Below are positions 1-49,389 of a stretch of 49,389 nt of DNA, piece by piece (position 1 is the stretch's first letter; every line of letters begins with the position of its first letter). The position numbers and the translations under genes were made by a program. The notes under the pieces are model-generated. The model was given only the letters and a program-made list of their open reading frames with translations. It was not told the DNA's origin and ran no database searches. This DNA comes from a virus. The stretch is taken from positions 1 through 49,389 of IMG/VR virus record IMGVR_UViG_3300050821_001146. The stretch is one strand, 5' to 3'.

Positions 1-97
1 TAATGTACTTCTCTCTCAATGGCGAAATAATGGAATTCGGATTGGTCTTGGACATGCTGTGGACGCTTACAGTTAAGTGCGCCGTAGACTGAGATGA
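1..97. repeat. 97-bp terminal direct repeat, left copy (circular join)
   Basis: These 97 bases recur exactly at 49293-49389. The portal reading frame continues without a break when the right copy is joined to the left one. This is the usual signature of a circular or circularly permuted phage genome assembled with an overlap, not a biological terminal repeat, although a true short repeat cannot be excluded. Confidence 0.95.
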
Positions 98-908
98 CTT
101 GGCGACCCTTTGGAGCATCTATTGTCCCTCCATCTTCCGGCATCGGAATGGGCTCACCGGGTACAATGTCATCGGCTGTGAGTTCATTGCCACATTCAGG
201 ACAGGGTATAGGCGGCATTGCTTGATCGGCTGGTGACGCCCATCCGCACTGAGGGCAGAGAATTGTATCGCCAGTGTCTTCGGACCCTTCAGAAAGTATG
301 TCCAGAGAGTCCACGCCAAATTTCTCTCCGTCACCGACATAGCGAGTCCAGTAGGCAATGAATCCACCTGTCCAGGCATGGTAGACCTCTTCTTGGAGCA
401 TCTTTTGAACGGGATTCCAACGTTGAATCAATCGGGCGAGCTTTGTGCGTCCATCTGCCGTTTCAAGATCAGCAGCATTATCAGCGTCAGCAGGGAAAAA
501 CCGCACGCGAGGGGGAGCACCAGCAACGGCCCCAATGACCATGAGGCCCCGAGCTTGATAAATATTAGTGACGAACTCAAACCTTGGCATATCATCCAAA
601 TTGAGATCACCGTAATTGACAGCCTGGGCTTGATTGGGAAGTTGCCATGATTTGTCTTGCGTTGACCACCAGACGTATTGCCTACCACCCCAATAGAATT
701 CCGCTTGCTTGACATCTTTCACCTCCACTAGACGTGGATAGCGGTCTTCAGAGACGCACTTGATATACAATGAGTAGAGCGTCTTCTGTAACTCCTCATT
801 GCCTTCAAGTGGATCGCCGGGCTTCGTCTGAGACTGAGTATCGACACTTTCGGTGTCTTGACTTGTCTCAGGATGAACGCCTTCACCGATATTGACTTCC
901 TCGGCCAT
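1..908 (-). CDS. Portal protein, N-terminal part (gene spans the contig join)
   Basis: This is the 5' part of an 817-codon gene that starts with ATG at 908, runs to base 1 and continues at 49292 down to 47747. The frame holds across the join: 908 plus 1546 nt is 818 codons including stop. The portal forms the dodecameric DNA channel at the capsid vertex and docks the terminase. This half holds the acidic N-terminus, an aromatic stretch (FYWGGRQYVWW), and an EVYHAWTGGFIAYWTRY segment typical of large portals. A four-cysteine zinc-ribbon-like motif (CPQC at about 218 and CPEC at about 236) is unusual for a portal. The ATG overlaps the stop of the upstream HTH gene as TAATG. Confidence 0.85.
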   Translation of the reverse strand, partial: MAEEVNIGEGVHPETSQDTESVDTQSQTKPGDPLEGNEELQKTLYSLYIKCVSEDRYPRLVEVKDVKQAEFYWGGRQYVWWSTQDKSWQLPNQAQAVNYGDLNLDDMPRFEFVTNIYQARGLMVIGAVAGAPPRVRFFPADADNAADLETADGRTKLARLIQRWNPVQKMLQEEVYHAWTGGFIAYWTRYVGDGEKFGVDSLDILSEGSEDTGDTILCPQCGWASPADQAMPPIPCPECGNELTADDIVPGEPIPMPEDGGTIDAPKGRQVISVYGALNCKRPQHVQDQSEFHYFAIEREVH

Positions 909-1075
909 TATCCCTTAGCTTCCTTCAAGATCAATTTAATGAAATGCTCACTCACTTCAAATCGCTTTGCCAGTTGCGGCAAGGTCAATCCGTATTCATT
1001 CTTCAATCGAATTACCTTGGATACGTCGGCCCTTACAGCGGCGCAATGAGCCTTGACGATGGAATCGTTGCTCAT
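908..1075 (-). CDS. Small helix-turn-helix protein (55 aa)
   Basis: The start is set by the ATGA overlap with the stop of the upstream cysteine-rich gene. The stop overlaps the portal start (TAATG), so it is translationally coupled in the late operon. The C-terminal half reads RLKNEYGLTLPQLAKRFEVS, which fits a helix-turn-helix of the resolvase or sigma-region-4 type (L-PQLAKRF-VS). It probably binds DNA. A function in packaging or late regulation is only a guess. Confidence 0.7.
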   Translation of the reverse strand: MSNDSIVKAHCAAVRADVSKVIRLKNEYGLTLPQLAKRFEVSEHFIKLILKEAKG

Positions 1076-1338
1076 GATGTGCATACCCCAGCGCAATGGC
1101 AGTCCTTCTCCCGGCAGAACGTCTTGCACATCTGACCGGGATGAGTAGGCTGGTCATCGCATTCCGTTTTCTTTGTCTTAACACATTCACAGGGATGGCT
1201 ATTCTTGAAACTGTTGTCACACATATCGGGCTGGGCTTCCCCGGTGTAAGGATCGTGATAGTGACCATCCTTGCCACGATCCTGGGCAGCCAAGAAGCTG
1301 GCTATCGACAATGTGAGAACTAGGACGAGGTATTTCAT
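1072..1338 (-). CDS. Exported cysteine-rich small protein (88 aa)
   Basis: The N-terminus MKYLVLVLTLSIASFLAAQ is a Sec signal peptide with a likely cut after residue 18. The mature part of about 70 residues has nine cysteines, several in CxC or close pairs (CEC, CHC), plus His and Asp. This fits a disulfide-rich or metal-binding periplasmic protein. It overlaps its neighbours by ATGA on both sides. No family was recognised. A secreted gene between minor virion genes and the portal is odd. Confidence 0.75.
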   Translation of the reverse strand: MKYLVLVLTLSIASFLAAQDRGKDGHYHDPYTGEAQPDMCDNSFKNSHPCECVKTKKTECDDQPTHPGQMCKTFCREKDCHCAGVCTS

Positions 1339-1460
1339 TTTCTTTTCCCAAATAGCGCCATCATGAACTCTGGATACATCAATACAGCCACATGGTCATG
1401 GTAGCGAATGACAAGCATAAGACCATCATTGATTAATACTGTTCCAATTTCAGTTACCAT
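1335..1460 (-). CDS. Small hypothetical protein (41 aa)
   Basis: The ATG is preceded by GAGGAAG. The frame codes MVTEIGTVLINDGLMLVIRY and on to FGKRK, and its TGA overlaps the ATG of the next gene (ATGA). It is too short for family recognition. Support comes from the ribosome binding site and coupling on both sides. Alternating hydrophobic residues suggest a small beta-rich fold. Confidence 0.55.
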   Translation of the reverse strand: MVTEIGTVLINDGLMLVIRYHDHVAVLMYPEFMMALFGKRK

Positions 1461-1608
1461 TCTTTTTCTTCCTCGGCATTACATGCTTACGCTTGAGCGA
1501 TCCCTTCGCCGTGGCGTTGTCCCACTCACGGACGCCTTCCTTGCCCAAGGCAGCGACTCCAGAGGCCGAATGGCCCCACGCTGCCTGCGCTTTGGATTGC
1601 CATGGCAT
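1450..1608 (-). CDS. Small basic phage protein of the 'SKAQ' type (52 aa)
   Basis: It begins MPWQSKAQAAWGHS and ends in a lysine/arginine-rich tail (MPRKKKNGN). The opening resembles a class of very small phage proteins starting M-P-x-x-SKAQ. Their function is unknown. The ATG overlaps the stop of the upstream 583-residue gene (TAATG) and the 3' end overlaps the next gene. This tight coupling supports it being translated. Confidence 0.6.
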   Translation of the reverse strand: MPWQSKAQAAWGHSASGVAALGKEGVREWDNATAKGSLKRKHVMPRKKKNGN

Positions 1609-3359
1609 TAGTTCAACGCTTCGAGCGTCGCATCAAGTCCCTGCGCGCCAGGGTTATTGGTTGCACCGACGCCCTCAAACCACACCGAGATGCGGGCATT
1701 AGTGGTGAGATTGATGGCAGCAGATGCGGCCACGGCAGTGTCGGCGCCGTTACGGACAAGGGTGGTAGCGCCGGCAGCTAGGTTCTGAGTGGAATAACCA
1801 TTGACTATAGCTGTACCGGAAGCGCCAATGGTTAAAATTCGTACAGTGCAAGTATAGGTGCCATTGTAAGCCGCGCCCGTGCCGGTTGCCGTGTCCAGAA
1901 TGTTACATAGCGGCGTGGGCACTGATGCAGTATTGGTACCGTTGGAATCCCAGGCGACAATGAGGCGAGTCGAGGAGTCGCCGCCATCGGTATAGGTGAA
2001 TTTGCCGGTGACGCGGAATTCAGCGCCGATGTAGTTGAAGCAATTGGCTGGGATCGTCCAACTGGCAATGGGATTGGGAACGGTAGTGGCCGATGAGCCG
2101 TTGATGCCACCAGCAGCGGCCATCTGTACGATGTTGGATGAGGAAGCGCCACAAACTCCCATGCGATTGCCTGGAGCATAGGTATAGCTAACCGAGGAAT
2201 TGGTGAATGTATGCTGCCCAGTCAAAGTGTTTGCCGTGGTCGCAAGGACAGGAGCAAGTTGTGCCGTGCTGAGTGGATATGTCGTGATCTGAGCACCGCC
2301 TGTCGTGAAGAGACCGCCCTTGCCGAAGGTTGATCCTACTTGGCCATAGGTGGTATTAGTTACGGCACAGGCAGGGGTAATTGTCTCCAGCGTTGTCATC
2401 GTGCAGACTGTGGACGTGACGGGAATTTGATAGGCAAGGATATAGGTGCCGCCAGAAAGGGACAGATAAGGAACGGCACCAACGGCGCCAGGAGAAGCGG
2501 CTGGGATACCAAGGTCAATGGCCTTTGAAGCGGCTGATGTCCATGTCGTTGTGGCCGAGCAAGGACCTTCATTGCCATAAATATCGACATAGGTCCAACA
2601 GGCATAGACCGCGCCACCCCAAGATGCCGAGCCAGCCACTGTCGCGTCAGAGCACATCTGGTGGGTAGAGTCGCAGGCAAGCTGGCCAGCGATATTGACG
2701 GCGGGGAGCGTGGGAGCGGCAAGAGCTAGGCCGGTCGGAGTGCCATTCCAAAGACGTGGCATACCATTTCTTAGATCCAGAATGGAAATCGTCGGATAGA
2801 CTACGGCAAGGGCATTGAGCATGGCGTTCGTACCGCCAAGTAATGTCCAGGCAGAGTCCACAACAACTTTGCCACCACCAGAAGCGGCGGCAGCAGCGGC
2901 AGCAGAAGTCAGGCCGAAGGTGCCATCATAGACGAGGGCACTTTGGCCGTGAGTGTTGGCAAAGGTTCCAGTAAGAGTGGCACAGATGGGAGTTCCGCCA
3001 ATACCGAGATTCCCGGCAGGACAATTGCCGTAGCTGATTGCCGTCATGGATGTCGCCGTCTCAGCATTGCCATCGTTGACGAATGGCGCCAATAGGAACA
3101 CTGAACTCCACGCTATGTGGACATCAAGAACGGTACCGTCTTGCATGGCTGTGGGAGGAGTGACGGTAATTGACGTTCCAGATCCAGTGGCCGTGTTCCC
3201 GCTAATAATGGTGGAATGCCAGGTAGCATAGGCGCTGGCATAGAACATCCCATTGACGCGAGACAGGGGAGAGGGCTGCTGGGCATTTACAGTGCCAAGC
3301 CCGAGCACGCCGAATGCCAGTACGATTGAGAGAGCTATTGCAAGATATTTCTTCATCAT
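1608..3359 (-). CDS. Exported virion-associated or secreted protein (583 aa) with Sec signal peptide
   Basis: ATGATG at 3359 follows AGGAGA. Residues 1-27 (MMKKYLAIALSIVLAFG, then a cut near VNAQ) form a clear signal peptide. The rest is rich in Thr, Ala, Gly and Ser with scattered cysteines. Its beta-strand repeats resemble phage fibre shafts, and the C-terminal part ends in an ARISVWFEGVG segment. It lies between minor virion genes and the portal, so a capsid- or tail-decorating fibre is possible. The signal peptide instead suggests delivery to the periplasm. No enzymatic motif was seen. Confidence 0.7.
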   Translation of the reverse strand: MMKKYLAIALSIVLAFGVLGLGTVNAQQPSPLSRVNGMFYASAYATWHSTIISGNTATGSGTSITVTPPTAMQDGTVLDVHIAWSSVFLLAPFVNDGNAETATSMTAISYGNCPAGNLGIGGTPICATLTGTFANTHGQSALVYDGTFGLTSAAAAAAASGGGKVVVDSAWTLLGGTNAMLNALAVVYPTISILDLRNGMPRLWNGTPTGLALAAPTLPAVNIAGQLACDSTHQMCSDATVAGSASWGGAVYACWTYVDIYGNEGPCSATTTWTSAASKAIDLGIPAASPGAVGAVPYLSLSGGTYILAYQIPVTSTVCTMTTLETITPACAVTNTTYGQVGSTFGKGGLFTTGGAQITTYPLSTAQLAPVLATTANTLTGQHTFTNSSVSYTYAPGNRMGVCGASSSNIVQMAAAGGINGSSATTVPNPIASWTIPANCFNYIGAEFRVTGKFTYTDGGDSSTRLIVAWDSNGTNTASVPTPLCNILDTATGTGAAYNGTYTCTVRILTIGASGTAIVNGYSTQNLAAGATTLVRNGADTAVAASAAINLTTNARISVWFEGVGATNNPGAQGLDATLEALN

Positions 3360-3373
3360 TGTCTCCTATTGAA

Positions 3374-3709
3374 TTAGCTGAACTCTTCTTCTTCCATTGG
3401 AGGAGCAGCGCCCTCCGAAGCTACATTGGCGGGCTGACCGCCAAGATGCTGATGAATGTGTTCAGCGATGCCTTCTGAATCGCCGTGGGCGTGCTCATGC
3501 TGTTCATGCTGACCATTGTGGTGCATGATGTGGACAGTATGGCCTTGACTGTGGCTATGAATATGAATGTGAGGGGCACGATGCTGCCCCGATTTCTCTT
3601 CCACGTCACCGGCACCAGCCTTTGACGTTCCTTCGTGACCGATACTGCCAGCGCCGAAGTGGGCACCGTGTTGCGGATTCATGAAATGACGATCACTCGC
3701 TCCCGCCAT
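3374..3709 (-). CDS. Histidine-rich protein (111 aa), probable metal binder
   Basis: GGAGG precedes the ATG. The centre (about residues 44-85) is packed with His in alternating patterns such as HIHIHSHS and HIMHHNGQHEQHEHAHG, with about 20 His in total. The C-terminus is acidic (MEEEEFS). Such His clusters bind Zn, Ni or Cu. There is no signal peptide. It sits in the structural operon and overlaps the previous gene, so it may be a minor virion component or a metal store for the many zinc-type proteins here. No family was recognised. Confidence 0.7.
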   Translation of the reverse strand: MAGASDRHFMNPQHGAHFGAGSIGHEGTSKAGAGDVEEKSGQHRAPHIHIHSHSQGHTVHIMHHNGQHEQHEHAHGDSEGIAEHIHQHLGGQPANVASEGAAPPMEEEEFS

Positions 3710-4004
3710 TATTGCCTCCTAATCCTTCCGTATGTTCTTGCTCTTGAGATTCCTTATGGGCTGAAGTGAAATAATTGCAACAGCCCTCGGGATCGACTTG
3801 GCCATTGACCTCGGGATCGTTTACGACATGAGGATCGGTACAAGTCGATGGCTCTTGAAACTTGGTGCAATTCTCGCATTCAAATGGGCCGAGATCGGGA
3901 GTAACATAGCCTGATGCAGCCGTGCCATCAGGAGGGGCAGCGGTGGGGGCTGGTGCTGGGCCTCTCAATGCCGATTCGATCATCCCATCGCCACGACTAG
4001 CCAT
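3693..4004 (-). CDS. Cysteine-motif hypothetical protein (103 aa)
   Basis: GAAGGA lies ahead of the ATG. A Pro/Ala-rich N-terminus precedes a compact cysteine module, FECENCTKF, then a Cys, then VDPEGCCNYF. This is a C-x2-C-x-n-C-x-n-CC arrangement of the kind found in small metal-binding or Fe-S-like phage virion proteins. The tail is Gly/Asn/Glu rich. The gene overlaps both neighbours. The function is unknown; a minor structural role is inferred from position. Confidence 0.65.
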   Translation of the reverse strand: MASRGDGMIESALRGPAPAPTAAPPDGTAASGYVTPDLGPFECENCTKFQEPSTCTDPHVVNDPEVNGQVDPEGCCNYFTSAHKESQEQEHTEGLGGNNGGSE

Positions 4005-4281
4005 TCTTTATCCTTCCGCCGTCAGTCATTTCGAGCCACCTACGTCGTTGATCCCACGTCATCCCTGCCATTGGATTCCTTGGCTTCTTAATCACCTTCA
4101 CATTGCCTCGTTCTGGTATCGGAACGTCGGCCAAGGTCTTTGTTACCTTGCCAGTATCGTCATATTCCACAGCGAATTGACGTTCAAGGTCCTTGATGCG
4201 CTTACGAAGGAGATCGAGTTCAGCGAATAGCGATGTCACGGTCCTATGGTATTCGCCGCGCAATACCACTGGTGATTTCAT
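3997..4281 (-). CDS. Coiled-coil hypothetical protein (94 aa)
   Basis: The start at 4281 was chosen because its ATG overlaps the upstream TGA (ATGA) and GAGG lies just ahead. A longer in-frame form starting at 4305 lacks this support. Residues 15-40 (TSLFAELDLLRKRIKDLE) form a short heptad coiled coil. The C-terminal half is basic (MTWDQRRRWLEM). It is probably a minor late protein; no family was recognised. Confidence 0.65.
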   Translation of the reverse strand: MKSPVVLRGEYHRTVTSLFAELDLLRKRIKDLERQFAVEYDDTGKVTKTLADVPIPERGNVKVIKKPRNPMAGMTWDQRRRWLEMTDGGRIKNG

Positions 4282-4754
4282 GCTAACCTCGTTATCTTTG
4301 CCCATACGTCGGCATCGTTTGGCAAGGTCTTCATGAACAATCGCATGAATTTGCCGCCAGTTGGACTGAGATCAATCCTGTTATTGAATGGCGATACCGT
4401 TGTTGGGACAAGGGTATAAGCTGCTGCAACGGGAGTGATATAGAAAGCATCGGCATCGGTATCGGCCTCTTGAACGTCAATCTCAGCGACACCGGGAGTG
4501 GAATCGAAATGGACTTCAATGCACACCATTGGAGGCGGCATCCCCTCGAAGCCAGCCTGTAGATTGACGGCAATGGAAGCGGTGCCAGCGGCAACCTCTT
4601 CGACAGCCACATTCGTGTCATTGACGGGAAGTTGAGTGGCGCCAGCAGCGAGAGTGCCCCACACGTAGCAAGACTCTCCCTTTTGCAAGGCGATGGGAGA
4701 GATGTTGGAAGTGACTGGCGCTGTGGCTCCAAGCGCCCCTGGATATAGTGGCAT
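4278..4754 (-). CDS. Beta-rich minor structural protein (158 aa)
   Basis: The ATG at 4754 overlaps the terminase stop (TAATG) with GGGAGG upstream, so an earlier in-frame ATG is rejected. The sequence is Thr/Val/Ala rich with alternating strands (VCIEVHFDSTPGVAEIDVQ) and few charges, like small capsid- or tail-associated beta proteins. The terminase-adjacent position supports a virion role. A decoration or head-completion protein is possible but unproven. Confidence 0.65.
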   Translation of the reverse strand: MPLYPGALGATAPVTSNISPIALQKGESCYVWGTLAAGATQLPVNDTNVAVEEVAAGTASIAVNLQAGFEGMPPPMVCIEVHFDSTPGVAEIDVQEADTDADAFYITPVAAAYTLVPTTVSPFNNRIDLSPTGGKFMRLFMKTLPNDADVWAKITRLA

Positions 4755-6415
4755 TATGCTATTCCTCCCGCTGTCCTTGGTCTCCAAATTCGCCCGAGCC
4801 CACCACGGCGTCGGCCCCTGCGTACCTTCTCGGCTGCTGTGGCCCTTCTATTGAGCATGGCAACGGAATTGATGTCCATGTCCTCTAAATTCTTATTGCG
4901 GGCCTTGGCAAAGGCTAGGACCTTCTCGTTGACAACCTCAATCATGGGCTGTTTACCGGGACGCATCCTCGATTTATAGCCATAGCGTGCGCTATCGAAG
5001 GCATCGTCACCGTCAAACTTGACAATCTCTTCAGGATCGTCTTCGTCGGTACAGATCATGGGAATAACGTCGATCAGGCCCTTGCATGACGGGTCAATCT
5101 CCAATTCAAGGGCCTTCATCCCCTCATAGAGAGCCTGGGCTCCATGCTGACGGTCATTATCGGCCTCGGTGGGATATGGCATTCCATTCTGCTTGAATAT
5201 CTCTCCCATTTGATCGGCAAAGGAATCCTGTTCAGATCGCTTCTGGAAGGCATCGGGAGAGAGGTAGATGGCATCGACAAGGTGACGCTCGTCGGCGGGG
5301 GTAGAATCGACAATCTCCTGGGCCTGGGAGCGGGCAGAATGGTGATTGGACATGCGCTCCCGGTAGATCTTCGTTATTTTTCCAACCCGAGACATCCAAT
5401 GACAAGAGCAGGGATGCTGGAATCCCCAGTCAATACCCAGCCATCTTGGGTGCCAATCTTTATCGGGCAAGCATTTCTTAACATAAGGGCCTCCAGGTGT
5501 GGGGTCCCAGATGTCATAGAATTGCCCGGCGAATTCATCCCAATTACCGAGAAGCCATCCGGTGCGGAGTCGTTGCGGTAGATTATCAAGTTCATGCCCC
5601 CTTTGCGTATTCTTAATGAAGAATTCAAATCGTTCCTTGTCGGTGAATCCTCGACGTGGAATGGGGTGGCCATAGGTGCAAGAGCCACCATAATCGACTA
5701 CGAGCCGGCCAGAATCGTTGACGCAGCCATAGTAATCGCAAGCGCGAAGGCTATTCTCGGCCAGGGCCGTGCGGCACCATTCGATATTGTCCCAAGCATA
5801 CATGGGTGTGAAGGTATAGTCCTCGGCCCGTTCCTTGCCATGATAGTCTTTTTTGTACATCAGGCGACGAATGTAGGAATGGCCAGGGCCACCAGGATTC
5901 ATCGCCCACAGCGTCTTGCACAATTTGTCTGGGATTGACTTGCCCTTGACAGTGCCCGTCCAGCGCCGAGTCTCATTGAGCTTAACCAATTCCATTTCGG
6001 TCAGGCGAGTGGCTTCATCGACAAAAACATCCATGTATTCCTTGCCCTGGAAATCGTCAATATCGCCAGGATGCTCCGCGTAGCCAAACACGATGCGGGA
6101 CTGTGGATTTGTAGGCAGGTACAAGGTCTTTTCGCTGGCTCGCCACCAATCACGCATGAATGGCCACGATTTGAAATAGCCACCCTCAAGGTGGGTATCG
6201 CGCAATTGATTCCATTTGCGACGGAATAGAAGGCCGGCGGTGCCGGGATACTTTAATCTTCGCAATAACATCGCCACGCGCATAATGTGGGATTTGGTTG
6301 AACCCTTGCTACCGCCAATGCCAATAATCGACGGCCCCACAGCATCCTCAACCTGATCGTAGACTCGGCGCTGTTTGGGCTGCAAACTAATATCGAGTTT
6401 AGTGGGAGTGGCCAT
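4754..6415 (-). CDS. terL: Terminase large subunit (553 aa)
   Basis: This is the packaging motor ATPase and nuclease. The Walker A is GGSKGSTKS (about 34-42), the Walker B is YMDVFVDE (127-134), and the coupling motif region is TLWAMNPGG (169-177). The C-terminal RNase-H-like nuclease starts at WLGIDWG (D329), with later acidic residues in DDAFDSARYG. A cysteine/histidine segment around 226-250 (C-x4-C, then C-x3-H) looks like a small metal-binding insert. AAGGA precedes the ATG. The length is normal for the family. It is followed by TAATG coupling to the next gene. It pairs with the small subunit at 7026-7487. Confidence 0.93.
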   Translation of the reverse strand: MATPTKLDISLQPKQRRVYDQVEDAVGPSIIGIGGSKGSTKSHIMRVAMLLRRLKYPGTAGLLFRRKWNQLRDTHLEGGYFKSWPFMRDWWRASEKTLYLPTNPQSRIVFGYAEHPGDIDDFQGKEYMDVFVDEATRLTEMELVKLNETRRWTGTVKGKSIPDKLCKTLWAMNPGGPGHSYIRRLMYKKDYHGKERAEDYTFTPMYAWDNIEWCRTALAENSLRACDYYGCVNDSGRLVVDYGGSCTYGHPIPRRGFTDKERFEFFIKNTQRGHELDNLPQRLRTGWLLGNWDEFAGQFYDIWDPTPGGPYVKKCLPDKDWHPRWLGIDWGFQHPCSCHWMSRVGKITKIYRERMSNHHSARSQAQEIVDSTPADERHLVDAIYLSPDAFQKRSEQDSFADQMGEIFKQNGMPYPTEADNDRQHGAQALYEGMKALELEIDPSCKGLIDVIPMICTDEDDPEEIVKFDGDDAFDSARYGYKSRMRPGKQPMIEVVNEKVLAFAKARNKNLEDMDINSVAMLNRRATAAEKVRRGRRRGGLGRIWRPRTAGGIA

Positions 6416-6601
6416 TTATTCCTTATCCATCATTGCAAACCATTGATCTGGATGGACCGCCATTGCTATCGTCCCATCTGCATTCCAAACCACGACGCAG
6501 CTACCATCCTTGTTCGTGGAAATGTCAATCAGCCCTTCCGGCGGAATCGGTTCACTGGGGCCTTGACATTTAGGGCAAGTGCAATTTTTTGTCATGGTCA
6601 T
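6416..6601 (-). CDS. Small CxxC-containing hypothetical protein (61 aa)
   Basis: It starts MTMTKNCTCPKCQG and ends directly against the terminase ATG. The N-terminal C-x-C-x2-C could bind a metal ion. The remainder (CVVVWNADGTIAMAVHPDQW) is compact alpha/beta. The ribosome site is weak, and the second ATG at 6595 is an alternative start. It lies between packaging genes, so an accessory packaging role is conceivable; no family was recognised. Confidence 0.6.
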   Translation of the reverse strand: MTMTKNCTCPKCQGPSEPIPPEGLIDISTNKDGSCVVVWNADGTIAMAVHPDQWFAMMDKE

Positions 6602-6606
6602 GGTAG

Positions 6607-7029
6607 TTATATGGAATCACTTTCAATTTCAGATTTTTCCAATTTTCCTGTGGCCGATGACGATAATTCCATGGAACTGGAATCGGATGGCAATTCTTGG
6701 GATTTTATGGCAGGGTTAAATGGGACCCGACCCCCGGTGGTCTCTCTATTAGCGCCTGTCATACCCTCACCATTCCTATTCAATCCATTGTCATTCGATT
6801 GCCTAGGCCACGCCACGACATAGACTAGCAAGCCGATGGCGTTGGTATCGGAATAGCGCACGATACCATGCAAGGATCTAAGCTTGGCAAAGCGTAGGTT
6901 ACGTTCCGGTGCCGTGCGGTACTCTTCCCTTTGATAATGGCATCGTTCAGTGTCGTGGATGATGCGGCGAACGTAGCGAGGCAGAGGATTACATGGAACA
7001 AGGCGAGCATCGGCCAGGGTCTTAGTCAT
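6607..7029 (-). CDS. Hypothetical protein between terminase subunits (140 aa)
   Basis: The ATG overlaps the stop of the small terminase (ATGA) with GAGG just ahead. The N-terminal half is basic (NPLPRYVRRIIHDTERCHYQ). A hydrophobic stretch, IGLLVYVVAWP, lies near residue 70. The C-terminal third is Ser/Glu rich and probably disordered. Its position and coupling suggest a role in packaging, but nothing identifies it. Confidence 0.6.
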   Translation of the reverse strand: MTKTLADARLVPCNPLPRYVRRIIHDTERCHYQREEYRTAPERNLRFAKLRSLHGIVRYSDTNAIGLLVYVVAWPRQSNDNGLNRNGEGMTGANRETTGGRVPFNPAIKSQELPSDSSSMELSSSATGKLEKSEIESDSI

Positions 7030-7487
7030 TCCTCGTCCTTGTTTACGTCCACAGTGTTTGTGATGCTGATATTCAAATGGCTAGGACCGTCTGCGCTATC
7101 GCTTGCCAATAGTCCGTGCAAACGAAGCGACAATTTAATCGCGTCCATTTGAATCCCATTATCATCTACTTCGATTATGTCCGTGATCTCGCCATTCCAA
7201 TTGGCCGTGATTGTCTTCTGCGCGTCCAGCTTCTTGCGGAGCTTGCGGAGAATATCTGGAGTGCTCATTCCTACAGCTTCCATCAATTCTGGTAGCTTGC
7301 GACGCATATCCGCGATAGCTTCGCGTCCCGCATTGGGATGCGAATACCTCGCAATCTGCGAAGACTTGGCAACGGTATTCCCTGCCATTAGAGAGGCTAA
7401 CAGAACCTTGCGGCGAGGCTTTAGTGTCGCGGCGGCTTGCGTAATTTTGCGTTCGTCCAGCGCGTTTGTAGGGCCATTAATGGCCAT
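7026..7487 (-). CDS. terS: Terminase small subunit (153 aa)
   Basis: This recognises phage DNA and presents it to the large subunit. The N-terminal half is helical with a homeodomain-like HTH (KPRRKVLLASLMAGNT then IARYSHPNAGREAI). The middle part is STPDILRKLRKKLDA, and the C-terminal region (MDAIKLSLRLHGLL) matches the oligomerisation end of terminase small subunits of the HTH plus K-x-LHG type. It is the first gene of the late operon, directly below a promoter-like sequence. It has no clear Shine-Dalgarno, so the message may be leaderless. Confidence 0.75.
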   Translation of the reverse strand: MAINGPTNALDERKITQAAATLKPRRKVLLASLMAGNTVAKSSQIARYSHPNAGREAIADMRRKLPELMEAVGMSTPDILRKLRKKLDAQKTITANWNGEITDIIEVDDNGIQMDAIKLSLRLHGLLASDSADGPSHLNISITNTVDVNKDEE

Positions 7488-7496
7488 TTGGAAGCG

Positions 7497-7525
7497 AAGT
7501 TACTTTAACTCTAATTCCTTGTCAA
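7497..7525 (-). promoter_or_regulatory. Promoter-like sequence for the late operon
   Basis: On the minus strand TTGACA (7520-7525) is followed after exactly 17 bases by TAACTT (7497-7502). That is a perfect -35 and a 4/6 -10. The terminase small subunit ATG begins only 9 bases beyond the -10, which implies an almost leaderless transcript. Confidence 0.5.
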
Positions 7526-7535
7526 GCCAACGAAA

Positions 7536-7547
7536 CGTACTAGTACG
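7536..7547. promoter_or_regulatory. 12-bp perfect palindrome CGTACTAGTACG (possible operator)
   Basis: This perfect dyad lies about 10 bp upstream of the -35 of the late promoter-like sequence. It is the right size and position for a repressor or activator site. It is too short to form a stable RNA hairpin. Confidence 0.35.
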
Positions 7548-7568
7548 ATGAATTGAATATAAATAGAA

Positions 7569-7596
7569 ATGGCCTACCCTGTTAAGGATAGGCCAT
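7569..7596 (-). terminator. Rho-independent-type terminator of the early-left operon
   Basis: ATGGCCTA and TAGGCCAT form an 8-bp stem around a 12-nt loop in which CCT and AGG can also pair. In the minus direction it is followed by a T-rich run (TTTCTATTTATATT). It lies 35 bases past the stop of the metallopeptidase gene. Confidence 0.6.
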
Positions 7597-7630
7597 ATAC
7601 TATTGAATTGATTGTAATTAGATTGGATTA

Positions 7631-8122
7631 CTACTCAATTGGAATTGCTTTCAAGGTTTCATCGGACACCATGAATTGAGTGAAAGGGTCCGCATCGTGG
7701 AATAGCTTCCAATACCTTTCATCGTGCTTAGCATAGGATGCAATCCCTTGCTTGTAGACTTCGGATTGCTTGGCGCCGGGGAGAATATCCTCTGCTACGG
7801 TCCATGCTTCCTCCTCCTGTGGAACGCTAGGCCGCGCATCGGGATGCAATCCTACCAGTTTGTTCCTGATCGTCCGTTTGCGGTCTTTTAAGTGTTCTGG
7901 CAAGGCAAGAATGTGCCCGACAAAGTGTCCCAATTCATGCGCGAGAATCTTCTCCTGTTCAGTCTTCTCTAGGTCGTTTCCCATCGCTCTGCCATTCGGA
8001 CACAGCCGCAATTCAAACTGATTGCGATAGAATGTGCCATCGCGCATCAATTTGGAATGGAGTCCCGATACGCAATCCTCGTCTGTCTCATAAACCTTGA
8101 GCGTGCCAAGCAATTTTCTCAT
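7631..8122 (-). CDS. Zincin-like metallopeptidase-fold protein (163 aa)
   Basis: AGAGGAG is followed by ATG at 8122; an upstream in-frame ATG lacks a ribosome site. HELGH (about 62-66), within ILAHELGHFVGH, is the HExxH zinc site of zincins. A downstream EEEAWTVAEDIL could give the third ligand. There is no signal peptide, so it acts in the cytoplasm. It is the last gene of the early-left operon, so it may remodel a host protein early in infection. Two hairpins sharing GGCCTA/TAGGCC arms flank it. Confidence 0.65.
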   Translation of the reverse strand: MRKLLGTLKVYETDEDCVSGLHSKLMRDGTFYRNQFELRLCPNGRAMGNDLEKTEQEKILAHELGHFVGHILALPEHLKDRKRTIRNKLVGLHPDARPSVPQEEEAWTVAEDILPGAKQSEVYKQGIASYAKHDERYWKLFHDADPFTQFMVSDETLKAIPIE

Positions 8123-8163
8123 TGTCGTATTCTCCTCTGTGACACACATTAGATAGCGCGTCC

Positions 8164-8194
8164 ATTGGCCTATCATCGCAATTGATAGGCCAAT
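8164..8194. promoter_or_regulatory. Hairpin with a perfect 12-bp stem
   Basis: ATTGGCCTATCA and TGATAGGCCAAT pair perfectly around a 7-nt loop, in the 78-nt gap between the small membrane protein gene and the metallopeptidase gene. No T-run follows on either strand, so it is not a standard terminator. The arms share GGCCTA/TAGGCC with the terminator at 7569-7596. It could be an RNA processing or stability element, or a protein site. Confidence 0.55.
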
Positions 8195-8200
8195 AGTGAG

Positions 8201-8404
8201 CTATACCTCTGCCAAGGTATCTGCCAAGGAAAAGCCCAATGCTTCTGCGATGCGTTCGATTGCCAAGGCCAATGGGACTACTTCCCCTGTATTGTACATG
8301 ACAACGAACACTGCGAACATGGCAAGCAAAACGATACCACTACGCATGGCGAATCGCTTTACTCGCTTGACACACTTCTTAAGACACTGCAATTGCTTGT
8401 GCAT
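8201..8404 (-). CDS. Small single-pass membrane protein (67 aa)
   Basis: GGGAGG sits 5-6 bases before the ATG at 8404. A strongly basic N-terminus (KKCVKRVKRFAMR) precedes a hydrophobic helix (GIVLLAMFAVFVVMY) and an amphipathic tail. This predicts N-in topology. It could be an early inhibitor acting at the host membrane; no family was recognised. It overlaps the end of the upstream gene. Confidence 0.6.
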   Translation of the reverse strand: MHKQLQCLKKCVKRVKRFAMRSGIVLLAMFAVFVVMYNTGEVVPLALAIERIAEALGFSLADTLAEV

Positions 8405-8789
8405 TGGACCTCCCATTGTCGTGGATTAGCTCTGGTGTCCATATTCCCTTAATCTCTGCACCATTCGAGCCTAGGATCTGACATTCGACACACTGAACAT
8501 CAATACCATCGTTCAGCATGATACTTGCCAATTCGCGGCAAGCAATGAGCGCCATATTCTCGCAAGAAATAGCATCCCATTCCGGCGCCTTGTGTCCGAA
8601 ACGAGTGTCGAAGTACTCTGCTATTCTCTCATTGTTGATAAGGAATCCCTCGGGAGTCAATTGCTTGTCTGTGGCTTGGATTGAAACCCAATAAGGATAG
8701 GTCCTTGTCCGCATGGCAGCACACTTGTGCGGAGTAGGACGCATTGTTTTGGCGTGGAAACGTCCACTACGAGTTAGCTTGATTAACAT
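8379..8789 (-). CDS. QueD / 6-pyruvoyl-tetrahydropterin synthase-like protein (136 aa)
   Basis: The ATG follows GAGG and abuts the upstream TGA. The segment LTPEGFLINNERIAEYF, then SCENMALIACRELASIM, then VQCVECQILGSNGAEIKG, follows the layout of divergent phage PTPS/QueD-fold proteins (an EN-A helix, then a strand with an E--S--A pattern). If real, it would act on a pterin in 7-deazaguanine synthesis, but the canonical His zinc ligands are not obvious. No other queuosine genes are present. It may have lost catalysis or act with host enzymes. Confidence 0.35.
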   Translation of the reverse strand: MLIKLTRSGRFHAKTMRPTPHKCAAMRTRTYPYWVSIQATDKQLTPEGFLINNERIAEYFDTRFGHKAPEWDAISCENMALIACRELASIMLNDGIDVQCVECQILGSNGAEIKGIWTPELIHDNGRSNAQAIAVS

Positions 8790-9086
8790 TCAATCCTCAC
8801 TCGGGAATCGCAAGTCAATGTAAGTGACTTCGGATTCCTCTGACTTCCAAGGGATTGTTTTGCGTCCACATTCCGCTTGAAAGTCTTCGATAGATTGAAA
8901 GTCTCCCGCATGGGTGCCAAGCCATCGCTCGACATTGGCGCGAGTGAATTGTCCGATATTTTCAAGGTCATAATCGGACAGGCTGTAATCATACGCGGCT
9001 GTTACCATTGGCATCCAAATTTTGCCAATAACATGGACTACAGCGTGGCGTACGCTTTGCATCCGATATGGACTAGTTTGTTCCAT
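8790..9086 (-). CDS. Hypothetical protein (98 aa), early-left operon
   Basis: The ATG at 9086 is preceded by CACAGAGGAG, a leader repeated before other genes of this operon. An upstream in-frame ATG lacks a ribosome site. The protein is acidic at its C-terminus (SEESEVTYIDLRFPSED) with helical central parts (FTRANVERWLGTHAGDFQ). No family was recognised. It is probably expressed early from the divergent control region. Confidence 0.6.
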   Translation of the reverse strand: MEQTSPYRMQSVRHAVVHVIGKIWMPMVTAAYDYSLSDYDLENIGQFTRANVERWLGTHAGDFQSIEDFQAECGRKTIPWKSEESEVTYIDLRFPSED

Positions 9087-9160
9087 TCGATTATTCTCCT
9101 CTGTGAATTGATTGGCAATGCCAATCCCAAAGGACTCCAAGGAGTCCAATGGGAACGGTA

Positions 9161-9535
9161 TTACTCGCCTTGCGTTTGGTCCGAATTAGAATACTCTTCG
9201 CAGAGTCTTTCATCGGGGTTATCATCGGATTCGCAGTCTCGTGGATCTGAATTGATTGGCAAGGTGTCCTCAAGATTCTCATTGTATCCCGATACTGGTA
9301 CGTCAATGGGATTCCATGGCCCTGGGACACGTTGCTCTGCGAAGAATTGTTTCACATTGTCAAGGAATGAGCGCGGCGCCTCTTCCAGTTTCTCAAGGGT
9401 AGCGCGGTCTTCAAACGAAACATGCAAGCCATTGTCAATTGCCTTGTGATAGTCGCCATCGTGAGATGCGAGGTAATTGACCCCAGCCTGAGACAGCGTG
9501 GTTACTCCAGTAATAGAATAGTGTAGGTCAAACAT
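9161..9535 (-). CDS. Acidic hypothetical protein (124 aa), first gene of the early-left operon
   Basis: CACAGAGGAG is followed by ATG at 9535 with good spacing; an ATG two codons earlier is too close to the Shine-Dalgarno. The N-terminus (MFDLHYSITGVTTL) is followed by helical regions and a very acidic C-terminal 45 residues (DDNPDERLCEEYSNSD). Acidic early phage proteins often mimic DNA or bind host enzymes, but here that is only a suggestion. No family was recognised. Confidence 0.6.
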   Translation of the reverse strand: MFDLHYSITGVTTLSQAGVNYLASHDGDYHKAIDNGLHVSFEDRATLEKLEEAPRSFLDNVKQFFAEQRVPGPWNPIDVPVSGYNENLEDTLPINSDPRDCESDDNPDERLCEEYSNSDQTQGE

Positions 9536-9541
9536 TGTCAT

Positions 9542-9651
9542 AGTCTCCTCTGTGTCCCGATATAGTTTCGGGATACCGCATAAGATGCACTAAACCCGAA
9601 ATAGTGTCAAGCATAAAATGCGTGTCAAGTGAAAATAAATTAAATTATATG
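9542..9651. promoter_or_regulatory. Divergent early control region with inverted and direct repeats
   Basis: This stretch separates the leftward and rightward early operons. It holds an inverted repeat TCCCGA/TCGGGA (9555-9573), a related half-like CCCGAAATAG (9595-9604), and two direct GTGTCAAG copies (9604-9611, 9622-9629). Read on the minus strand, those copies give two TTGACAC -35-like boxes 18 bp apart. The layout fits leftward promoter(s) with operator sites. No clear -10 can be assigned for the leftward start. Confidence 0.45.
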
Positions 9652-9680
9652 TTGACAAGTGGCAATCGACGTGCTAGGGT
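9652..9680 (+). promoter_or_regulatory. Promoter-like sequence for the rightward early operon
   Basis: A perfect TTGACA at 9652-9657 is followed by a 17-bp spacer and TAGGGT at 9675-9680 (3/6). The AT-rich tract just upstream (TAAATTAAATTATATG) resembles an UP element. The first rightward gene starts at 9769. Confidence 0.5.
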
Positions 9681-9713
9681 CTTTTCAAGCACAATAACTC
9701 CTCTGTGCTAGAG

Positions 9714-9765
9714 CTGGGCAATCGGGTCCGTTTGGCGTATCAGGTTGCCCAGTCTCAAATGAGAC
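9714..9765 (+). promoter_or_regulatory. Structured leader before the first rightward gene (two hairpins)
   Basis: CTGGGCAA (9714-9721) pairs perfectly with TTGCCCAG (9745-9752). Next to it GTCTC/GAGAC (9752-9765) forms a small hairpin ending three bases before the ATG. No T-run follows. This structure would cover the ribosome-entry region of the 9769 gene, so translational control is plausible. The leader also carries CTCCTCTGTG, the complement of the CACAGAGGAG leader of the leftward genes. Confidence 0.45.
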
Positions 9766-9768
9766 ATT

Positions 9769-10002
9769 ATGCCAAAATCAAAGGGATATTCAGACGAAGC
9801 AAAGAGACTGGGAGTAAGCCGACAATTGATATGGCAACGAAACAAGATTAAAAACGGCCTATGCCGAACGTGTGGAAGGAAAGCCCTTGGCAATGGAGGA
9901 CAATGCAAGGTGCATCTAATTGCCAATAGAATTAGAATGAGGAAAGTCACGGGTAGTAATCCTAAACATGGTAATGGCCCTGGGAGACCGCACATTGCAT
10001 AG
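9769..10002 (+). CDS. Small HTH/zinc-type protein (77 aa)
   Basis: Residues 4-30 (KGYSDEAKRLGVSRQLIWQRN) look like a helix-turn-helix (E-AKRLGVSRQLIW). They are followed by CRTCGRKALGNGGQCKVH, a C-x2-C-x-n-C-x2-H zinc-binding motif. The protein is very basic. As the first gene of the rightward operon it could be a small transcription regulator. The start has a weak ribosome site and lies behind a structured leader. Confidence 0.6.
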   Translation: MPKSKGYSDEAKRLGVSRQLIWQRNKIKNGLCRTCGRKALGNGGQCKVHLIANRIRMRKVTGSNPKHGNGPGRPHIA

Positions 10003-10075
10003 CGTCACCAGGGCATACGAGCGAATGGTGAATCGAATTGATTACCAGGGCATCTGAATATCAGGAGGAATTACA

Positions 10076-10273
10076 ATGACCAAGAAACATTTCATTGCAT
10101 TAGCGGATGCCATCCGCTTGCACAATCGTTTTGCACATGGATTGGATGGCTTTCAAGAAGTCCATTTGAAAGAATTGGCAGACTTCTGCAAGTCACAGAA
10201 TCCTCGATTCAATCAAGAACGCTGGCTCGCTTATATTGCGGGCGAGTGTGGGCCAAATGGCGGTGCAAAGTAA
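10076..10273 (+). CDS. Small conserved phage protein (65 aa)
   Basis: A strong AGGAGGA precedes the ATG. The sequence (KHFIALADAIRLHN, then LADFCKSQNPRFNQERWLAYIAGECGPNGG) resembles a family of short phage proteins with F-ALAD-(I/L)R and NPRF---R--- signatures, found in early regions. Its function is unknown. Two ACCAGGGCAT repeats lie in the leader. Confidence 0.65.
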   Translation: MTKKHFIALADAIRLHNRFAHGLDGFQEVHLKELADFCKSQNPRFNQERWLAYIAGECGPNGGAK

Positions 10274-10314
10274 TACCAGGGCATAGCCCTGCATCTCAAA
10301 TCAGGAGAATAACA

Positions 10315-10767
10315 ATGGCAACAGCATTGCAGATAGTACAGCATTTCCATCCAGAGGTCACTACCGTAAAGGATGCCAAGCGTAACATTCACATTGAGGT
10401 CCTTCCGCGTGACACTTCCCTTGCCACAGTCAAGAATCATAAGACTTGTGCAATGGCTGTGGCATGTAAACGGCGCTTTCACCTTGACGGGGTAATCATT
10501 TCCGTGGGCAGGGCATATCTTGTCAAAGGGAAGACTGCCACACGATTCAAATTGCCTGAAAGTGTATCAAGGGAAATAGTGTCCTTTGATCGCAAGGCGG
10601 GATTCGCTCCCGGTGAATATCAGCTTGATGCCCCGTCGCCATCGACTCGCCTTGGCGTCAGAAGCGAGGGTGGGCATACTCGGCACAAGGGGCGCGGCAA
10701 TGGTGACAAACGATTCCAACACGCCACGCAAGATACCAGGACAAAGCTAGGGACTGGCAAAGACTAG
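10315..10767 (+). CDS. Conserved early hypothetical protein (150 aa)
   Basis: AGGAGA precedes the ATG. The middle region (CAMAVACKRRFHLDGVIISVGRAYLVKG, then RFKLPESVSREIVSFDR) has the look of a conserved phage family with an ACA-K and ESVSREI-SFDR core. The C-terminal 40 residues are basic and Gly/Arg/His rich and may bind nucleic acid. No biochemical function is known to me. The leader has a small CAGGGC/GCCCTG hairpin. Confidence 0.6.
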   Translation: MATALQIVQHFHPEVTTVKDAKRNIHIEVLPRDTSLATVKNHKTCAMAVACKRRFHLDGVIISVGRAYLVKGKTATRFKLPESVSREIVSFDRKAGFAPGEYQLDAPSPSTRLGVRSEGGHTRHKGRGNGDKRFQHATQDTRTKLGTGKD

Positions 10768-10770
10768 GCT

Positions 10771-10941
10771 ATGTCCTACCAATACCGTTCAACTGCCGGT
10801 ACTCACAAAGTCATATTGACATTGCGGCAGAAGAGAATCATTTGGGATCTCAAGGGGAAGGTAACACAGGAGAACCTTTCCCTTCGATTCCATGTGTCTG
10901 CGGATACGATTCGACTGATACAGCGTGGACCAAGGCCATGA
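10771..10941 (+). CDS. Small helix-turn-helix protein (56 aa)
   Basis: It begins MSYQYRSTAGTHKVILTL. It contains TQENLSLRFHVSADTIRLIQRG, a typical HTH of the resolvase/sigma-r4 kind. Its TGA overlaps the next ATG (ATGA), so the two genes are coupled. It is probably a DNA-binding regulator. The ribosome site is weak. Confidence 0.6.
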   Translation: MSYQYRSTAGTHKVILTLRQKRIIWDLKGKVTQENLSLRFHVSADTIRLIQRGPRP

Positions 10942-11231
10942 GATACAATCACCAGCGCATTGCGGCATGGAGAATGGCGAGGCTATTGCAGCAAGCCATT
11001 GCCAAGGGATACTTTGGCGATCCCGCATTATTGCCGCAACATAAACCAGCATGGAATTGCCGTCGTTGTCAAGAGGAAGGACTAATCACCTGCGTTTGCA
11101 CTTTAACGCCCACTCACGGTCAGCATGGTAGGCCAATGGAAGGGGAGCGCGATGTTTGGACTCAAACTCATGGCAAAATACCATTTCGCTTGGCAATGGG
11201 ATTCAAATTGCTAAAGCAGAGCGAACGCTAG
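10938..11231 (+). CDS. Cysteine-motif hypothetical protein (97 aa)
   Basis: The start is fixed by the ATGA overlap with the HTH gene. An N-terminal helix (HQRIAAWRMARLLQQAIAKGYF) is followed by a CRRCQEEGLITCVC cysteine cluster suited to metal binding and a basic tail. It may work with the HTH protein encoded just upstream. No family was recognised. Confidence 0.6.
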   Translation: MRYNHQRIAAWRMARLLQQAIAKGYFGDPALLPQHKPAWNCRRCQEEGLITCVCTLTPTHGQHGRPMEGERDVWTQTHGKIPFRLAMGFKLLKQSER

Positions 11232-11398
11232 GGCCATGATCGGGGCCGTGGTCATCCCATTCCATTCAATTGGAATAGACTGGCTACATGGATGCTCGGT
11301 TGTCCGCCAAGCCTGCAAGTAAACAAGAATGGAGCACAGCCGCTCCGAGCATCCTTGCAGCCAATCAGCGATCTAGCAACTGAGAGGAGCACGCGCAC
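11232..11398 (+). ncRNA. Non-coding structured stretch with a 19-bp inverted repeat
   Basis: 11281-11299 and 11345-11363 are complementary at 17 of 19 positions (TGGCTACATGGATGCTCGG against its partner), including a perfect 10-bp core GGATGCTCGG/CCGAGCATCC. The intervening loop is 45 nt. Just upstream, ATTCCA/TGGAAT (11259-11276) makes a second hairpin. No convincing gene lies here. It could be a regulatory RNA domain or a processed intercistronic structure. No target-site duplication is seen that would mark a transposon. Confidence 0.5.
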
Positions 11399-11425
11399 AT
11401 GACTAAAGAAAAGGAGGAACGGTGA
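11399..11425 (+). CDS. Possible 8-codon leader peptide (MTKEKEER)
   Basis: GAGGAG is spaced correctly before this ATG. The mini-gene ends in a TGA that overlaps the GTG start of the next gene (GTGA), and its own codons contain the AAGGAGG of that gene. This is a typical arrangement for translational coupling. The peptide itself probably has no role. Confidence 0.4.
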   Translation: MTKEKEER

Positions 11426-11592
11426 AATTCAACTTAGAGGAATTGGTGCGGGAGGTGCTGGGACTGTCCCTGCCCAGTCGTGTGCCAGGGCATGTACCGT
11501 CGCCGCCTGTCAAGGTGCCAGAGAAACGCAATAGGAAGCCCGTGGCTGCGTCAAAGGGGCCAATTAGGGTCAAATCACCATCCAAGGGCTGA
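11422..11592 (+). CDS. Small basic hypothetical protein (56 aa), GTG start
   Basis: AAGGAGG is followed after a short gap by GTG. An amphipathic N-terminal helix (KFNLEELVREVLGL) is followed by a Pro/Lys/Arg-rich tail. It may be a small nucleic-acid- or protein-binding peptide. No family was recognised. Confidence 0.5.
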   Translation: MKFNLEELVREVLGLSLPSRVPGHVPSPPVKVPEKRNRKPVAASKGPIRVKSPSKG

Positions 11593-11623
11593 TCGTGCGG
11601 CAAATCGACTGCTAGGGGGTCTA

Positions 11624-11764
11624 ATGGGCATACTGGCAACGCTATGGTACTGGCTTGACTGGTTCTTGTTCCCCACCAGGACAGTGGAGACCGAGGCCAT
11701 GGAGATCCGTAGACGATACGCTAAGGTCAGAAAGGTGAAGCTATGTCAACGAAAGGCAAGCTGA
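11624..11764 (+). CDS. Small membrane-anchored protein (46 aa)
   Basis: AGGGGG precedes the ATG. The N-terminus (MGILATLWYWLDWFLFP) is a short aromatic membrane segment, followed by a basic cytoplasmic tail (MEIRRRYAKVRKVK). It overlaps the next small gene. The function is unknown. Confidence 0.5.
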   Translation: MGILATLWYWLDWFLFPTRTVETEAMEIRRRYAKVRKVKLCQRKAS

Positions 11765-11853
11765 TGATCGTGGCTGGCCTCTTCCTGGGCATAGCCCTGG
11801 GTCTGGGCCTTGAAGCCATAAAGTTATGGCTGTGGATGGCCCTCGTGAAGTAG
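11743..11853 (+). CDS. Small hydrophobic protein (36 aa)
   Basis: AAGGTGA precedes the ATG. The sequence is nearly all one membrane helix (LMIVAGLFLGIALGLGLEA) after a short basic start. Its 3' end overlaps the end of the convergent methyltransferase gene by 30 bases. With the preceding gene it forms a pair of tiny membrane proteins. Confidence 0.45.
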   Translation: MSTKGKLMIVAGLFLGIALGLGLEAIKLWLWMALVK

Positions 11854-12471
11854 CCATTGGGAGAAGATGTAACGGGAATAGGCTGGTGGTATCGCTTGAA
11901 CTATTTCCGATGAACTCATCCAATCAATCCCCATTGCTTCACTTGCCTCCGCTAAATCAGCGGGCTTCCGATGGCGTTTGATCGTCTTGCCATTCCTGCC
12001 GGCAAAATGTCCAACCACCTCTAATGGCTTGAATCCATCATAATGATTACATGCTAGAGAAATCAACGGGAAGGAACATTCAAATAATCTATGTCTTTGA
12101 ACATTCAAGTTAAAAGACGAGCCACATAATTGATGTGGTTTTAATAACGGCGCTCCAACCACATTTTCTATAACATGAGGTAAATTCATAACCATGTCAC
12201 GTACAGGCTCTATTAAAGCTGCATGTGTTCTTTTGTGCAAGGTTCTGGTAATGCTATAGCTTTGACATGGCGGGCTCGCCCATACGAAATCAAATCCCTC
12301 CAAATCCAAACTGTCCCATTCCCCTAGAATGAAATGGTATGGATACCGAGGTTGGGGCCGATTGTCTACGCCTATGATAGTGACAGCAATCCCAGCATCT
12401 TGGCAGGCAAGTTCAATGCCTCTGGCAGCGCCGCCAGCACCACAGAAAAGATCAGCTACTAGTAATTCCAT
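11824..12471 (-). CDS. DNA (cytosine-5) methyltransferase, phage type (215 aa)
   Basis: This transfers a methyl group from S-adenosylmethionine to C5 of cytosine. Motif I is DLFCGAGG (7-14), motif IV is SPPCQS with catalytic C69, motif VI is IENV (101-104), and motif VIII is QRHRLFE (125-131). A C-terminal DNA-facing helix region follows (SEAMGIDWM, then AIPPAYSRYI). At 215 residues it is short, with a minimal target-recognition region, as in many phage enzymes. It is on the minus strand amid plus-strand genes and no restriction partner is seen, so it probably protects phage DNA or acts on regulation. Confidence 0.88.
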   Translation of the reverse strand: MELLVADLFCGAGGAARGIELACQDAGIAVTIIGVDNRPQPRYPYHFILGEWDSLDLEGFDFVWASPPCQSYSITRTLHKRTHAALIEPVRDMVMNLPHVIENVVGAPLLKPHQLCGSSFNLNVQRHRLFECSFPLISLACNHYDGFKPLEVVGHFAGRNGKTIKRHRKPADLAEASEAMGIDWMSSSEIVQAIPPAYSRYIFSQWLLHEGHPQP

Positions 12472-12612
12472 TCAAATGCTCACTTTCGCTTTTACTTCAC
12501 CAAATCATAGGTAAAGTCAATGGATTCGATGTGCAGAGAGTTAACCTAGTAATATCTTTAAGGGAAAGAGTGTAGCGAGAAGAGCGCCTTATCGAATCTG
12601 CACGGGTTACGG
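12472..12612. other. Gap between the methyltransferase and ATPase genes with swapped inverted motifs
   Basis: No gene is seen. GATTCGAT followed by GTGCAGA (near 12523) recurs in inverted pieces as ATCGAATCTGCAC (near 12591). Each half is inverted but their order is exchanged. A TTGACT on the minus strand could serve a methyltransferase promoter, but no convincing -10 follows. Confidence 0.25.
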
Positions 12613-13347
12613 TCACTTTTGGCCGTTCCTTCGATGCACTGGATCGGGAATCATGTTTCCATGTATACGGTTTGCCCAGTCATCGAACACTAATATCCCG
12701 GTCTCGTCAAACTTCCCCTTAACTGTAAAGCTGGCCGAGTTCTTGAGGCTGACGTAGAGAATGCGGTTGGGATCTTCAATATCCTTGGGATTGGTTGGCA
12801 TGATAATGAAGTTGGTGCTGGTGGCTCGCTCCCACAGGGACGTGCCGGCGACAAGCTGGCGGGGATTCTGATACATCTCGTGGGGTTTCAGCTTGGCAAC
12901 GCCTACGCTTCCAATGATCGTCAATCCCTCTTCGCAGTAGGCTGTGATGCGGCTAAGGAGTTCCTTGACCTCGCCTGGGCTATTGGGATTCTTCACGGTC
13001 ATGTCGAAGCCTTCCCAGAGCACCAGCTTATACTTTCGCTTCTCTATCTCGTCCATGATGCCGTAGCTTGATTTGTTGTGCTGACCGAAGGCGGGGATGA
13101 TGTCTACATCCGACGTGGAGAAACCCATGCTGGCCAGGGTGTCCTCTGCATCTGACAGTGGCCGGTCACCACAGACCATGCACCACGGCACTGGATAGGC
13201 CCGGAGCCCGAGGAGTGGGATGCCAGCGTTCCAAAGGATCAGGGCTGGTAAGAGGAAGCGCGATTTGCCGGCGCTGCTGATGCCTGCTAACAGGTGAATT
13301 CTTCTCGAAGGGATTATCTTGTCAACTAGATAGCATGGTGAGACCAC
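12613..13347 (-). CDS. RecA/AAA-fold ATPase, RepA-like (244 aa)
   Basis: The GTG start at 13347 was chosen because GGAGG lies exactly 5 bases upstream; the reading frame is open further back but without a ribosome site. The Walker A is GISSAGKS (22-29). A KLVLWEGFDM strand is the likely Walker B position, and a GSVGVAKLKPHEMYQNPRQLVAGT stretch resembles the loop regions of AAA_25 / RepA-type hexameric ATPases. A role in replication initiation or helicase loading is plausible. It has its own promoter (13454-13481) and is transcribed against the flanking operon. Confidence 0.72.
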   Translation of the reverse strand: MVSPCYLVDKIIPSRRIHLLAGISSAGKSRFLLPALILWNAGIPLLGLRAYPVPWCMVCGDRPLSDAEDTLASMGFSTSDVDIIPAFGQHNKSSYGIMDEIEKRKYKLVLWEGFDMTVKNPNSPGEVKELLSRITAYCEEGLTIIGSVGVAKLKPHEMYQNPRQLVAGTSLWERATSTNFIIMPTNPKDIEDPNRILYVSLKNSASFTVKGKFDETGILVFDDWANRIHGNMIPDPVHRRNGQK

Positions 13348-13453
13348 ACATACCTCCGACGATACATGGACGGGGGCCGCTCGTCGGTAACGGCCCCATC
13401 CACGCAATACCAAGAGTTGTTCCCGGTAGTGGCCCGGCCAGGCCACGGCATCA

Positions 13454-13481
13454 TTATGCACAAAATGAAGGGAATGTCAAG
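13454..13481 (-). promoter_or_regulatory. Promoter for the minus-strand ATPase gene
   Basis: TTGACA (13476-13481, minus strand) and CATAAT (13454-13459, 5/6) are separated by 16 bp. It begins right at the tail of an upstream terminator, so it would restart transcription after attenuation. The predicted leader is about 100 nt. Confidence 0.6.
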
Positions 13482-13515
13482 TAAAAGGGCCTGACGGTTG
13501 TGCGGCGCCAGGCCC
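13481..13515 (-). terminator. Rho-independent terminator on the minus strand (attenuator)
   Basis: Read leftward, GGGCCTG (13509-13515) pairs with CAGGCCC (13488-13494) around a 14-nt loop and is followed at once by TTTTACT. It lies about 80-115 nt downstream of a leftward promoter and 140 nt before the ATPase start, the position of an attenuator. Confidence 0.6.
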
Positions 13516-13601
13516 AGTCGGGTCATGCTCAGCCCCTCGTTTTACTCAGGAGGAATAAGGACGAAGGGCAGCCTTCATGGGGGAAGGCGGTGTGCATGGA
13601 C

Positions 13602-13630
13602 ACCGTAGCATATTCAAATTATTTTGTCAA
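13602..13630 (-). promoter_or_regulatory. Leftward promoter of the central divergent pair
   Basis: TTGACA (13625-13630, minus strand), a 17-bp spacer, then TACGGT (13602-13607; 3/6). It stands back to back with a rightward promoter whose -35 begins 16 bp away. The predicted transcript of about 115 nt ends at the terminator 13481-13515. Confidence 0.5.
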
Positions 13631-13645
13631 TCCCAGTGATTTCTC

Positions 13646-13674
13646 TTGACAGATGTTCCATGTAAGAGTATAAG
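13646..13674 (+). promoter_or_regulatory. Strong rightward sigma70-type promoter
   Basis: TTGACA (13646-13651), a 17-bp spacer, TATAAG (13669-13674; 5/6). It is the best promoter match in the genome. The spacer carries TTCCATGTAAG, repeated in the next promoter at 13806-13816, a possible regulator site. Confidence 0.7.
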
Positions 13675-13680
13675 CAGAAT

Positions 13681-13787
13681 TGCGCTGCAACTTTAAGTTG
13701 CGGAGGATTGTATGACTCAACAGTGAATTGCCTCACAGTAAATTAGAGGCTCAAGGCCCTCGAAAACATTCGGGGGCCTTTTCTTTT
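13681..13787 (+). ncRNA. Putative short leader or small RNA (about 107 nt) with mini-ORF
   Basis: The unit is bounded by the strong promoter at 13646 and the terminator at 13753-13787. The RNA would start with a GCAACT/AGTTGC hairpin, followed by GGAGG and a four-codon ORF (ATG at 13712, MTQQ), then the terminator. It could be a stand-alone sRNA or an attenuation leader controlling the plus-strand operon from 13856. Confidence 0.55.
13753..13787 (+). terminator. Strong Rho-independent terminator
   Basis: AAGGCCCTCGAA and TTCGGGGGCCTT form a 12-bp stem (one G-T wobble) with an AACA loop, followed by TTCTTTT. It ends 13 bases before the next promoter. Confidence 0.85.
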
Positions 13788-13800
13788 GCAAAAATAATGC

Positions 13801-13829
13801 TTGACTTCCATGTAAGTTTGATGTAATGT
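13801..13829 (+). promoter_or_regulatory. Second rightward promoter-like sequence
   Basis: TTGACT (13801-13806), a 17-bp spacer, TAATGT (13824-13829, weak). It contains the same TTCCATGTAAG word as the promoter at 13646. Its predicted start site near 13836 suits a gene beginning at the TTG of 13856. Confidence 0.45.
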
Positions 13830-13855
13830 CCCGGTTGTCTCAGGAGAACCACAAA

Positions 13856-14035
13856 TTGAAAGTGAAGTCCGACAGGGTTAAGGGGAATGCCAAGCAATCC
13901 CGTAAGCGCCTGCAATGTGAAGCTACTCTAGCCCGGCGTTATATGCTGCGGCATTACCCGGCAGAGATGGCGAAGCTACAGGTGGTGGCGAGAAGGCGTT
14001 ACCCTTTAACTCCTGTCGAGATCCATCCCCATTAA
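13856..14035 (+). CDS. Small very basic protein (59 aa), TTG start
   Basis: CAGGAGA sits 8 bases before this TTG. An in-frame ATG at 13826 lies inside the promoter and has no ribosome site, so TTG is preferred. The sequence is mostly Lys/Arg (VKGNAKQSRKRLQCEATLARRYMLRHY) and probably binds nucleic acid. It is the first gene after the attenuated leader. Confidence 0.55.
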   Translation: MKVKSDRVKGNAKQSRKRLQCEATLARRYMLRHYPAEMAKLQVVARRRYPLTPVEIHPH

Positions 14036-14047
14036 AGGGAGAGTAAT

Positions 14048-14509
14048 ATGAATATCACAAAGATGAGGAAGCTCAAGAAATGGATATTGGCAGAGCCAGG
14101 ACGGTACGATCAGAGATGGTGGATTTACGGAAAGGGTTCTTGTGTCGTCATGACCCAAAGACCTCCATGCGGAACTGCCGGGTGTTTGGGTGGGAATGCT
14201 TGCCTCATGGAAGGGTTGGTACCAAAGCCGGTATACAAGGGCGAAGATCGCATCGACAGCGTTACGGATGGTCTCAATACATTTGATGTTTCTCTAAAAG
14301 CCCAAGAAATTCTCGGGCTAACCGATAAGCAGCAACATGACTTATTTGCAGCGAATTGCGATGGATGGTCAGGCGAGGCCCGCCATGCCTATCTAGGTGC
14401 TACCAACCCACAAGAAAAGGCCAATGCTGCGGCCATGGAACTTGACAGGCTCATCAAAATAGAATTGAATTCAAGGAAGTCCAGAAGTAAATCCAAATCA
14501 AAACGATAG
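14048..14509 (+). CDS. Conserved phage hypothetical protein (153 aa)
   Basis: GGGAGAG precedes the ATG. The segment PPCGTAGCLGGNACLM, followed by AQEILGLTDKQQHDLF, matches a widespread phage family with a CGTA-C-(A/G)G core and a later LGLT---A--LF helix, of unknown function. The C-terminus is Ser/Lys/Arg rich (SRKSRSKSKSKR). It lies at the head of the replication/recombination gene block. Confidence 0.65.
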   Translation: MNITKMRKLKKWILAEPGRYDQRWWIYGKGSCVVMTQRPPCGTAGCLGGNACLMEGLVPKPVYKGEDRIDSVTDGLNTFDVSLKAQEILGLTDKQQHDLFAANCDGWSGEARHAYLGATNPQEKANAAAMELDRLIKIELNSRKSRSKSKSKR

Positions 14510-14517
14510 GAGATGAC

Positions 14518-15315
14518 ATGCCAGAGAAAGCAAAGGGGGCGTCACTTGCCCCGGAAGATCACGGCGGTGCAGGACAAATCCCAGACGGAGACTATACAAT
14601 AGTCAATGTCTATGCGGGGTCCTTCACCTACGGAGGACAGGTCCCTGAAGGCGTCCCAGCAATCATGGTGACGTATAAGGGAGATGATGGGGCTGAGTAT
14701 GAACAGCCATACAAGGCCGGAGACAATGAGCATCTGTCGGCCAGTGAAGACGGTGACCGTTTCATCCATCCGGGTGGCGGCGAAGCCAAGATCTACAAGG
14801 GCGGCGCTGCATCCATGTGGCTTGGATCGCTTGCCAAATGTAACTTCCCGATCACCGGGGATAGCGTCAGGCAATTCAAGGGAACCAAGGTCACACTCAC
14901 AAACACAGCGGCGCCAAAGGGCAAGACGAGCGACAACAAAGACAAGGTGATTGCAATGGTCAGTAAGATCATTGCCTTGCCGGGGAAAGGGAAGGCGACT
15001 GCCCCGGCCACGCGCCCTTCCATTGCAAGCACCTCCGCGTCACAGCCTACTGCTCACGCTGCCGGTAACGGCAATGCCGATCTCACTCCACAGGCAATTG
15101 AACTCATTCAAGGGATCTTGGCTGAAGCTCCTGACAACACCATGACGAGGGTCAAGCTATCGACATCGGTGATGCTCAGAGCGACCAAGGACCCCAACCT
15201 CAAGGCCAATATGACTGCACTCAAAAAGCTGGCCGGTGATCCGACTTTCCTTTTGGAACATGCAGAGGCAGGGGGATGGGCCACTGAGACCGGCGAGGAA
15301 GTGAAACTTGGGTGA
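14518..15315 (+). CDS. Replication-region hypothetical protein (265 aa)
   Basis: AGGAGATG precedes the ATG. The N-terminal 150 residues are beta-rich with DGDYTIVNVYAGSF, a DG-EYEQPYKAGDNE segment and a D-FIHPGGG stretch. This layout is seen in phage early proteins that sit just before RecB-like nucleases. A low-complexity Ala/Ser/Thr linker follows, then a helical C-terminal domain (LTPQAIELIQGILAEAP). Binding of single-stranded DNA or a nuclease partner role is a guess from context. Confidence 0.5.
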   Translation: MPEKAKGASLAPEDHGGAGQIPDGDYTIVNVYAGSFTYGGQVPEGVPAIMVTYKGDDGAEYEQPYKAGDNEHLSASEDGDRFIHPGGGEAKIYKGGAASMWLGSLAKCNFPITGDSVRQFKGTKVTLTNTAAPKGKTSDNKDKVIAMVSKIIALPGKGKATAPATRPSIASTSASQPTAHAAGNGNADLTPQAIELIQGILAEAPDNTMTRVKLSTSVMLRATKDPNLKANMTALKKLAGDPTFLLEHAEAGGWATETGEEVKLG

Positions 15316-15526
15316 CCTACTGGATCTTGGTGGTGGCGAGACGGCACCGACAGAGCAAATGGCAAAGACTGTCCACAACCCAACCGTGACCGAGAAACTG
15401 GAGGGCAATCGCACTCATCTGCAACAGCAATTGACGAGGATAGATGAGGCCCTTGCCGCTCTCAAGGCCAATCCTGAAATTGAACGTGTCTTGAATTTGA
15501 TTCAACGTGCATCAAGAGGCTATTGA
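15308..15526 (+). CDS. Coiled-coil hypothetical protein (72 aa), TTG start
   Basis: GAGGAAG precedes the TTG, and the gene overlaps the previous stop. An ATG at 15359 is an alternative. Residues 27-70 form a helical coiled coil (EKLEGNRTHLQQQLTRIDEALAAL, then NPEIERVLNLIQRA), like small helical proteins common in phage early operons. The function is unknown. Confidence 0.55.
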   Translation: MGDLLDLGGGETAPTEQMAKTVHNPTVTEKLEGNRTHLQQQLTRIDEALAALKANPEIERVLNLIQRASRGY

Positions 15527-15562
15527 TGGTACGATACCATCACCGTCAAGGAGGCGGTGCCA

Positions 15563-15817
15563 ATGAATGTCAAGGGGATGATCGTAGCAGAACTAAATCG
15601 CAAGCGAGTGGCCCATGTTGAGGCTCTTGCCAAGCTTGATGAATTGATCCATGAGTTTGGTGGGAAAGCAACGGGGACGGCCAAGCGAGGGCGTAAGCCT
15701 GGGACGAAGAAACGCACCTTGAGCCCAGAGCATATCGCCAAGATGCAGGCCGCAAGGAAGGCGAAGAAAGCGCCGGCAACGGAAGGCGCGAGTCTCAGTC
15801 AAGCTGCCGGGGAGTAA
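15563..15817 (+). CDS. Basic AT-hook-like small protein (84 aa)
   Basis: AAGGAGG lies 8 bases before the ATG. An N-terminal coiled coil (IVAELNRKRVAHVEALAKLDEL) is followed by KRGRKPGTKKR, an AT-hook-like motif, and a Lys/Ala-rich tail (MQAARKAKKAP) reminiscent of histone H1-like proteins. It probably binds DNA, perhaps acting with the neighbouring nuclease. Confidence 0.6.
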   Translation: MNVKGMIVAELNRKRVAHVEALAKLDELIHEFGGKATGTAKRGRKPGTKKRTLSPEHIAKMQAARKAKKAPATEGASLSQAAGE

Positions 15818-15819
15818 TT

Positions 15820-16371
15820 GTGAGGATGAGTGAGCGTGCCGTCAGCATGACTGGCCTAGTCTTATCACCAGAACAGGCAGCGGCACGCACTCCCGGCATT
15901 CATGTGTCCAGTGTCATTCGTCACATGAGCAAGGCAATTGGCCGGCAGAAGGAAAACGATTTCAGCGAAGAGGATTTGGATATGTTTGCAAGCGTGGGGA
16001 GGATATTCGAGGTTCAACTGGCAACGGCCATGTGCCCTCCTCCTCGCTATGAGCGTGTCGGGGAGATTGAATGCGATGGGATCATTGGCAGTCCAGACGC
16101 TATCGACACGGTTGAGTGGTCAGTGCAGGAGTATAAGGCTAACTTTGCCTCTGCCAATCATGCGATTGAATCTCGAATCGAATACTTCTGGCAGATGAAA
16201 GCGTACTGTCACATGCTGGGCATGACCAGGGCCTCGCTCTTTGTGTTCTATGTGGGAGGGACGTGGAGGCCACCCGTCCCGGTATTCAAGGCATGGGATA
16301 TTCTGTTCTCGGAGAGTGAGATTGAGGAGAATTGGAGAATGATCCTGGCTAATGCGGAGGAATTGAGATGA
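15820..16371 (+). CDS. PD-(D/E)XK nuclease (183 aa)
   Basis: This is a RecB/Cas4-type nuclease fold. A conserved Glu lies in RIFEVQ (about E64), the SPDAID motif gives the metal-binding Asp (about D93), and VQEYKAN gives E-x-K (about 104-106). A later helix YFWQMKAYCHMLG matches the Q-x3-Y helix of this family. The start is GTG at 15820 with GGGGAG at good spacing; ATG at 15826 is an alternative. It probably trims DNA ends in recombination together with the RecA-fold ATPase at 17207. Confidence 0.8.
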   Translation: MRMSERAVSMTGLVLSPEQAAARTPGIHVSSVIRHMSKAIGRQKENDFSEEDLDMFASVGRIFEVQLATAMCPPPRYERVGEIECDGIIGSPDAIDTVEWSVQEYKANFASANHAIESRIEYFWQMKAYCHMLGMTRASLFVFYVGGTWRPPVPVFKAWDILFSESEIEENWRMILANAEELR

Positions 16372-16523
16372 AGGTGAGATTAACTAACGTGGACACCAAG
16401 GAGAGCTTCGAAATTCAATTGGATGAGTTGAGTTTAGATGAAGCTGTAAAGGTCGTAGAGCGCGTTGGTGGCGACAAGATAACCATTGAAGAAATTGTCG
16501 ATAAACAGAAGGAATTACGATGA
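16368..16523 (+). CDS. Small hypothetical protein (51 aa)
   Basis: It is coupled on both sides by ATGA overlaps. The sequence alternates short strands and acidic helices (FEIQLDELSLDEAVKVVERVGG). No family was recognised, but the coupling makes it a credible gene. Confidence 0.55.
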   Translation: MKVRLTNVDTKESFEIQLDELSLDEAVKVVERVGGDKITIEEIVDKQKELR

Positions 16524-16750
16524 GCCTGCCAGAGGGATTCAGACGTGCCGGCATGGATCTTGGTGAAGTCCCTGGCGATTCGACTACGCTCTTGACTATC
16601 GTAATGAGTCCTGAAGGTCAAATCATAGTTGTCATAAGGGATTTCCTTGGGGATATGTGCAATGCCGGGAATGAACAAGCACTAAGACTCTTGTCATCGT
16701 TGCCGGCTGTCCTGAAAGATGCAGTTGAACAGCAATTGAGGGTACAATGA
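16520..16750 (+). CDS. Small hypothetical protein (76 aa)
   Basis: ATGA overlaps occur at both ends. A beta hairpin-like MSPEGQIIVVIRDFLGD is followed by a helix (NEQALRLLSSLPAVLKDAVEQQL). The function is unknown. Confidence 0.55.
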   Translation: MSLPEGFRRAGMDLGEVPGDSTTLLTIVMSPEGQIIVVIRDFLGDMCNAGNEQALRLLSSLPAVLKDAVEQQLRVQ

Positions 16751-16887
16751 TGACACCTGTGCATCTATTCAATTTGATTGCAGAGTATTCCATTGCGGCT
16801 TGTGCTGGCGCTTATGTTGCTGTTGCCTTTGTCGATCTTGTGATAGACAAGGCAATCAAGTCGATTCGCAGATGGAAGAGGATTTGA
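16747..16887 (+). CDS. Small membrane protein (46 aa)
   Basis: The ATG overlaps the previous stop (ATGA). A hydrophobic segment (IAACAGAYVAVAFVDLVI) is followed by a basic C-terminus (KSIRRWKRI). It is the last gene before a 319-bp structured gap. Confidence 0.5.
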   Translation: MMTPVHLFNLIAEYSIAACAGAYVAVAFVDLVIDKAIKSIRRWKRI

Positions 16888-17206
16888 TTTTCACTTCCCA
16901 GTGAACTGGCCACGATCCCATCTCATTAACAGTGGGAGTGAGCCCAAGGGGATGCCATATCTTGGCTGGGAAGTGAATAGGCACCCGGTACTGGCTTACG
17001 AGCGGCAGTACCGGGAAAATTTACAGGGTGGACCATGCTAAAAACCTCATGGCCCTAACTGTATATGGGATGCCGCCTGCTGTGACATGGCGCTGCACAG
17101 TGAGTGTCTCGGGACTGGACGGCATCCCCTCCACATTGAATTGATATTAATATCATAATGATATTGATATGAATATGAATCACCGGACTAAGACTCAGGA
17201 GGGTCA
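16888..17206 (+). ncRNA. 319-bp gene-free stretch with nested inverted repeats (structured RNA or control region)
   Basis: No gene is seen. A perfect 12-bp inverted repeat TTCACTTCCCAG/CTGGGAAGTGAA (16890-16901, 16966-16977) encloses 64 nt that can fold further. Next comes CCCGGTACTG/CAGTACCGGG (16984-16993, 17006-17015), a 10-bp stem without a T-run. Then GGGATGCCG/CGGCATCCC (17067-17075, 17120-17128). The word GGGATGCC also occurs near 16950, so alternative pairing is possible. Finally an AT-rich tract holds the palindrome GATATTAATATC (17143-17154) and repeated TGATAT words. It could be a riboregulator, an origin with iteron-like repeats, or both. Confidence 0.55.
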
Positions 17207-18070
17207 ATGTCTGCACAAGTAATAGCACAATCAAGTAAAGAGCTATTGGATTGGAATGCTTATCCATCGAGGGAGTTCATCCTCTTGGCAGGCAAAGATG
17301 GCGTTGGCAAGTCATCGGCCATTGTCAGTGTGGCGTGGTGGGTGGAGCAGAATAAGCCCAATGCCGTGTTCTACGTTATTGACAGTGAAAATAAATTCAA
17401 GTCAGCCTTACGTTCCTTTGGCTCTGATGCCCCTCAAAACATCCAGTATTATAAAATCACCAGCATGAATGAAGCGACTGAAGTTGCGGCCACTGTAATG
17501 GGAAGGGTCAAGACTGGTGATTGGCTGGCCATTGAATCCATGGGGCCGATTTGGGATATGGCTCAGGACTTGGGGACTCAATCCATTGCCGGAGTTTCCA
17601 GGGTAGCCTACATGGATGCCAAAAGGGGCACCAAGTTTGCATCTGGGGTGGAAAAGAAAGGCAGTCCAATCCCTGGCAATCCAGACGATTACTGGAGAAT
17701 CGTAAAGGGTGCTTACGACGGCGCATTCCTAGACCTCGTAAGGCAATCGGATACATTGAATGTGATATTGACATCGGTAACCAAGTCAGTGAAAGAGCAG
17801 CGGGAAGGTGGATTCAAAGAGAACAAGGACAGGAAGGCATTCCGTATTGAAGTGGGAATGGATGCCAACTTGTCTGGATCTCCCACCATGCCATCCCTTG
17901 TAGAGACATTGTGCCTATTGGAACTAAGCCAAGGGAATGTGAGTTGCCGGGTCCTTCGTGACAATCTCTCATCCCTGGAATCCAGTCGCATTGAATTTCC
18001 AATTGCTACCAAGAGAGATTGGGCTGTGGAGTTCTGGGCTCAATGTAGGAATGGCGAGCTTAAACTCTGA
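17207..18070 (+). CDS. RecA-fold ATPase, Sak4-like (287 aa)
   Basis: AGGAGGG precedes the ATG. The Walker A is GKDGVGKSS (29-37); the second acidic strand lies in NAVFYVIDSENKF and a later strand in DWLAIESMG. This matches the AAA_24/Sak4 group of phage single-strand annealing or RecA-like proteins, which work in phage recombination and replication. The PD-(D/E)XK nuclease upstream fits such a module. It lies directly behind the structured gap, which may control it or carry the origin. Confidence 0.78.
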   Translation: MSAQVIAQSSKELLDWNAYPSREFILLAGKDGVGKSSAIVSVAWWVEQNKPNAVFYVIDSENKFKSALRSFGSDAPQNIQYYKITSMNEATEVAATVMGRVKTGDWLAIESMGPIWDMAQDLGTQSIAGVSRVAYMDAKRGTKFASGVEKKGSPIPGNPDDYWRIVKGAYDGAFLDLVRQSDTLNVILTSVTKSVKEQREGGFKENKDRKAFRIEVGMDANLSGSPTMPSLVETLCLLELSQGNVSCRVLRDNLSSLESSRIEFPIATKRDWAVEFWAQCRNGELKL

Positions 18071-18088
18071 ACGGCGGGAGGGAGTGAC

Positions 18089-18511
18089 GTGCGATTGACG
18101 AAGCGTCAAGAAGATGAACTTCGGAATATGCCAGCGTACCGTGTAATTTGTATTCCTGGTGAAGCGCAGTCGATTTTAATTCGAGATGTGATTGACACCA
18201 TCGACGCACTCGAACAAGAAGCGAAGGCCGGGGAAGCGGCGGCGCTCAGTCTGGTGGCCGATTATTGTGACGCCTTCAACCAGCCTCCCAATATTTCTAT
18301 TGCGGCAGCCTCGATTAAACGGAAGGTGGAAGGCCTCATCTCTCCCGACGCCGGGCGAGCACTCGATGCGCACTTGGCCGCTGCGAACATGAAAGAATTG
18401 ATGGACCTCAAGAGAATCATGTTCGTTTCTACCGTTCAAGAGATAAGCGACTATTTAGAAGCACGCCTTACCGCCCATCGCAAGGCCGCAGGAGGTTCAG
18501 ATGGCAAGTAG
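18089..18511 (+). CDS. Helical hypothetical protein (140 aa), GTG start
   Basis: GGGAGGGAG precedes GTG. The protein is mainly helical (VIDTIDALEQEAKAGEAAALSLVADYCDAF). By eye, its codons use more CG-ending forms than its neighbours, which hints at a separate origin for 18089-19260. No family was recognised. Confidence 0.55.
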   Translation: MRLTKRQEDELRNMPAYRVICIPGEAQSILIRDVIDTIDALEQEAKAGEAAALSLVADYCDAFNQPPNISIAAASIKRKVEGLISPDAGRALDAHLAAANMKELMDLKRIMFVSTVQEISDYLEARLTAHRKAAGGSDGK

Positions 18512-18836
18512 CCCGAGGGAGTTTGCGCTTGAATTGAACCGCCATAATGTCCGCTCTGATTGTGGCGTTCTTAACGATTGGACTGCGATGATCGCCGCCC
18601 GCGATGCCGAGATTGCGCGTGAGGCCAGCAAGCAAGGTCAAATCCACATGCGAAAACGATTGGCAGAATATGTTCTTAGCTGTAAGGAAGAAAGTGTCGA
18701 TTATGTACAAGTCTATGAAGTGATGGCAAATAACATGATGGAATTTATGCCTCTTCATCTCGACCCTCCTGCGCCTGCCGCAGCTTCCGCGCCCGAGGTG
18801 ACTGGTAATTCTGGTTATGATGATTCGGATTATTGA
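18501..18836 (+). CDS. Helical hypothetical protein (111 aa)
   Basis: AGGAGG precedes the ATG, and the gene overlaps the previous one. Helices cover residues 5-75; the C-terminus is Pro/Ala rich then Asp/Tyr rich (YDDSDY). No family was recognised. Confidence 0.55.
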   Translation: MASSPREFALELNRHNVRSDCGVLNDWTAMIAARDAEIAREASKQGQIHMRKRLAEYVLSCKEESVDYVQVYEVMANNMMEFMPLHLDPPAPAAASAPEVTGNSGYDDSDY

Positions 18837-18846
18837 GGAGGCTGAA

Positions 18847-19260
18847 ATGAAACCGCTACTCGCAATCTTGGCTGTCGCTGCCCTCATGCTGGCGGGGTGC
18901 CAGGGGAAACCAGCGCCTCCGCCACGATTCGCTTCAACGCTACAGAATTGTACTGATGCACTCGACAAGCAATCCGAGGCCATCAAGGCGCTCGAAGATG
19001 CCTTGAGCATAACAGAAAAGCAACGTGATCGACTTCTGAAAGATGTTCAGCTTGACGTTAAGACGATGGAAGGGCAAAAGGCTCTCATCGACTTGCATCA
19101 ATCCGAGTGGACCAGAGAGCACAGCGTACCGATCACCATACCCGGTCCCTCGACTCCAGTAAAGAACTGCTGTCCAGAAGCAATCTGCATTTGCGATGAT
19201 GCGCGTTCTCCAATGGGCGTAATACCTACGCCCGATACAAGATACGGAAAGGGTTGGTAA
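18847..19260 (+). CDS. Lipoprotein with coiled coil (137 aa)
   Basis: GAGGAGG precedes the ATG. The signal MKPLLAILAVAALMLAGC ends in a lipobox (LAGC), so the protein is exported, lipidated and probably anchored in the outer membrane. Residues 30-85 form a coiled coil (LDKQSEAIKALEDALSI). A cysteine cluster (NCCPEAICICDD) follows. It resembles an outer-membrane spanin in layout but lies in the early/middle operon, far from the endolysin, so superinfection exclusion or envelope modification is equally possible. Confidence 0.7.
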   Translation: MKPLLAILAVAALMLAGCQGKPAPPPRFASTLQNCTDALDKQSEAIKALEDALSITEKQRDRLLKDVQLDVKTMEGQKALIDLHQSEWTREHSVPITIPGPSTPVKNCCPEAICICDDARSPMGVIPTPDTRYGKGW

Positions 19261-19264
19261 AACC

Positions 19265-19555
19265 ATGAAAACAGCTATCCTGCTCCTCGCAGCCGCTCTG
19301 ACGGTCGGATACCACGAAGAGAAACCGAAGCCGCCCCTGATTACGCCCTCTGGTGCGATTATCACCGGAGGAGAAAATGGTGAGCCGATTTTTATAGATT
19401 GGTCGAACGTAATCGTGCACCAGTCGTATGTCTTTCAATGGCATTTAGAAGAATGCGGCTGCAAGTTAGAAAGTTGGGAAGTTGAAGATGAAACAAGGCA
19501 GGCACTAGAGACTGGAAGTTCATTTGACGATTGCCTTGGAAAGGAATGGCAATGA
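19265..19555 (+). CDS. Exported small protein (96 aa)
   Basis: MKTAILLLAAALTVGY is a short signal-like N-terminus. The mature part has a CGC motif and two further acidic stretches. An 18-bp piece of the signal region (19292-19309) recurs exactly in the next gene, so the two share a duplicated export signal. No family was recognised. Confidence 0.6.
   Translation: MKTAILLLAAALTVGYHEEKPKPPLITPSGAIITGGENGEPIFIDWSNVIVHQSYVFQWHLEECGCKLESWEVEDETRQALETGSSFDDCLGKEWQ
19292..19309 (+). repeat. 18-bp direct repeat in signal-peptide codons (copy 1)
   Basis: GCCGCTCTGACGGTCGGA encodes AALTVG in the gene at 19265. The same 18 bases occur at 19582-19599 at the same place in the signal peptide of the next gene. 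Confidence 0.9.
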
Positions 19556-19908
19556 AACGAATCTGCTTATTACTGTTGTGTGCCGCTCTGACGGTCGGAG
19601 CGCAATCCGCGAACGACACGATCAATCCGAAGTTTCAGATTCAAGCTAACACCAGTGGAGTTTTACAGAAGTTTGATCCCTGTGGTGGAGCAGTATCGTG
19701 CTCGCCCCCCAAGCCCGAATGGGTCCCCGATCCAAGCGCAGGGCACTATGACTGCCCGGATGGGTGGATGGCCTATTCACGCTCAGAACCGTACCCGCCA
19801 TACAACGGCCCGGTAGTGTCGATATATAGAGCCCCGACAACGGACAAGAAGGGCCATGTTCTGCAAGACCGGCCAGCAGTTCCAATTTGCATACAGGAGA
19901 CCAAATGA
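19552..19908 (+). CDS. Exported small protein (118 aa)
   Basis: The ATG overlaps the previous TGA (ATGA). The signal peptide MKRICLLLLCAALTVGAQS has a likely cut at AQS. The mature part has cysteines (FDPCGGAVSC, YDCPDGW, PICIQ) and many Pro/Tyr, suiting a disulfide-bonded periplasmic protein. It is a paralogue of the preceding gene at least in the signal region. The function is unknown. Confidence 0.65.
   Translation: MKRICLLLLCAALTVGAQSANDTINPKFQIQANTSGVLQKFDPCGGAVSCSPPKPEWVPDPSAGHYDCPDGWMAYSRSEPYPPYNGPVVSIYRAPTTDKKGHVLQDRPAVPICIQETK
19582..19599 (+). repeat. 18-bp direct repeat in signal-peptide codons (copy 2)
   Basis: Identical to 19292-19309. It again encodes AALTVG within the hydrophobic core and end of a signal peptide. 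Confidence 0.9.
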
Positions 19909-20405
19909 AAATTAAACTCGCTCTATCACTACTCGCACTATCGGCAATTCCATGTCAGGCCAATGTCTTCAAAGATGTCGGCCATGAAGTGAAAGAGACT
20001 GCCATTGACTTTGTGACGTGGAAGCATCCGGCATGGAACTTAATGGTCCTGGCCCAACTTGGCGCCGATCTTGCCGATGCCAAGACTACGACTGATGCAG
20101 AGAAGAGGGCTCCGCTTAGTGTTGAGACAAATCATTGGCTCTATGGTCGGCATCCTGATTTCAAAACTGTGGCCTTAACCGATATTGGTGAATCAATGTT
20201 GATTGGAACAGCTTCCCATTGGCTTCACACTCACACTCCCAGGCCCTATATCAAGACAGCGGATTACTGGTGGTTAATACCACAGACCTTGGATATTGTA
20301 GCCAATGGCCATGCAGCATATCATAATGCAGGGCTCAGGACCCCGGCAGCCATTTGCACTGATCCTGATAGGGATTGTGAAAGAAAGCCAGATCCGGGGC
20401 GATGA
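19905..20405 (+). CDS. Exported/membrane-associated hypothetical protein (166 aa)
   Basis: AGGAGA and an ATGA overlap fix the start. The signal peptide is MKIKLALSLLALSAIPCQA. The mature part is aromatic with conserved-looking segments (WNLMVLAQLGADLADAKTT, NHWLYGRHP, ASHWLHTH, IPQTLDIVANGHAAY). Several weak hydrophobic helices suggest a membrane-associated protein. It is the last of four consecutive exported proteins. No family was named. Confidence 0.65.
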   Translation: MKIKLALSLLALSAIPCQANVFKDVGHEVKETAIDFVTWKHPAWNLMVLAQLGADLADAKTTTDAEKRAPLSVETNHWLYGRHPDFKTVALTDIGESMLIGTASHWLHTHTPRPYIKTADYWWLIPQTLDIVANGHAAYHNAGLRTPAAICTDPDRDCERKPDPGR

Positions 20406-20406
20406 C

Positions 20407-20598
20407 ATGATTAAGAATATATGCGACTGGCCGGGATGTGAAAAGGAAGCCCGTCTTCCAAATGATTGGCTTATCATTAAAGATGAATGGTACTATCCGA
20501 TATTAGCATTTATTCCCTTTGTTGGCACTTTAATTATGATTATGACAACGAAGGTACTATGCGAAGATCATCAAAAGCCGTTCGATGAAATGGAATGA
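20407..20598 (+). CDS. Small membrane protein with zinc-type ends (63 aa)
   Basis: GGGGCGA precedes the ATG. CDWPGC near the N-terminus and LCEDH near the C-terminus flank a hydrophobic helix (YYPILAFIPFVGTLIMIM). The Cys/His pairs could join to bind a metal on one face of the membrane. The function is unknown. Confidence 0.55.
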   Translation: MIKNICDWPGCEKEARLPNDWLIIKDEWYYPILAFIPFVGTLIMIMTTKVLCEDHQKPFDEME

Positions 20599-20599
20599 C

Positions 20600-20767
20600 A
20601 TGGAACTCTATTGTCCAATGTGCCGTAAGGTGACTGTGACATTGACGCAAGAGGATGAACAGAGGATATTGAAATCCCTTTGCCGTCCAGCACATTGTCA
20701 TAGGATTGAATGTCCTAAATGTCACAGATTTCAAACTGAATTAGCTGCGAGGGTGATACGGCCATGA
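20600..20767 (+). CDS. Small zinc-ribbon protein (55 aa)
   Basis: MELYCPMC at the start and ECPKC near the end form a C-x2-C pair at each side of a short domain, a classic zinc ribbon. The start is uncertain: ATG at 20585 is also in frame. The 3' end overlaps the HNH gene. Confidence 0.5.
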   Translation: MELYCPMCRKVTVTLTQEDEQRILKSLCRPAHCHRIECPKCHRFQTELAARVIRP

Positions 20768-21345
20768 GTAAACCGTACAATGCCCCAAATTATTCCGAAG
20801 AGGAATTAAAGGCCATTCGCCGTGCTCGTCGCCGTAAGGTTGAAAAGAAATGGCGTGAAAAGCACAAGGAAGAATCCAATGCTAAGCAAAGGCGCGCTTA
20901 CAATCGTCACGTTGAAGCTAGAAGAAAATCTGCACGCGAAAAATATCATCGAATGAAAGGTGATTTTACTGATGCTGATCGTGAAAGATTCAGAGAATAT
21001 TCTTTGCGTCACTATCGAAAGTATCGAGACAAATGCAATGAATCTGCTAGGAAGCGCGCTGCCGAACGTCTTAAATTCATGCAAGATTTCAAAGAATCTA
21101 ATGGTTGCACTGACTGCAAACAATCATTTCCTCATTACATACTTGAATTTGATCATAGACCACCACATACAGGCAGGGGGCCTGTTAATCAATTATATGG
21201 ACGCTGCTGGGAAGTTCTATTAACTGAAATTGAAAAGTGTGATGTTGTCTGTGCCAATTGCCATCGTATTAGAACATGGAAAAGGAGGCAGGAAAAATTA
21301 TCCTCATTGATTCAAGAATCGGCAGTAAACACTATGCAGAATTAA
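20764..21345 (+). CDS. HNH endonuclease 1 (193 aa)
   Basis: A long Lys/Arg-rich helical N-terminus (RRARRRKVEKKWREKHKEE) with repeated basic segments precedes the HNH core. In the core, CTDC (115-118), PHYILEFDH and CDVVCANCH supply the zinc ligands and catalytic His. It closely resembles the HNH gene at 22030, and the two flank the ERCC4-type nuclease gene, overlapping its start. This is probably a homing-type mobile gene cutting phage DNA. Confidence 0.8.
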   Translation: MSKPYNAPNYSEEELKAIRRARRRKVEKKWREKHKEESNAKQRRAYNRHVEARRKSAREKYHRMKGDFTDADRERFREYSLRHYRKYRDKCNESARKRAAERLKFMQDFKESNGCTDCKQSFPHYILEFDHRPPHTGRGPVNQLYGRCWEVLLTEIEKCDVVCANCHRIRTWKRRQEKLSSLIQESAVNTMQN

Positions 21346-22067
21346 TTGGCAAGGATGCAATGTTAACCCAATTAGAGTCTGCCGATATCGCATTTAGCAG
21401 TGCTAATGGGATATCCGTTGGAATTGAATGCAAGAAAATTTTAGATGCAGTTGGGTGCATGTTCAGCGGGAGATTGGCAGACCACCAGATCCCATTGATG
21501 AAGGCTCAATATGACATCGTTTACTTATTAATTGAGGGAGTCTATCGCCCATGTCCAAAGTCAGGCGTCCTGCAATATCTAAAGCTATTCCCAAAGGAAA
21601 GCGACAGGGAAGTACAGTGCGGCAAGTGGATCGACGCGAGCCACGGCAATCAGAGGCTATTGTACTCCAGTTTCGAGTCTTGGCTTTCGTCCATGGCAGT
21701 TCAAGGTTCCATCTTGGTCAGAAGTACGTCATCCGTGGACGTGACAGCGGCCTTGATATTGGCCTTGTACAATTGGTGGCAGAAGTCAAGCCACCGCAGC
21801 TTCCACGCAATGCAAGAGCCGGGAGGGGAGACGGCGGAATTGTCGAGGCCGACGGTAACTAGGAGAATAGCAGCTTTATTGCCTCATATTGGATGGACGA
21901 AATCACAACTTGTTGAGAAAAGGTTTGGTACTGTTTATAATATGGTTCATGCTGCTGAACATGAATGGCTTGATATTGAAGGTATTGGACCTAAAATTGC
22001 CAGAGATGTGCAAATTGCAATAGGACGCGATGATGCCAAATGTCAAAACATATCGAAGAAATCCTGA
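21276..22067 (+). CDS. ERCC4/XPF-type nuclease with C-terminal helix-hairpin-helix (263 aa)
   Basis: KIILIDSRIGSK opens an ERCC4 nuclease domain, and IECKKILDA stands where the family has ERKxxxD, with Arg replaced by Cys. MFSGRLADHQIPLMKAQYD and VYLLIEG match the following family signatures. Residues 235-252 (WLDIEGIGPKIARDVQ) are a helix-hairpin-helix DNA-binding motif. The family cuts branched or flap DNA, so resolution of replication or recombination intermediates is likely. Both ends overlap HNH genes, which suggests insertion beside it. The ATG used lies inside the upstream HNH gene. Confidence 0.75.
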   Translation: MEKEAGKIILIDSRIGSKHYAELIGKDAMLTQLESADIAFSSANGISVGIECKKILDAVGCMFSGRLADHQIPLMKAQYDIVYLLIEGVYRPCPKSGVLQYLKLFPKESDREVQCGKWIDASHGNQRLLYSSFESWLSSMAVQGSILVRSTSSVDVTAALILALYNWWQKSSHRSFHAMQEPGGETAELSRPTVTRRIAALLPHIGWTKSQLVEKRFGTVYNMVHAAEHEWLDIEGIGPKIARDVQIAIGRDDAKCQNISKKS

Positions 22068-22422
22068 CAAATTCAGAGCATATCAAAAACAATGGGCAAA
22101 AGAACATAGAGAACAACGACGCGCACAAGCACGTAAGAGATCTAGAAATCTACGTCAGCGATTGGTATTATTAAAATCAGTTCCATGTGCAGATTGTGGG
22201 AAAAGGTACCCACATTATATTATGGAATTCGATCACCTTGAAAAGCCGCATCGCACTTCTAGCGGAAATCGTGTTTGCATGAGTGCTTTAGCGGCTTGTA
22301 GTGCAGCCAGATTAAAAGAGGAAACAGATAAATGTGATGTTGTTTGTGCCAATTGTCATAAAGCCAGAACTCATGCTCGAAAAATTGGAATATGGCGGCA
22401 AGGTGGTATTGATGCAAGTTGA
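22030..22422 (+). CDS. HNH endonuclease 2 (130 aa)
   Basis: A basic N-terminal helix (KEHREQRRAQARKRSRNLRQR) is followed by CADCGKRYPHYIMEFDH and CDVVCANCHKAR. This is the same core as HNH endonuclease 1, so the two are paralogues. It overlaps the end of the ERCC4-type nuclease and the start of the next gene. It is probably a homing-type mobile gene. Confidence 0.8.
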   Translation: MMPNVKTYRRNPDKFRAYQKQWAKEHREQRRAQARKRSRNLRQRLVLLKSVPCADCGKRYPHYIMEFDHLEKPHRTSSGNRVCMSALAACSAARLKEETDKCDVVCANCHKARTHARKIGIWRQGGIDAS

Positions 22423-22609
22423 ATGGACTGTTGATACTTTGGTGCTGGTGATTGACAAGGCTGATCTTGGCATGGTCAACGCTGAGATCGTGGATTACGT
22501 CTTCACAGCAGCATCCCAGGACGAGGCCCAGGGGGAGCAGGTGGGGAGGTTCCTGGTACTGGGCCTAGCAATCCTTTTCCGGGGCGTTCTGCAATTTATG
22601 TTGGATTGA
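22412..22609 (+). CDS. Small hypothetical protein (65 aa)
   Basis: AAGGTGG lies 5 bases before the ATG, inside the end of the HNH gene. The N-terminal half is beta-like (VDTLVLVIDKADLGMV) and the C-terminus is hydrophobic (FLVLGLAILFRGVLQFML), possibly membrane-binding. No family was recognised. Confidence 0.5.
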   Translation: MQVEWTVDTLVLVIDKADLGMVNAEIVDYVFTAASQDEAQGEQVGRFLVLGLAILFRGVLQFMLD

Positions 22610-22611
22610 TT

Positions 22612-22887
22612 ATGATTGATTATGCAAAATGGTCGTACAAGATGCGGGCGCATCATATTCGATTCGCACGCTTCGTGGAATCAAGGAAATTGACTTGCAT
22701 GGACTGCGGCGGTAGGGGTGGTGAGACCATCCCAATTCTTGACGATGGCAGTGGGCCATTTGAGGAGTGTGGTTGGTGTCAAGGAACGGGCTATATGACG
22801 CCCCATGGCCGTGGGGAATGGTTACGGCTCAAGAAAGAGGAGAAGGTGGCTAGGATCGGCTGCAAACGCCGGGAATGGGCATTCTAG
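22612..22887 (+). CDS. DnaJ-type zinc finger protein (91 aa)
   Basis: CMDCGGRG and CGWCQGTG form the paired C-x2-C-x-G-x-G motifs of a DnaJ-type central zinc finger. Basic helices lie on either side (MRAHHIRFARF, LRLKKEEKVAR). The protein may act in protein or nucleic acid binding. The ribosome site is weak; TTG at 22606 is an alternative start. Confidence 0.6.
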   Translation: MIDYAKWSYKMRAHHIRFARFVESRKLTCMDCGGRGGETIPILDDGSGPFEECGWCQGTGYMTPHGRGEWLRLKKEEKVARIGCKRREWAF

Positions 22888-23181
22888 ATGAAGGCCAAGA
22901 CCGGGAAAGACAATCCAAACTGGAAAGGTGGCAAATCTAGGCATTCCAAGGGCTACATCCAGATCAGTGCCGGCCCTAACCGTAACCAGCTTGAGCATCG
23001 GGTTGTGGCCAAGGAAGCCTGGGGACCCCGAGTGCCATGGAATCCTGATCTTGAGGTGCATCACATGGACGGCAAGAGAGATCATAATTGCCGATGCAAT
23101 CTATTGATCTTGCCAAGCGCCTTGCATCATGGATCGGCAGGATGGGAGAAGAGAAAACGCCGTCCCTTGCTAGAATCTTGA
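22888..23181 (+). CDS. HNH endonuclease 3 (97 aa)
   Basis: NPNWKGG at the start, HRVVAKEAWG, then LEVHHMDGKRDHNCRCNLLIL and LHHGSAGW. This order (N--WKGG, HR-V, HH-DG, N---NL) is that of HNH_3-type homing endonucleases and belongs to a different subfamily from HNH 1 and 2. It begins straight after the previous stop codon. Confidence 0.8.
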   Translation: MKAKTGKDNPNWKGGKSRHSKGYIQISAGPNRNQLEHRVVAKEAWGPRVPWNPDLEVHHMDGKRDHNCRCNLLILPSALHHGSAGWEKRKRRPLLES

Positions 23182-23417
23182 CAGATAGAGTACCACTCGT
23201 AATCCTATGGTTTGAGTACATTCATTGGCTCAAGGAAATGGATCATCCTTATGAATGTTTCCAATGCCATCGCAGATACGATTACGAAACCACCGAATGC
23301 ATGTTCTGTCACAATCGCTATTGTCTCCATTGCACCAGGAATCATGTCATGATGCATTGGAGGCCATATCGAAAGAAGATGGAAGTTGAGATTGGAGATG
23401 AAGATATTCCTTTCTGA
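23142..23417 (+). CDS. RING/treble-clef-like zinc protein (91 aa)
   Basis: The C-terminal half has CFQCHRRYD, CMFC, CLHC and a following His. The eight-ligand cross pattern recalls RING or B-box zinc folds. The N-terminal part (LARILTDRVPLVILWFEYIHW) is hydrophobic. The start is uncertain: an ATG at 23094 is also in frame, and no site has a clear Shine-Dalgarno. It overlaps the HNH gene. Confidence 0.5.
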   Translation: MGEEKTPSLARILTDRVPLVILWFEYIHWLKEMDHPYECFQCHRRYDYETTECMFCHNRYCLHCTRNHVMMHWRPYRKKMEVEIGDEDIPF

Positions 23418-23426
23418 GGAGATGAA

Positions 23427-23690
23427 ATGACTGGAATATTAGATCGGATTGCTGAATTAAAAAGGGACCGCAAGATTGTCCGTGTCAACAATTCGAGAGT
23501 CTTTTACAAGGGTCAGACTATTCATTTCTACTGTCCCGATACAGGTAAATCAAAGGGCCATGCTATCATTGTAAATATTGTAGATAGATGGAGACAATTG
23601 ACATTGGGGCATTTGCCACGCACCGTGAAAGTCGGAGACTATTTAGTTCTTGATGGTATCACTATAAACCAGGAGGATGATGATGAGTAA
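23427..23690 (+). CDS. Small beta-rich hypothetical protein (87 aa)
   Basis: GAGGAGATG precedes the ATG. After a basic helix (IAELKRDRKIVRV), alternating strands with a closing VKVGDYLVLDG suggest a small beta-barrel. The end is acidic (EDDDE). The function is unknown. Confidence 0.55.
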   Translation: MTGILDRIAELKRDRKIVRVNNSRVFYKGQTIHFYCPDTGKSKGHAIIVNIVDRWRQLTLGHLPRTVKVGDYLVLDGITINQEDDDE

Positions 23691-24054
23691 ATCCGATAGT
23701 GAACTAACCGCAATGGAAGAGATCGGCCAAGTCCCTGACAGTCGTGACGTATTCGCTGGCCCTGTCCTGCGTTCCTTTGGCAATCTCATGGAACGTCGTA
23801 TTGCCTGCACTGAGACTATCAAGCAACTCGAAGAGGAAAAGAAGAAGATTGACAATTCCTTGACCACGCTTATGACTGACCATGACACTGTGAAGGTGTC
23901 GTATGAAGGGAGGTCAGTATCGCTGTGCCAGGGAAGTCGATCTTCCTTGAACAAGGAGAAGTTACTCTTGGCAGGAGTACCGGCGACAACGATACTCAAA
24001 TGCACCGACCAATCAAGCTATACCTATCTATTGGTAGGAAAGGCAAAGACGTGA
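23683..24054 (+). CDS. Coiled-coil conserved phage protein (123 aa)
   Basis: Three consecutive ATGs follow AGGAGG. The third (23683) has the best spacing and is chosen. A coiled coil (RIACTETIKQLEEEKKKIDNSLTT) precedes a C-terminal part (LNKEKLLLAGVPATTILKC, then YTYLLVG) seen in many phage early proteins of unknown function. Confidence 0.6.
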   Translation: MSKSDSELTAMEEIGQVPDSRDVFAGPVLRSFGNLMERRIACTETIKQLEEEKKKIDNSLTTLMTDHDTVKVSYEGRSVSLCQGSRSSLNKEKLLLAGVPATTILKCTDQSSYTYLLVGKAKT

Positions 24055-24245
24055 AGATTATGTTTAGATGTCTGTCGATATTCGCTGGCATCTCTGGACT
24101 ATTTATGATTTACGATACTCATGCGACATTCCCAACGGGGCGATTCATGGACCTATTCCCTGGCTACATCTTATTTCCAGGGATAGAGTTTATGCTTGCA
24201 ATTGGAGCTTGGCTAATTAGCAATGAATCATCAAACTTCGGATGA
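24051..24245 (+). CDS. Small membrane protein (64 aa), GTG start
   Basis: GTG overlaps the previous TGA (GTGA). Two hydrophobic helices (CLSIFAGISGLFMIYD and ILFPGIEFMLAIGAWLI) are joined by a short loop. It is the last gene of the rightward operon, and its end overlaps the end of the convergent endolysin gene by 15 bases. No terminator is visible between them. Confidence 0.5.
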   Translation: MKIMFRCLSIFAGISGLFMIYDTHATFPTGRFMDLFPGYILFPGIEFMLAIGAWLISNESSNFG

Positions 24246-24647
24246 TGCCTTCACCCAATCCACAATCCTATCAAGGGGCTGGACCCCAAGGTTGTCAGTG
24301 ACGATCTTGACCCATGCCCCCGGATTGTCTCCTCCGGTCCATCGTTGTGCCACTTCCTCGAATGTATTGCCAGGAGAATATTCAAATGAAGCTCCTGTCA
24401 ATATGGCTGTACATTCTCTCCTTAATGCTGAGAATCCGTCGGTCTTGTCGTAAATATCAGCATCGGGATCAGCCTTAAGGAATACCGTCTTGAGTTGATC
24501 GACACCATAACCACGATCACCGAGTTCCAAGTCTCCAGGATTGTGGATTCGCCAAGGGAGGGCTCCTTCTACAAACCCTCCCTCAGCAATAGCTATGGCA
24601 TGGGCCAGCTTTGACGCCAAGGATGCGATTAGCTCATTGTAATCCAT
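24231..24647 (-). CDS. Endolysin-like peptidoglycan hydrolase (138 aa)
   Basis: AAGGTG precedes the ATG. A helix AHAIAIAEGGFVEG and RIHNPGDLEL are followed by DGFSALRRECTAIL, a TFEEVAQRWTGGDNPGAW segment and VTDNLGV. This order (Glu-bearing helix, NPG-L, F-----G---L, T--E-A--W---DNP--W) matches small lysozyme/transglycosylase-like phage lysins. There is no signal peptide, so release needs a holin. It is the last gene of the late operon, next to holin-like genes. Confidence 0.7.
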   Translation of the reverse strand: MDYNELIASLASKLAHAIAIAEGGFVEGALPWRIHNPGDLELGDRGYGVDQLKTVFLKADPDADIYDKTDGFSALRRECTAILTGASFEYSPGNTFEEVAQRWTGGDNPGAWVKIVTDNLGVQPLDRIVDWVKASSEV

Positions 24648-24657
24648 TTAATTCACC

Positions 24658-25179
24658 TTAGAAGTGAAGTGTTGGGCCTACGCTAACAATTGCCGTGTTG
24701 TTCTGAAGACCTGGGAGCTTGGCATACCTCACCTCTGCCCCAAAGGTCCAATGGCCACTGCCAGTGAGATCGTAATTGACGCCCCCGCCAGCCAAGACAG
24801 CATAATGTGACTTGGTGGCATCGGTCTTGACGGCAGGAGTGATTCTATCTATCCCTACGCTTGCAGTGAGATAGAATTGAAACCTTTCCCCATTAAGAGT
24901 GGGGCTGGCATTGTTCAGCTTGTGGCTGATGATGGGGAGCCTGTAATTGAATCCCCCGAAGAATCCCTGGAAGTTATTCCCCGGAGCGATGATGTTGTCG
25001 TTGCGGAGATCGAACTTATCCGTGACTGTGAGAGCCATCCCAGCCAAGGTCCCCGCCACTGTCTGCTTACCGCCAGGCAAAGCGATTGGCTGGGCAGTCA
25101 AGGCGAAGGTGGTAGACTGGGCCTGGGCACCGATTGCCATTCCTATTACCATTACCATTCCAATCAATATCCTCTTCAT
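24658..25179 (-). CDS. Outer-membrane beta-barrel protein with signal peptide (173 aa)
   Basis: The Shine-Dalgarno is AGGAGA. The signal peptide is MKRILIGMVMVIGMAIGAQA. The mature part alternates polar and hydrophobic residues in about eight strands (FQGFFGGFNYRLPI, RFQFYLTASVGI, SHYAVLAGGGVNYDL, WTFGAEVRYAKL) and ends in Phe (VGPTLHF), the usual signal for the barrel assembly machine. By analogy with phage proteins such as Lom it could alter the host surface or block superinfection. Its place in the lysis cassette is striking. Confidence 0.72.
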   Translation of the reverse strand: MKRILIGMVMVIGMAIGAQAQSTTFALTAQPIALPGGKQTVAGTLAGMALTVTDKFDLRNDNIIAPGNNFQGFFGGFNYRLPIISHKLNNASPTLNGERFQFYLTASVGIDRITPAVKTDATKSHYAVLAGGGVNYDLTGSGHWTFGAEVRYAKLPGLQNNTAIVSVGPTLHF

Positions 25180-25196
25180 ATCACTCTCCTTTTAAT

Positions 25197-25436
25197 TTAT
25201 GAACCTCTCTGTCCAATCAAGATCCCCTCTGCAATGCCAGATTGCCGTCCTTCTTCCCGAGCAATCCGTTCTCTTGCCGCAATTAATTCATCCATCCTTC
25301 CATTGATCCGATGTTCCCTTTCAACTTCATGCTTCTGTCTGACAGCTTCATGCTTCTTGATCTTGTACCAAACGTAAAGAGCAATGAATGGATAGCACAG
25401 GTTTGCAACGGCACTTGCGATAAGGATGTCATTCAA
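25197..25436 (-). CDS. Membrane protein with cytoplasmic/periplasmic coiled coil (79 aa), TTG start
   Basis: AAAGGAG lies 6 bases before TTG at 25436; a nearby ATG is out of frame. One N-terminal membrane helix (ANLCYPFIALYVWYKI) is followed by a long charged coil (HEAVRQKHEVEREHRINGRMDEL). The shape is like an inner-membrane spanin, and the lysis-cassette position supports that. There is no sequence proof. Confidence 0.5.
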   Translation of the reverse strand: MNDILIASAVANLCYPFIALYVWYKIKKHEAVRQKHEVEREHRINGRMDELIAARERIAREEGRQSGIAEGILIGQRGS

Positions 25437-25448
25437 AGAATGCTCCTT

Positions 25449-25631
25449 TTAGTGTCTGAGTAGTGCCAGAAGTCCAATTCCAATTCCAATTACAGTCCCG
25501 ATGAAATTGAGTAAGAGAGCCCACATGAAATGGTGCATGTCTTGGGCTACGGTGAGAGCTTTGTCAGCAGCCCTCACTTGCTCCTCAAGTCGAGCTACCT
25601 TCACTCTCAATTCACCGTTTTCTTCATTCAT
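25449..25631 (-). CDS. XhlA-like coiled-coil membrane protein (60 aa)
   Basis: The ATG overlaps the previous TGA (ATGA). A heptad coil (ELRVKVARLEEQVRAADKAL) is followed by a membrane helix (WALLLNFIGTVIGIGIGLLAL). This resembles haemolysin XhlA-type proteins that help holins at the membrane. It belongs to the lysis cassette. Confidence 0.55.
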   Translation of the reverse strand: MNEENGELRVKVARLEEQVRAADKALTVAQDMHHFMWALLLNFIGTVIGIGIGLLALLRH

Positions 25632-25867
25632 GGCTTTATCACGTCAGGAGTGGGAGTCACTTGCAGAAATTTGGCCAGCGAGAACACGCCGCTAACCAGG
25701 AACGTCCACCCCATTAGCGCAATTATATTCATGTCATGTTGTTTGTCAAGTATATTCCCGGCCACTCCAGATCCAATGGCGCCGGCCCCTCCGCTGATGA
25801 AGGCGCCGATGATTCCCCGTAGCCAGCCATTCCAATCGAGCTTCGTGGCCGTCGTAAGCATCTGCAT
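25628..25867 (-). CDS. Holin-like protein (79 aa)
   Basis: AAGGAGATAACG precedes the ATG. There are two membrane helices: a Gly-rich one (GIIGAFISGGAGAIGSGVAG) and MGWTFLVSGVFSLAKFL. Length, helix number and neighbours fit a class II holin that would permeabilise the inner membrane for the endolysin at 24231. Confidence 0.6.
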   Translation of the reverse strand: MQMLTTATKLDWNGWLRGIIGAFISGGAGAIGSGVAGNILDKQHDMNIIALMGWTFLVSGVFSLAKFLQVTPTPDVIKP

Positions 25868-25869
25868 CG

Positions 25870-26172
25870 TTATCTCCTTACCTCATCAATTTTCAAAGCT
25901 ATCTTCTGCCCTTCGGCAAATGTGGCATTGTCGAGCTTGAGCTTAACGCCGTCATTGCACTCTAATATCAAATAGATGTCATTGTGATCTGGATAATTCT
26001 TCTGCTCATGCTTTGCTTCACAGACAAGAGGCTTGCTCTTTGATACCTTTCCTGCCTCCAATGAGAATTGCAATTGCGGAGGAATGAATGGCGTTGCTTG
26101 GACTTCAATTTGTCTCGCCTGCGGCGCCAGGGCTGGGAGAGCCACAAGCAATAGCGCAGTGAGAGCTTTCAT
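25870..26172 (-). CDS. Exported small protein (100 aa)
   Basis: GGGAG precedes the ATG. The signal peptide is MKALTALLLVALPALAPQA. The mature part is an alternating charged/hydrophobic beta domain (DIYLILECNDGVKLKLDNATF) with two cysteines. It opens the lysis cassette. The function is unknown; a periplasmic accessory of lysis or of the tail proteins encoded just upstream is possible. Confidence 0.6.
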   Translation of the reverse strand: MKALTALLLVALPALAPQARQIEVQATPFIPPQLQFSLEAGKVSKSKPLVCEAKHEQKNYPDHNDIYLILECNDGVKLKLDNATFAEGQKIALKIDEVRR

Positions 26173-26185
26173 TTCTGTCTCCCAA

Positions 26186-28687
26186 TTAGTAATGTATTAT
26201 ACAGGATGCCCCTCGGTAAATAGTCAGCAAATCAGCTACAGTCGGATCGACAACCTGCAAACTGAGAACCGTTCCTGAAGCTGAAGCACCCTCAATCCTT
26301 GCATGAATGTGGAAAGGGAATTTAGTTCCGGCTGCGCCAAGCGTCCATGTCCCGCCTATGCTGAACGTCGTGGTGGTCGAAGCTGTATCTGTCGTGGCCC
26401 CAAAACCGCCAACAGCCGCAGCCGTGCCCATTGCGTAGCTTGATGTGACGTTCGTTGCGCCATTCGTTGCGGTTATGAGGTTCCAGTTGTTCGCGGGCGT
26501 TCCAGTCGTCGAACTGACTACGCCATCGCAGTCCAGATCGTAGCTTAAGGCCACAAGGGGTAACGTAAAGGTCAGTGGAGTCACAGTGGCCCCGACAATC
26601 GTGGCTGTCACGCAGGTTGAAACCGTGCCGCCAGTTCCGCACGTCCAATCTGCAAGGAATGTCACGCGAGATTGGCCTGAACTGCTCGTCCAAATACCGT
26701 TTAGGTAAGTGACGATTGCTCCAGTTCCGCTCGCCGCTGCTGGGGTCGTTTGGGTGCAATCGTTGCAGTAGACCGAGTTTCCGGCGATGGCGTAAGGGGC
26801 CAGATTGGCAAAGGTCGTACCCGTATCGGCTTGATTGCCCCAGCGCACGACGGCGACGTTGTTCGCGGCGTTGAAAAAGTAATTCGTGCTGTTAGAGTAG
26901 TGATTATTATTTACGAAAGTGATGTTCGTTCCATTGTTGAGGTACGATCCAATATTCCAACCCGTGACCATGTTGTTTTCATACGTCATACTTGTGTTGC
27001 TTGGCAGGTACATACCATTGCTGCCAGTCGCGCCACCGTTCGTCTGCACGATCATGTTGCCGTCCACGATGCCGCCAGTCGAGCTGGTAATCTCAACACC
27101 ATTGACGTTTGATGGAAAGCTTCCGTAGAGCATGTTGTGAGAGACTGTAAATCTGGTCACGCTCGCCACATAAATATATCCCGTAGCCGGCGGCACGGGC
27201 AGGTAGTTTGGAGGGTAGGTGCCAGCCGCGTTTGTTGTCACACCATAGCAACTGTTGTCCAAAATTCGTACATCGGTGATACTTGCGCCCGCCGCTTCTA
27301 TACATTGAGCCATGTTGGTTATCGTATTGCCCTGAATCGTAAAATCAAAGTCGGTGTTTCCAACGATAATGCCAACAGCAGAGACTGAGCCATTTCCGCC
27401 AGAACTGGCCGTATTTCCATCCATTGTGTTGAAAGAAAAGCTTACATCGTGATTTTTACTGCCGTGCGAGTTGATGCAGTCATCGGCGCAGCCGTGGAAT
27501 TGATTGTGAGAAAAGTCGATGTGCGCGGACTCTAGGGCAATGTCCAATTCTCCTGACTTATAAAACGAATTATTCTTCACGCTGAGAAATGCGGAGTTGT
27601 TTGCTTGAACTGGAGCGCCAGCCTGCCCGGTCTGCGTGTACACATCGTTAGCGTTATAAAATGAGTTATCCAAAACCTGTAGGTACTTGCTCTGAAAATC
27701 CTGCACGGCTCCGTAGCTTTTGCCCATGTAGAAGAACGAATTAGCTATCGTTCCATTTAGCCAGAACTCGAAGCTGATGTCGAAGCCGGTGCATTCCCCA
27801 GGAGCGGCACAGTCCGGCCCGTTCGTCACGGAGATATAGGAGAAGTTCAGATACATCGGGGTGATCTTAGCGACCTGCCCCAAGCCAGCTGTCGTGTAGT
27901 TGGCGCTCAATGAATTGGCAAGACGCAGATGCGTGCCGTCCGTGATACCGGCCACGGTGTCGATTTGCTGCAATTCGTTGTGGCAGGAGAGGGAGGCGGG
28001 TGTAAAAGTCGTACAGCCTGCCACGCCCGTGTTATCCATCACCAACAACCAATCGCCTGCCAGCAATCCAGTTGTCGAGGTGACGGTCATTTGGATGTCA
28101 CCGGCGTTGCCGTTCGCCGTCAGGGTTGTCGTGGTCCCAAGTGTTTGTGTGCCATTCGTGAACAGTGGAGTGGTGTCAAAATCCTTTTGGATGATCGACG
28201 CTGGGCCGACTCCCAAGACGAGAATGGGCGTCTTTACGGGGAAGGTAATACTGGACTTTATGCGCACGCAACCGGCAGGAAAGAACAGCGTGCCTCCCCC
28301 TGTAAGTCCTGTAGGCATGGCAGCAATTGCCGATTGAACCGCCGCCGCTGCATCAGCACTACAATCAAGCTTCGCTCCATAGGCAGACACGTCGTACCAG
28401 GGAACAGGCCCCTTAAACTCCGCATTGCCAGTTGCGGTGAGTGCCGTAAACGTCCCGGCTGCTGGCGTCGTCCCTCCAATGGCACCGGGAGAGGGAATGC
28501 TACCAGAATTGAAAGCTCCAGTAACAGTTAATGTTGTGAATGTGCCAGTACCGCCAGCTATTGGGAAATTCTGTTGCTGCGCCGGCATCCCAAATATCTC
28601 TCGAATGAATTCCAGTGAAGGTTCAGGAGGCTTGGCCCATGCTGGCGCTGCACATAATAATAAAATGAATATCAATATCCTTTTCAT
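26186..28687 (-). CDS. Tail spike-like right-handed beta-helix protein with signal peptide (833 aa)
   Basis: AAGGGGA and an ATGA overlap define the start at 28687. The signal peptide MKRILIFILLLCAAPAWA is followed by a short linker with the fibre-type repeat IGGTTPAAGTFTALTATGN. Next comes YDVSAYGAKLDCSADAAAAVQSAI and GGTLFFPAGCVRI, the standard opening of pectate-lyase-like beta-helix spikes. Many N-x-F/I turns follow, and a C-terminal beta-sandwich. It probably binds or cleaves host surface polysaccharide. A Sec signal on a tail spike is unusual. Confidence 0.75.
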   Translation of the reverse strand: MKRILIFILLLCAAPAWAKPPEPSLEFIREIFGMPAQQQNFPIAGGTGTFTTLTVTGAFNSGSIPSPGAIGGTTPAAGTFTALTATGNAEFKGPVPWYDVSAYGAKLDCSADAAAAVQSAIAAMPTGLTGGGTLFFPAGCVRIKSSITFPVKTPILVLGVGPASIIQKDFDTTPLFTNGTQTLGTTTTLTANGNAGDIQMTVTSTTGLLAGDWLLVMDNTGVAGCTTFTPASLSCHNELQQIDTVAGITDGTHLRLANSLSANYTTAGLGQVAKITPMYLNFSYISVTNGPDCAAPGECTGFDISFEFWLNGTIANSFFYMGKSYGAVQDFQSKYLQVLDNSFYNANDVYTQTGQAGAPVQANNSAFLSVKNNSFYKSGELDIALESAHIDFSHNQFHGCADDCINSHGSKNHDVSFSFNTMDGNTASSGGNGSVSAVGIIVGNTDFDFTIQGNTITNMAQCIEAAGASITDVRILDNSCYGVTTNAAGTYPPNYLPVPPATGYIYVASVTRFTVSHNMLYGSFPSNVNGVEITSSTGGIVDGNMIVQTNGGATGSNGMYLPSNTSMTYENNMVTGWNIGSYLNNGTNITFVNNNHYSNSTNYFFNAANNVAVVRWGNQADTGTTFANLAPYAIAGNSVYCNDCTQTTPAAASGTGAIVTYLNGIWTSSSGQSRVTFLADWTCGTGGTVSTCVTATIVGATVTPLTFTLPLVALSYDLDCDGVVSSTTGTPANNWNLITATNGATNVTSSYAMGTAAAVGGFGATTDTASTTTTFSIGGTWTLGAAGTKFPFHIHARIEGASASGTVLSLQVVDPTVADLLTIYRGASCIIHY

Positions 28688-31182
28688 GGCAATGTTCCCC
28701 TTGAAAATCCCGGTGCTCCTACAATCGAACTCTTTGTGAATGCTTTTCCTATAGCATCTAGGAGTGGATATTGTGGACGCCCTGATCCCACATTGTCCCA
28801 TCCTAAAACCCAGATAACCCATCCTCCAAGCCCATTGTTTATAACGTGATTTACCTTGTCGGTGACGGATTGGGGATTCTCGAATGTAAGATAGCAAGGG
28901 GTAATGGAAAACGGACAATCAACATCGGAAAGCGGCACCCACGCCGTCTTTGCTGCCGAATCGTATGAAGCTGCACTAATATTAAAGAAAGCAGCAAGCG
29001 TTCCATAGCCAGTGTCGTTGCCTTGTACCGCTCCTGACCGAAACGCTTGCCGAGGCCCTGAATTGGCTTCTTCAATATCGCCATAGAATGCTATTCCAAT
29101 GAGGATCTTGGAGGCCGCTGCCCCGCAATTCTCAATTGCTTGGACCAGGTAATCATCGCTCCATAGATATTGTCCTGGATCGCTAAACAGTGGGTTATTG
29201 AACCAAGTATAGGGATTGCCACTTCCAGGACCGGCTGCAACGCCATAGCCGAGAACGGAGATCTTGTCGAGATAATTTAGCTGGGTCAATGTGTAGCCCA
29301 TGCTGGGAGAGCCACAGACAGGCACAGGCGGTCCACTCCAATTCACCTGACTATCATTGGTCGTGGCAAGGAGAATGGCCGAGCCAAGTGCTGCGCGAAA
29401 TCCCGATAAGCATGCCGTCACATTGCTGGCATTCCAAGCCTCTTCATAGTCGAAGTCAACACCATCGAATCCATAGGTATTGACATCGGACATGACATTG
29501 GCGATGAAAGCAGCGACATTGCCGGCACCACAAGCCCCATTGAAATGGGTCGGCCCTCCAATCGAAGACAATCCATAGAGCACTTGCACTCCATTGGCGT
29601 GGGCTGCCTGAATCAAGTTCACAGCCAATTGTCCATTATTCCAACTGCCAACATGAGAAAGCGATCCATCGGCATTGGGTGATGCTGCAATCATGGCGAC
29701 ATGGGTAAGTGCGGACCATTGGATATTGGAGAGTGGCGTTGGCTGTCCACCAGGAGTGGAATTGGGATAGTAATATCCTACCGACCATACCTTCGCCGTG
29801 GCCGGAGGATTGGCAGCAGGCTTGAATGCAATGCCAATGTCTGCCCATCGCCCTCCATTGGGTGTCATTGTGGAATTGCCTGTCGTGGCGCCAAAAGCAT
29901 AGAACGTCGCCGCAGTAACACTATAGGTGGTAGCGGTGCCATTCGTTGTCAGTGTGCAGGAATAGCTTCCGACACTTGTAAGGATTCGATAGGCAATCTC
30001 CTGGGAGCCGTGGGCCACATCAGTGCAGCCGCCACCAGCGCCGGCAAAACCGGGGCCGGAATATCCGGTATCAGAAGCCACGCAGATATAGATTTCATTT
30101 GGCTGTGTCGTTGTGAGCGTTGGGCAGGTGAGTGTCGTGGCTGTCGTATGGACATAAGTGGACCCTGCTACATTGGCAATCTGATCCAAGGTGTTAGCGT
30201 TGGTAAGCTCAAGGTAATAGACCCCGGCATAATTGAGAGTAGGGCCGACGATATGATTGGTCGTGTTGCCTTGGACTGTTGGCATGGTCCCGCCCGTCAA
30301 AATGGTATGGCCCCAGATGTATTGCTTGCCAAGATTGTCACTTGTGGTGACTGGGTTCGTAAGCTGAGTCAAAACGGTGCCATCAGATACGGTTGGAGGG
30401 CTTGTGAAATCCCCTGCCGTTCCAGAGGGATTCGTTCCCCCTACCGTGAATAGATAATCAAACTTCTGCGTCGTGGATAGATTGGCGGGATTACTGTCGC
30501 TGGTGGTATTGCTGCTATCATTGTAGCCGTTCTGGAAGATGGCGGGGACGGTGGTTCCGCTTCCCCCTGCCAATTGATATTCCTCTAATGTATAGCCAGG
30601 ACCAAAGGTGTCGGTCTCGGCGGCGGTCCATCCTGCACCGGCAACCATTGGGGAATTGGCTCCAAGGCCAGCGCCAATCAGGAGATCCCCAGCACTGACA
30701 GCGTAATTGCCGCTTGTAGCACTGGCAGCAGTACCACTACCGCAGAGACCGGGACCATCAATGACACCTACCCCTGACATTGTAATGACATTAATTGCCG
30801 TGAGGCCACTGACTCCGGTATTGAAGGTGACGGTATCACTCGCGCCATTTGCTGCCGTGGTCTTGTAATACCATAATGCCGTATGCTGGGCCGTGGCAGG
30901 TGTGGCGCATTCGCCCCAGAAAGTCCATCCATAGGTCGCGGTATTCGTAAGCATTCCAGCCGTGATCGTGGTGTTGGTATTGGTGGACCCTTGGGCAATG
31001 AGCATTTCAGCGTTGGGATAGCCAGTTGAGAACGTCGTCCCTATCGTTGTGACGGCCCCGCCGCTGCCTGTGTTCTTGCAGTCGAAGACGAAGCCGTTGC
31101 CGATGAGCGTGTGAGGACAGGTCTGCGCCCATGCGGAGGGGACGCAGAGCAGGAATCCGATAATGGCTATGTACTTTCTCAT
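28684..31182 (-). CDS. Tail fibre-like protein with C-terminal GH18 glycosidase domain and signal peptide (832 aa)
   Basis: The ATGA overlap fixes the start. The signal peptide is MRKYIAIIGFLLCVPSAWA. Residues 20-455 are Thr/Gly-rich beta domains. From about 464 (AKVWSVGYYYPN) a GH18 barrel follows, with FDGVDFDYEE carrying the catalytic DGxDxDxE (573-580, E580 the acid), and a C-terminal GGWVIWVLGWD as in GH18 enzymes. These hydrolyse chitin or N-acetylglucosamine-containing glycans. It may degrade a GlcNAc-rich capsule or chitinous biofilm. Confidence 0.85.
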   Translation of the reverse strand: MRKYIAIIGFLLCVPSAWAQTCPHTLIGNGFVFDCKNTGSGGAVTTIGTTFSTGYPNAEMLIAQGSTNTNTTITAGMLTNTATYGWTFWGECATPATAQHTALWYYKTTAANGASDTVTFNTGVSGLTAINVITMSGVGVIDGPGLCGSGTAASATSGNYAVSAGDLLIGAGLGANSPMVAGAGWTAAETDTFGPGYTLEEYQLAGGSGTTVPAIFQNGYNDSSNTTSDSNPANLSTTQKFDYLFTVGGTNPSGTAGDFTSPPTVSDGTVLTQLTNPVTTSDNLGKQYIWGHTILTGGTMPTVQGNTTNHIVGPTLNYAGVYYLELTNANTLDQIANVAGSTYVHTTATTLTCPTLTTTQPNEIYICVASDTGYSGPGFAGAGGGCTDVAHGSQEIAYRILTSVGSYSCTLTTNGTATTYSVTAATFYAFGATTGNSTMTPNGGRWADIGIAFKPAANPPATAKVWSVGYYYPNSTPGGQPTPLSNIQWSALTHVAMIAASPNADGSLSHVGSWNNGQLAVNLIQAAHANGVQVLYGLSSIGGPTHFNGACGAGNVAAFIANVMSDVNTYGFDGVDFDYEEAWNASNVTACLSGFRAALGSAILLATTNDSQVNWSGPPVPVCGSPSMGYTLTQLNYLDKISVLGYGVAAGPGSGNPYTWFNNPLFSDPGQYLWSDDYLVQAIENCGAAASKILIGIAFYGDIEEANSGPRQAFRSGAVQGNDTGYGTLAAFFNISAASYDSAAKTAWVPLSDVDCPFSITPCYLTFENPQSVTDKVNHVINNGLGGWVIWVLGWDNVGSGRPQYPLLDAIGKAFTKSSIVGAPGFSRGTLP

Positions 31183-34100
31183 GCGGATGGCGCAGTCCAA
31201 GTATGGTAGTAGACGATCAAGCGAATTTTCCCTGCGCCTGCATTCGCGTTGGTTGTTACACGCACCTTCGCGGCAGCAGTTTGGCGAGGTCCAGATGTTC
31301 CGGTTTGATCGGCCTGCACAAAGCAAACTCCCGTAGAACCTGCCGTCAATCCCCCGGAAGCTCCGCAGGGGGTTGCTGATAATGCCCCTGAAAAGCGCCC
31401 CGATATGGTTGCGTCTCCAATTTGAAAGGTGACCGCAGTCGTAATCGTTACGGTCACGCGATAGACCACCGCATCAATGATAGCGTTGATTGGCAGGCAA
31501 TTTAACCCAGTGTCGGTTGTCGTCGCTATCGTTGAAAGGGTCGTGACTGCGTAGGTGGTTTCGCAAGCGCTTGTGGAATTGGATTGAAGCGAACCAAACA
31601 AAGCGTCTGTGGTATTTGCGGTCTGCGCTTGAGATGTGTTCACCGCCGCCAAGTCTGGAGTCGTTGGGGAAACAGGTGCTCCCCCTGCATCCAAATAATT
31701 ATTTCCGGCCACGTACACATTATTGATCAGTGTGCTTGGGGCAAACTTCAGTAAGTTGGTGGCATTTGAACTATTTGAAGATGAATCTACGCCGATGATG
31801 GAACCAAAAATTGTAGCTTGGCCGCCGCCGCCGTTCCAATAAATCCTGCAAATTGCCTGGCCGCCTAATCCATACATTCCGCCGATAACATTCAGAGGCC
31901 CCGCCGGTTGGTACTCTATGCATGCTTTATCCGCATTGGTATGCGCACTTGTGAAAAAGTGATCGTCGATAAGAGTGACCGGCTGCGATGCGCCAGTGAA
32001 AGTGACTTCCAGAAATCTGTTGGATTGCTCGCTGTGGACGCCCTGAATTAGCACCGCTCCAGCAAATCCAGATAAATAGAAATCCGCAACCGTGTTGCCC
32101 GACACCGAACCGCCAGTCCAGGTAAAAGGAGCGCCAGGGGAGTCTAGGACAGCTTCCGCCCCGACGTTGAAGCCAGCGCAGTTGTTTCCGGTAAACGTGA
32201 CCGTGCCGTATTGCGTATTTGCAATGTAGAAGCAAGCGGTTCCGTAGCCATATACCGTATTGCCGTAAAATTGCATCCCATCATTGTTTCCATTTACTAC
32301 TGCACCATCGACCATCGCAAAACCGTACGCGCAGGTACCTCCCAGTCCACTACAGTCAATTGAATTGTTAAAGAATTGATTGAATTCCGAAACTCCAAAC
32401 CCAGCGCCGGTGTCCTCTTGAATCTGGAATGCAGTCCCAATCGGAAAAGCGCCTGACGCTGAAGTGATCCAGAAGCTTTCAGTTAGGACACTTTCGTCCG
32501 TGGAATACAGGAAGACAGGATTGCCCGCACCACCCTTCCAGAGCACTCCTCCACCTTCGATTGTGGCTCCGCGTACGTTCTGAACGGTGATGGTATTACT
32601 GAGCACGCAGCGTTTATTTGTCGGCCAAACAACCTTCGCGCCGTACGTCCCAGCGAGAGTGGCATAGGCTGCATTGATGATCGTCGTGTCGTCGGTCGTG
32701 CCGTCGCACTTGGCCCCAGTTTGCAGAATGTTCAATACATAGCCAGTGCCGATCACCGCACATTGGTAATTCGCGTTGTCCCAACTGTAGCAATAGGTCG
32801 TGGACGAGGGTGGGACTACCAATGTTGCCGCGAATGTCCCATTGTTCCCGGCGATCTGCCCCGCTGCTGGGGTGATCGTAGATATGGTCGTGGTTGCGTC
32901 CTTGATGCAAAACTTGAAATTGTTGTTGAAATTCGTCGTGCCAGCTTGCGGAAGTGAAATCGCTACCGCGCCGCCATTTGTTTCGAGAAGGCATGTGTCA
33001 CGATCTGCCGCTGCGACGGCATCCGAGGCGGCAGCGTTGGATCGTCCCTGACCACCAGGCCAGCACCAAACAGGAGCCGCAGCCCCGCCACCGGGAGAGC
33101 ATAGGAAGCCATTGACCCCGGTAGGGCCAGTGAATGCCGGGAGCCTCGTCGGAGCCGGTCCAGAGTTCTCGTAGAGCGTATCCCCTACCGTAGTCATCGG
33201 GTTGGTGATGGAATTGGCAATGACGAAGGCATCGGTGGCAACCTTGGTTGTATTATCTGAGAGGGATTGCGTTGTTGCTGTCGTTCCGTTGGGTAGGCCG
33301 GTGACAGTTGATGGGCAGACACCGGGACCACCACCAATGACTATTCCATTGGCTACAAGTGATGCGCTGGATGCTTCATTGGTCGTGGAGGTGAAGCAAG
33401 GGATACCGCCAGAGATCCCCCCAGTCACAGTGACAGGAAAGGCTGTGCCACCGGCAGCACAGGGAGCCCAGCTTCCCTGTTGAGGACTGCCACCATCGGT
33501 TATCAGGCATTGGCCATTGGTACCTGTCAGTGTCGGGAAATTAAATCTACTGGGCGAGCCTGCTATGGCTGCCACCCCTAAAGTGAGGGTACCAGATGTT
33601 GCCCCACCAATCGACATGGCGCCGTTTGCAAAGTTGAATGTACCGCCACCACTCGCAGAGGCATTTATAGCAGTTGAAAAGACATTGGCAACACGTTGCA
33701 TTGTAAATCCACATACAGAATTAGAGCCAATACATAAGGTCCCATTATTGGTGCCATCATTGAAATAGATATTGAAATTGCCGGATGCGGGGATGGTCTG
33801 AATGAAATTGGTGCTATTGCCAATGGATAGAATGTTGCCGAGAAATGTTAGGGCATTGCTACAGGAAATGGTATTGACACCAGATCCCACGGCCACCTGA
33901 TTCGCCGCACAGGTCCCGCCAATGGACCCACCTCCACCCCCAGGGCCGCACGATGCCACCATTCCGACAACGCAATCAACTGTGATCTGGCGCACCGTTG
34001 TCGTAATGCCAGAGCCGTAGTATTGGACGTAGTAGACACCAGGAACAACGCCGCCATCGTAATTGCCAAGACCATCGGCAGTCAATGGATTGGCTGTCGT

Positions 34101-34568
34101 TGTCACAAGACTGGCATCGGTATAGACGGTGGAGAGACCGGCGCAAGACGTGACGCTGTTACCGAATTGCAAGAGGGTGCCATTAGTCCCGGCACTCGCA
34201 TTGGCATGGGTAAGCGATACCGTCACCGTTGTGGTTGTGACTGCGAGTATGGTGAGGCCGTTGGTGAGGACACCGTTGGCCAATGTCCCGGCATTGAGGT
34301 AGGTATCGCCGGCAGTGAAGCCGGCCACTTGGACAGTCATCCCATTCACAAAGCCAGCGGTAATGGGATTGGAGGTCATGGTAAAGACAGCGAGATTGGA
34401 CGTGACCGATGCTGCGGTAGTGGCAAGCGGTTGGCAGACAGCTATGCTTGTGCCGCCAGCAGGGAAGCCTTGGCGATTAGAGACCCAGGGATTCTGAGTG
34501 AGCTTGCCGCCCTGGGCAAAGACAAGGGATGGTAATAGTAAGAGTAATGGTAATAGGAAGCGTTTCAT
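31179..34568 (-). CDS. Giant tail fibre/spike protein with signal peptide (1129 aa)
   Basis: The ATGA overlap fixes the start. The signal peptide is MKRFLLPLLLLLPSLVFA. The N-terminal 230 residues end in a Gly-rich hinge (GPGGGGGSIGGT). Fibre-like repeats follow up to about 600. Then a beta-helix begins with GAKCDGTTDDTTIINAAYATLAG and VVWPTNKRCVLS, as in pectate-lyase-type spikes, and a C-terminal sandwich closes the chain (IRLIVYYHTW). It is a likely receptor-binding or depolymerising protein. Cysteines are frequent, suiting an oxidising compartment. Confidence 0.75.
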   Translation of the reverse strand: MKRFLLPLLLLLPSLVFAQGGKLTQNPWVSNRQGFPAGGTSIAVCQPLATTAASVTSNLAVFTMTSNPITAGFVNGMTVQVAGFTAGDTYLNAGTLANGVLTNGLTILAVTTTTVTVSLTHANASAGTNGTLLQFGNSVTSCAGLSTVYTDASLVTTTANPLTADGLGNYDGGVVPGVYYVQYYGSGITTTVRQITVDCVVGMVASCGPGGGGGSIGGTCAANQVAVGSGVNTISCSNALTFLGNILSIGNSTNFIQTIPASGNFNIYFNDGTNNGTLCIGSNSVCGFTMQRVANVFSTAINASASGGGTFNFANGAMSIGGATSGTLTLGVAAIAGSPSRFNFPTLTGTNGQCLITDGGSPQQGSWAPCAAGGTAFPVTVTGGISGGIPCFTSTTNEASSASLVANGIVIGGGPGVCPSTVTGLPNGTTATTQSLSDNTTKVATDAFVIANSITNPMTTVGDTLYENSGPAPTRLPAFTGPTGVNGFLCSPGGGAAAPVWCWPGGQGRSNAAASDAVAAADRDTCLLETNGGAVAISLPQAGTTNFNNNFKFCIKDATTTISTITPAAGQIAGNNGTFAATLVVPPSSTTYCYSWDNANYQCAVIGTGYVLNILQTGAKCDGTTDDTTIINAAYATLAGTYGAKVVWPTNKRCVLSNTITVQNVRGATIEGGGVLWKGGAGNPVFLYSTDESVLTESFWITSASGAFPIGTAFQIQEDTGAGFGVSEFNQFFNNSIDCSGLGGTCAYGFAMVDGAVVNGNNDGMQFYGNTVYGYGTACFYIANTQYGTVTFTGNNCAGFNVGAEAVLDSPGAPFTWTGGSVSGNTVADFYLSGFAGAVLIQGVHSEQSNRFLEVTFTGASQPVTLIDDHFFTSAHTNADKACIEYQPAGPLNVIGGMYGLGGQAICRIYWNGGGGQATIFGSIIGVDSSSNSSNATNLLKFAPSTLINNVYVAGNNYLDAGGAPVSPTTPDLAAVNTSQAQTANTTDALFGSLQSNSTSACETTYAVTTLSTIATTTDTGLNCLPINAIIDAVVYRVTVTITTAVTFQIGDATISGRFSGALSATPCGASGGLTAGSTGVCFVQADQTGTSGPRQTAAAKVRVTTNANAGAGKIRLIVYYHTWTAPSA

Positions 34569-36064
34569 CGCTTACGCCCCTTTATCCTGATATTCTCATT
34601 GGAGTAGTATGGATCTGGATTGGCATTCCTGCCAGCATAGATGGTTCCGCCGACACTGGCACGCTGCTTAGACATTTCCCATTCAGCGGCAGCGCGAGCC
34701 TTTTCCTCATCGGAGAGCCCGAGCCAAGCCTCCCGAGACATGCCAAATGGACCGGCAGCCCTAGCCTCGGCAGCAGCCCTGGCAGCTTCCAGGGTGGCAC
34801 GATCACCAGAAGGGGCTGGTGCTGTCGCTGGGATGGCCGCTCCTGGCGTTCCTGGGGCCGTAGGAGCGACTTCTCCTGCTGGCTGGGGGTTTGCCCTCAC
34901 CCTAGCTGCCCGAGCCGCCCAGGGAGGCTCCTGTGGCGGAATTGGAGTTCTCGCCGGAGGTGGAGGAGCAGCCTCGGGAACGGCACTCTTCCAGGCCGGG
35001 GCATTCGCCCGAGGAGGAATTGGACCTGGATTCCTTATCACCGCAAGGTCAGCAGGAGGGATCTCCTCATTACGGGCATTCCTTGCTGCCGCCAAATCCT
35101 GATACATTTCTTGGCGACTGCCAGCCCTTCCTTGACGTTCAGCAGCAATATCCCTATTCATTTCATTATAACCACCAGCACGAGCTTGCCGTTCAGCAGC
35201 AATATCCTCGCCCATTTTACTGTAGGCACCAGCCCGTTCTTGTCGCCCCGCAGTAATGTCCCTATTCATTTCATTGACAGCCCCAACACGAAATTGATGT
35301 CCCTCTGCATGTTCCTGTTCCATTTCAGCATTAGCCGCAGCCCTAGCTTGTCGTTCTGCCGCAATATCGCTTTCCATTTCAGCGTGGGCACGCATCGGCA
35401 ATGGTGCTGGTGCTTCCCCTCGCCTTGCAATATCGCTCTCCATCTCAGCATAAGCACGTTGCGGCAATGGCAATTTCTCTGCATAGGGATCAGGAACCTT
35501 GGCTTGTGCCGGCGTTATCAATCCACCTTTAATATCGGAAGCCCTTTGAGCTAATTTCCGCTCCGTCTGAACAGCAGCATAATCTTCAGGGGTAGACAAA
35601 TATCGGCCAACAAAAGGCATTCTGGCTATTGTTTTGCCTCCAAGGAAAGGACCAACAACAGCCCCGCCGCGCTCTCCCCATTCCTCTCCAGTCTTAGCCC
35701 CTTCCTCGCCACCAATAAGATGACCGGCCCATCGCCCTCCATATTTACCAACCTGGGAAGCACCGAATGATTTCACGACCCCACGAGCCGCTGCCATTGG
35801 ATTGAGTACCGCCGTCGCCCCCATTACCCCTGCCGCAGCCCCGGTATTACCTTCATTCGATTGCTTTGTAGTCAATGGTGCCACTTGCTCTCCAAATGCC
35901 CCTGTCTGCATTGGTTTAATTGGAGGGGCCGATGCTGTTGGATTCGCCGCTTGAGCAGCTTCAGGATTGGAAGGTTCGACATCCTTCCATTCACCCTCTT
36001 TCTCTTCAACATCTGTCCATCCATTATCTGCCAACTGGCACCTGCCTGTATTCCGTCTTGCCAT
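34565..36064 (-). CDS. Internal virion-type protein with tandem 18-residue repeats (499 aa)
   Basis: The sequence is rich in Ala, Pro, Glu and Arg. Between about 215 and 345 seven imperfect repeats of about 18 residues follow the pattern (A/N)-x-EM-x-x-DIAAERQARAG, predicting a long charged helix. Pro-rich segments follow. ATG at 36064 lies inside the upstream gene without a clear ribosome site; TTG at 36034, behind AGGTG, is a good alternative start. The position fits an ejection or internal core protein of short-tailed phages. Confidence 0.55.
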   Translation of the reverse strand: MARRNTGRCQLADNGWTDVEEKEGEWKDVEPSNPEAAQAANPTASAPPIKPMQTGAFGEQVAPLTTKQSNEGNTGAAAGVMGATAVLNPMAAARGVVKSFGASQVGKYGGRWAGHLIGGEEGAKTGEEWGERGGAVVGPFLGGKTIARMPFVGRYLSTPEDYAAVQTERKLAQRASDIKGGLITPAQAKVPDPYAEKLPLPQRAYAEMESDIARRGEAPAPLPMRAHAEMESDIAAERQARAAANAEMEQEHAEGHQFRVGAVNEMNRDITAGRQERAGAYSKMGEDIAAERQARAGGYNEMNRDIAAERQGRAGSRQEMYQDLAAARNARNEEIPPADLAVIRNPGPIPPRANAPAWKSAVPEAAPPPPARTPIPPQEPPWAARAARVRANPQPAGEVAPTAPGTPGAAIPATAPAPSGDRATLEAARAAAEARAAGPFGMSREAWLGLSDEEKARAAAEWEMSKQRASVGGTIYAGRNANPDPYYSNENIRIKGRKR

Positions 36065-37430
36065 TCACAGTTCTGGACTGCACCTTCATTCCAGGTTTAG
36101 CCTTTGGAGGACCGCCAGCATTGCCACCACCTTGATTGCCACCGCCTTGTTGAACAGGAGGAGCCACGGCCCCTGCTATTCTTTCAATTGACTTGATAGA
36201 CGCTATTAAGGCATCGACATTCTTGGGAACGCCGCCAATGAGTCTTTGGAATTCCTCCATGGCCCTTTGACCACGAAAGCCATGCAATGCAGGCTGCAAT
36301 GCAGCGAATGATCCAAGTTCTGTTGCGACACCAGCGAGTTCAGGATCAGCCAATGGAGTGCCAAGGAAGGCAGATTGAATTATGGCCCCCACGTTGCCAA
36401 CTTTCTCTCTGTGGGCAGTCAATGTCTGGATAAGATTCTCGCCGGCCCTCTCCACGGTCCCGGCCTGCGCTTCTCTTCCAGCTTGAATTCCAGTACCGGA
36501 CACTCCAAGTCGATTTAGATGGCCACCAGCACCAACTTGATAATCTGTTGGCAAGTCCGTATCTGGATCAATCATGGAGATGATGCGACCACCGACAGTC
36601 TCTCCATAGGAAGGAGCATGATACTCAACCGTTCCTTTTGGAGCGGGATTACCTTCGGCATCCAATAGATTGCCTTGAGCATCAATCTTGCCGGGAATGG
36701 CCTTACCGTCAGGAGTCTGCAATGTGGCATACTTGGCCTTGCCGCCAGTGGTGTCACGCTTGGCATCGGCATTGATGGTGGCCACATCCTTTCTGCCGCC
36801 AACATTAGTATCGGCCACTGCCTGTTGATTTGCCCCTCTAATATTGGCCACTTCTATTGCCGTTGGTCCTCGCTCTCCATAAGCCTTGGCTTGCGCTGCC
36901 TTAAGTTCTGCTTCCGATTGCGCTGCCTTTCCACGTTCTTGCTCTCCTACTCGCTGTTCATATTCCTTGGTAGCAGCGCCATACTTAGCCTCGGCCCTTT
37001 CCTCTGGTTGGGCAAAGAACTTGCCCATGGCAGGTTCAATGAATGTGGCCACCCCTTGCCCAAACCTCTTCATCCCACTTGGCTCTGGAGGTGCATATTG
37101 ATTCCAAGTAGGTTGAGGACCAATTGGTTTAGGTGGAGTGGCAGGCATTGGTGCTGGCGCTGCCGGCGACGGTGGCTGTGCCTGTGGATTGATCGGGGCT
37201 GGTGCCATGGCATCACCACGTCTTACCAATCCACTTTCAGGCTCCCTTGCCATTGTTGTCGGTGCTGGACTTGATTGCATCGGGAAAGTGGGAGGAGTAG
37301 CCCCAGCCACTTCAGGAGGAGTCATGGCACTTGGCATAGGTGCAGTGGCCGATGAAGGAATGGGCATTGGATAGCCCTTCTTCTTCTCGTCCTCTTCATC
37401 CATTACTGCGGGATAGTCATAGTCAGCCAT
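36024..37430 (-). CDS. Internal virion-type protein (468 aa)
   Basis: The start overlaps the previous stop (TAATG). A Pro/Met/Ala-rich N-terminal 120 residues precedes a coiled coil (AATKEYEQRVGEQERGKAAQSEAELKAAQ). A beta segment (YATLQTPDGKAIPGKIDAQGN) and a helical C-terminal region (LIQTLTAHREKVGNVGAIIQSAF) follow. A Gly/Gln-rich tail ends the chain. It is probably an ejected or internal virion protein; no catalytic motif was seen. Confidence 0.6.
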   Translation of the reverse strand: MADYDYPAVMDEEDEKKKGYPMPIPSSATAPMPSAMTPPEVAGATPPTFPMQSSPAPTTMAREPESGLVRRGDAMAPAPINPQAQPPSPAAPAPMPATPPKPIGPQPTWNQYAPPEPSGMKRFGQGVATFIEPAMGKFFAQPEERAEAKYGAATKEYEQRVGEQERGKAAQSEAELKAAQAKAYGERGPTAIEVANIRGANQQAVADTNVGGRKDVATINADAKRDTTGGKAKYATLQTPDGKAIPGKIDAQGNLLDAEGNPAPKGTVEYHAPSYGETVGGRIISMIDPDTDLPTDYQVGAGGHLNRLGVSGTGIQAGREAQAGTVERAGENLIQTLTAHREKVGNVGAIIQSAFLGTPLADPELAGVATELGSFAALQPALHGFRGQRAMEEFQRLIGGVPKNVDALIASIKSIERIAGAVAPPVQQGGGNQGGGNAGGPPKAKPGMKVQSRTVNGKTEYRQVPVGR

Positions 37431-37837
37431 TATTGTGTACTCACTCCAACTGGACCTACCCCAATCTTCAATGGTTGCGTGCCTGCCGCCCTTGCCTGCA
37501 ATGTTGGCGGTCCTAACCCATACATTCCCTGTGCCTCTTGCTGGGCCATTTGCTGTTCACCCTGGAGCCCATACATTCCCTGCAATTGATTGGACATTTG
37601 CTGCTCCTGCAAATTGGCAGCGGTATTACCAGCAGCAGTCCCTTGCTCCAATGCCAATTGATCTTGCTGGGCCGTCAAATCAGAAGCATTCCTTGTAGCT
37701 CCCGCTCTATTTGATGCCTCAAAGTTGGCCGTCTCAAATGGCGCTGCCGTGGCTCCCATTTCACTTGTCGTGGCAGCCGCTTTATCGGCAGGGGATAGAT
37801 AGCCAGTATCAGCAAGAGACTGGTACCCAGGGACCAA
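37430..37837 (-). CDS. Gln/Ala-rich virion protein (at least 135 aa), start unresolved
   Basis: The product is Gln/Ala/Gly rich with two related LQGMYGLQGEQ / AQGMYGLGPP repeats. The only canonical start in frame is TTG at 37837, which has no ribosome site. The frame stays open upstream to about 37965 and continues the same composition (RGQAQAADTQLG, LGAQGQSQADTL). So the true protein probably begins near the end of the acetyltransferase gene, by a rare start codon or a +1 shift. It resembles small internal virion proteins of short-tailed phages. Confidence 0.5.
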   Translation of the reverse strand: MVPGYQSLADTGYLSPADKAAATTSEMGATAAPFETANFEASNRAGATRNASDLTAQQDQLALEQGTAAGNTAANLQEQQMSNQLQGMYGLQGEQQMAQQEAQGMYGLGPPTLQARAAGTQPLKIGVGPVGVSTQ

Positions 37838-37928
37838 TTTGTTTCGCAGGGTATCGGCTTGGGATTGCCCCTGAGCCCCAAGAGCATTGGTAGTCCCTAA
37901 TTGCGTATCGGCTGCCTGTGCCTGTCCT

Positions 37929-38348
37929 CTAGCGATGGGATTGCACCTCCACTGGCAATGGCTCTACGGTATGTCGGTAACACGTCCAGAGGGGCTTTTC
38001 CCATCCGAGCTTCAGCATGGTATTGTGCATTTTCTTATCAAGCACCTGCGGAGGAAGCCATGCGTCGATCTCCTCAATACCATTACGAGCAGCAATCTTT
38101 TCCACTTCCTTATGCAATACCAATAGCCTTCCAAGAGTCTGTCTTTTCCATTCTCTTGCTGGATCGAACAACCAAAAACACTCCACAATTCCCTTGAGGA
38201 AAACAGCATGGGTGACATTGCCACCCTCTTCAATAATGCAACTAGCTGCCATTAAATCAAGTTCTGGCAATTCATAGCCCAACCCTTGCCTTTGATGAAG
38301 GTCAAGGATGGCGCTAAGGTCAGACTCGCGGTAAGATCTAACTATCAT
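37929..38348 (-). CDS. GNAT-fold acetyltransferase-like protein (139 aa)
   Basis: MIVRSYRESDLSAILDLHQ is the typical opening of GNAT N-acetyltransferases (beta1 then alpha1). THAVFLKGIVECFWLF would be strands 2-4, and KEVEKIAARNGIEEIDAWLP, then MLKLGWEK, the C-terminal half. The acetyl-CoA loop (R/Q-x-x-G-x-G/A) is poorly kept (KRQTLGRL), so activity is uncertain. It lies among virion genes. Its start is only 29 bp from the opposed HNH start. Confidence 0.55.
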   Translation of the reverse strand: MIVRSYRESDLSAILDLHQRQGLGYELPELDLMAASCIIEEGGNVTHAVFLKGIVECFWLFDPAREWKRQTLGRLLVLHKEVEKIAARNGIEEIDAWLPPQVLDKKMHNTMLKLGWEKPLWTCYRHTVEPLPVEVQSHR

Positions 38349-38377
38349 CCTTGACAAACCTCCGCAGGGATGATACA

Positions 38378-38803
38378 ATGCAAATTATGACACCGGAAGA
38401 AAAACGAATTAGGCATAATGAAGCTGCTGCAAAATTCCGCCAACAGCATCCTGATCTTGTTTTGAAATCTAAACGTAAATATCGCATTCTTAATCGAGAA
38501 AGAATAAGAGAGCAAGATAGAATGCGACGCAAACGCTTTCAATCGCGATGGCCGCGACGACATAAAGAGCAGGCAAAGCTCTATCGTCTTAATCCTAAAA
38601 ATGGAGACGCAATTAAAGCCCGCAGAGCCTTGAATAAAGCCATTGAAAGTAAAAAGATTACACGCCCCAATTTCTGTGATTACTGCCGTTGCTATTGCAC
38701 GCCACAAGGCCATCACTATGCAGGATATAAACCAGAACATTATCTGGATGTTATTTGGCTTTGTGAGTTTTGTCATAAAGCAATTCATTTCCCTAACCAT
38801 TGA
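38378..38803 (+). CDS. HNH endonuclease 4 (141 aa), antisense in the late operon
   Basis: AGGGATG precedes the ATG. A basic helical N-terminus (KRKYRILNRERIREQDRMRRKRFQ) leads to CDYC, GHHYAGY, WLCEFCHKAIH, a zinc-bound HNH of the phage homing type. It runs opposite to the late operon and overlaps the end of the CBM-like gene by 11 bases. It looks like an inserted selfish gene. Confidence 0.8.
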   Translation: MQIMTPEEKRIRHNEAAAKFRQQHPDLVLKSKRKYRILNRERIREQDRMRRKRFQSRWPRRHKEQAKLYRLNPKNGDAIKARRALNKAIESKKITRPNFCDYCRCYCTPQGHHYAGYKPEHYLDVIWLCEFCHKAIHFPNH

Positions 38804-39089
38804 CATTCCCCGGCTTCACAAATGTAGGTGCCGGTATCTGTGCCTGCCCTATCAATTGCCATTGCGATGTGCTGGTTGCTGGAGCATTACCTGTATTAGC
38901 ATCAACAAGAGAACGATATATCAATCCAGAGTAAATCACAATGTCACCTTGAGCATAGACTGATACCGATACCCACGATCCCTTGAGCGATATTGTGAGA
39001 TTGGCATAGGTCTGTACCTTCTGCAATGCTTCACCAAGAGCGGGATTCTGCTTTTGCTGCCTATCAAGATTGGGGATATTCAGTGGCAT
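38793..39089 (-). CDS. Small CBM5/12-like carbohydrate-binding protein (98 aa)
   Basis: AGGAG precedes the ATG. After a helical start, residues 38-80 read WVSVSVYAQGDIVIYSGLIY then QWQLIG. This Y--GD-V-Y-G--Y---- W-L pattern is that of carbohydrate-binding modules of families 5/12, which bind chitin-like sugars. It follows the nozzle-like gene and may be a small virion-attached lectin. It ties in with the GH18 tail protein. Confidence 0.6.
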   Translation of the reverse strand: MPLNIPNLDRQQKQNPALGEALQKVQTYANLTISLKGSWVSVSVYAQGDIVIYSGLIYRSLVDANTGNAPATSTSQWQLIGQAQIPAPTFVKPGNVNG

Positions 39090-39258
39090 TGGGAATAGCT
39101 CCTATGAATATAAATCTACCAGTCTTCCCACCCTTTTCATCTATATCCCTGTGCATTTGACAGAAGAAATATTTCGATCCATCAGGCAATGTTTTTATCC
39201 ACTGCGCCCAATTAATGCATGGACCTTCATAAGCAGTGCATTGGCATAATTTCATCAT
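39064..39258 (-). CDS. Small zinc-type protein (64 aa)
   Basis: ATGATGA overlaps the stop of the nozzle-like gene. CQC near the start, a further Cys at residue 14 and FFCQMH at about 33 form a possible four-ligand metal site. The rest is alpha/beta (GRFIFIGAIP). It overlaps the next gene by 26 bases. No family was recognised. Confidence 0.55.
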   Translation of the reverse strand: MMKLCQCTAYEGPCINWAQWIKTLPDGSKYFFCQMHRDIDEKGGKTGRFIFIGAIPNATEYPQS

Positions 39259-41795
39259 GCATTAGTTCCCCGCACAACGAATGTAGGATGCTTCTTCATT
39301 GACAATATCAATTGCTCCATTGAGAACCACGATCCCACGGCATTGGTCCCAACTTGAATACTAAACCTCTCCCCGGCCACTTCAACTCCACGCTCTCCAT
39401 CCCCGAGCGTTGTAAGGCCAAGGATATATCCCCTCAAATTCGTTGTCCTTCTTGTCGTGATAATGGCAATAGATAGAATTCCATTGCCAGTGGCCCTCCA
39501 CTTCAAATAGCCCAAGAGCTTCTGATGGGCTCCTAATTGAACTATCTGTTCCTCAACGTGACTGGGAGCATAATAGGTAGAGTAGAATGAATTGATGGCG
39601 ACTCCATCATCAGATGCCTGTACCTGTGGAGGCAATTGCTCATAGATCTTGCCATTGCCAATACTATTGCCGTAGAATGGCTGGACGGTGCCATCGGCTC
39701 TCTCTGCAAACGTCATGGATGCCGCAGCAATGTTCCAAACCATCCAACGCCGGCCACGGCCATGGGCGAGGACCTTCCCAGTAAAGGCGCTATAAGTCAC
39801 CATTGGAGAGCCCGCAATATCAGCAGCACCATCAAGCCATTTGTAATCGAGCATGAAGACAGTATTGGGTAATACGGCATTCACTCCAATTGGAACACCG
39901 ACAAGGATTTGCTTATTCACTTTGTCGATGCGGACCCAGATGGATTGTGACGATGCCCAATTGATGCTGTTCCAACATATCTTCCCCGTCTTGCTCGCAT
40001 CCTGCTGGATCTCGGGAGTGATCTTGACGGGATCTGATCCCCAGAAGATATACAATCCACTTCGCTCTGCAAAGACAGCCCATTCCTCTGTCCAATCAAC
40101 GGCATTGGGACCGCAGATACCAACCGTGGCGCTAACCTCATTGACAGCCCATGATGCAGGTTCATTCAGGCCATCGTCAGTGACATAGCAAAGGTAATGA
40201 TCCTTGCCAAAGTAGAAGTTATTGCGAAGGGGGAAGCTGGCGTGAAGTATCTGGCCATCGTTGGGCCTGATCTGGACGGAGCCAGTTGTGCCATCGTATG
40301 ATTCTGGATTGAAGGAATGGCTGAACCTTACTGTCGAGAAATTGTAAGGTTGATTCGTCGGGAATATTTCGATTGAATCTACCAGGAATACGCCGGCATT
40401 TGTGGGAGTTCCATCGGCATAAACTTGCAATACAAGACCAGATGGAACAGGATTGTATGGCGCATCAGTGATAGTGGCTATGAACTCAGTGTAAACATCG
40501 CCGCTTAATTGGCCCGCCGTCACGCTAAGTCCAACCGTCGTAAGGCCACCGCCGCCAGTATCGTGGAGATTGATATGTAATGTACCCTGTGTTAACATAT
40601 TGGCTTTTGCTATGCGGGCTCGCACAGAATACGAAGTATTGGCAGCGATAATTGGGACGCCTAACCAATCTTGCCATGCGCCTTGATTTATTAATCCGCG
40701 CTGAGCGGTGATGCCATCGCCAGTAATGGTATAGGCATCCTGCCAGTCACCCAAAGAACCACCGGCCACAGCGGAGCCGCCACCGGCATTGTGGGTAGTC
40801 CAACCGTAGGGTGTAGCACCGTTAAATCCACCATCAAATGTCAAATTGGAGAAATTCTGCACCTTATTGCGCTCTCCAAGCCATGCCAATCTGCTATTGT
40901 ATCCACCAACGGAAGCGCATTCTCCAAGTTCAATTTGAGTGAAAAGATACTGGGCATTGAAACTGGCAATGAGAATGGAGTCAAGGAAATCTAGCGTTAT
41001 GGTCGTTGTTGTGTTATCTGAAATTACCATTATCGTTGGCGTAGCCAGTTGCAATGTCCCAGTTGGGGTGGAATAGAATGTCCCAGTAAAAGCAGGGGGA
41101 GTGATTACTGGAGTGAACATGATAAGACGGCCAACGATATTTGCAGGACCTATCGGTATCCCAGCAAGATCGACTTGATGCGCTCCGTTCGCTGTCCAAG
41201 CAATTGGAGGAGATGGCTGCGTAATGAATCCCTGCCTTGTAATAAACGATACTGTGACTTGATGTTTACCAGCAACGATATTGCCTGCCGTCGCTGAATT
41301 CACCGCCGTCATTATACCGACAATAGAACCAGGGCCAACTTGGCTTACCCTGTCCCAATTGGTGTCATCGTACTGACGTGGAATGTCCAGCCCCAGCAAT
41401 GGATCGGTATAGGCATAATAAGCTGAGTATTCACGTCCAAACAAAGTGGTAGCTTGATAAAGAGTCTTGGCCCCAAATATGCTATTTGCAACCGTTGTCA
41501 ATGTGCCATCGGGAGACTCTTTATAGAGATTGCCAAGACTATCCCACACCATTAGCCTGCGCTGTATTTGTGGAGTGAGATAGGTCTTGAGGCCATTGAT
41601 AGTGGCATTGGCAGGAATACCATTGCCTGGGCCAAAGACAGCGAGTAGCCCTCCCCTCGTTGTGACGGCACCTTCAGGGAAATCGCAGTCCTGGGCCAAG
41701 GGAGAAGCACCCGGAGGGCACACGGTAGGCGCGAGCGCGGGAGTAAATCCACCCATCACTTCTAATGGCAGATCGACAAGATCTTGAGTCAGCAC
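39255..41795 (-). CDS. Tail nozzle / tubular-B-like protein with a jelly-roll insertion (846 aa), GTG start
   Basis: GAGG is spaced correctly before GTG. Length and beta-rich content, with WD-like strands (LYIFWGSDPVKIT, IWVRIDKVNKQILVGVPIG, WMVWNIAA), fit a beta-propeller tail nozzle as in T7-like phages. Residues about 314-480 form a separate jelly-roll resembling CBM4/9 modules (NFSNLTFDGGFNG, then GVFLVDSIEIFP), probably glycan-binding. It lies after the connector genes, as expected for the distal short tail. Confidence 0.65.
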   Translation of the reverse strand: MLTQDLVDLPLEVMGGFTPALAPTVCPPGASPLAQDCDFPEGAVTTRGGLLAVFGPGNGIPANATINGLKTYLTPQIQRRLMVWDSLGNLYKESPDGTLTTVANSIFGAKTLYQATTLFGREYSAYYAYTDPLLGLDIPRQYDDTNWDRVSQVGPGSIVGIMTAVNSATAGNIVAGKHQVTVSFITRQGFITQPSPPIAWTANGAHQVDLAGIPIGPANIVGRLIMFTPVITPPAFTGTFYSTPTGTLQLATPTIMVISDNTTTTITLDFLDSILIASFNAQYLFTQIELGECASVGGYNSRLAWLGERNKVQNFSNLTFDGGFNGATPYGWTTHNAGGGSAVAGGSLGDWQDAYTITGDGITAQRGLINQGAWQDWLGVPIIAANTSYSVRARIAKANMLTQGTLHINLHDTGGGGLTTVGLSVTAGQLSGDVYTEFIATITDAPYNPVPSGLVLQVYADGTPTNAGVFLVDSIEIFPTNQPYNFSTVRFSHSFNPESYDGTTGSVQIRPNDGQILHASFPLRNNFYFGKDHYLCYVTDDGLNEPASWAVNEVSATVGICGPNAVDWTEEWAVFAERSGLYIFWGSDPVKITPEIQQDASKTGKICWNSINWASSQSIWVRIDKVNKQILVGVPIGVNAVLPNTVFMLDYKWLDGAADIAGSPMVTYSAFTGKVLAHGRGRRWMVWNIAAASMTFAERADGTVQPFYGNSIGNGKIYEQLPPQVQASDDGVAINSFYSTYYAPSHVEEQIVQLGAHQKLLGYLKWRATGNGILSIAIITTRRTTNLRGYILGLTTLGDGERGVEVAGERFSIQVGTNAVGSWFSMEQLILSMKKHPTFVVRGTNA

Positions 41796-41802
41796 AATGC
41801 CC

Positions 41803-41943
41803 TCACCGATACAAGTACAGCGTCCAACTTGGAAAATTAAACCATATCCAAAGTTGCAACGCCGTCGTCATCGGCGGGGCATACAGAGCTTCAGCATTTG
41901 CTCTGTGGCTATAATAACGATGTACGTGCATCTGATAAAACAC
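41803..41943 (-). CDS. Small aromatic protein (46 aa), GTG start
   Basis: AAGGGG is spaced correctly before GTG. The peptide starts MFYQMHVHRYYSHRANA and has many Tyr, Trp and His. Its TGA lies inside the ribosome-binding stretch of the next gene, so it may serve translational coupling. The function is unknown. Confidence 0.45.
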   Translation of the reverse strand: MFYQMHVHRYYSHRANAEALYAPPMTTALQLWIWFNFPSWTLYLYR

Positions 41944-41955
41944 AATGGCCCCTTA

Positions 41956-42333
41956 TTACAATGAATTGAATGTCGCTTCGCCAACAACTGTATCAGCAGC
42001 AATGGTAGACGAGATGCTGGCATAAGTACCCGCCGTAACCTCAGTACCCAAAGCCGACATCATTCTGACCTTGCAATTGGCCTGCGTTGTGCCTACTTGA
42101 GCGACGTATCCAATCGTTGTATTGCCGCCTTGACTCCAAATATCAAATGACACCGGGGCTCCAAGAGCTTCTACTTGAGGGATCATTCCAACAAATAGAG
42201 GGTCTTGTGTAGCAGTGGCGAAGTTGATGGTATCTCCACCTGTAGGGTAACTTCCAGAGAATGCTGCCTTGAAACCAACGCGATATTGAGAGCCAATCTT
42301 CAGTGCGTAGGTAATTGTAATTGCTGCTGCCAT
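41956..42333 (-). CDS. Small structural protein (125 aa)
   Basis: AAGGAGATTATC precedes the ATG at 42333; a longer in-frame form has no support. The sequence is all-beta and poor in charge (TYALKIGSQYRVGFKAAF, TTIGYVAQVGTTQANCKVRM), like small tail- or head-completion proteins. It sits between the adaptor and the nozzle-like protein. No family was named. Confidence 0.6.
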   Translation of the reverse strand: MAAAITITYALKIGSQYRVGFKAAFSGSYPTGGDTINFATATQDPLFVGMIPQVEALGAPVSFDIWSQGGNTTIGYVAQVGTTQANCKVRMMSALGTEVTAGTYASISSTIAADTVVGEATFNSL

Positions 42334-42343
42334 GATAATCTCC

Positions 42344-43117
42344 TTATATGGGGCTCTGTCGTCTTGTCCCGCGACCGCTGTACGGCTGGCGACGTACTTG
42401 CTTCCTCTGTCTACGTCGGGCAGATATTTGCTGTAGTAATCCAATCTCGTAATCGGCCTGCAACTTGAATTCGGGGAGAATGGCCCCGCCACGGCTGCCA
42501 ATGAAGATGCGGGCAGCTTGATATGCAGCGGCATTCACAACCCCGCGAATGGGAACGGGATCGGTGGGAGCCACAAGCAATGGCAGATGCTTTTCATACT
42601 TGATCTTGACATCCTCGGATTGCAAGGCCCCCCGGAAGCGCAGCCCATCAGTTTGCCATTCCCAATCGACAAGGGTGGTCTGTTGAGACATATCGAAGAG
42701 GCCAGTATTGGGCTGTTGCATGGGAATGAGATAATTAGTGGTACCGTTCTGACGTTCCCAGAGCTTCAGCGGCGTCACCAAATCAACTGGCAATTGAGGG
42801 GTCAAGGCAGAGACGTTGCCAATGCCATTGGGATAGATAATATTGGTGCCAGTATCATCCACAATCATTCTGGCTTCAGGATCAATTGTGGTAATGGCAG
42901 GCAATCCAATGAGCCATGCCTCGCTTGTCATTACCTCGACGCCGACGCGGGCGAGTTCCAATTGAACTCGTTCAAAGGCAGAGTTAAGCAATTGGAATGA
43001 AATGAAATTGGTGTCGGTGAGCGTGTCGCCGCCAGGAATTTCACTATCCAATACGATAGTACGGAGACGCAAGAGAACGTCTTCAGCGGTACCGTAGGCA
43101 GATGTCGGTATAGGCAA
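42344..43117 (-). CDS. Head-tail adaptor-like protein (257 aa), TTG start
   Basis: GAGG lies 8 bases before TTG. The codon just upstream in the same frame is TAA, so the reading cannot begin earlier. Helical N-terminal part: AEDVLLRLRTIVLDSEI and FISFQLLNSAFERVQLELARVG. A beta domain in the middle (LVDWEWQTDGLRFRGALQ) is followed by a helical, Arg-rich tail (QQISARRRQRKQVRRQ). Size, fold and position after the capsid genes match adaptor (gatekeeper) proteins of short-tailed phages. Confidence 0.6.
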   Translation of the reverse strand: MPIPTSAYGTAEDVLLRLRTIVLDSEIPGGDTLTDTNFISFQLLNSAFERVQLELARVGVEVMTSEAWLIGLPAITTIDPEARMIVDDTGTNIIYPNGIGNVSALTPQLPVDLVTPLKLWERQNGTTNYLIPMQQPNTGLFDMSQQTTLVDWEWQTDGLRFRGALQSEDVKIKYEKHLPLLVAPTDPVPIRGVVNAAAYQAARIFIGSRGGAILPEFKLQADYEIGLLQQISARRRQRKQVRRQPYSGRGTRRQSPI

Positions 43118-43282
43118 TTACTTTACCTCAACACCAATCTTAAAGAATTTCCTGCCATCAATACGTTCCCAATCTTGGAGACTTGGATAACCTCTTGGAT
43201 GGCCTTGATACATCAATTTGGCAAAGATGTCGCCATTGACAACAAAAGCGACTATCAATTTAACGTGACCGTAAACCTTCAT
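43118..43282 (-). CDS. Small hypothetical protein (54 aa)
   Basis: ATG overlaps the previous stop (TAATG). The peptide (MKVYGHVKLIVAFVVNG, then YPSLQDWERIDGRKFFKIGVEVK) is compact alpha/beta. Its TAA is followed at once, in the same frame, by the TTG start of the adaptor-like gene, so the two frames form one open reading block interrupted by a single stop. Confidence 0.55.
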   Translation of the reverse strand: MKVYGHVKLIVAFVVNGDIFAKLMYQGHPRGYPSLQDWERIDGRKFFKIGVEVK

Positions 43283-44178
43283 TACTTTCCTTTCGTTGGC
43301 CCTGTTATTGCCACTGGCTCCCTATCAATTTGATCTGGATACATCTTCACTCTACGTTCCTTGGGAAGCATTGCCGCAAGTTCGGTGATACCTTCATCAA
43401 GCCATCCATTGCAGGAAGGGCACTTCAGGACGTTCTCCTTGATGCTCGCGCCACAGCCGGGGCATTGAACAAGCTGTTCGGGTACGTAAGCCCAAGGACG
43501 AGACTGGCCAAGATGAGCACATGCCCTGCGATGCAATGCACTGATATTCCTATGCTCAGAAGGTTCAGCCCACATCATGTCGCCTTCACCAACAAGGCGC
43601 TGGGCCTCTCGTTGGAGATTGGCTTTGGCTCTCTTGATCTCTTCAAAGGTGACGAGAGAGCGACATTCCTTGATGAATTCCTCTCGAAGGAGTTGAATTG
43701 TGAGGGACAATTCCACTCGCTTCTCATATTCCCCTGGCTCTGAATTGTAGAGATTGACCGCGACGGTGGCCTTGGTGATAGGATCTTTCTTCATCTTGAC
43801 ATCAGGGGTGTGCATGTTGAGGTATTCCATCTGCGCTTCCTCGGCATCAAGAAGTTCCTTTGGGAGATCAGGCTCGGCCTCGCAAAGCAATATCCCCCAC
43901 TTCTCTTTGCTGCCAGCGGAGTATTGGTCAGGGCCAATCATCTGACCACCAATGCGCCGTGGAACGCCAACGATGTCATGGGCAAGAGGATTGGCTTTTA
44001 ACCAATGGACAGTCTTACGCTCATCGCCAATGTCTTGGATTTCAGGGGTGGGGAATACCACAAGAATGGCGAAGTCCTCTCCCTTGGCCTTGGCAGGGAT
44101 CTTCCATGTCCCTGATAAGCCATTGGAATGAATGTGCTCAATGTCAGACACGTTGATGACGATACTCGCGTTACTCAT
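43282..44178 (-). CDS. Hypothetical protein with C-terminal zinc ribbon (298 aa)
   Basis: Beta-rich N-terminal 110 residues are followed by a helical middle (TIQLLREEFIKECRSLVTFEEIKRAKANLQREAQRL). Residues about 240-260 carry CPGCGASIKENVLKCPSC, a canonical zinc ribbon. It lies between capsid and connector genes and overlaps its neighbours, so a virion or assembly role is likely. No family was named. Confidence 0.6.
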   Translation of the reverse strand: MSNASIVINVSDIEHIHSNGLSGTWKIPAKAKGEDFAILVVFPTPEIQDIGDERKTVHWLKANPLAHDIVGVPRRIGGQMIGPDQYSAGSKEKWGILLCEAEPDLPKELLDAEEAQMEYLNMHTPDVKMKKDPITKATVAVNLYNSEPGEYEKRVELSLTIQLLREEFIKECRSLVTFEEIKRAKANLQREAQRLVGEGDMMWAEPSEHRNISALHRRACAHLGQSRPWAYVPEQLVQCPGCGASIKENVLKCPSCNGWLDEGITELAAMLPKERRVKMYPDQIDREPVAITGPTKGK

Positions 44179-44857
44179 TTTTATCTCCCGTACCTTCCGG
44201 TACTGTGACGAACGATTCGCCGGCGAATGGCCGGAGTCCTTCTCTCATCACTTCCTTGGCCCTAGCGACATAGCCATCCTCTTCACGGCGCACTCGCTGT
44301 TCAATGGCAGCACGACGTTCAAGGAAGGTGCGGCGCCCTTTATTCCATTGGATTAGTCGAACAATCTCCGCAACAACATCAGCCACCAGCGGTATAGGCG
44401 TACCACGACTGGTTCCGTCATCCGTGAGTGGGTAGACGAGTTCATATTCCCCTCGCTCCGGGTATGGTCCCGATGTATCAATGGTCATGCCTCCAATGAC
44501 TTCCTCTCCACGTTTCGTCCACTCCTCCCGAGTGCCATATTCAGAGGGAGGACGCCACTGTTCAAGATGCCAGCAATTGCCGGGAAGATACTTTGGCAAG
44601 AGCCTCGTCTCGATAACGCTATTGGCGAGCTTGACGAATTGCCTAGTCTCGCTATGGCCAGTGAATTTATCAGTGAGGGTGCCTTGATACCGCTCCCACT
44701 CCTGCCATTCACCGTGAATGGGGACAATGCGATCATAGCCCCACACGACTCTATACATTGGCTCGCCGTAGAGATTGACACCACCAGCCAAGCGCAATTC
44801 CTCTACTACGGAATCGGGGGCTATGTGGTGCTCAATCCGCTCACGAGATGTCTTCAT
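44171..44857 (-). CDS. Hypothetical structural-operon protein (228 aa)
   Basis: AAAGAGG is spaced correctly before ATG at 44857; a GTG eight codons earlier is less likely. There is a beta-rich N-terminal half (WGYDRIVPIHGEWQEWERYQG) and a helical C-terminal third (RRTFLERRAAIEQRVRREEDGYVARAKEVM). It overlaps the genes on both sides. No family was recognised; the context suggests a minor head protein. Confidence 0.6.
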   Translation of the reverse strand: MKTSRERIEHHIAPDSVVEELRLAGGVNLYGEPMYRVVWGYDRIVPIHGEWQEWERYQGTLTDKFTGHSETRQFVKLANSVIETRLLPKYLPGNCWHLEQWRPPSEYGTREEWTKRGEEVIGGMTIDTSGPYPERGEYELVYPLTDDGTSRGTPIPLVADVVAEIVRLIQWNKGRRTFLERRAAIEQRVRREEDGYVARAKEVMREGLRPFAGESFVTVPEGTGDKNE

Positions 44858-45059
44858 TGTCCTCTTTCGGTGCCTTATCACTCACCGTCACAAGCGTTGT
44901 GACTTCGATCCCGCCAGAGAGGGTGCGGACTACTCCCACAATCTCTGCCTTGACATCTTGATCTGCCTTGGCGAGTTCAAAGGCACCATCAGCTTCAATG
45001 ACGCTGGTAATGGTGTGATGAGCACCATCACGATCACTTACCTTGCTCGATACGTGCAT
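44841..45059 (-). CDS. Small hypothetical protein after the capsid gene (72 aa)
   Basis: AGGAGG precedes the ATG. Alternating strands (VSSKVSDRDGAHHTITSVIEADGAFELAKADQDVKAEIVGVV) give a small beta domain with an acidic tail (KEDNEDIS). Its place directly after the major capsid gene would suit a capsid-associated protein, but no family was recognised. Confidence 0.55.
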   Translation of the reverse strand: MHVSSKVSDRDGAHHTITSVIEADGAFELAKADQDVKAEIVGVVRTLSGGIEVTTLVTVSDKAPKEDNEDIS

Positions 45060-45145
45060 CTTGCCTCCTAAATAGCGTGTTTGTCTGTCGGATGCGTCCC
45101 CCGACTATTTCTGATTCACCGGAGGTATATCAGGTGACAGAGGGC

Positions 45146-45156
45146 ATCACCTCCTT
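45146..45156 (-). promoter_or_regulatory. Perfect 16S-complementary sequence immediately after the capsid stop
   Basis: On the minus strand the capsid stop TAA is followed directly by AAGGAGGTGAT, which is fully complementary to the 3' end of bacterial 16S rRNA. It overlaps an AGGTGA/TCACCT hairpin and precedes only a five-codon ORF (MPSVT) whose ATG is too close. It is not the ribosome site of the next gene at 45059, which has its own AGGAGG. Confidence 0.5.
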
Positions 45157-46413
45157 TTAGTATCCGCCGACTGGTAATGCCAAGCCGTCATAGAACAAGC
45201 CTGCCCTGGGAAGGTCCATGAAGACATTGAAAACTGTATCAAAGTAGCAAAGGTAACCTGCCAGCAAACCTCCGCTCTGTCCATACAGCTGGAATGTCGT
45301 CTGCCCTCCAAGTTCAAACATATCGACTTCCTTGGTAACGCCCCTGCCCCAGTGTTTCAGGCAAATGACATCAATGCGCTGAATGGTGGCATGGATGGAA
45401 GTCTTGATGGGGATGCCGCCAAAGGTCTTGGGAGGCCGGCGAGAAAGCATGTCGGGAGTTGATTCGCCTTTCTGCATGGCGCGAATGTCGGTGGTCACAG
45501 CCACATTGACATTCTCCCATGCAGCTTCCTGGTCAACATTCATGAATGCGACCATGGGCTCATCGAACTCGATCCCAAGGACACGACGGAGCTTGTTCTC
45601 GCCAAGGCGCCGCAAGGCTGGGGTGATAATGGCAGCACCGGCAGCGACGTGTGGAGTCTTCAAGGTCTCGGGATATGTGGAACGGGCAAGGTTATTCCAT
45701 GACCCCGAAGATGAATCGACGTGATTGTACAGGAGACCTTCAAGGGAAACGGGATTCGCCCCGCCAGCGCCTTGGCTGATATTGAGGACAAGAGCATCGC
45801 CAGCAACGGTCCCGGCAGGGGCAGCATTGACAGTGATGGTCTTCAGCAAGGGATCGACTTGGGTCACTGTGGCAAGGCCGCGAGAGGCCGATGCCAGGCC
45901 AGCAGGATAGACTTGAATATCCTGGTTAAAATAGAAGATGTTGGGATTCGTGACGGTAAATGTGGTACCAGCGACAGTCACGATGGAATCGAGAGTGCCG
46001 GTGCCATTTGTCTGGTAGATGCAATCAAGGCCACGCTTGAACATCTTCATGGCCTCGGCCACTTCGCGGACAGCGACATCCTCTACAGCCTTGTCATTGC
46101 CCTTCGTGGCGTATTCGGCGAGCTTTGATACCTCGAAGGCGAACCTGAAATGGAGAGTGGAAAGAGTGCCCACGTCCCAGGTTGACCCAGAGCCGCGCCC
46201 CATATCATCGAAATCAGCGGTACCTTGGCTGAATTTCCCGCCAGGACGCATCAGGATCGGCAACCTAATGTTCCTGGTGCTGGCGTCGATCACATCGCCG
46301 CGCTTATCAATCATGTCGAGCAGGATGTGTTCCTGTTCGTAGGCGGTAGGAACGGTCTTCCTGACCTTTTCAAGTTGTAGTGCTACTGACTGGATATTGG
46401 ATGGAGGTGCCAT
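45157..46413 (-). CDS. Major capsid protein, HK97-like (418 aa)
   Basis: AAGGAGA precedes the ATG. It has a helical N-terminal arm (SVALQLEKVRKTVPTAYEQEHILLDMI) and a spine-helix region (DVAVREVAEAMKMFKRGLDCI). An inserted beta domain of about 145-215 (VTVAGTTFTVTNPNIFY, then KTITVNAAPAGTVAGDALVLNI) is probably an Ig-like insertion. The A-domain has RRVLGIEFDEPMVAFMNVDQ and ends in LPRAGLFYDGLALPVGGY. It forms the shell. It follows the scaffold gene by 12 bases, the usual order. Confidence 0.85.
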   Translation of the reverse strand: MAPPSNIQSVALQLEKVRKTVPTAYEQEHILLDMIDKRGDVIDASTRNIRLPILMRPGGKFSQGTADFDDMGRGSGSTWDVGTLSTLHFRFAFEVSKLAEYATKGNDKAVEDVAVREVAEAMKMFKRGLDCIYQTNGTGTLDSIVTVAGTTFTVTNPNIFYFNQDIQVYPAGLASASRGLATVTQVDPLLKTITVNAAPAGTVAGDALVLNISQGAGGANPVSLEGLLYNHVDSSSGSWNNLARSTYPETLKTPHVAAGAAIITPALRRLGENKLRRVLGIEFDEPMVAFMNVDQEAAWENVNVAVTTDIRAMQKGESTPDMLSRRPPKTFGGIPIKTSIHATIQRIDVICLKHWGRGVTKEVDMFELGGQTTFQLYGQSGGLLAGYLCYFDTVFNVFMDLPRAGLFYDGLALPVGGY

Positions 46414-46425
46414 CTCTTAATCTCC

Positions 46426-47754
46426 TTATTGGAGGCTCATTGAATGCTTCATAGCCTCAGTTGTCGTCATTCTGCGACCATCCTTGTGATACCATTGGTT
46501 ATTCACTTGGAATGGTCCTGTCGGCGTCTTGTCGCCGTTATCTTGCGTTGTCGCCTTGGCTGGCGGTCTCTGCCCAGTCCTATTTTGGACCGTTGTCCTA
46601 TTCGCATTGATAAGCTGCGGAGTCTCTACTTTCAGGACATCCCTTATCATGCGATTGAGGAGCCATTCCTGGCCCCAGAATTGCCTCTGTATCTTCGCAG
46701 CCTCCTCCATGTTACGAGACTGATATGCTGCCGTCAGCTTGCGCATGAAGGCAGGAGAATGACTTAGGAATTGTTCCATCTTGACGCGGACCTTCTCGGC
46801 AATATCGGAACGCTTTTGAGGCGTAATAGATTTCACCGTGGCGAGCTTTTGCATGAGACGATGACTCGCAACGACTTCACGTTGGAGCTTGACATTCTCT
46901 TGGCCGAAGGTGGTATCGAATTTCCTTTGATCCTGCTGATTCGTGGTGTCACGTTCACGCTGGAATCGCTGGCGCTCTTGATTCAGTCTCTCTTCATTGG
47001 CATCTGGCCGGCGTTCTTCAACGAACGGTGACAGCCTATTGAGGATCTTGTCGAGTTGAGGGACGATACCCTTTAATCCCTCCGTCGCGGCAGCATGATC
47101 CCTTAACTCTACCAATTGCTCCCATGAGCCCGTCCCGGTGAGCGTCGCTCCCACAATCTTCCCCATGACATCGTTATAACTGTCACGGTCAAGGCGCGCC
47201 CACTCCTTTGGAAGGGTCTTAAATAGAGAGACAGCGGCATCACGATCAGATTCAAAGATGTTGGATATTAACTTGGAATGGCCAGAGTAATTGCCATCCT
47301 GGTCACGGTTGTAAGTGAGATTGTCTATGCCTTCAATTTCCTTGACATCCTCTTCAAGAGCCTGAACGTCCTGTAGACCGTTAGGGAAACGCTCACGCAT
47401 GGCTTTCGCTTCGGCCACGGTGGGGAATACATCACGATAGGCAGCTTCCCGGCGAAGGGGAGCTTCTATTGCGTCACGTACCTTTGGATTGGTAAGAGCC
47501 TTCCCAAGTTCGGGAGATAGTTTGACGAGATTACGAATGCGATTGGAGACGTGGCCACGGAAGTCTTGGACCTCGGGCTCCTCCTGCGGATGCTGCGTCG
47601 TAGTCTCGGGCGGCTGTTCTGCTGGAGTCTGAGTCTCCGGTGGCGCTTCTGTCGTAGTCTCGGGTCCAGTTCCAATATCGAAATCAAGTCCAGTATCGGC
47701 TCCCGTTGACACCGATTCTGTTCCTGGTGTTACTGTCGCGCTATCGTCAAGCAT
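46426..47754 (-). CDS. Scaffold / capsid assembly protein (442 aa)
   Basis: Its ATG overlaps the portal end by 8 bases. The N-terminal 70 residues are acidic and Pro/Glu/Thr rich (ETTTEAPPETQTPAEQPPE). Long helices follow, with a coiled coil about 270-310 rich in Gln/Arg (EERLNQERQRFQRERD). A basic C-terminus follows with Trp/His/Lys-Asp (NNQWYHKDGRRM). Position between portal and capsid genes and this composition are typical of scaffolds. No protease motif was noticed. Confidence 0.75.
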   Translation of the reverse strand: MLDDSATVTPGTESVSTGADTGLDFDIGTGPETTTEAPPETQTPAEQPPETTTQHPQEEPEVQDFRGHVSNRIRNLVKLSPELGKALTNPKVRDAIEAPLRREAAYRDVFPTVAEAKAMRERFPNGLQDVQALEEDVKEIEGIDNLTYNRDQDGNYSGHSKLISNIFESDRDAAVSLFKTLPKEWARLDRDSYNDVMGKIVGATLTGTGSWEQLVELRDHAAATEGLKGIVPQLDKILNRLSPFVEERRPDANEERLNQERQRFQRERDTTNQQDQRKFDTTFGQENVKLQREVVASHRLMQKLATVKSITPQKRSDIAEKVRVKMEQFLSHSPAFMRKLTAAYQSRNMEEAAKIQRQFWGQEWLLNRMIRDVLKVETPQLINANRTTVQNRTGQRPPAKATTQDNGDKTPTGPFQVNNQWYHKDGRRMTTTEAMKHSMSLQ

Positions 47755-49389
47755 TTGACGGTCCCTTCTCGCCCGAAGGCGGTTGTCCTGGCATCGGCTT
47801 AGGCTCTGGCTTGGCCGCTTTCTCCAACATGACTTTATTGATGAAGTCCTGCGGAGTTAATTCAATCCCCATCTTGGCCAAGAGTTGTGCTTGACCTTCA
47901 GGTGGTATGTCCTTGAAATTTGTAGTGAATGTCTCAGACAATGGCTTCGTCGGTGGCGGGGGCTGTGGAATAGCCTGGAGATGCTGTTGCATGTGCTGTT
48001 TAATCGCCATCCATGCCATTGGATTCTCTAATTTGAGTTTCTGTCCCTTGGAGCTATTGAGGTAGCTCTTGCAGGTGCCAGCCTCGACTTCGTGCTCATC
48101 AACTTCGGGATCAACTTCCACCATGGGAACGCCGCCCATTGGCTGCTGTTCGGTTGGCGTCAAGGATTTAATGATCTCGCCAATCTCCTTCAATTGCTTA
48201 CGGCGGGAATCAACGCCAGGAATCTTGAGATCGGGAATGCCAGTCAATTTGCCGAAGAGTTCGGCATTGTCGGCCTCTTTGACGAGCTGAGGGCCAAAGG
48301 GAGAGTCCATGATCTGCGTCATGGTGGCTCTTTGTTGATTCCACAATTCAGGGAAATTCTCATCGCCTTCAGGATAGGCTTCGGCCTCGCCTTCCATGGC
48401 GGTAACGTCAACGCTATCGGATTCAAAGTCGCCAGAATCGCCAAGGACGGGAGATTTCACAACGCCATCAATATTCTGTTCAAGAGTGCGGCAAGCCAAA
48501 GTAAGAATGTCAGCATGAGCCTGTTTAAGATTGACATAGAAGACTCCCATGCGGCCCATGGCTTGATCGCGTTGCATTGCCTGTTGCCCTAATGTTTCCG
48601 GCGTCGAGCCCGGCGCCGATGCCCCAGACAGGGCAGGGTAAGCTCCACTAATCTCATCACTGACAGGACCCATTAATTGCTGTTCGTGGGCTTGCATCGT
48701 TGGGGACGCGGTATCAGCACGAACCTGCATGATTCTATTTTGGATCTGAGCCCCAGGCTGCAAATAGACTTCGACTTCAAGGCCAGGTGCCGATCTCTGG
48801 TCCTCATCTGCATCAGCATTCCACGTATCACTCGCCCTATATGTGATAGGAATGCCATATTCATAGGTCTCGGCCTCAATGTTAGAGAAGGTATTGACAC
48901 GATCTTGAATGGAGAGCATTGCTGTGCCAATACCAGGACGATGCTGGCCACGGCCAGGCATGACGTGGGTAGTGACAACGCAATCGTCCATGGATTGAGC
49001 TTCACTTTTGAGGTAGGTTGAGCCGCAGAGTTCGACGCGGCAACCGCGAGGGAATAGCTGTAGCAATTCCTCTCGCTTGGCCTTGTCATCAATCATCCAG
49101 AAGGAAGAGGGGCGAAACCAAACTACAGCGTAGGTGCAGAGGGCAGACTGGGCAGATCCAGTCTGTGTCAATAATTTGGTATTCTCTGCCACGCTCAATC
49201 TGGCGTTACGTTCAAATGAATCGTCAGCCCCGAACGCCAGGCCCGGCTTAATCTCATCAGCCTTTTCGTCAAATGCCGCCCGAAGAGTGCTGTAATGTAC
49301 TTCTCTCTCAATGGCGAAATAATGGAATTCGGATTGGTCTTGGACATGCTGTGGACGCTTACAGTTAAGTGCGCCGTAGACTGAGATGA
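47747..49389 (-). CDS. Portal protein, C-terminal part (continues from base 1-908)
   Basis: This holds residues from the join to the end of the 817-residue portal; bases 49293-49389 repeat 1-97. It contains the stretch ALCTYAVVWFRPSSFWMIDD, the clip and wing regions, and the long helix region after SIQDRVNTFSNIEAETYEYG. A helix and loop follow (LGQQAMQRDQAMGRMGVFYVNLKQAHADI). The C-terminal part is acidic then Pro/Gln rich (QQHLQAIPQPPPP, MPGQPPSGEKGPSNA), probably a flexible barrel extension. The stop overlaps the scaffold start. Confidence 0.85.
   Translation of the reverse strand, partial: ISVYGALNCKRPQHVQDQSEFHYFAIEREVHYSTLRAAFDEKADEIKPGLAFGADDSFERNARLSVAENTKLLTQTGSAQSALCTYAVVWFRPSSFWMIDDKAKREELLQLFPRGCRVELCGSTYLKSEAQSMDDCVVTTHVMPGRGQHRPGIGTAMLSIQDRVNTFSNIEAETYEYGIPITYRASDTWNADADEDQRSAPGLEVEVYLQPGAQIQNRIMQVRADTASPTMQAHEQQLMGPVSDEISGAYPALSGASAPGSTPETLGQQAMQRDQAMGRMGVFYVNLKQAHADILTLACRTLEQNIDGVVKSPVLGDSGDFESDSVDVTAMEGEAEAYPEGDENFPELWNQQRATMTQIMDSPFGPQLVKEADNAELFGKLTGIPDLKIPGVDSRRKQLKEIGEIIKSLTPTEQQPMGGVPMVEVDPEVDEHEVEAGTCKSYLNSSKGQKLKLENPMAWMAIKQHMQQHLQAIPQPPPPTKPLSETFTTNFKDIPPEGQAQLLAKMGIELTPQDFINKVMLEKAAKPEPKPMPGQPPSGEKGPSNA
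49293..49389. repeat. 97-bp terminal direct repeat, right copy
   Basis: Exact copy of 1-97. When it is collapsed, the portal reading frame is continuous. This supports a circular or circularly permuted genome of 49,292 bp. Confidence 0.95.

Follow-up and report, generated by a model that had tools for sequence, protein, structure and literature searches.

Signal peptides (SPs) on the tail spikes and sugar-cutting proteins of a group of soil viruses, and of their chromosomal relatives, suggest export from the cytoplasm ahead of any contact with the viral particle. The DNA stretch analyzed here, referred to as the window, is an IMG/VR virus record of 49,389 bases, in which the structural genes are found on the minus strand (Table 1). 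An initial annotation had pointed out three tandem open reading frames (ORFs) of 1129, 832 and 833 residues, and their sizes and order are as it had given them. Its proposal that the starts are fixed by ATGA sequences also held, i.e., each start overlaps the stop of the preceding gene, and the Sec signal peptides that it had assigned were recovered in 3/3 proteins using a rule-based SP test. The description of all three as tail fibre or spike proteins was retained for the first protein (spike 1), for which a fold match to a docking domain was obtained, but not for the other two; protein 2 carries a GH18 glycosidase domain and the match found for protein 3 is marginal.

Table 1. Positions of the genes and signal peptides discussed in the text. 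The arrow marks the predicted cleavage site.
Feature	Position	Strand	Remarks
Spike 1 gene, 1129 aa	31179..34568	-	SP, N-terminal beta-sandwich and long variable region
Spike 1 SP, residues 1-18, MKRFLLPLLLLLPSLVFA↓QGG	34515..34568	-	ATGA overlap with the upstream 499-aa gene
Protein 2, 832 aa	28684..31182	-	SP 1-19; GH18 domain 468-795
Protein 2 SP, MRKYIAIIGFLLCVPSAWA↓QTC	31126..31182	-	ATGA overlap with the spike 1 stop
Protein 3, 833 aa	26186..28687	-	SP 1-18 by eye (AWA↓KPP), then GTFTxLTxTG-type repeats
Protein 3 SP, MKRILIFILLLCAAPAWA↓KPP	28634..28687	-	ATGA overlap with the protein 2 stop
499-aa gene	34565..36064	-	Directly upstream of spike 1; without SP
846-aa protein	39255..41795	-	Tail-nozzle-like by position; without SP
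Major head protein	45157..46413	-	phrog_14242 match; anchor for finding relatives
Portal homologue	1-908 and 47747-49171	-	Halves at opposite record ends
88-aa protein	1072-1338	-	SP-like start; 9 cysteines (10%)
583-aa protein	1608-3359	-	Clear SP (VNA↓QQ); between terminase and portal regions; no family match
173-aa protein	24658..25179	-	SP MKRILIGMVMVIGMAIGAQA↓QS
100-aa protein	25870..26172	-	SP-like N-terminus MKALTALLLVALPALAPQA
L064 spike-domain gene	3995-5002		Flanked by tail-tube-like and nozzle-like genes; phage contig of 70.5 kb
Chromosomal cluster loci (Acidobacteriota genomes)	L068-L078, L139-L147; e.g., L139 7605-19999, L143 2481-20000		

The SP rule, which is not a trained predictor, looks for a positive n-region, a hydrophobic h-region and small residues at positions -3 and -1, and all of these were found in each of the three window proteins. 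None of the head, neck and tail-tube proteins of the same window was SP-positive by the rule. Among structural coding sequences of the model podoviruses T7, Sf6, epsilon15, phiKMV, N4 and P-SSP7, 0/59 passed, whereas 16/16 first-spike-type genes did, which rules out chance as the source of the SPs. The rule also flags ORFs of 153 and 79 aa, i.e., its separation of SPs from transmembrane helices is incomplete. SP-like N-termini were also observed beyond the three genes, in window proteins of 100, 173, 583 and 88 aa. The gene for the 173-aa protein is flanked by genes for small membrane proteins on one side and, on the other, by that of a 138-aa protein, which is endolysin-like by eye and has no library match.

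A search with the major head protein identified 24 related contigs; in 14 of them the readable part of the tail region extends into the first spike gene. In all 14 of these podovirus-like contigs the gene encodes an SP that ends in A or G directly before Q, and the conserved mature domain follows. A profile of the spike domain yielded 22 viral loci, several of them from other phages, with an SP in all but one of those that were read, and a genome scan yielded 13 loci, all in Acidobacteriota assemblies. In an alignment of 48 homologues (24 phage and 24 chromosomal), A or G at -1, a small residue at -3 and Q at +1 are found in 48/48 sequences, an invariance that is partly by construction because the A/G-Q junction anchored the alignment. 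Over the same homologues the h-region identity is 0.26, compared to 0.20 expected from composition, while that of the mature domain is 0.45. Because the residues at -3, -1 and +1 are kept while the h-region drifts, selection acts on the properties of an export peptide and not on its sequence, and the assignment of these N-termini as Sec-type SPs under such selection is well supported by the sequence comparison. Three relatives had seemed to lack an SP; this was rejected, as a wrong start had been chosen in each. The sole SP-less homologue found is that of the L064 contig, where a Met is located at the position of the Gln at +1 and there is no room for an SP upstream; a search for further SP-less relatives of L064 returned none.

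These data bear on two other explanations of the hydrophobic N-termini. That translation in fact begins downstream of the hydrophobic segment, such that the SP would be an artefact of start-codon choice, is close to impossible; the mature domain can start directly, as it does in L064, but the ATGA overlaps speak against such a shift, as does the upstream sequence, which is open and SP-like in all other homologues examined. A hydrophobic N-terminus can also be an anchor, and cleavage is here a prediction, so that the segment could stay uncleaved and insert in the host membrane or form a hydrophobic element of the virion. This alternative is very unlikely, given that only A or G is found at -1 and only small residues at -3 despite the drift of the h-region, that the SP-less L064 protein begins at the cleavage position, and that the same arrangement is common to unrelated downstream proteins. 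The conserved signature, including the residue at +1, and the start of L064 likewise argue against a non-export role of the peptide, which the initial annotation had listed among three options.

The genes that follow spike 1 are cassettes without detectable homology between phages. Each of 13 mutually non-homologous proteins encoded downstream of spike 1 has an SP-like start, in 12 cases from the start codon first chosen and in one (L034_2) only from an earlier TTG; a fourteenth SP-like protein of this comparison (L043_x) sits elsewhere in its contig and is not counted among the 13. Between the first spike gene and the lysis genes, all ORFs of at least 300 aa are SP-bearing, including those without homology to one another. 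A predicted SP is thus carried by all of the unrelated cassettes in the spike slot, and the view that it is a positional trait is well supported at this level. Off the spike slot, an extra SP-bearing gene is found right after the nozzle-like gene in two relatives, L032 (7664-8281) and L040 (8311-9501).

Spike 1 displays features of a tailspike, i.e., a conserved N-terminus, a variable C-terminus and a gene within the structural block. No sequence similarity was detected to cultured-phage proteins or to solved spikes, and proteins 1 and 3 gave nothing significant in Pfam, PHROGs and PDB sequence searches. A Pfam search for a beta-helix or glycan-enzyme domain gave no hit in the window spike 1, while its relative L036 matches Pect-lyase_RHGA_epim (E 1.3e-7). 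The mature N-terminal beta-sandwich spans approximately residues 19-215, with an insertion of ~80 residues relative to most relatives. A first AF2 model of 217 aa (pLDDT 71) yielded only partial fold matches; the mature domain of a relative was modeled at pLDDT 82.5, with residues 1-96 mostly above 90. Structure prediction had been proposed as a check in the initial annotation, and in Foldseek the relative's domain was found to resemble tail complexes of the podoviruses Pan3 (probability 1.00) and Pam1 (7eeq_A, which we take to be the Pam1 spike domain; TM 0.56/0.64), though with probabilities of 0.93-1.00 none of these matches reached an E-value of 0.001, and sandwiches of the transthyretin/CarboxypepD type are common. 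The resemblance of the mature N-terminal domain of spike 1 to a podovirus spike-to-nozzle docking domain is supported by these models, as a likeness of fold only. In the 7eeq structure the spike is attached to the nozzle by its N-terminal domain (PMC13243795).

The most serious rival explanation is that all three proteins are secreted or periplasmic glycan-active proteins without a role in the virion, that the SP and the CarboxypepD_reg-like sandwich of spike 1 were captured from an Acidobacteriota envelope protein, and that the true spike is another gene. Weak Pfam matches to CarboxypepD_reg in 5/11 members are consistent with such an origin, as are many weak matches of the SP plus domain start to other Acidobacteriota proteins; furthermore, proteins 2 and 3 have neither a detected docking domain nor relatives in the phage group. 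However, all relatives have the spike 1 gene inside their structural cluster, and in the chromosomal copies it is flanked by head and tube genes. A conserved N-terminus followed by a variable remainder is the architecture of a tailspike, the fold matches include podovirus tail complexes, and L064 harbors the same domain without an SP amid structural genes. We consider this explanation unlikely.

The cysteine content of the first-spike proteins (median 2.2%) is higher than that of 93 other long proteins (0.53%), and nearly all SP-bearing forms have Cys at both position 25 and position 36 of the mature domain, which L064 does not. The initial annotation had taken the frequent cysteines to fit an oxidising compartment. 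The enrichment relative to other proteins of this phage is evident, but the ordinary tailspikes of Sf6 (2.1% Cys) and epsilon15 (1.7%), used as controls, are similarly Cys-rich and the Cys content alone is therefore no sign of such a compartment.

Protein 2 is, from its sequence, a GH18 glycosidase-domain protein and a predicted hydrolase. It matches Pfam Glyco_hydro_18 (E 3.6e-26) and has an intact DxxDxDxE catalytic motif (DGVDFDYE, residues 573-580), both of which it shares with GH18 chitinases; it differs from these in being a phage gene in the spike slot and in having an additional N-terminal region of ~450 residues. The GH18 domain was absent from 26 related viral records, and proteins 2 and 3 as queries against viral contigs found no relatives. 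Protein 3 gave a marginal match to the Rider domain of K1-lyase, a capsule lyase (E 0.012). A docking domain was not detected in either protein.

The window also encodes a terminase large subunit (phrog_979 match, E 4.5e-17) and a portal homologue, which has no library match and was named by its gene-order position beside the terminase and head genes. The locations of the portal halves suggest a circularly permuted genome that was cut within the portal gene. A GNAT-like gene (acetyltransferase-like, by eye) comes after the 846-aa nozzle-like gene, as it does in epsilon15. The head protein, the spike domain and the 846-aa protein have no match among cultured phages; the major head protein is 41% identical to one Acidobacteriota chromosomal copy. 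The phage is podovirus-like and its host is probably among the Acidobacteriota, the host assignment being drawn from the chromosomal relatives only. Simple joining of the record ends gives an out-of-frame junction in the portal gene.

In Acidobacteriota, contigs that reach 1.6 Mb harbor a podovirus structural cluster (terL, portal, head, SP-spike and tail genes) whose members have homologues in the window and are similarly ordered, and in some of these clusters cellular genes are interleaved (PilZ-response regulator, SpoU methylase, RidA-like). The SP is kept in 24/24 chromosomal spikes examined. An MCP homologue is found in 45/95 genomes of one order, the MCP distances track those of ribosomal L1 (Mantel r 0.75, n=30; maximum of 5000 permutations 0.32) and the median MCP dN/dS of the chromosomal copies is 0.18. 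The structural cluster is thus intact in cellular genomes and shows signs of vertical inheritance, as do gene transfer agents, and it looks like a candidate element of this type.

The best explanation of the data as a whole, to which we assign an even chance, combines Sec export and leader cleavage with a spike 1 that docks at lysis and with proteins 2 and 3 acting as free exported enzymes. During infection, all three proteins would cross the inner membrane via Sec, signal peptidase I would remove the leader, and the proteins would fold in the periplasm, separated from the tail machines in the cytoplasm. Opening of the inner membrane at lysis would bring mature spike 1 together with the DNA-filled particles, on which it would dock as the last assembly step, while proteins 2 and 3 would act as free glycan-degrading enzymes that aid release or open the surrounding matrix. 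Export and cleavage by the host machinery is the best-supported step, the export being well supported by the sequence data; the docking at lysis and the free-enzyme roles are what we infer beyond it. Of the options raised in the initial annotation, joining of virions at lysis is favored for protein 1 because of its docking-type fold, and action as a free enzyme for protein 2 because of its GH18 domain. Docking at lysis would require spikes that stay intact in the periplasm and then reach particles in a lysate in which both are dilute, which counts against it. In another reading, export is inefficient, such that a cytoplasmic part of each spike assembles normally and an exported part acts prior to lysis, e.g., on capsule or matrix. 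Such a dual pool fits all sequence data, and an extra soluble spike has been proposed for a gene transfer agent (PMC13420450), but the SPs look strong, with long leucine-rich h-regions that predict efficient export, and we regard it as distinctly improbable. Returning to export followed by docking, the more general statement that the spikes of the phage group and of the domesticated chromosomal cluster mature outside the cytoplasm, by Sec export, cleavage and periplasmic folding, and dock only once the inner membrane opens, is made tentatively, with somewhat less than an even chance.

The cytoplasm is understood to be where tailed-phage spikes are built, and no report of an SP-bearing tailed-phage spike was found in the open-access papers searched. 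Coat proteins of filamentous phages are virion proteins with Sec SPs and are assembled in the membrane during extrusion; in contrast, the terminase, portal and head genes of the window phage are those of a tailed phage. Like podovirus tailspikes (cyanophage Pam1; Sf6/P22 and epsilon15 types), in which the variable region is often enzymatic, spike 1 has a conserved N-terminal domain ahead of such a region and its gene is located late in the structural block; its N-terminal domain also gave the fold match to the Pam1 tail complex. By the same rule, however, no SP is present in the spikes of Sf6 and epsilon15, while the window spike 1 domain is preceded by an SP. The tailspike TspA of RcGTA is also a spike of a domesticated particle, has an N-terminal beta-sandwich and acts on matrix, but an SP is nowhere mentioned in its description (PMC13420450). 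Phage endolysins that use the host Sec system before lysis are known, i.e., fOg44 Lys44 and the SAR endolysins (PMC6116005); these are lysis enzymes, whereas here the signal is found on spikes and glycan enzymes.

According to a recent paper, soluble depolymerases dedicated to the biofilm matrix are not known from phages (PMC13420450). With a conserved export signal preceding a docking-type domain, one would expect either assembly in two compartments or a free extracellular pool of phage depolymerase. If the spikes do mature outside the cytoplasm, tail assembly would be divided between two compartments, and both outcomes have a bearing on the spread, within the soil matrix, of phages that infect the abundant and little-cultured Acidobacteriota.
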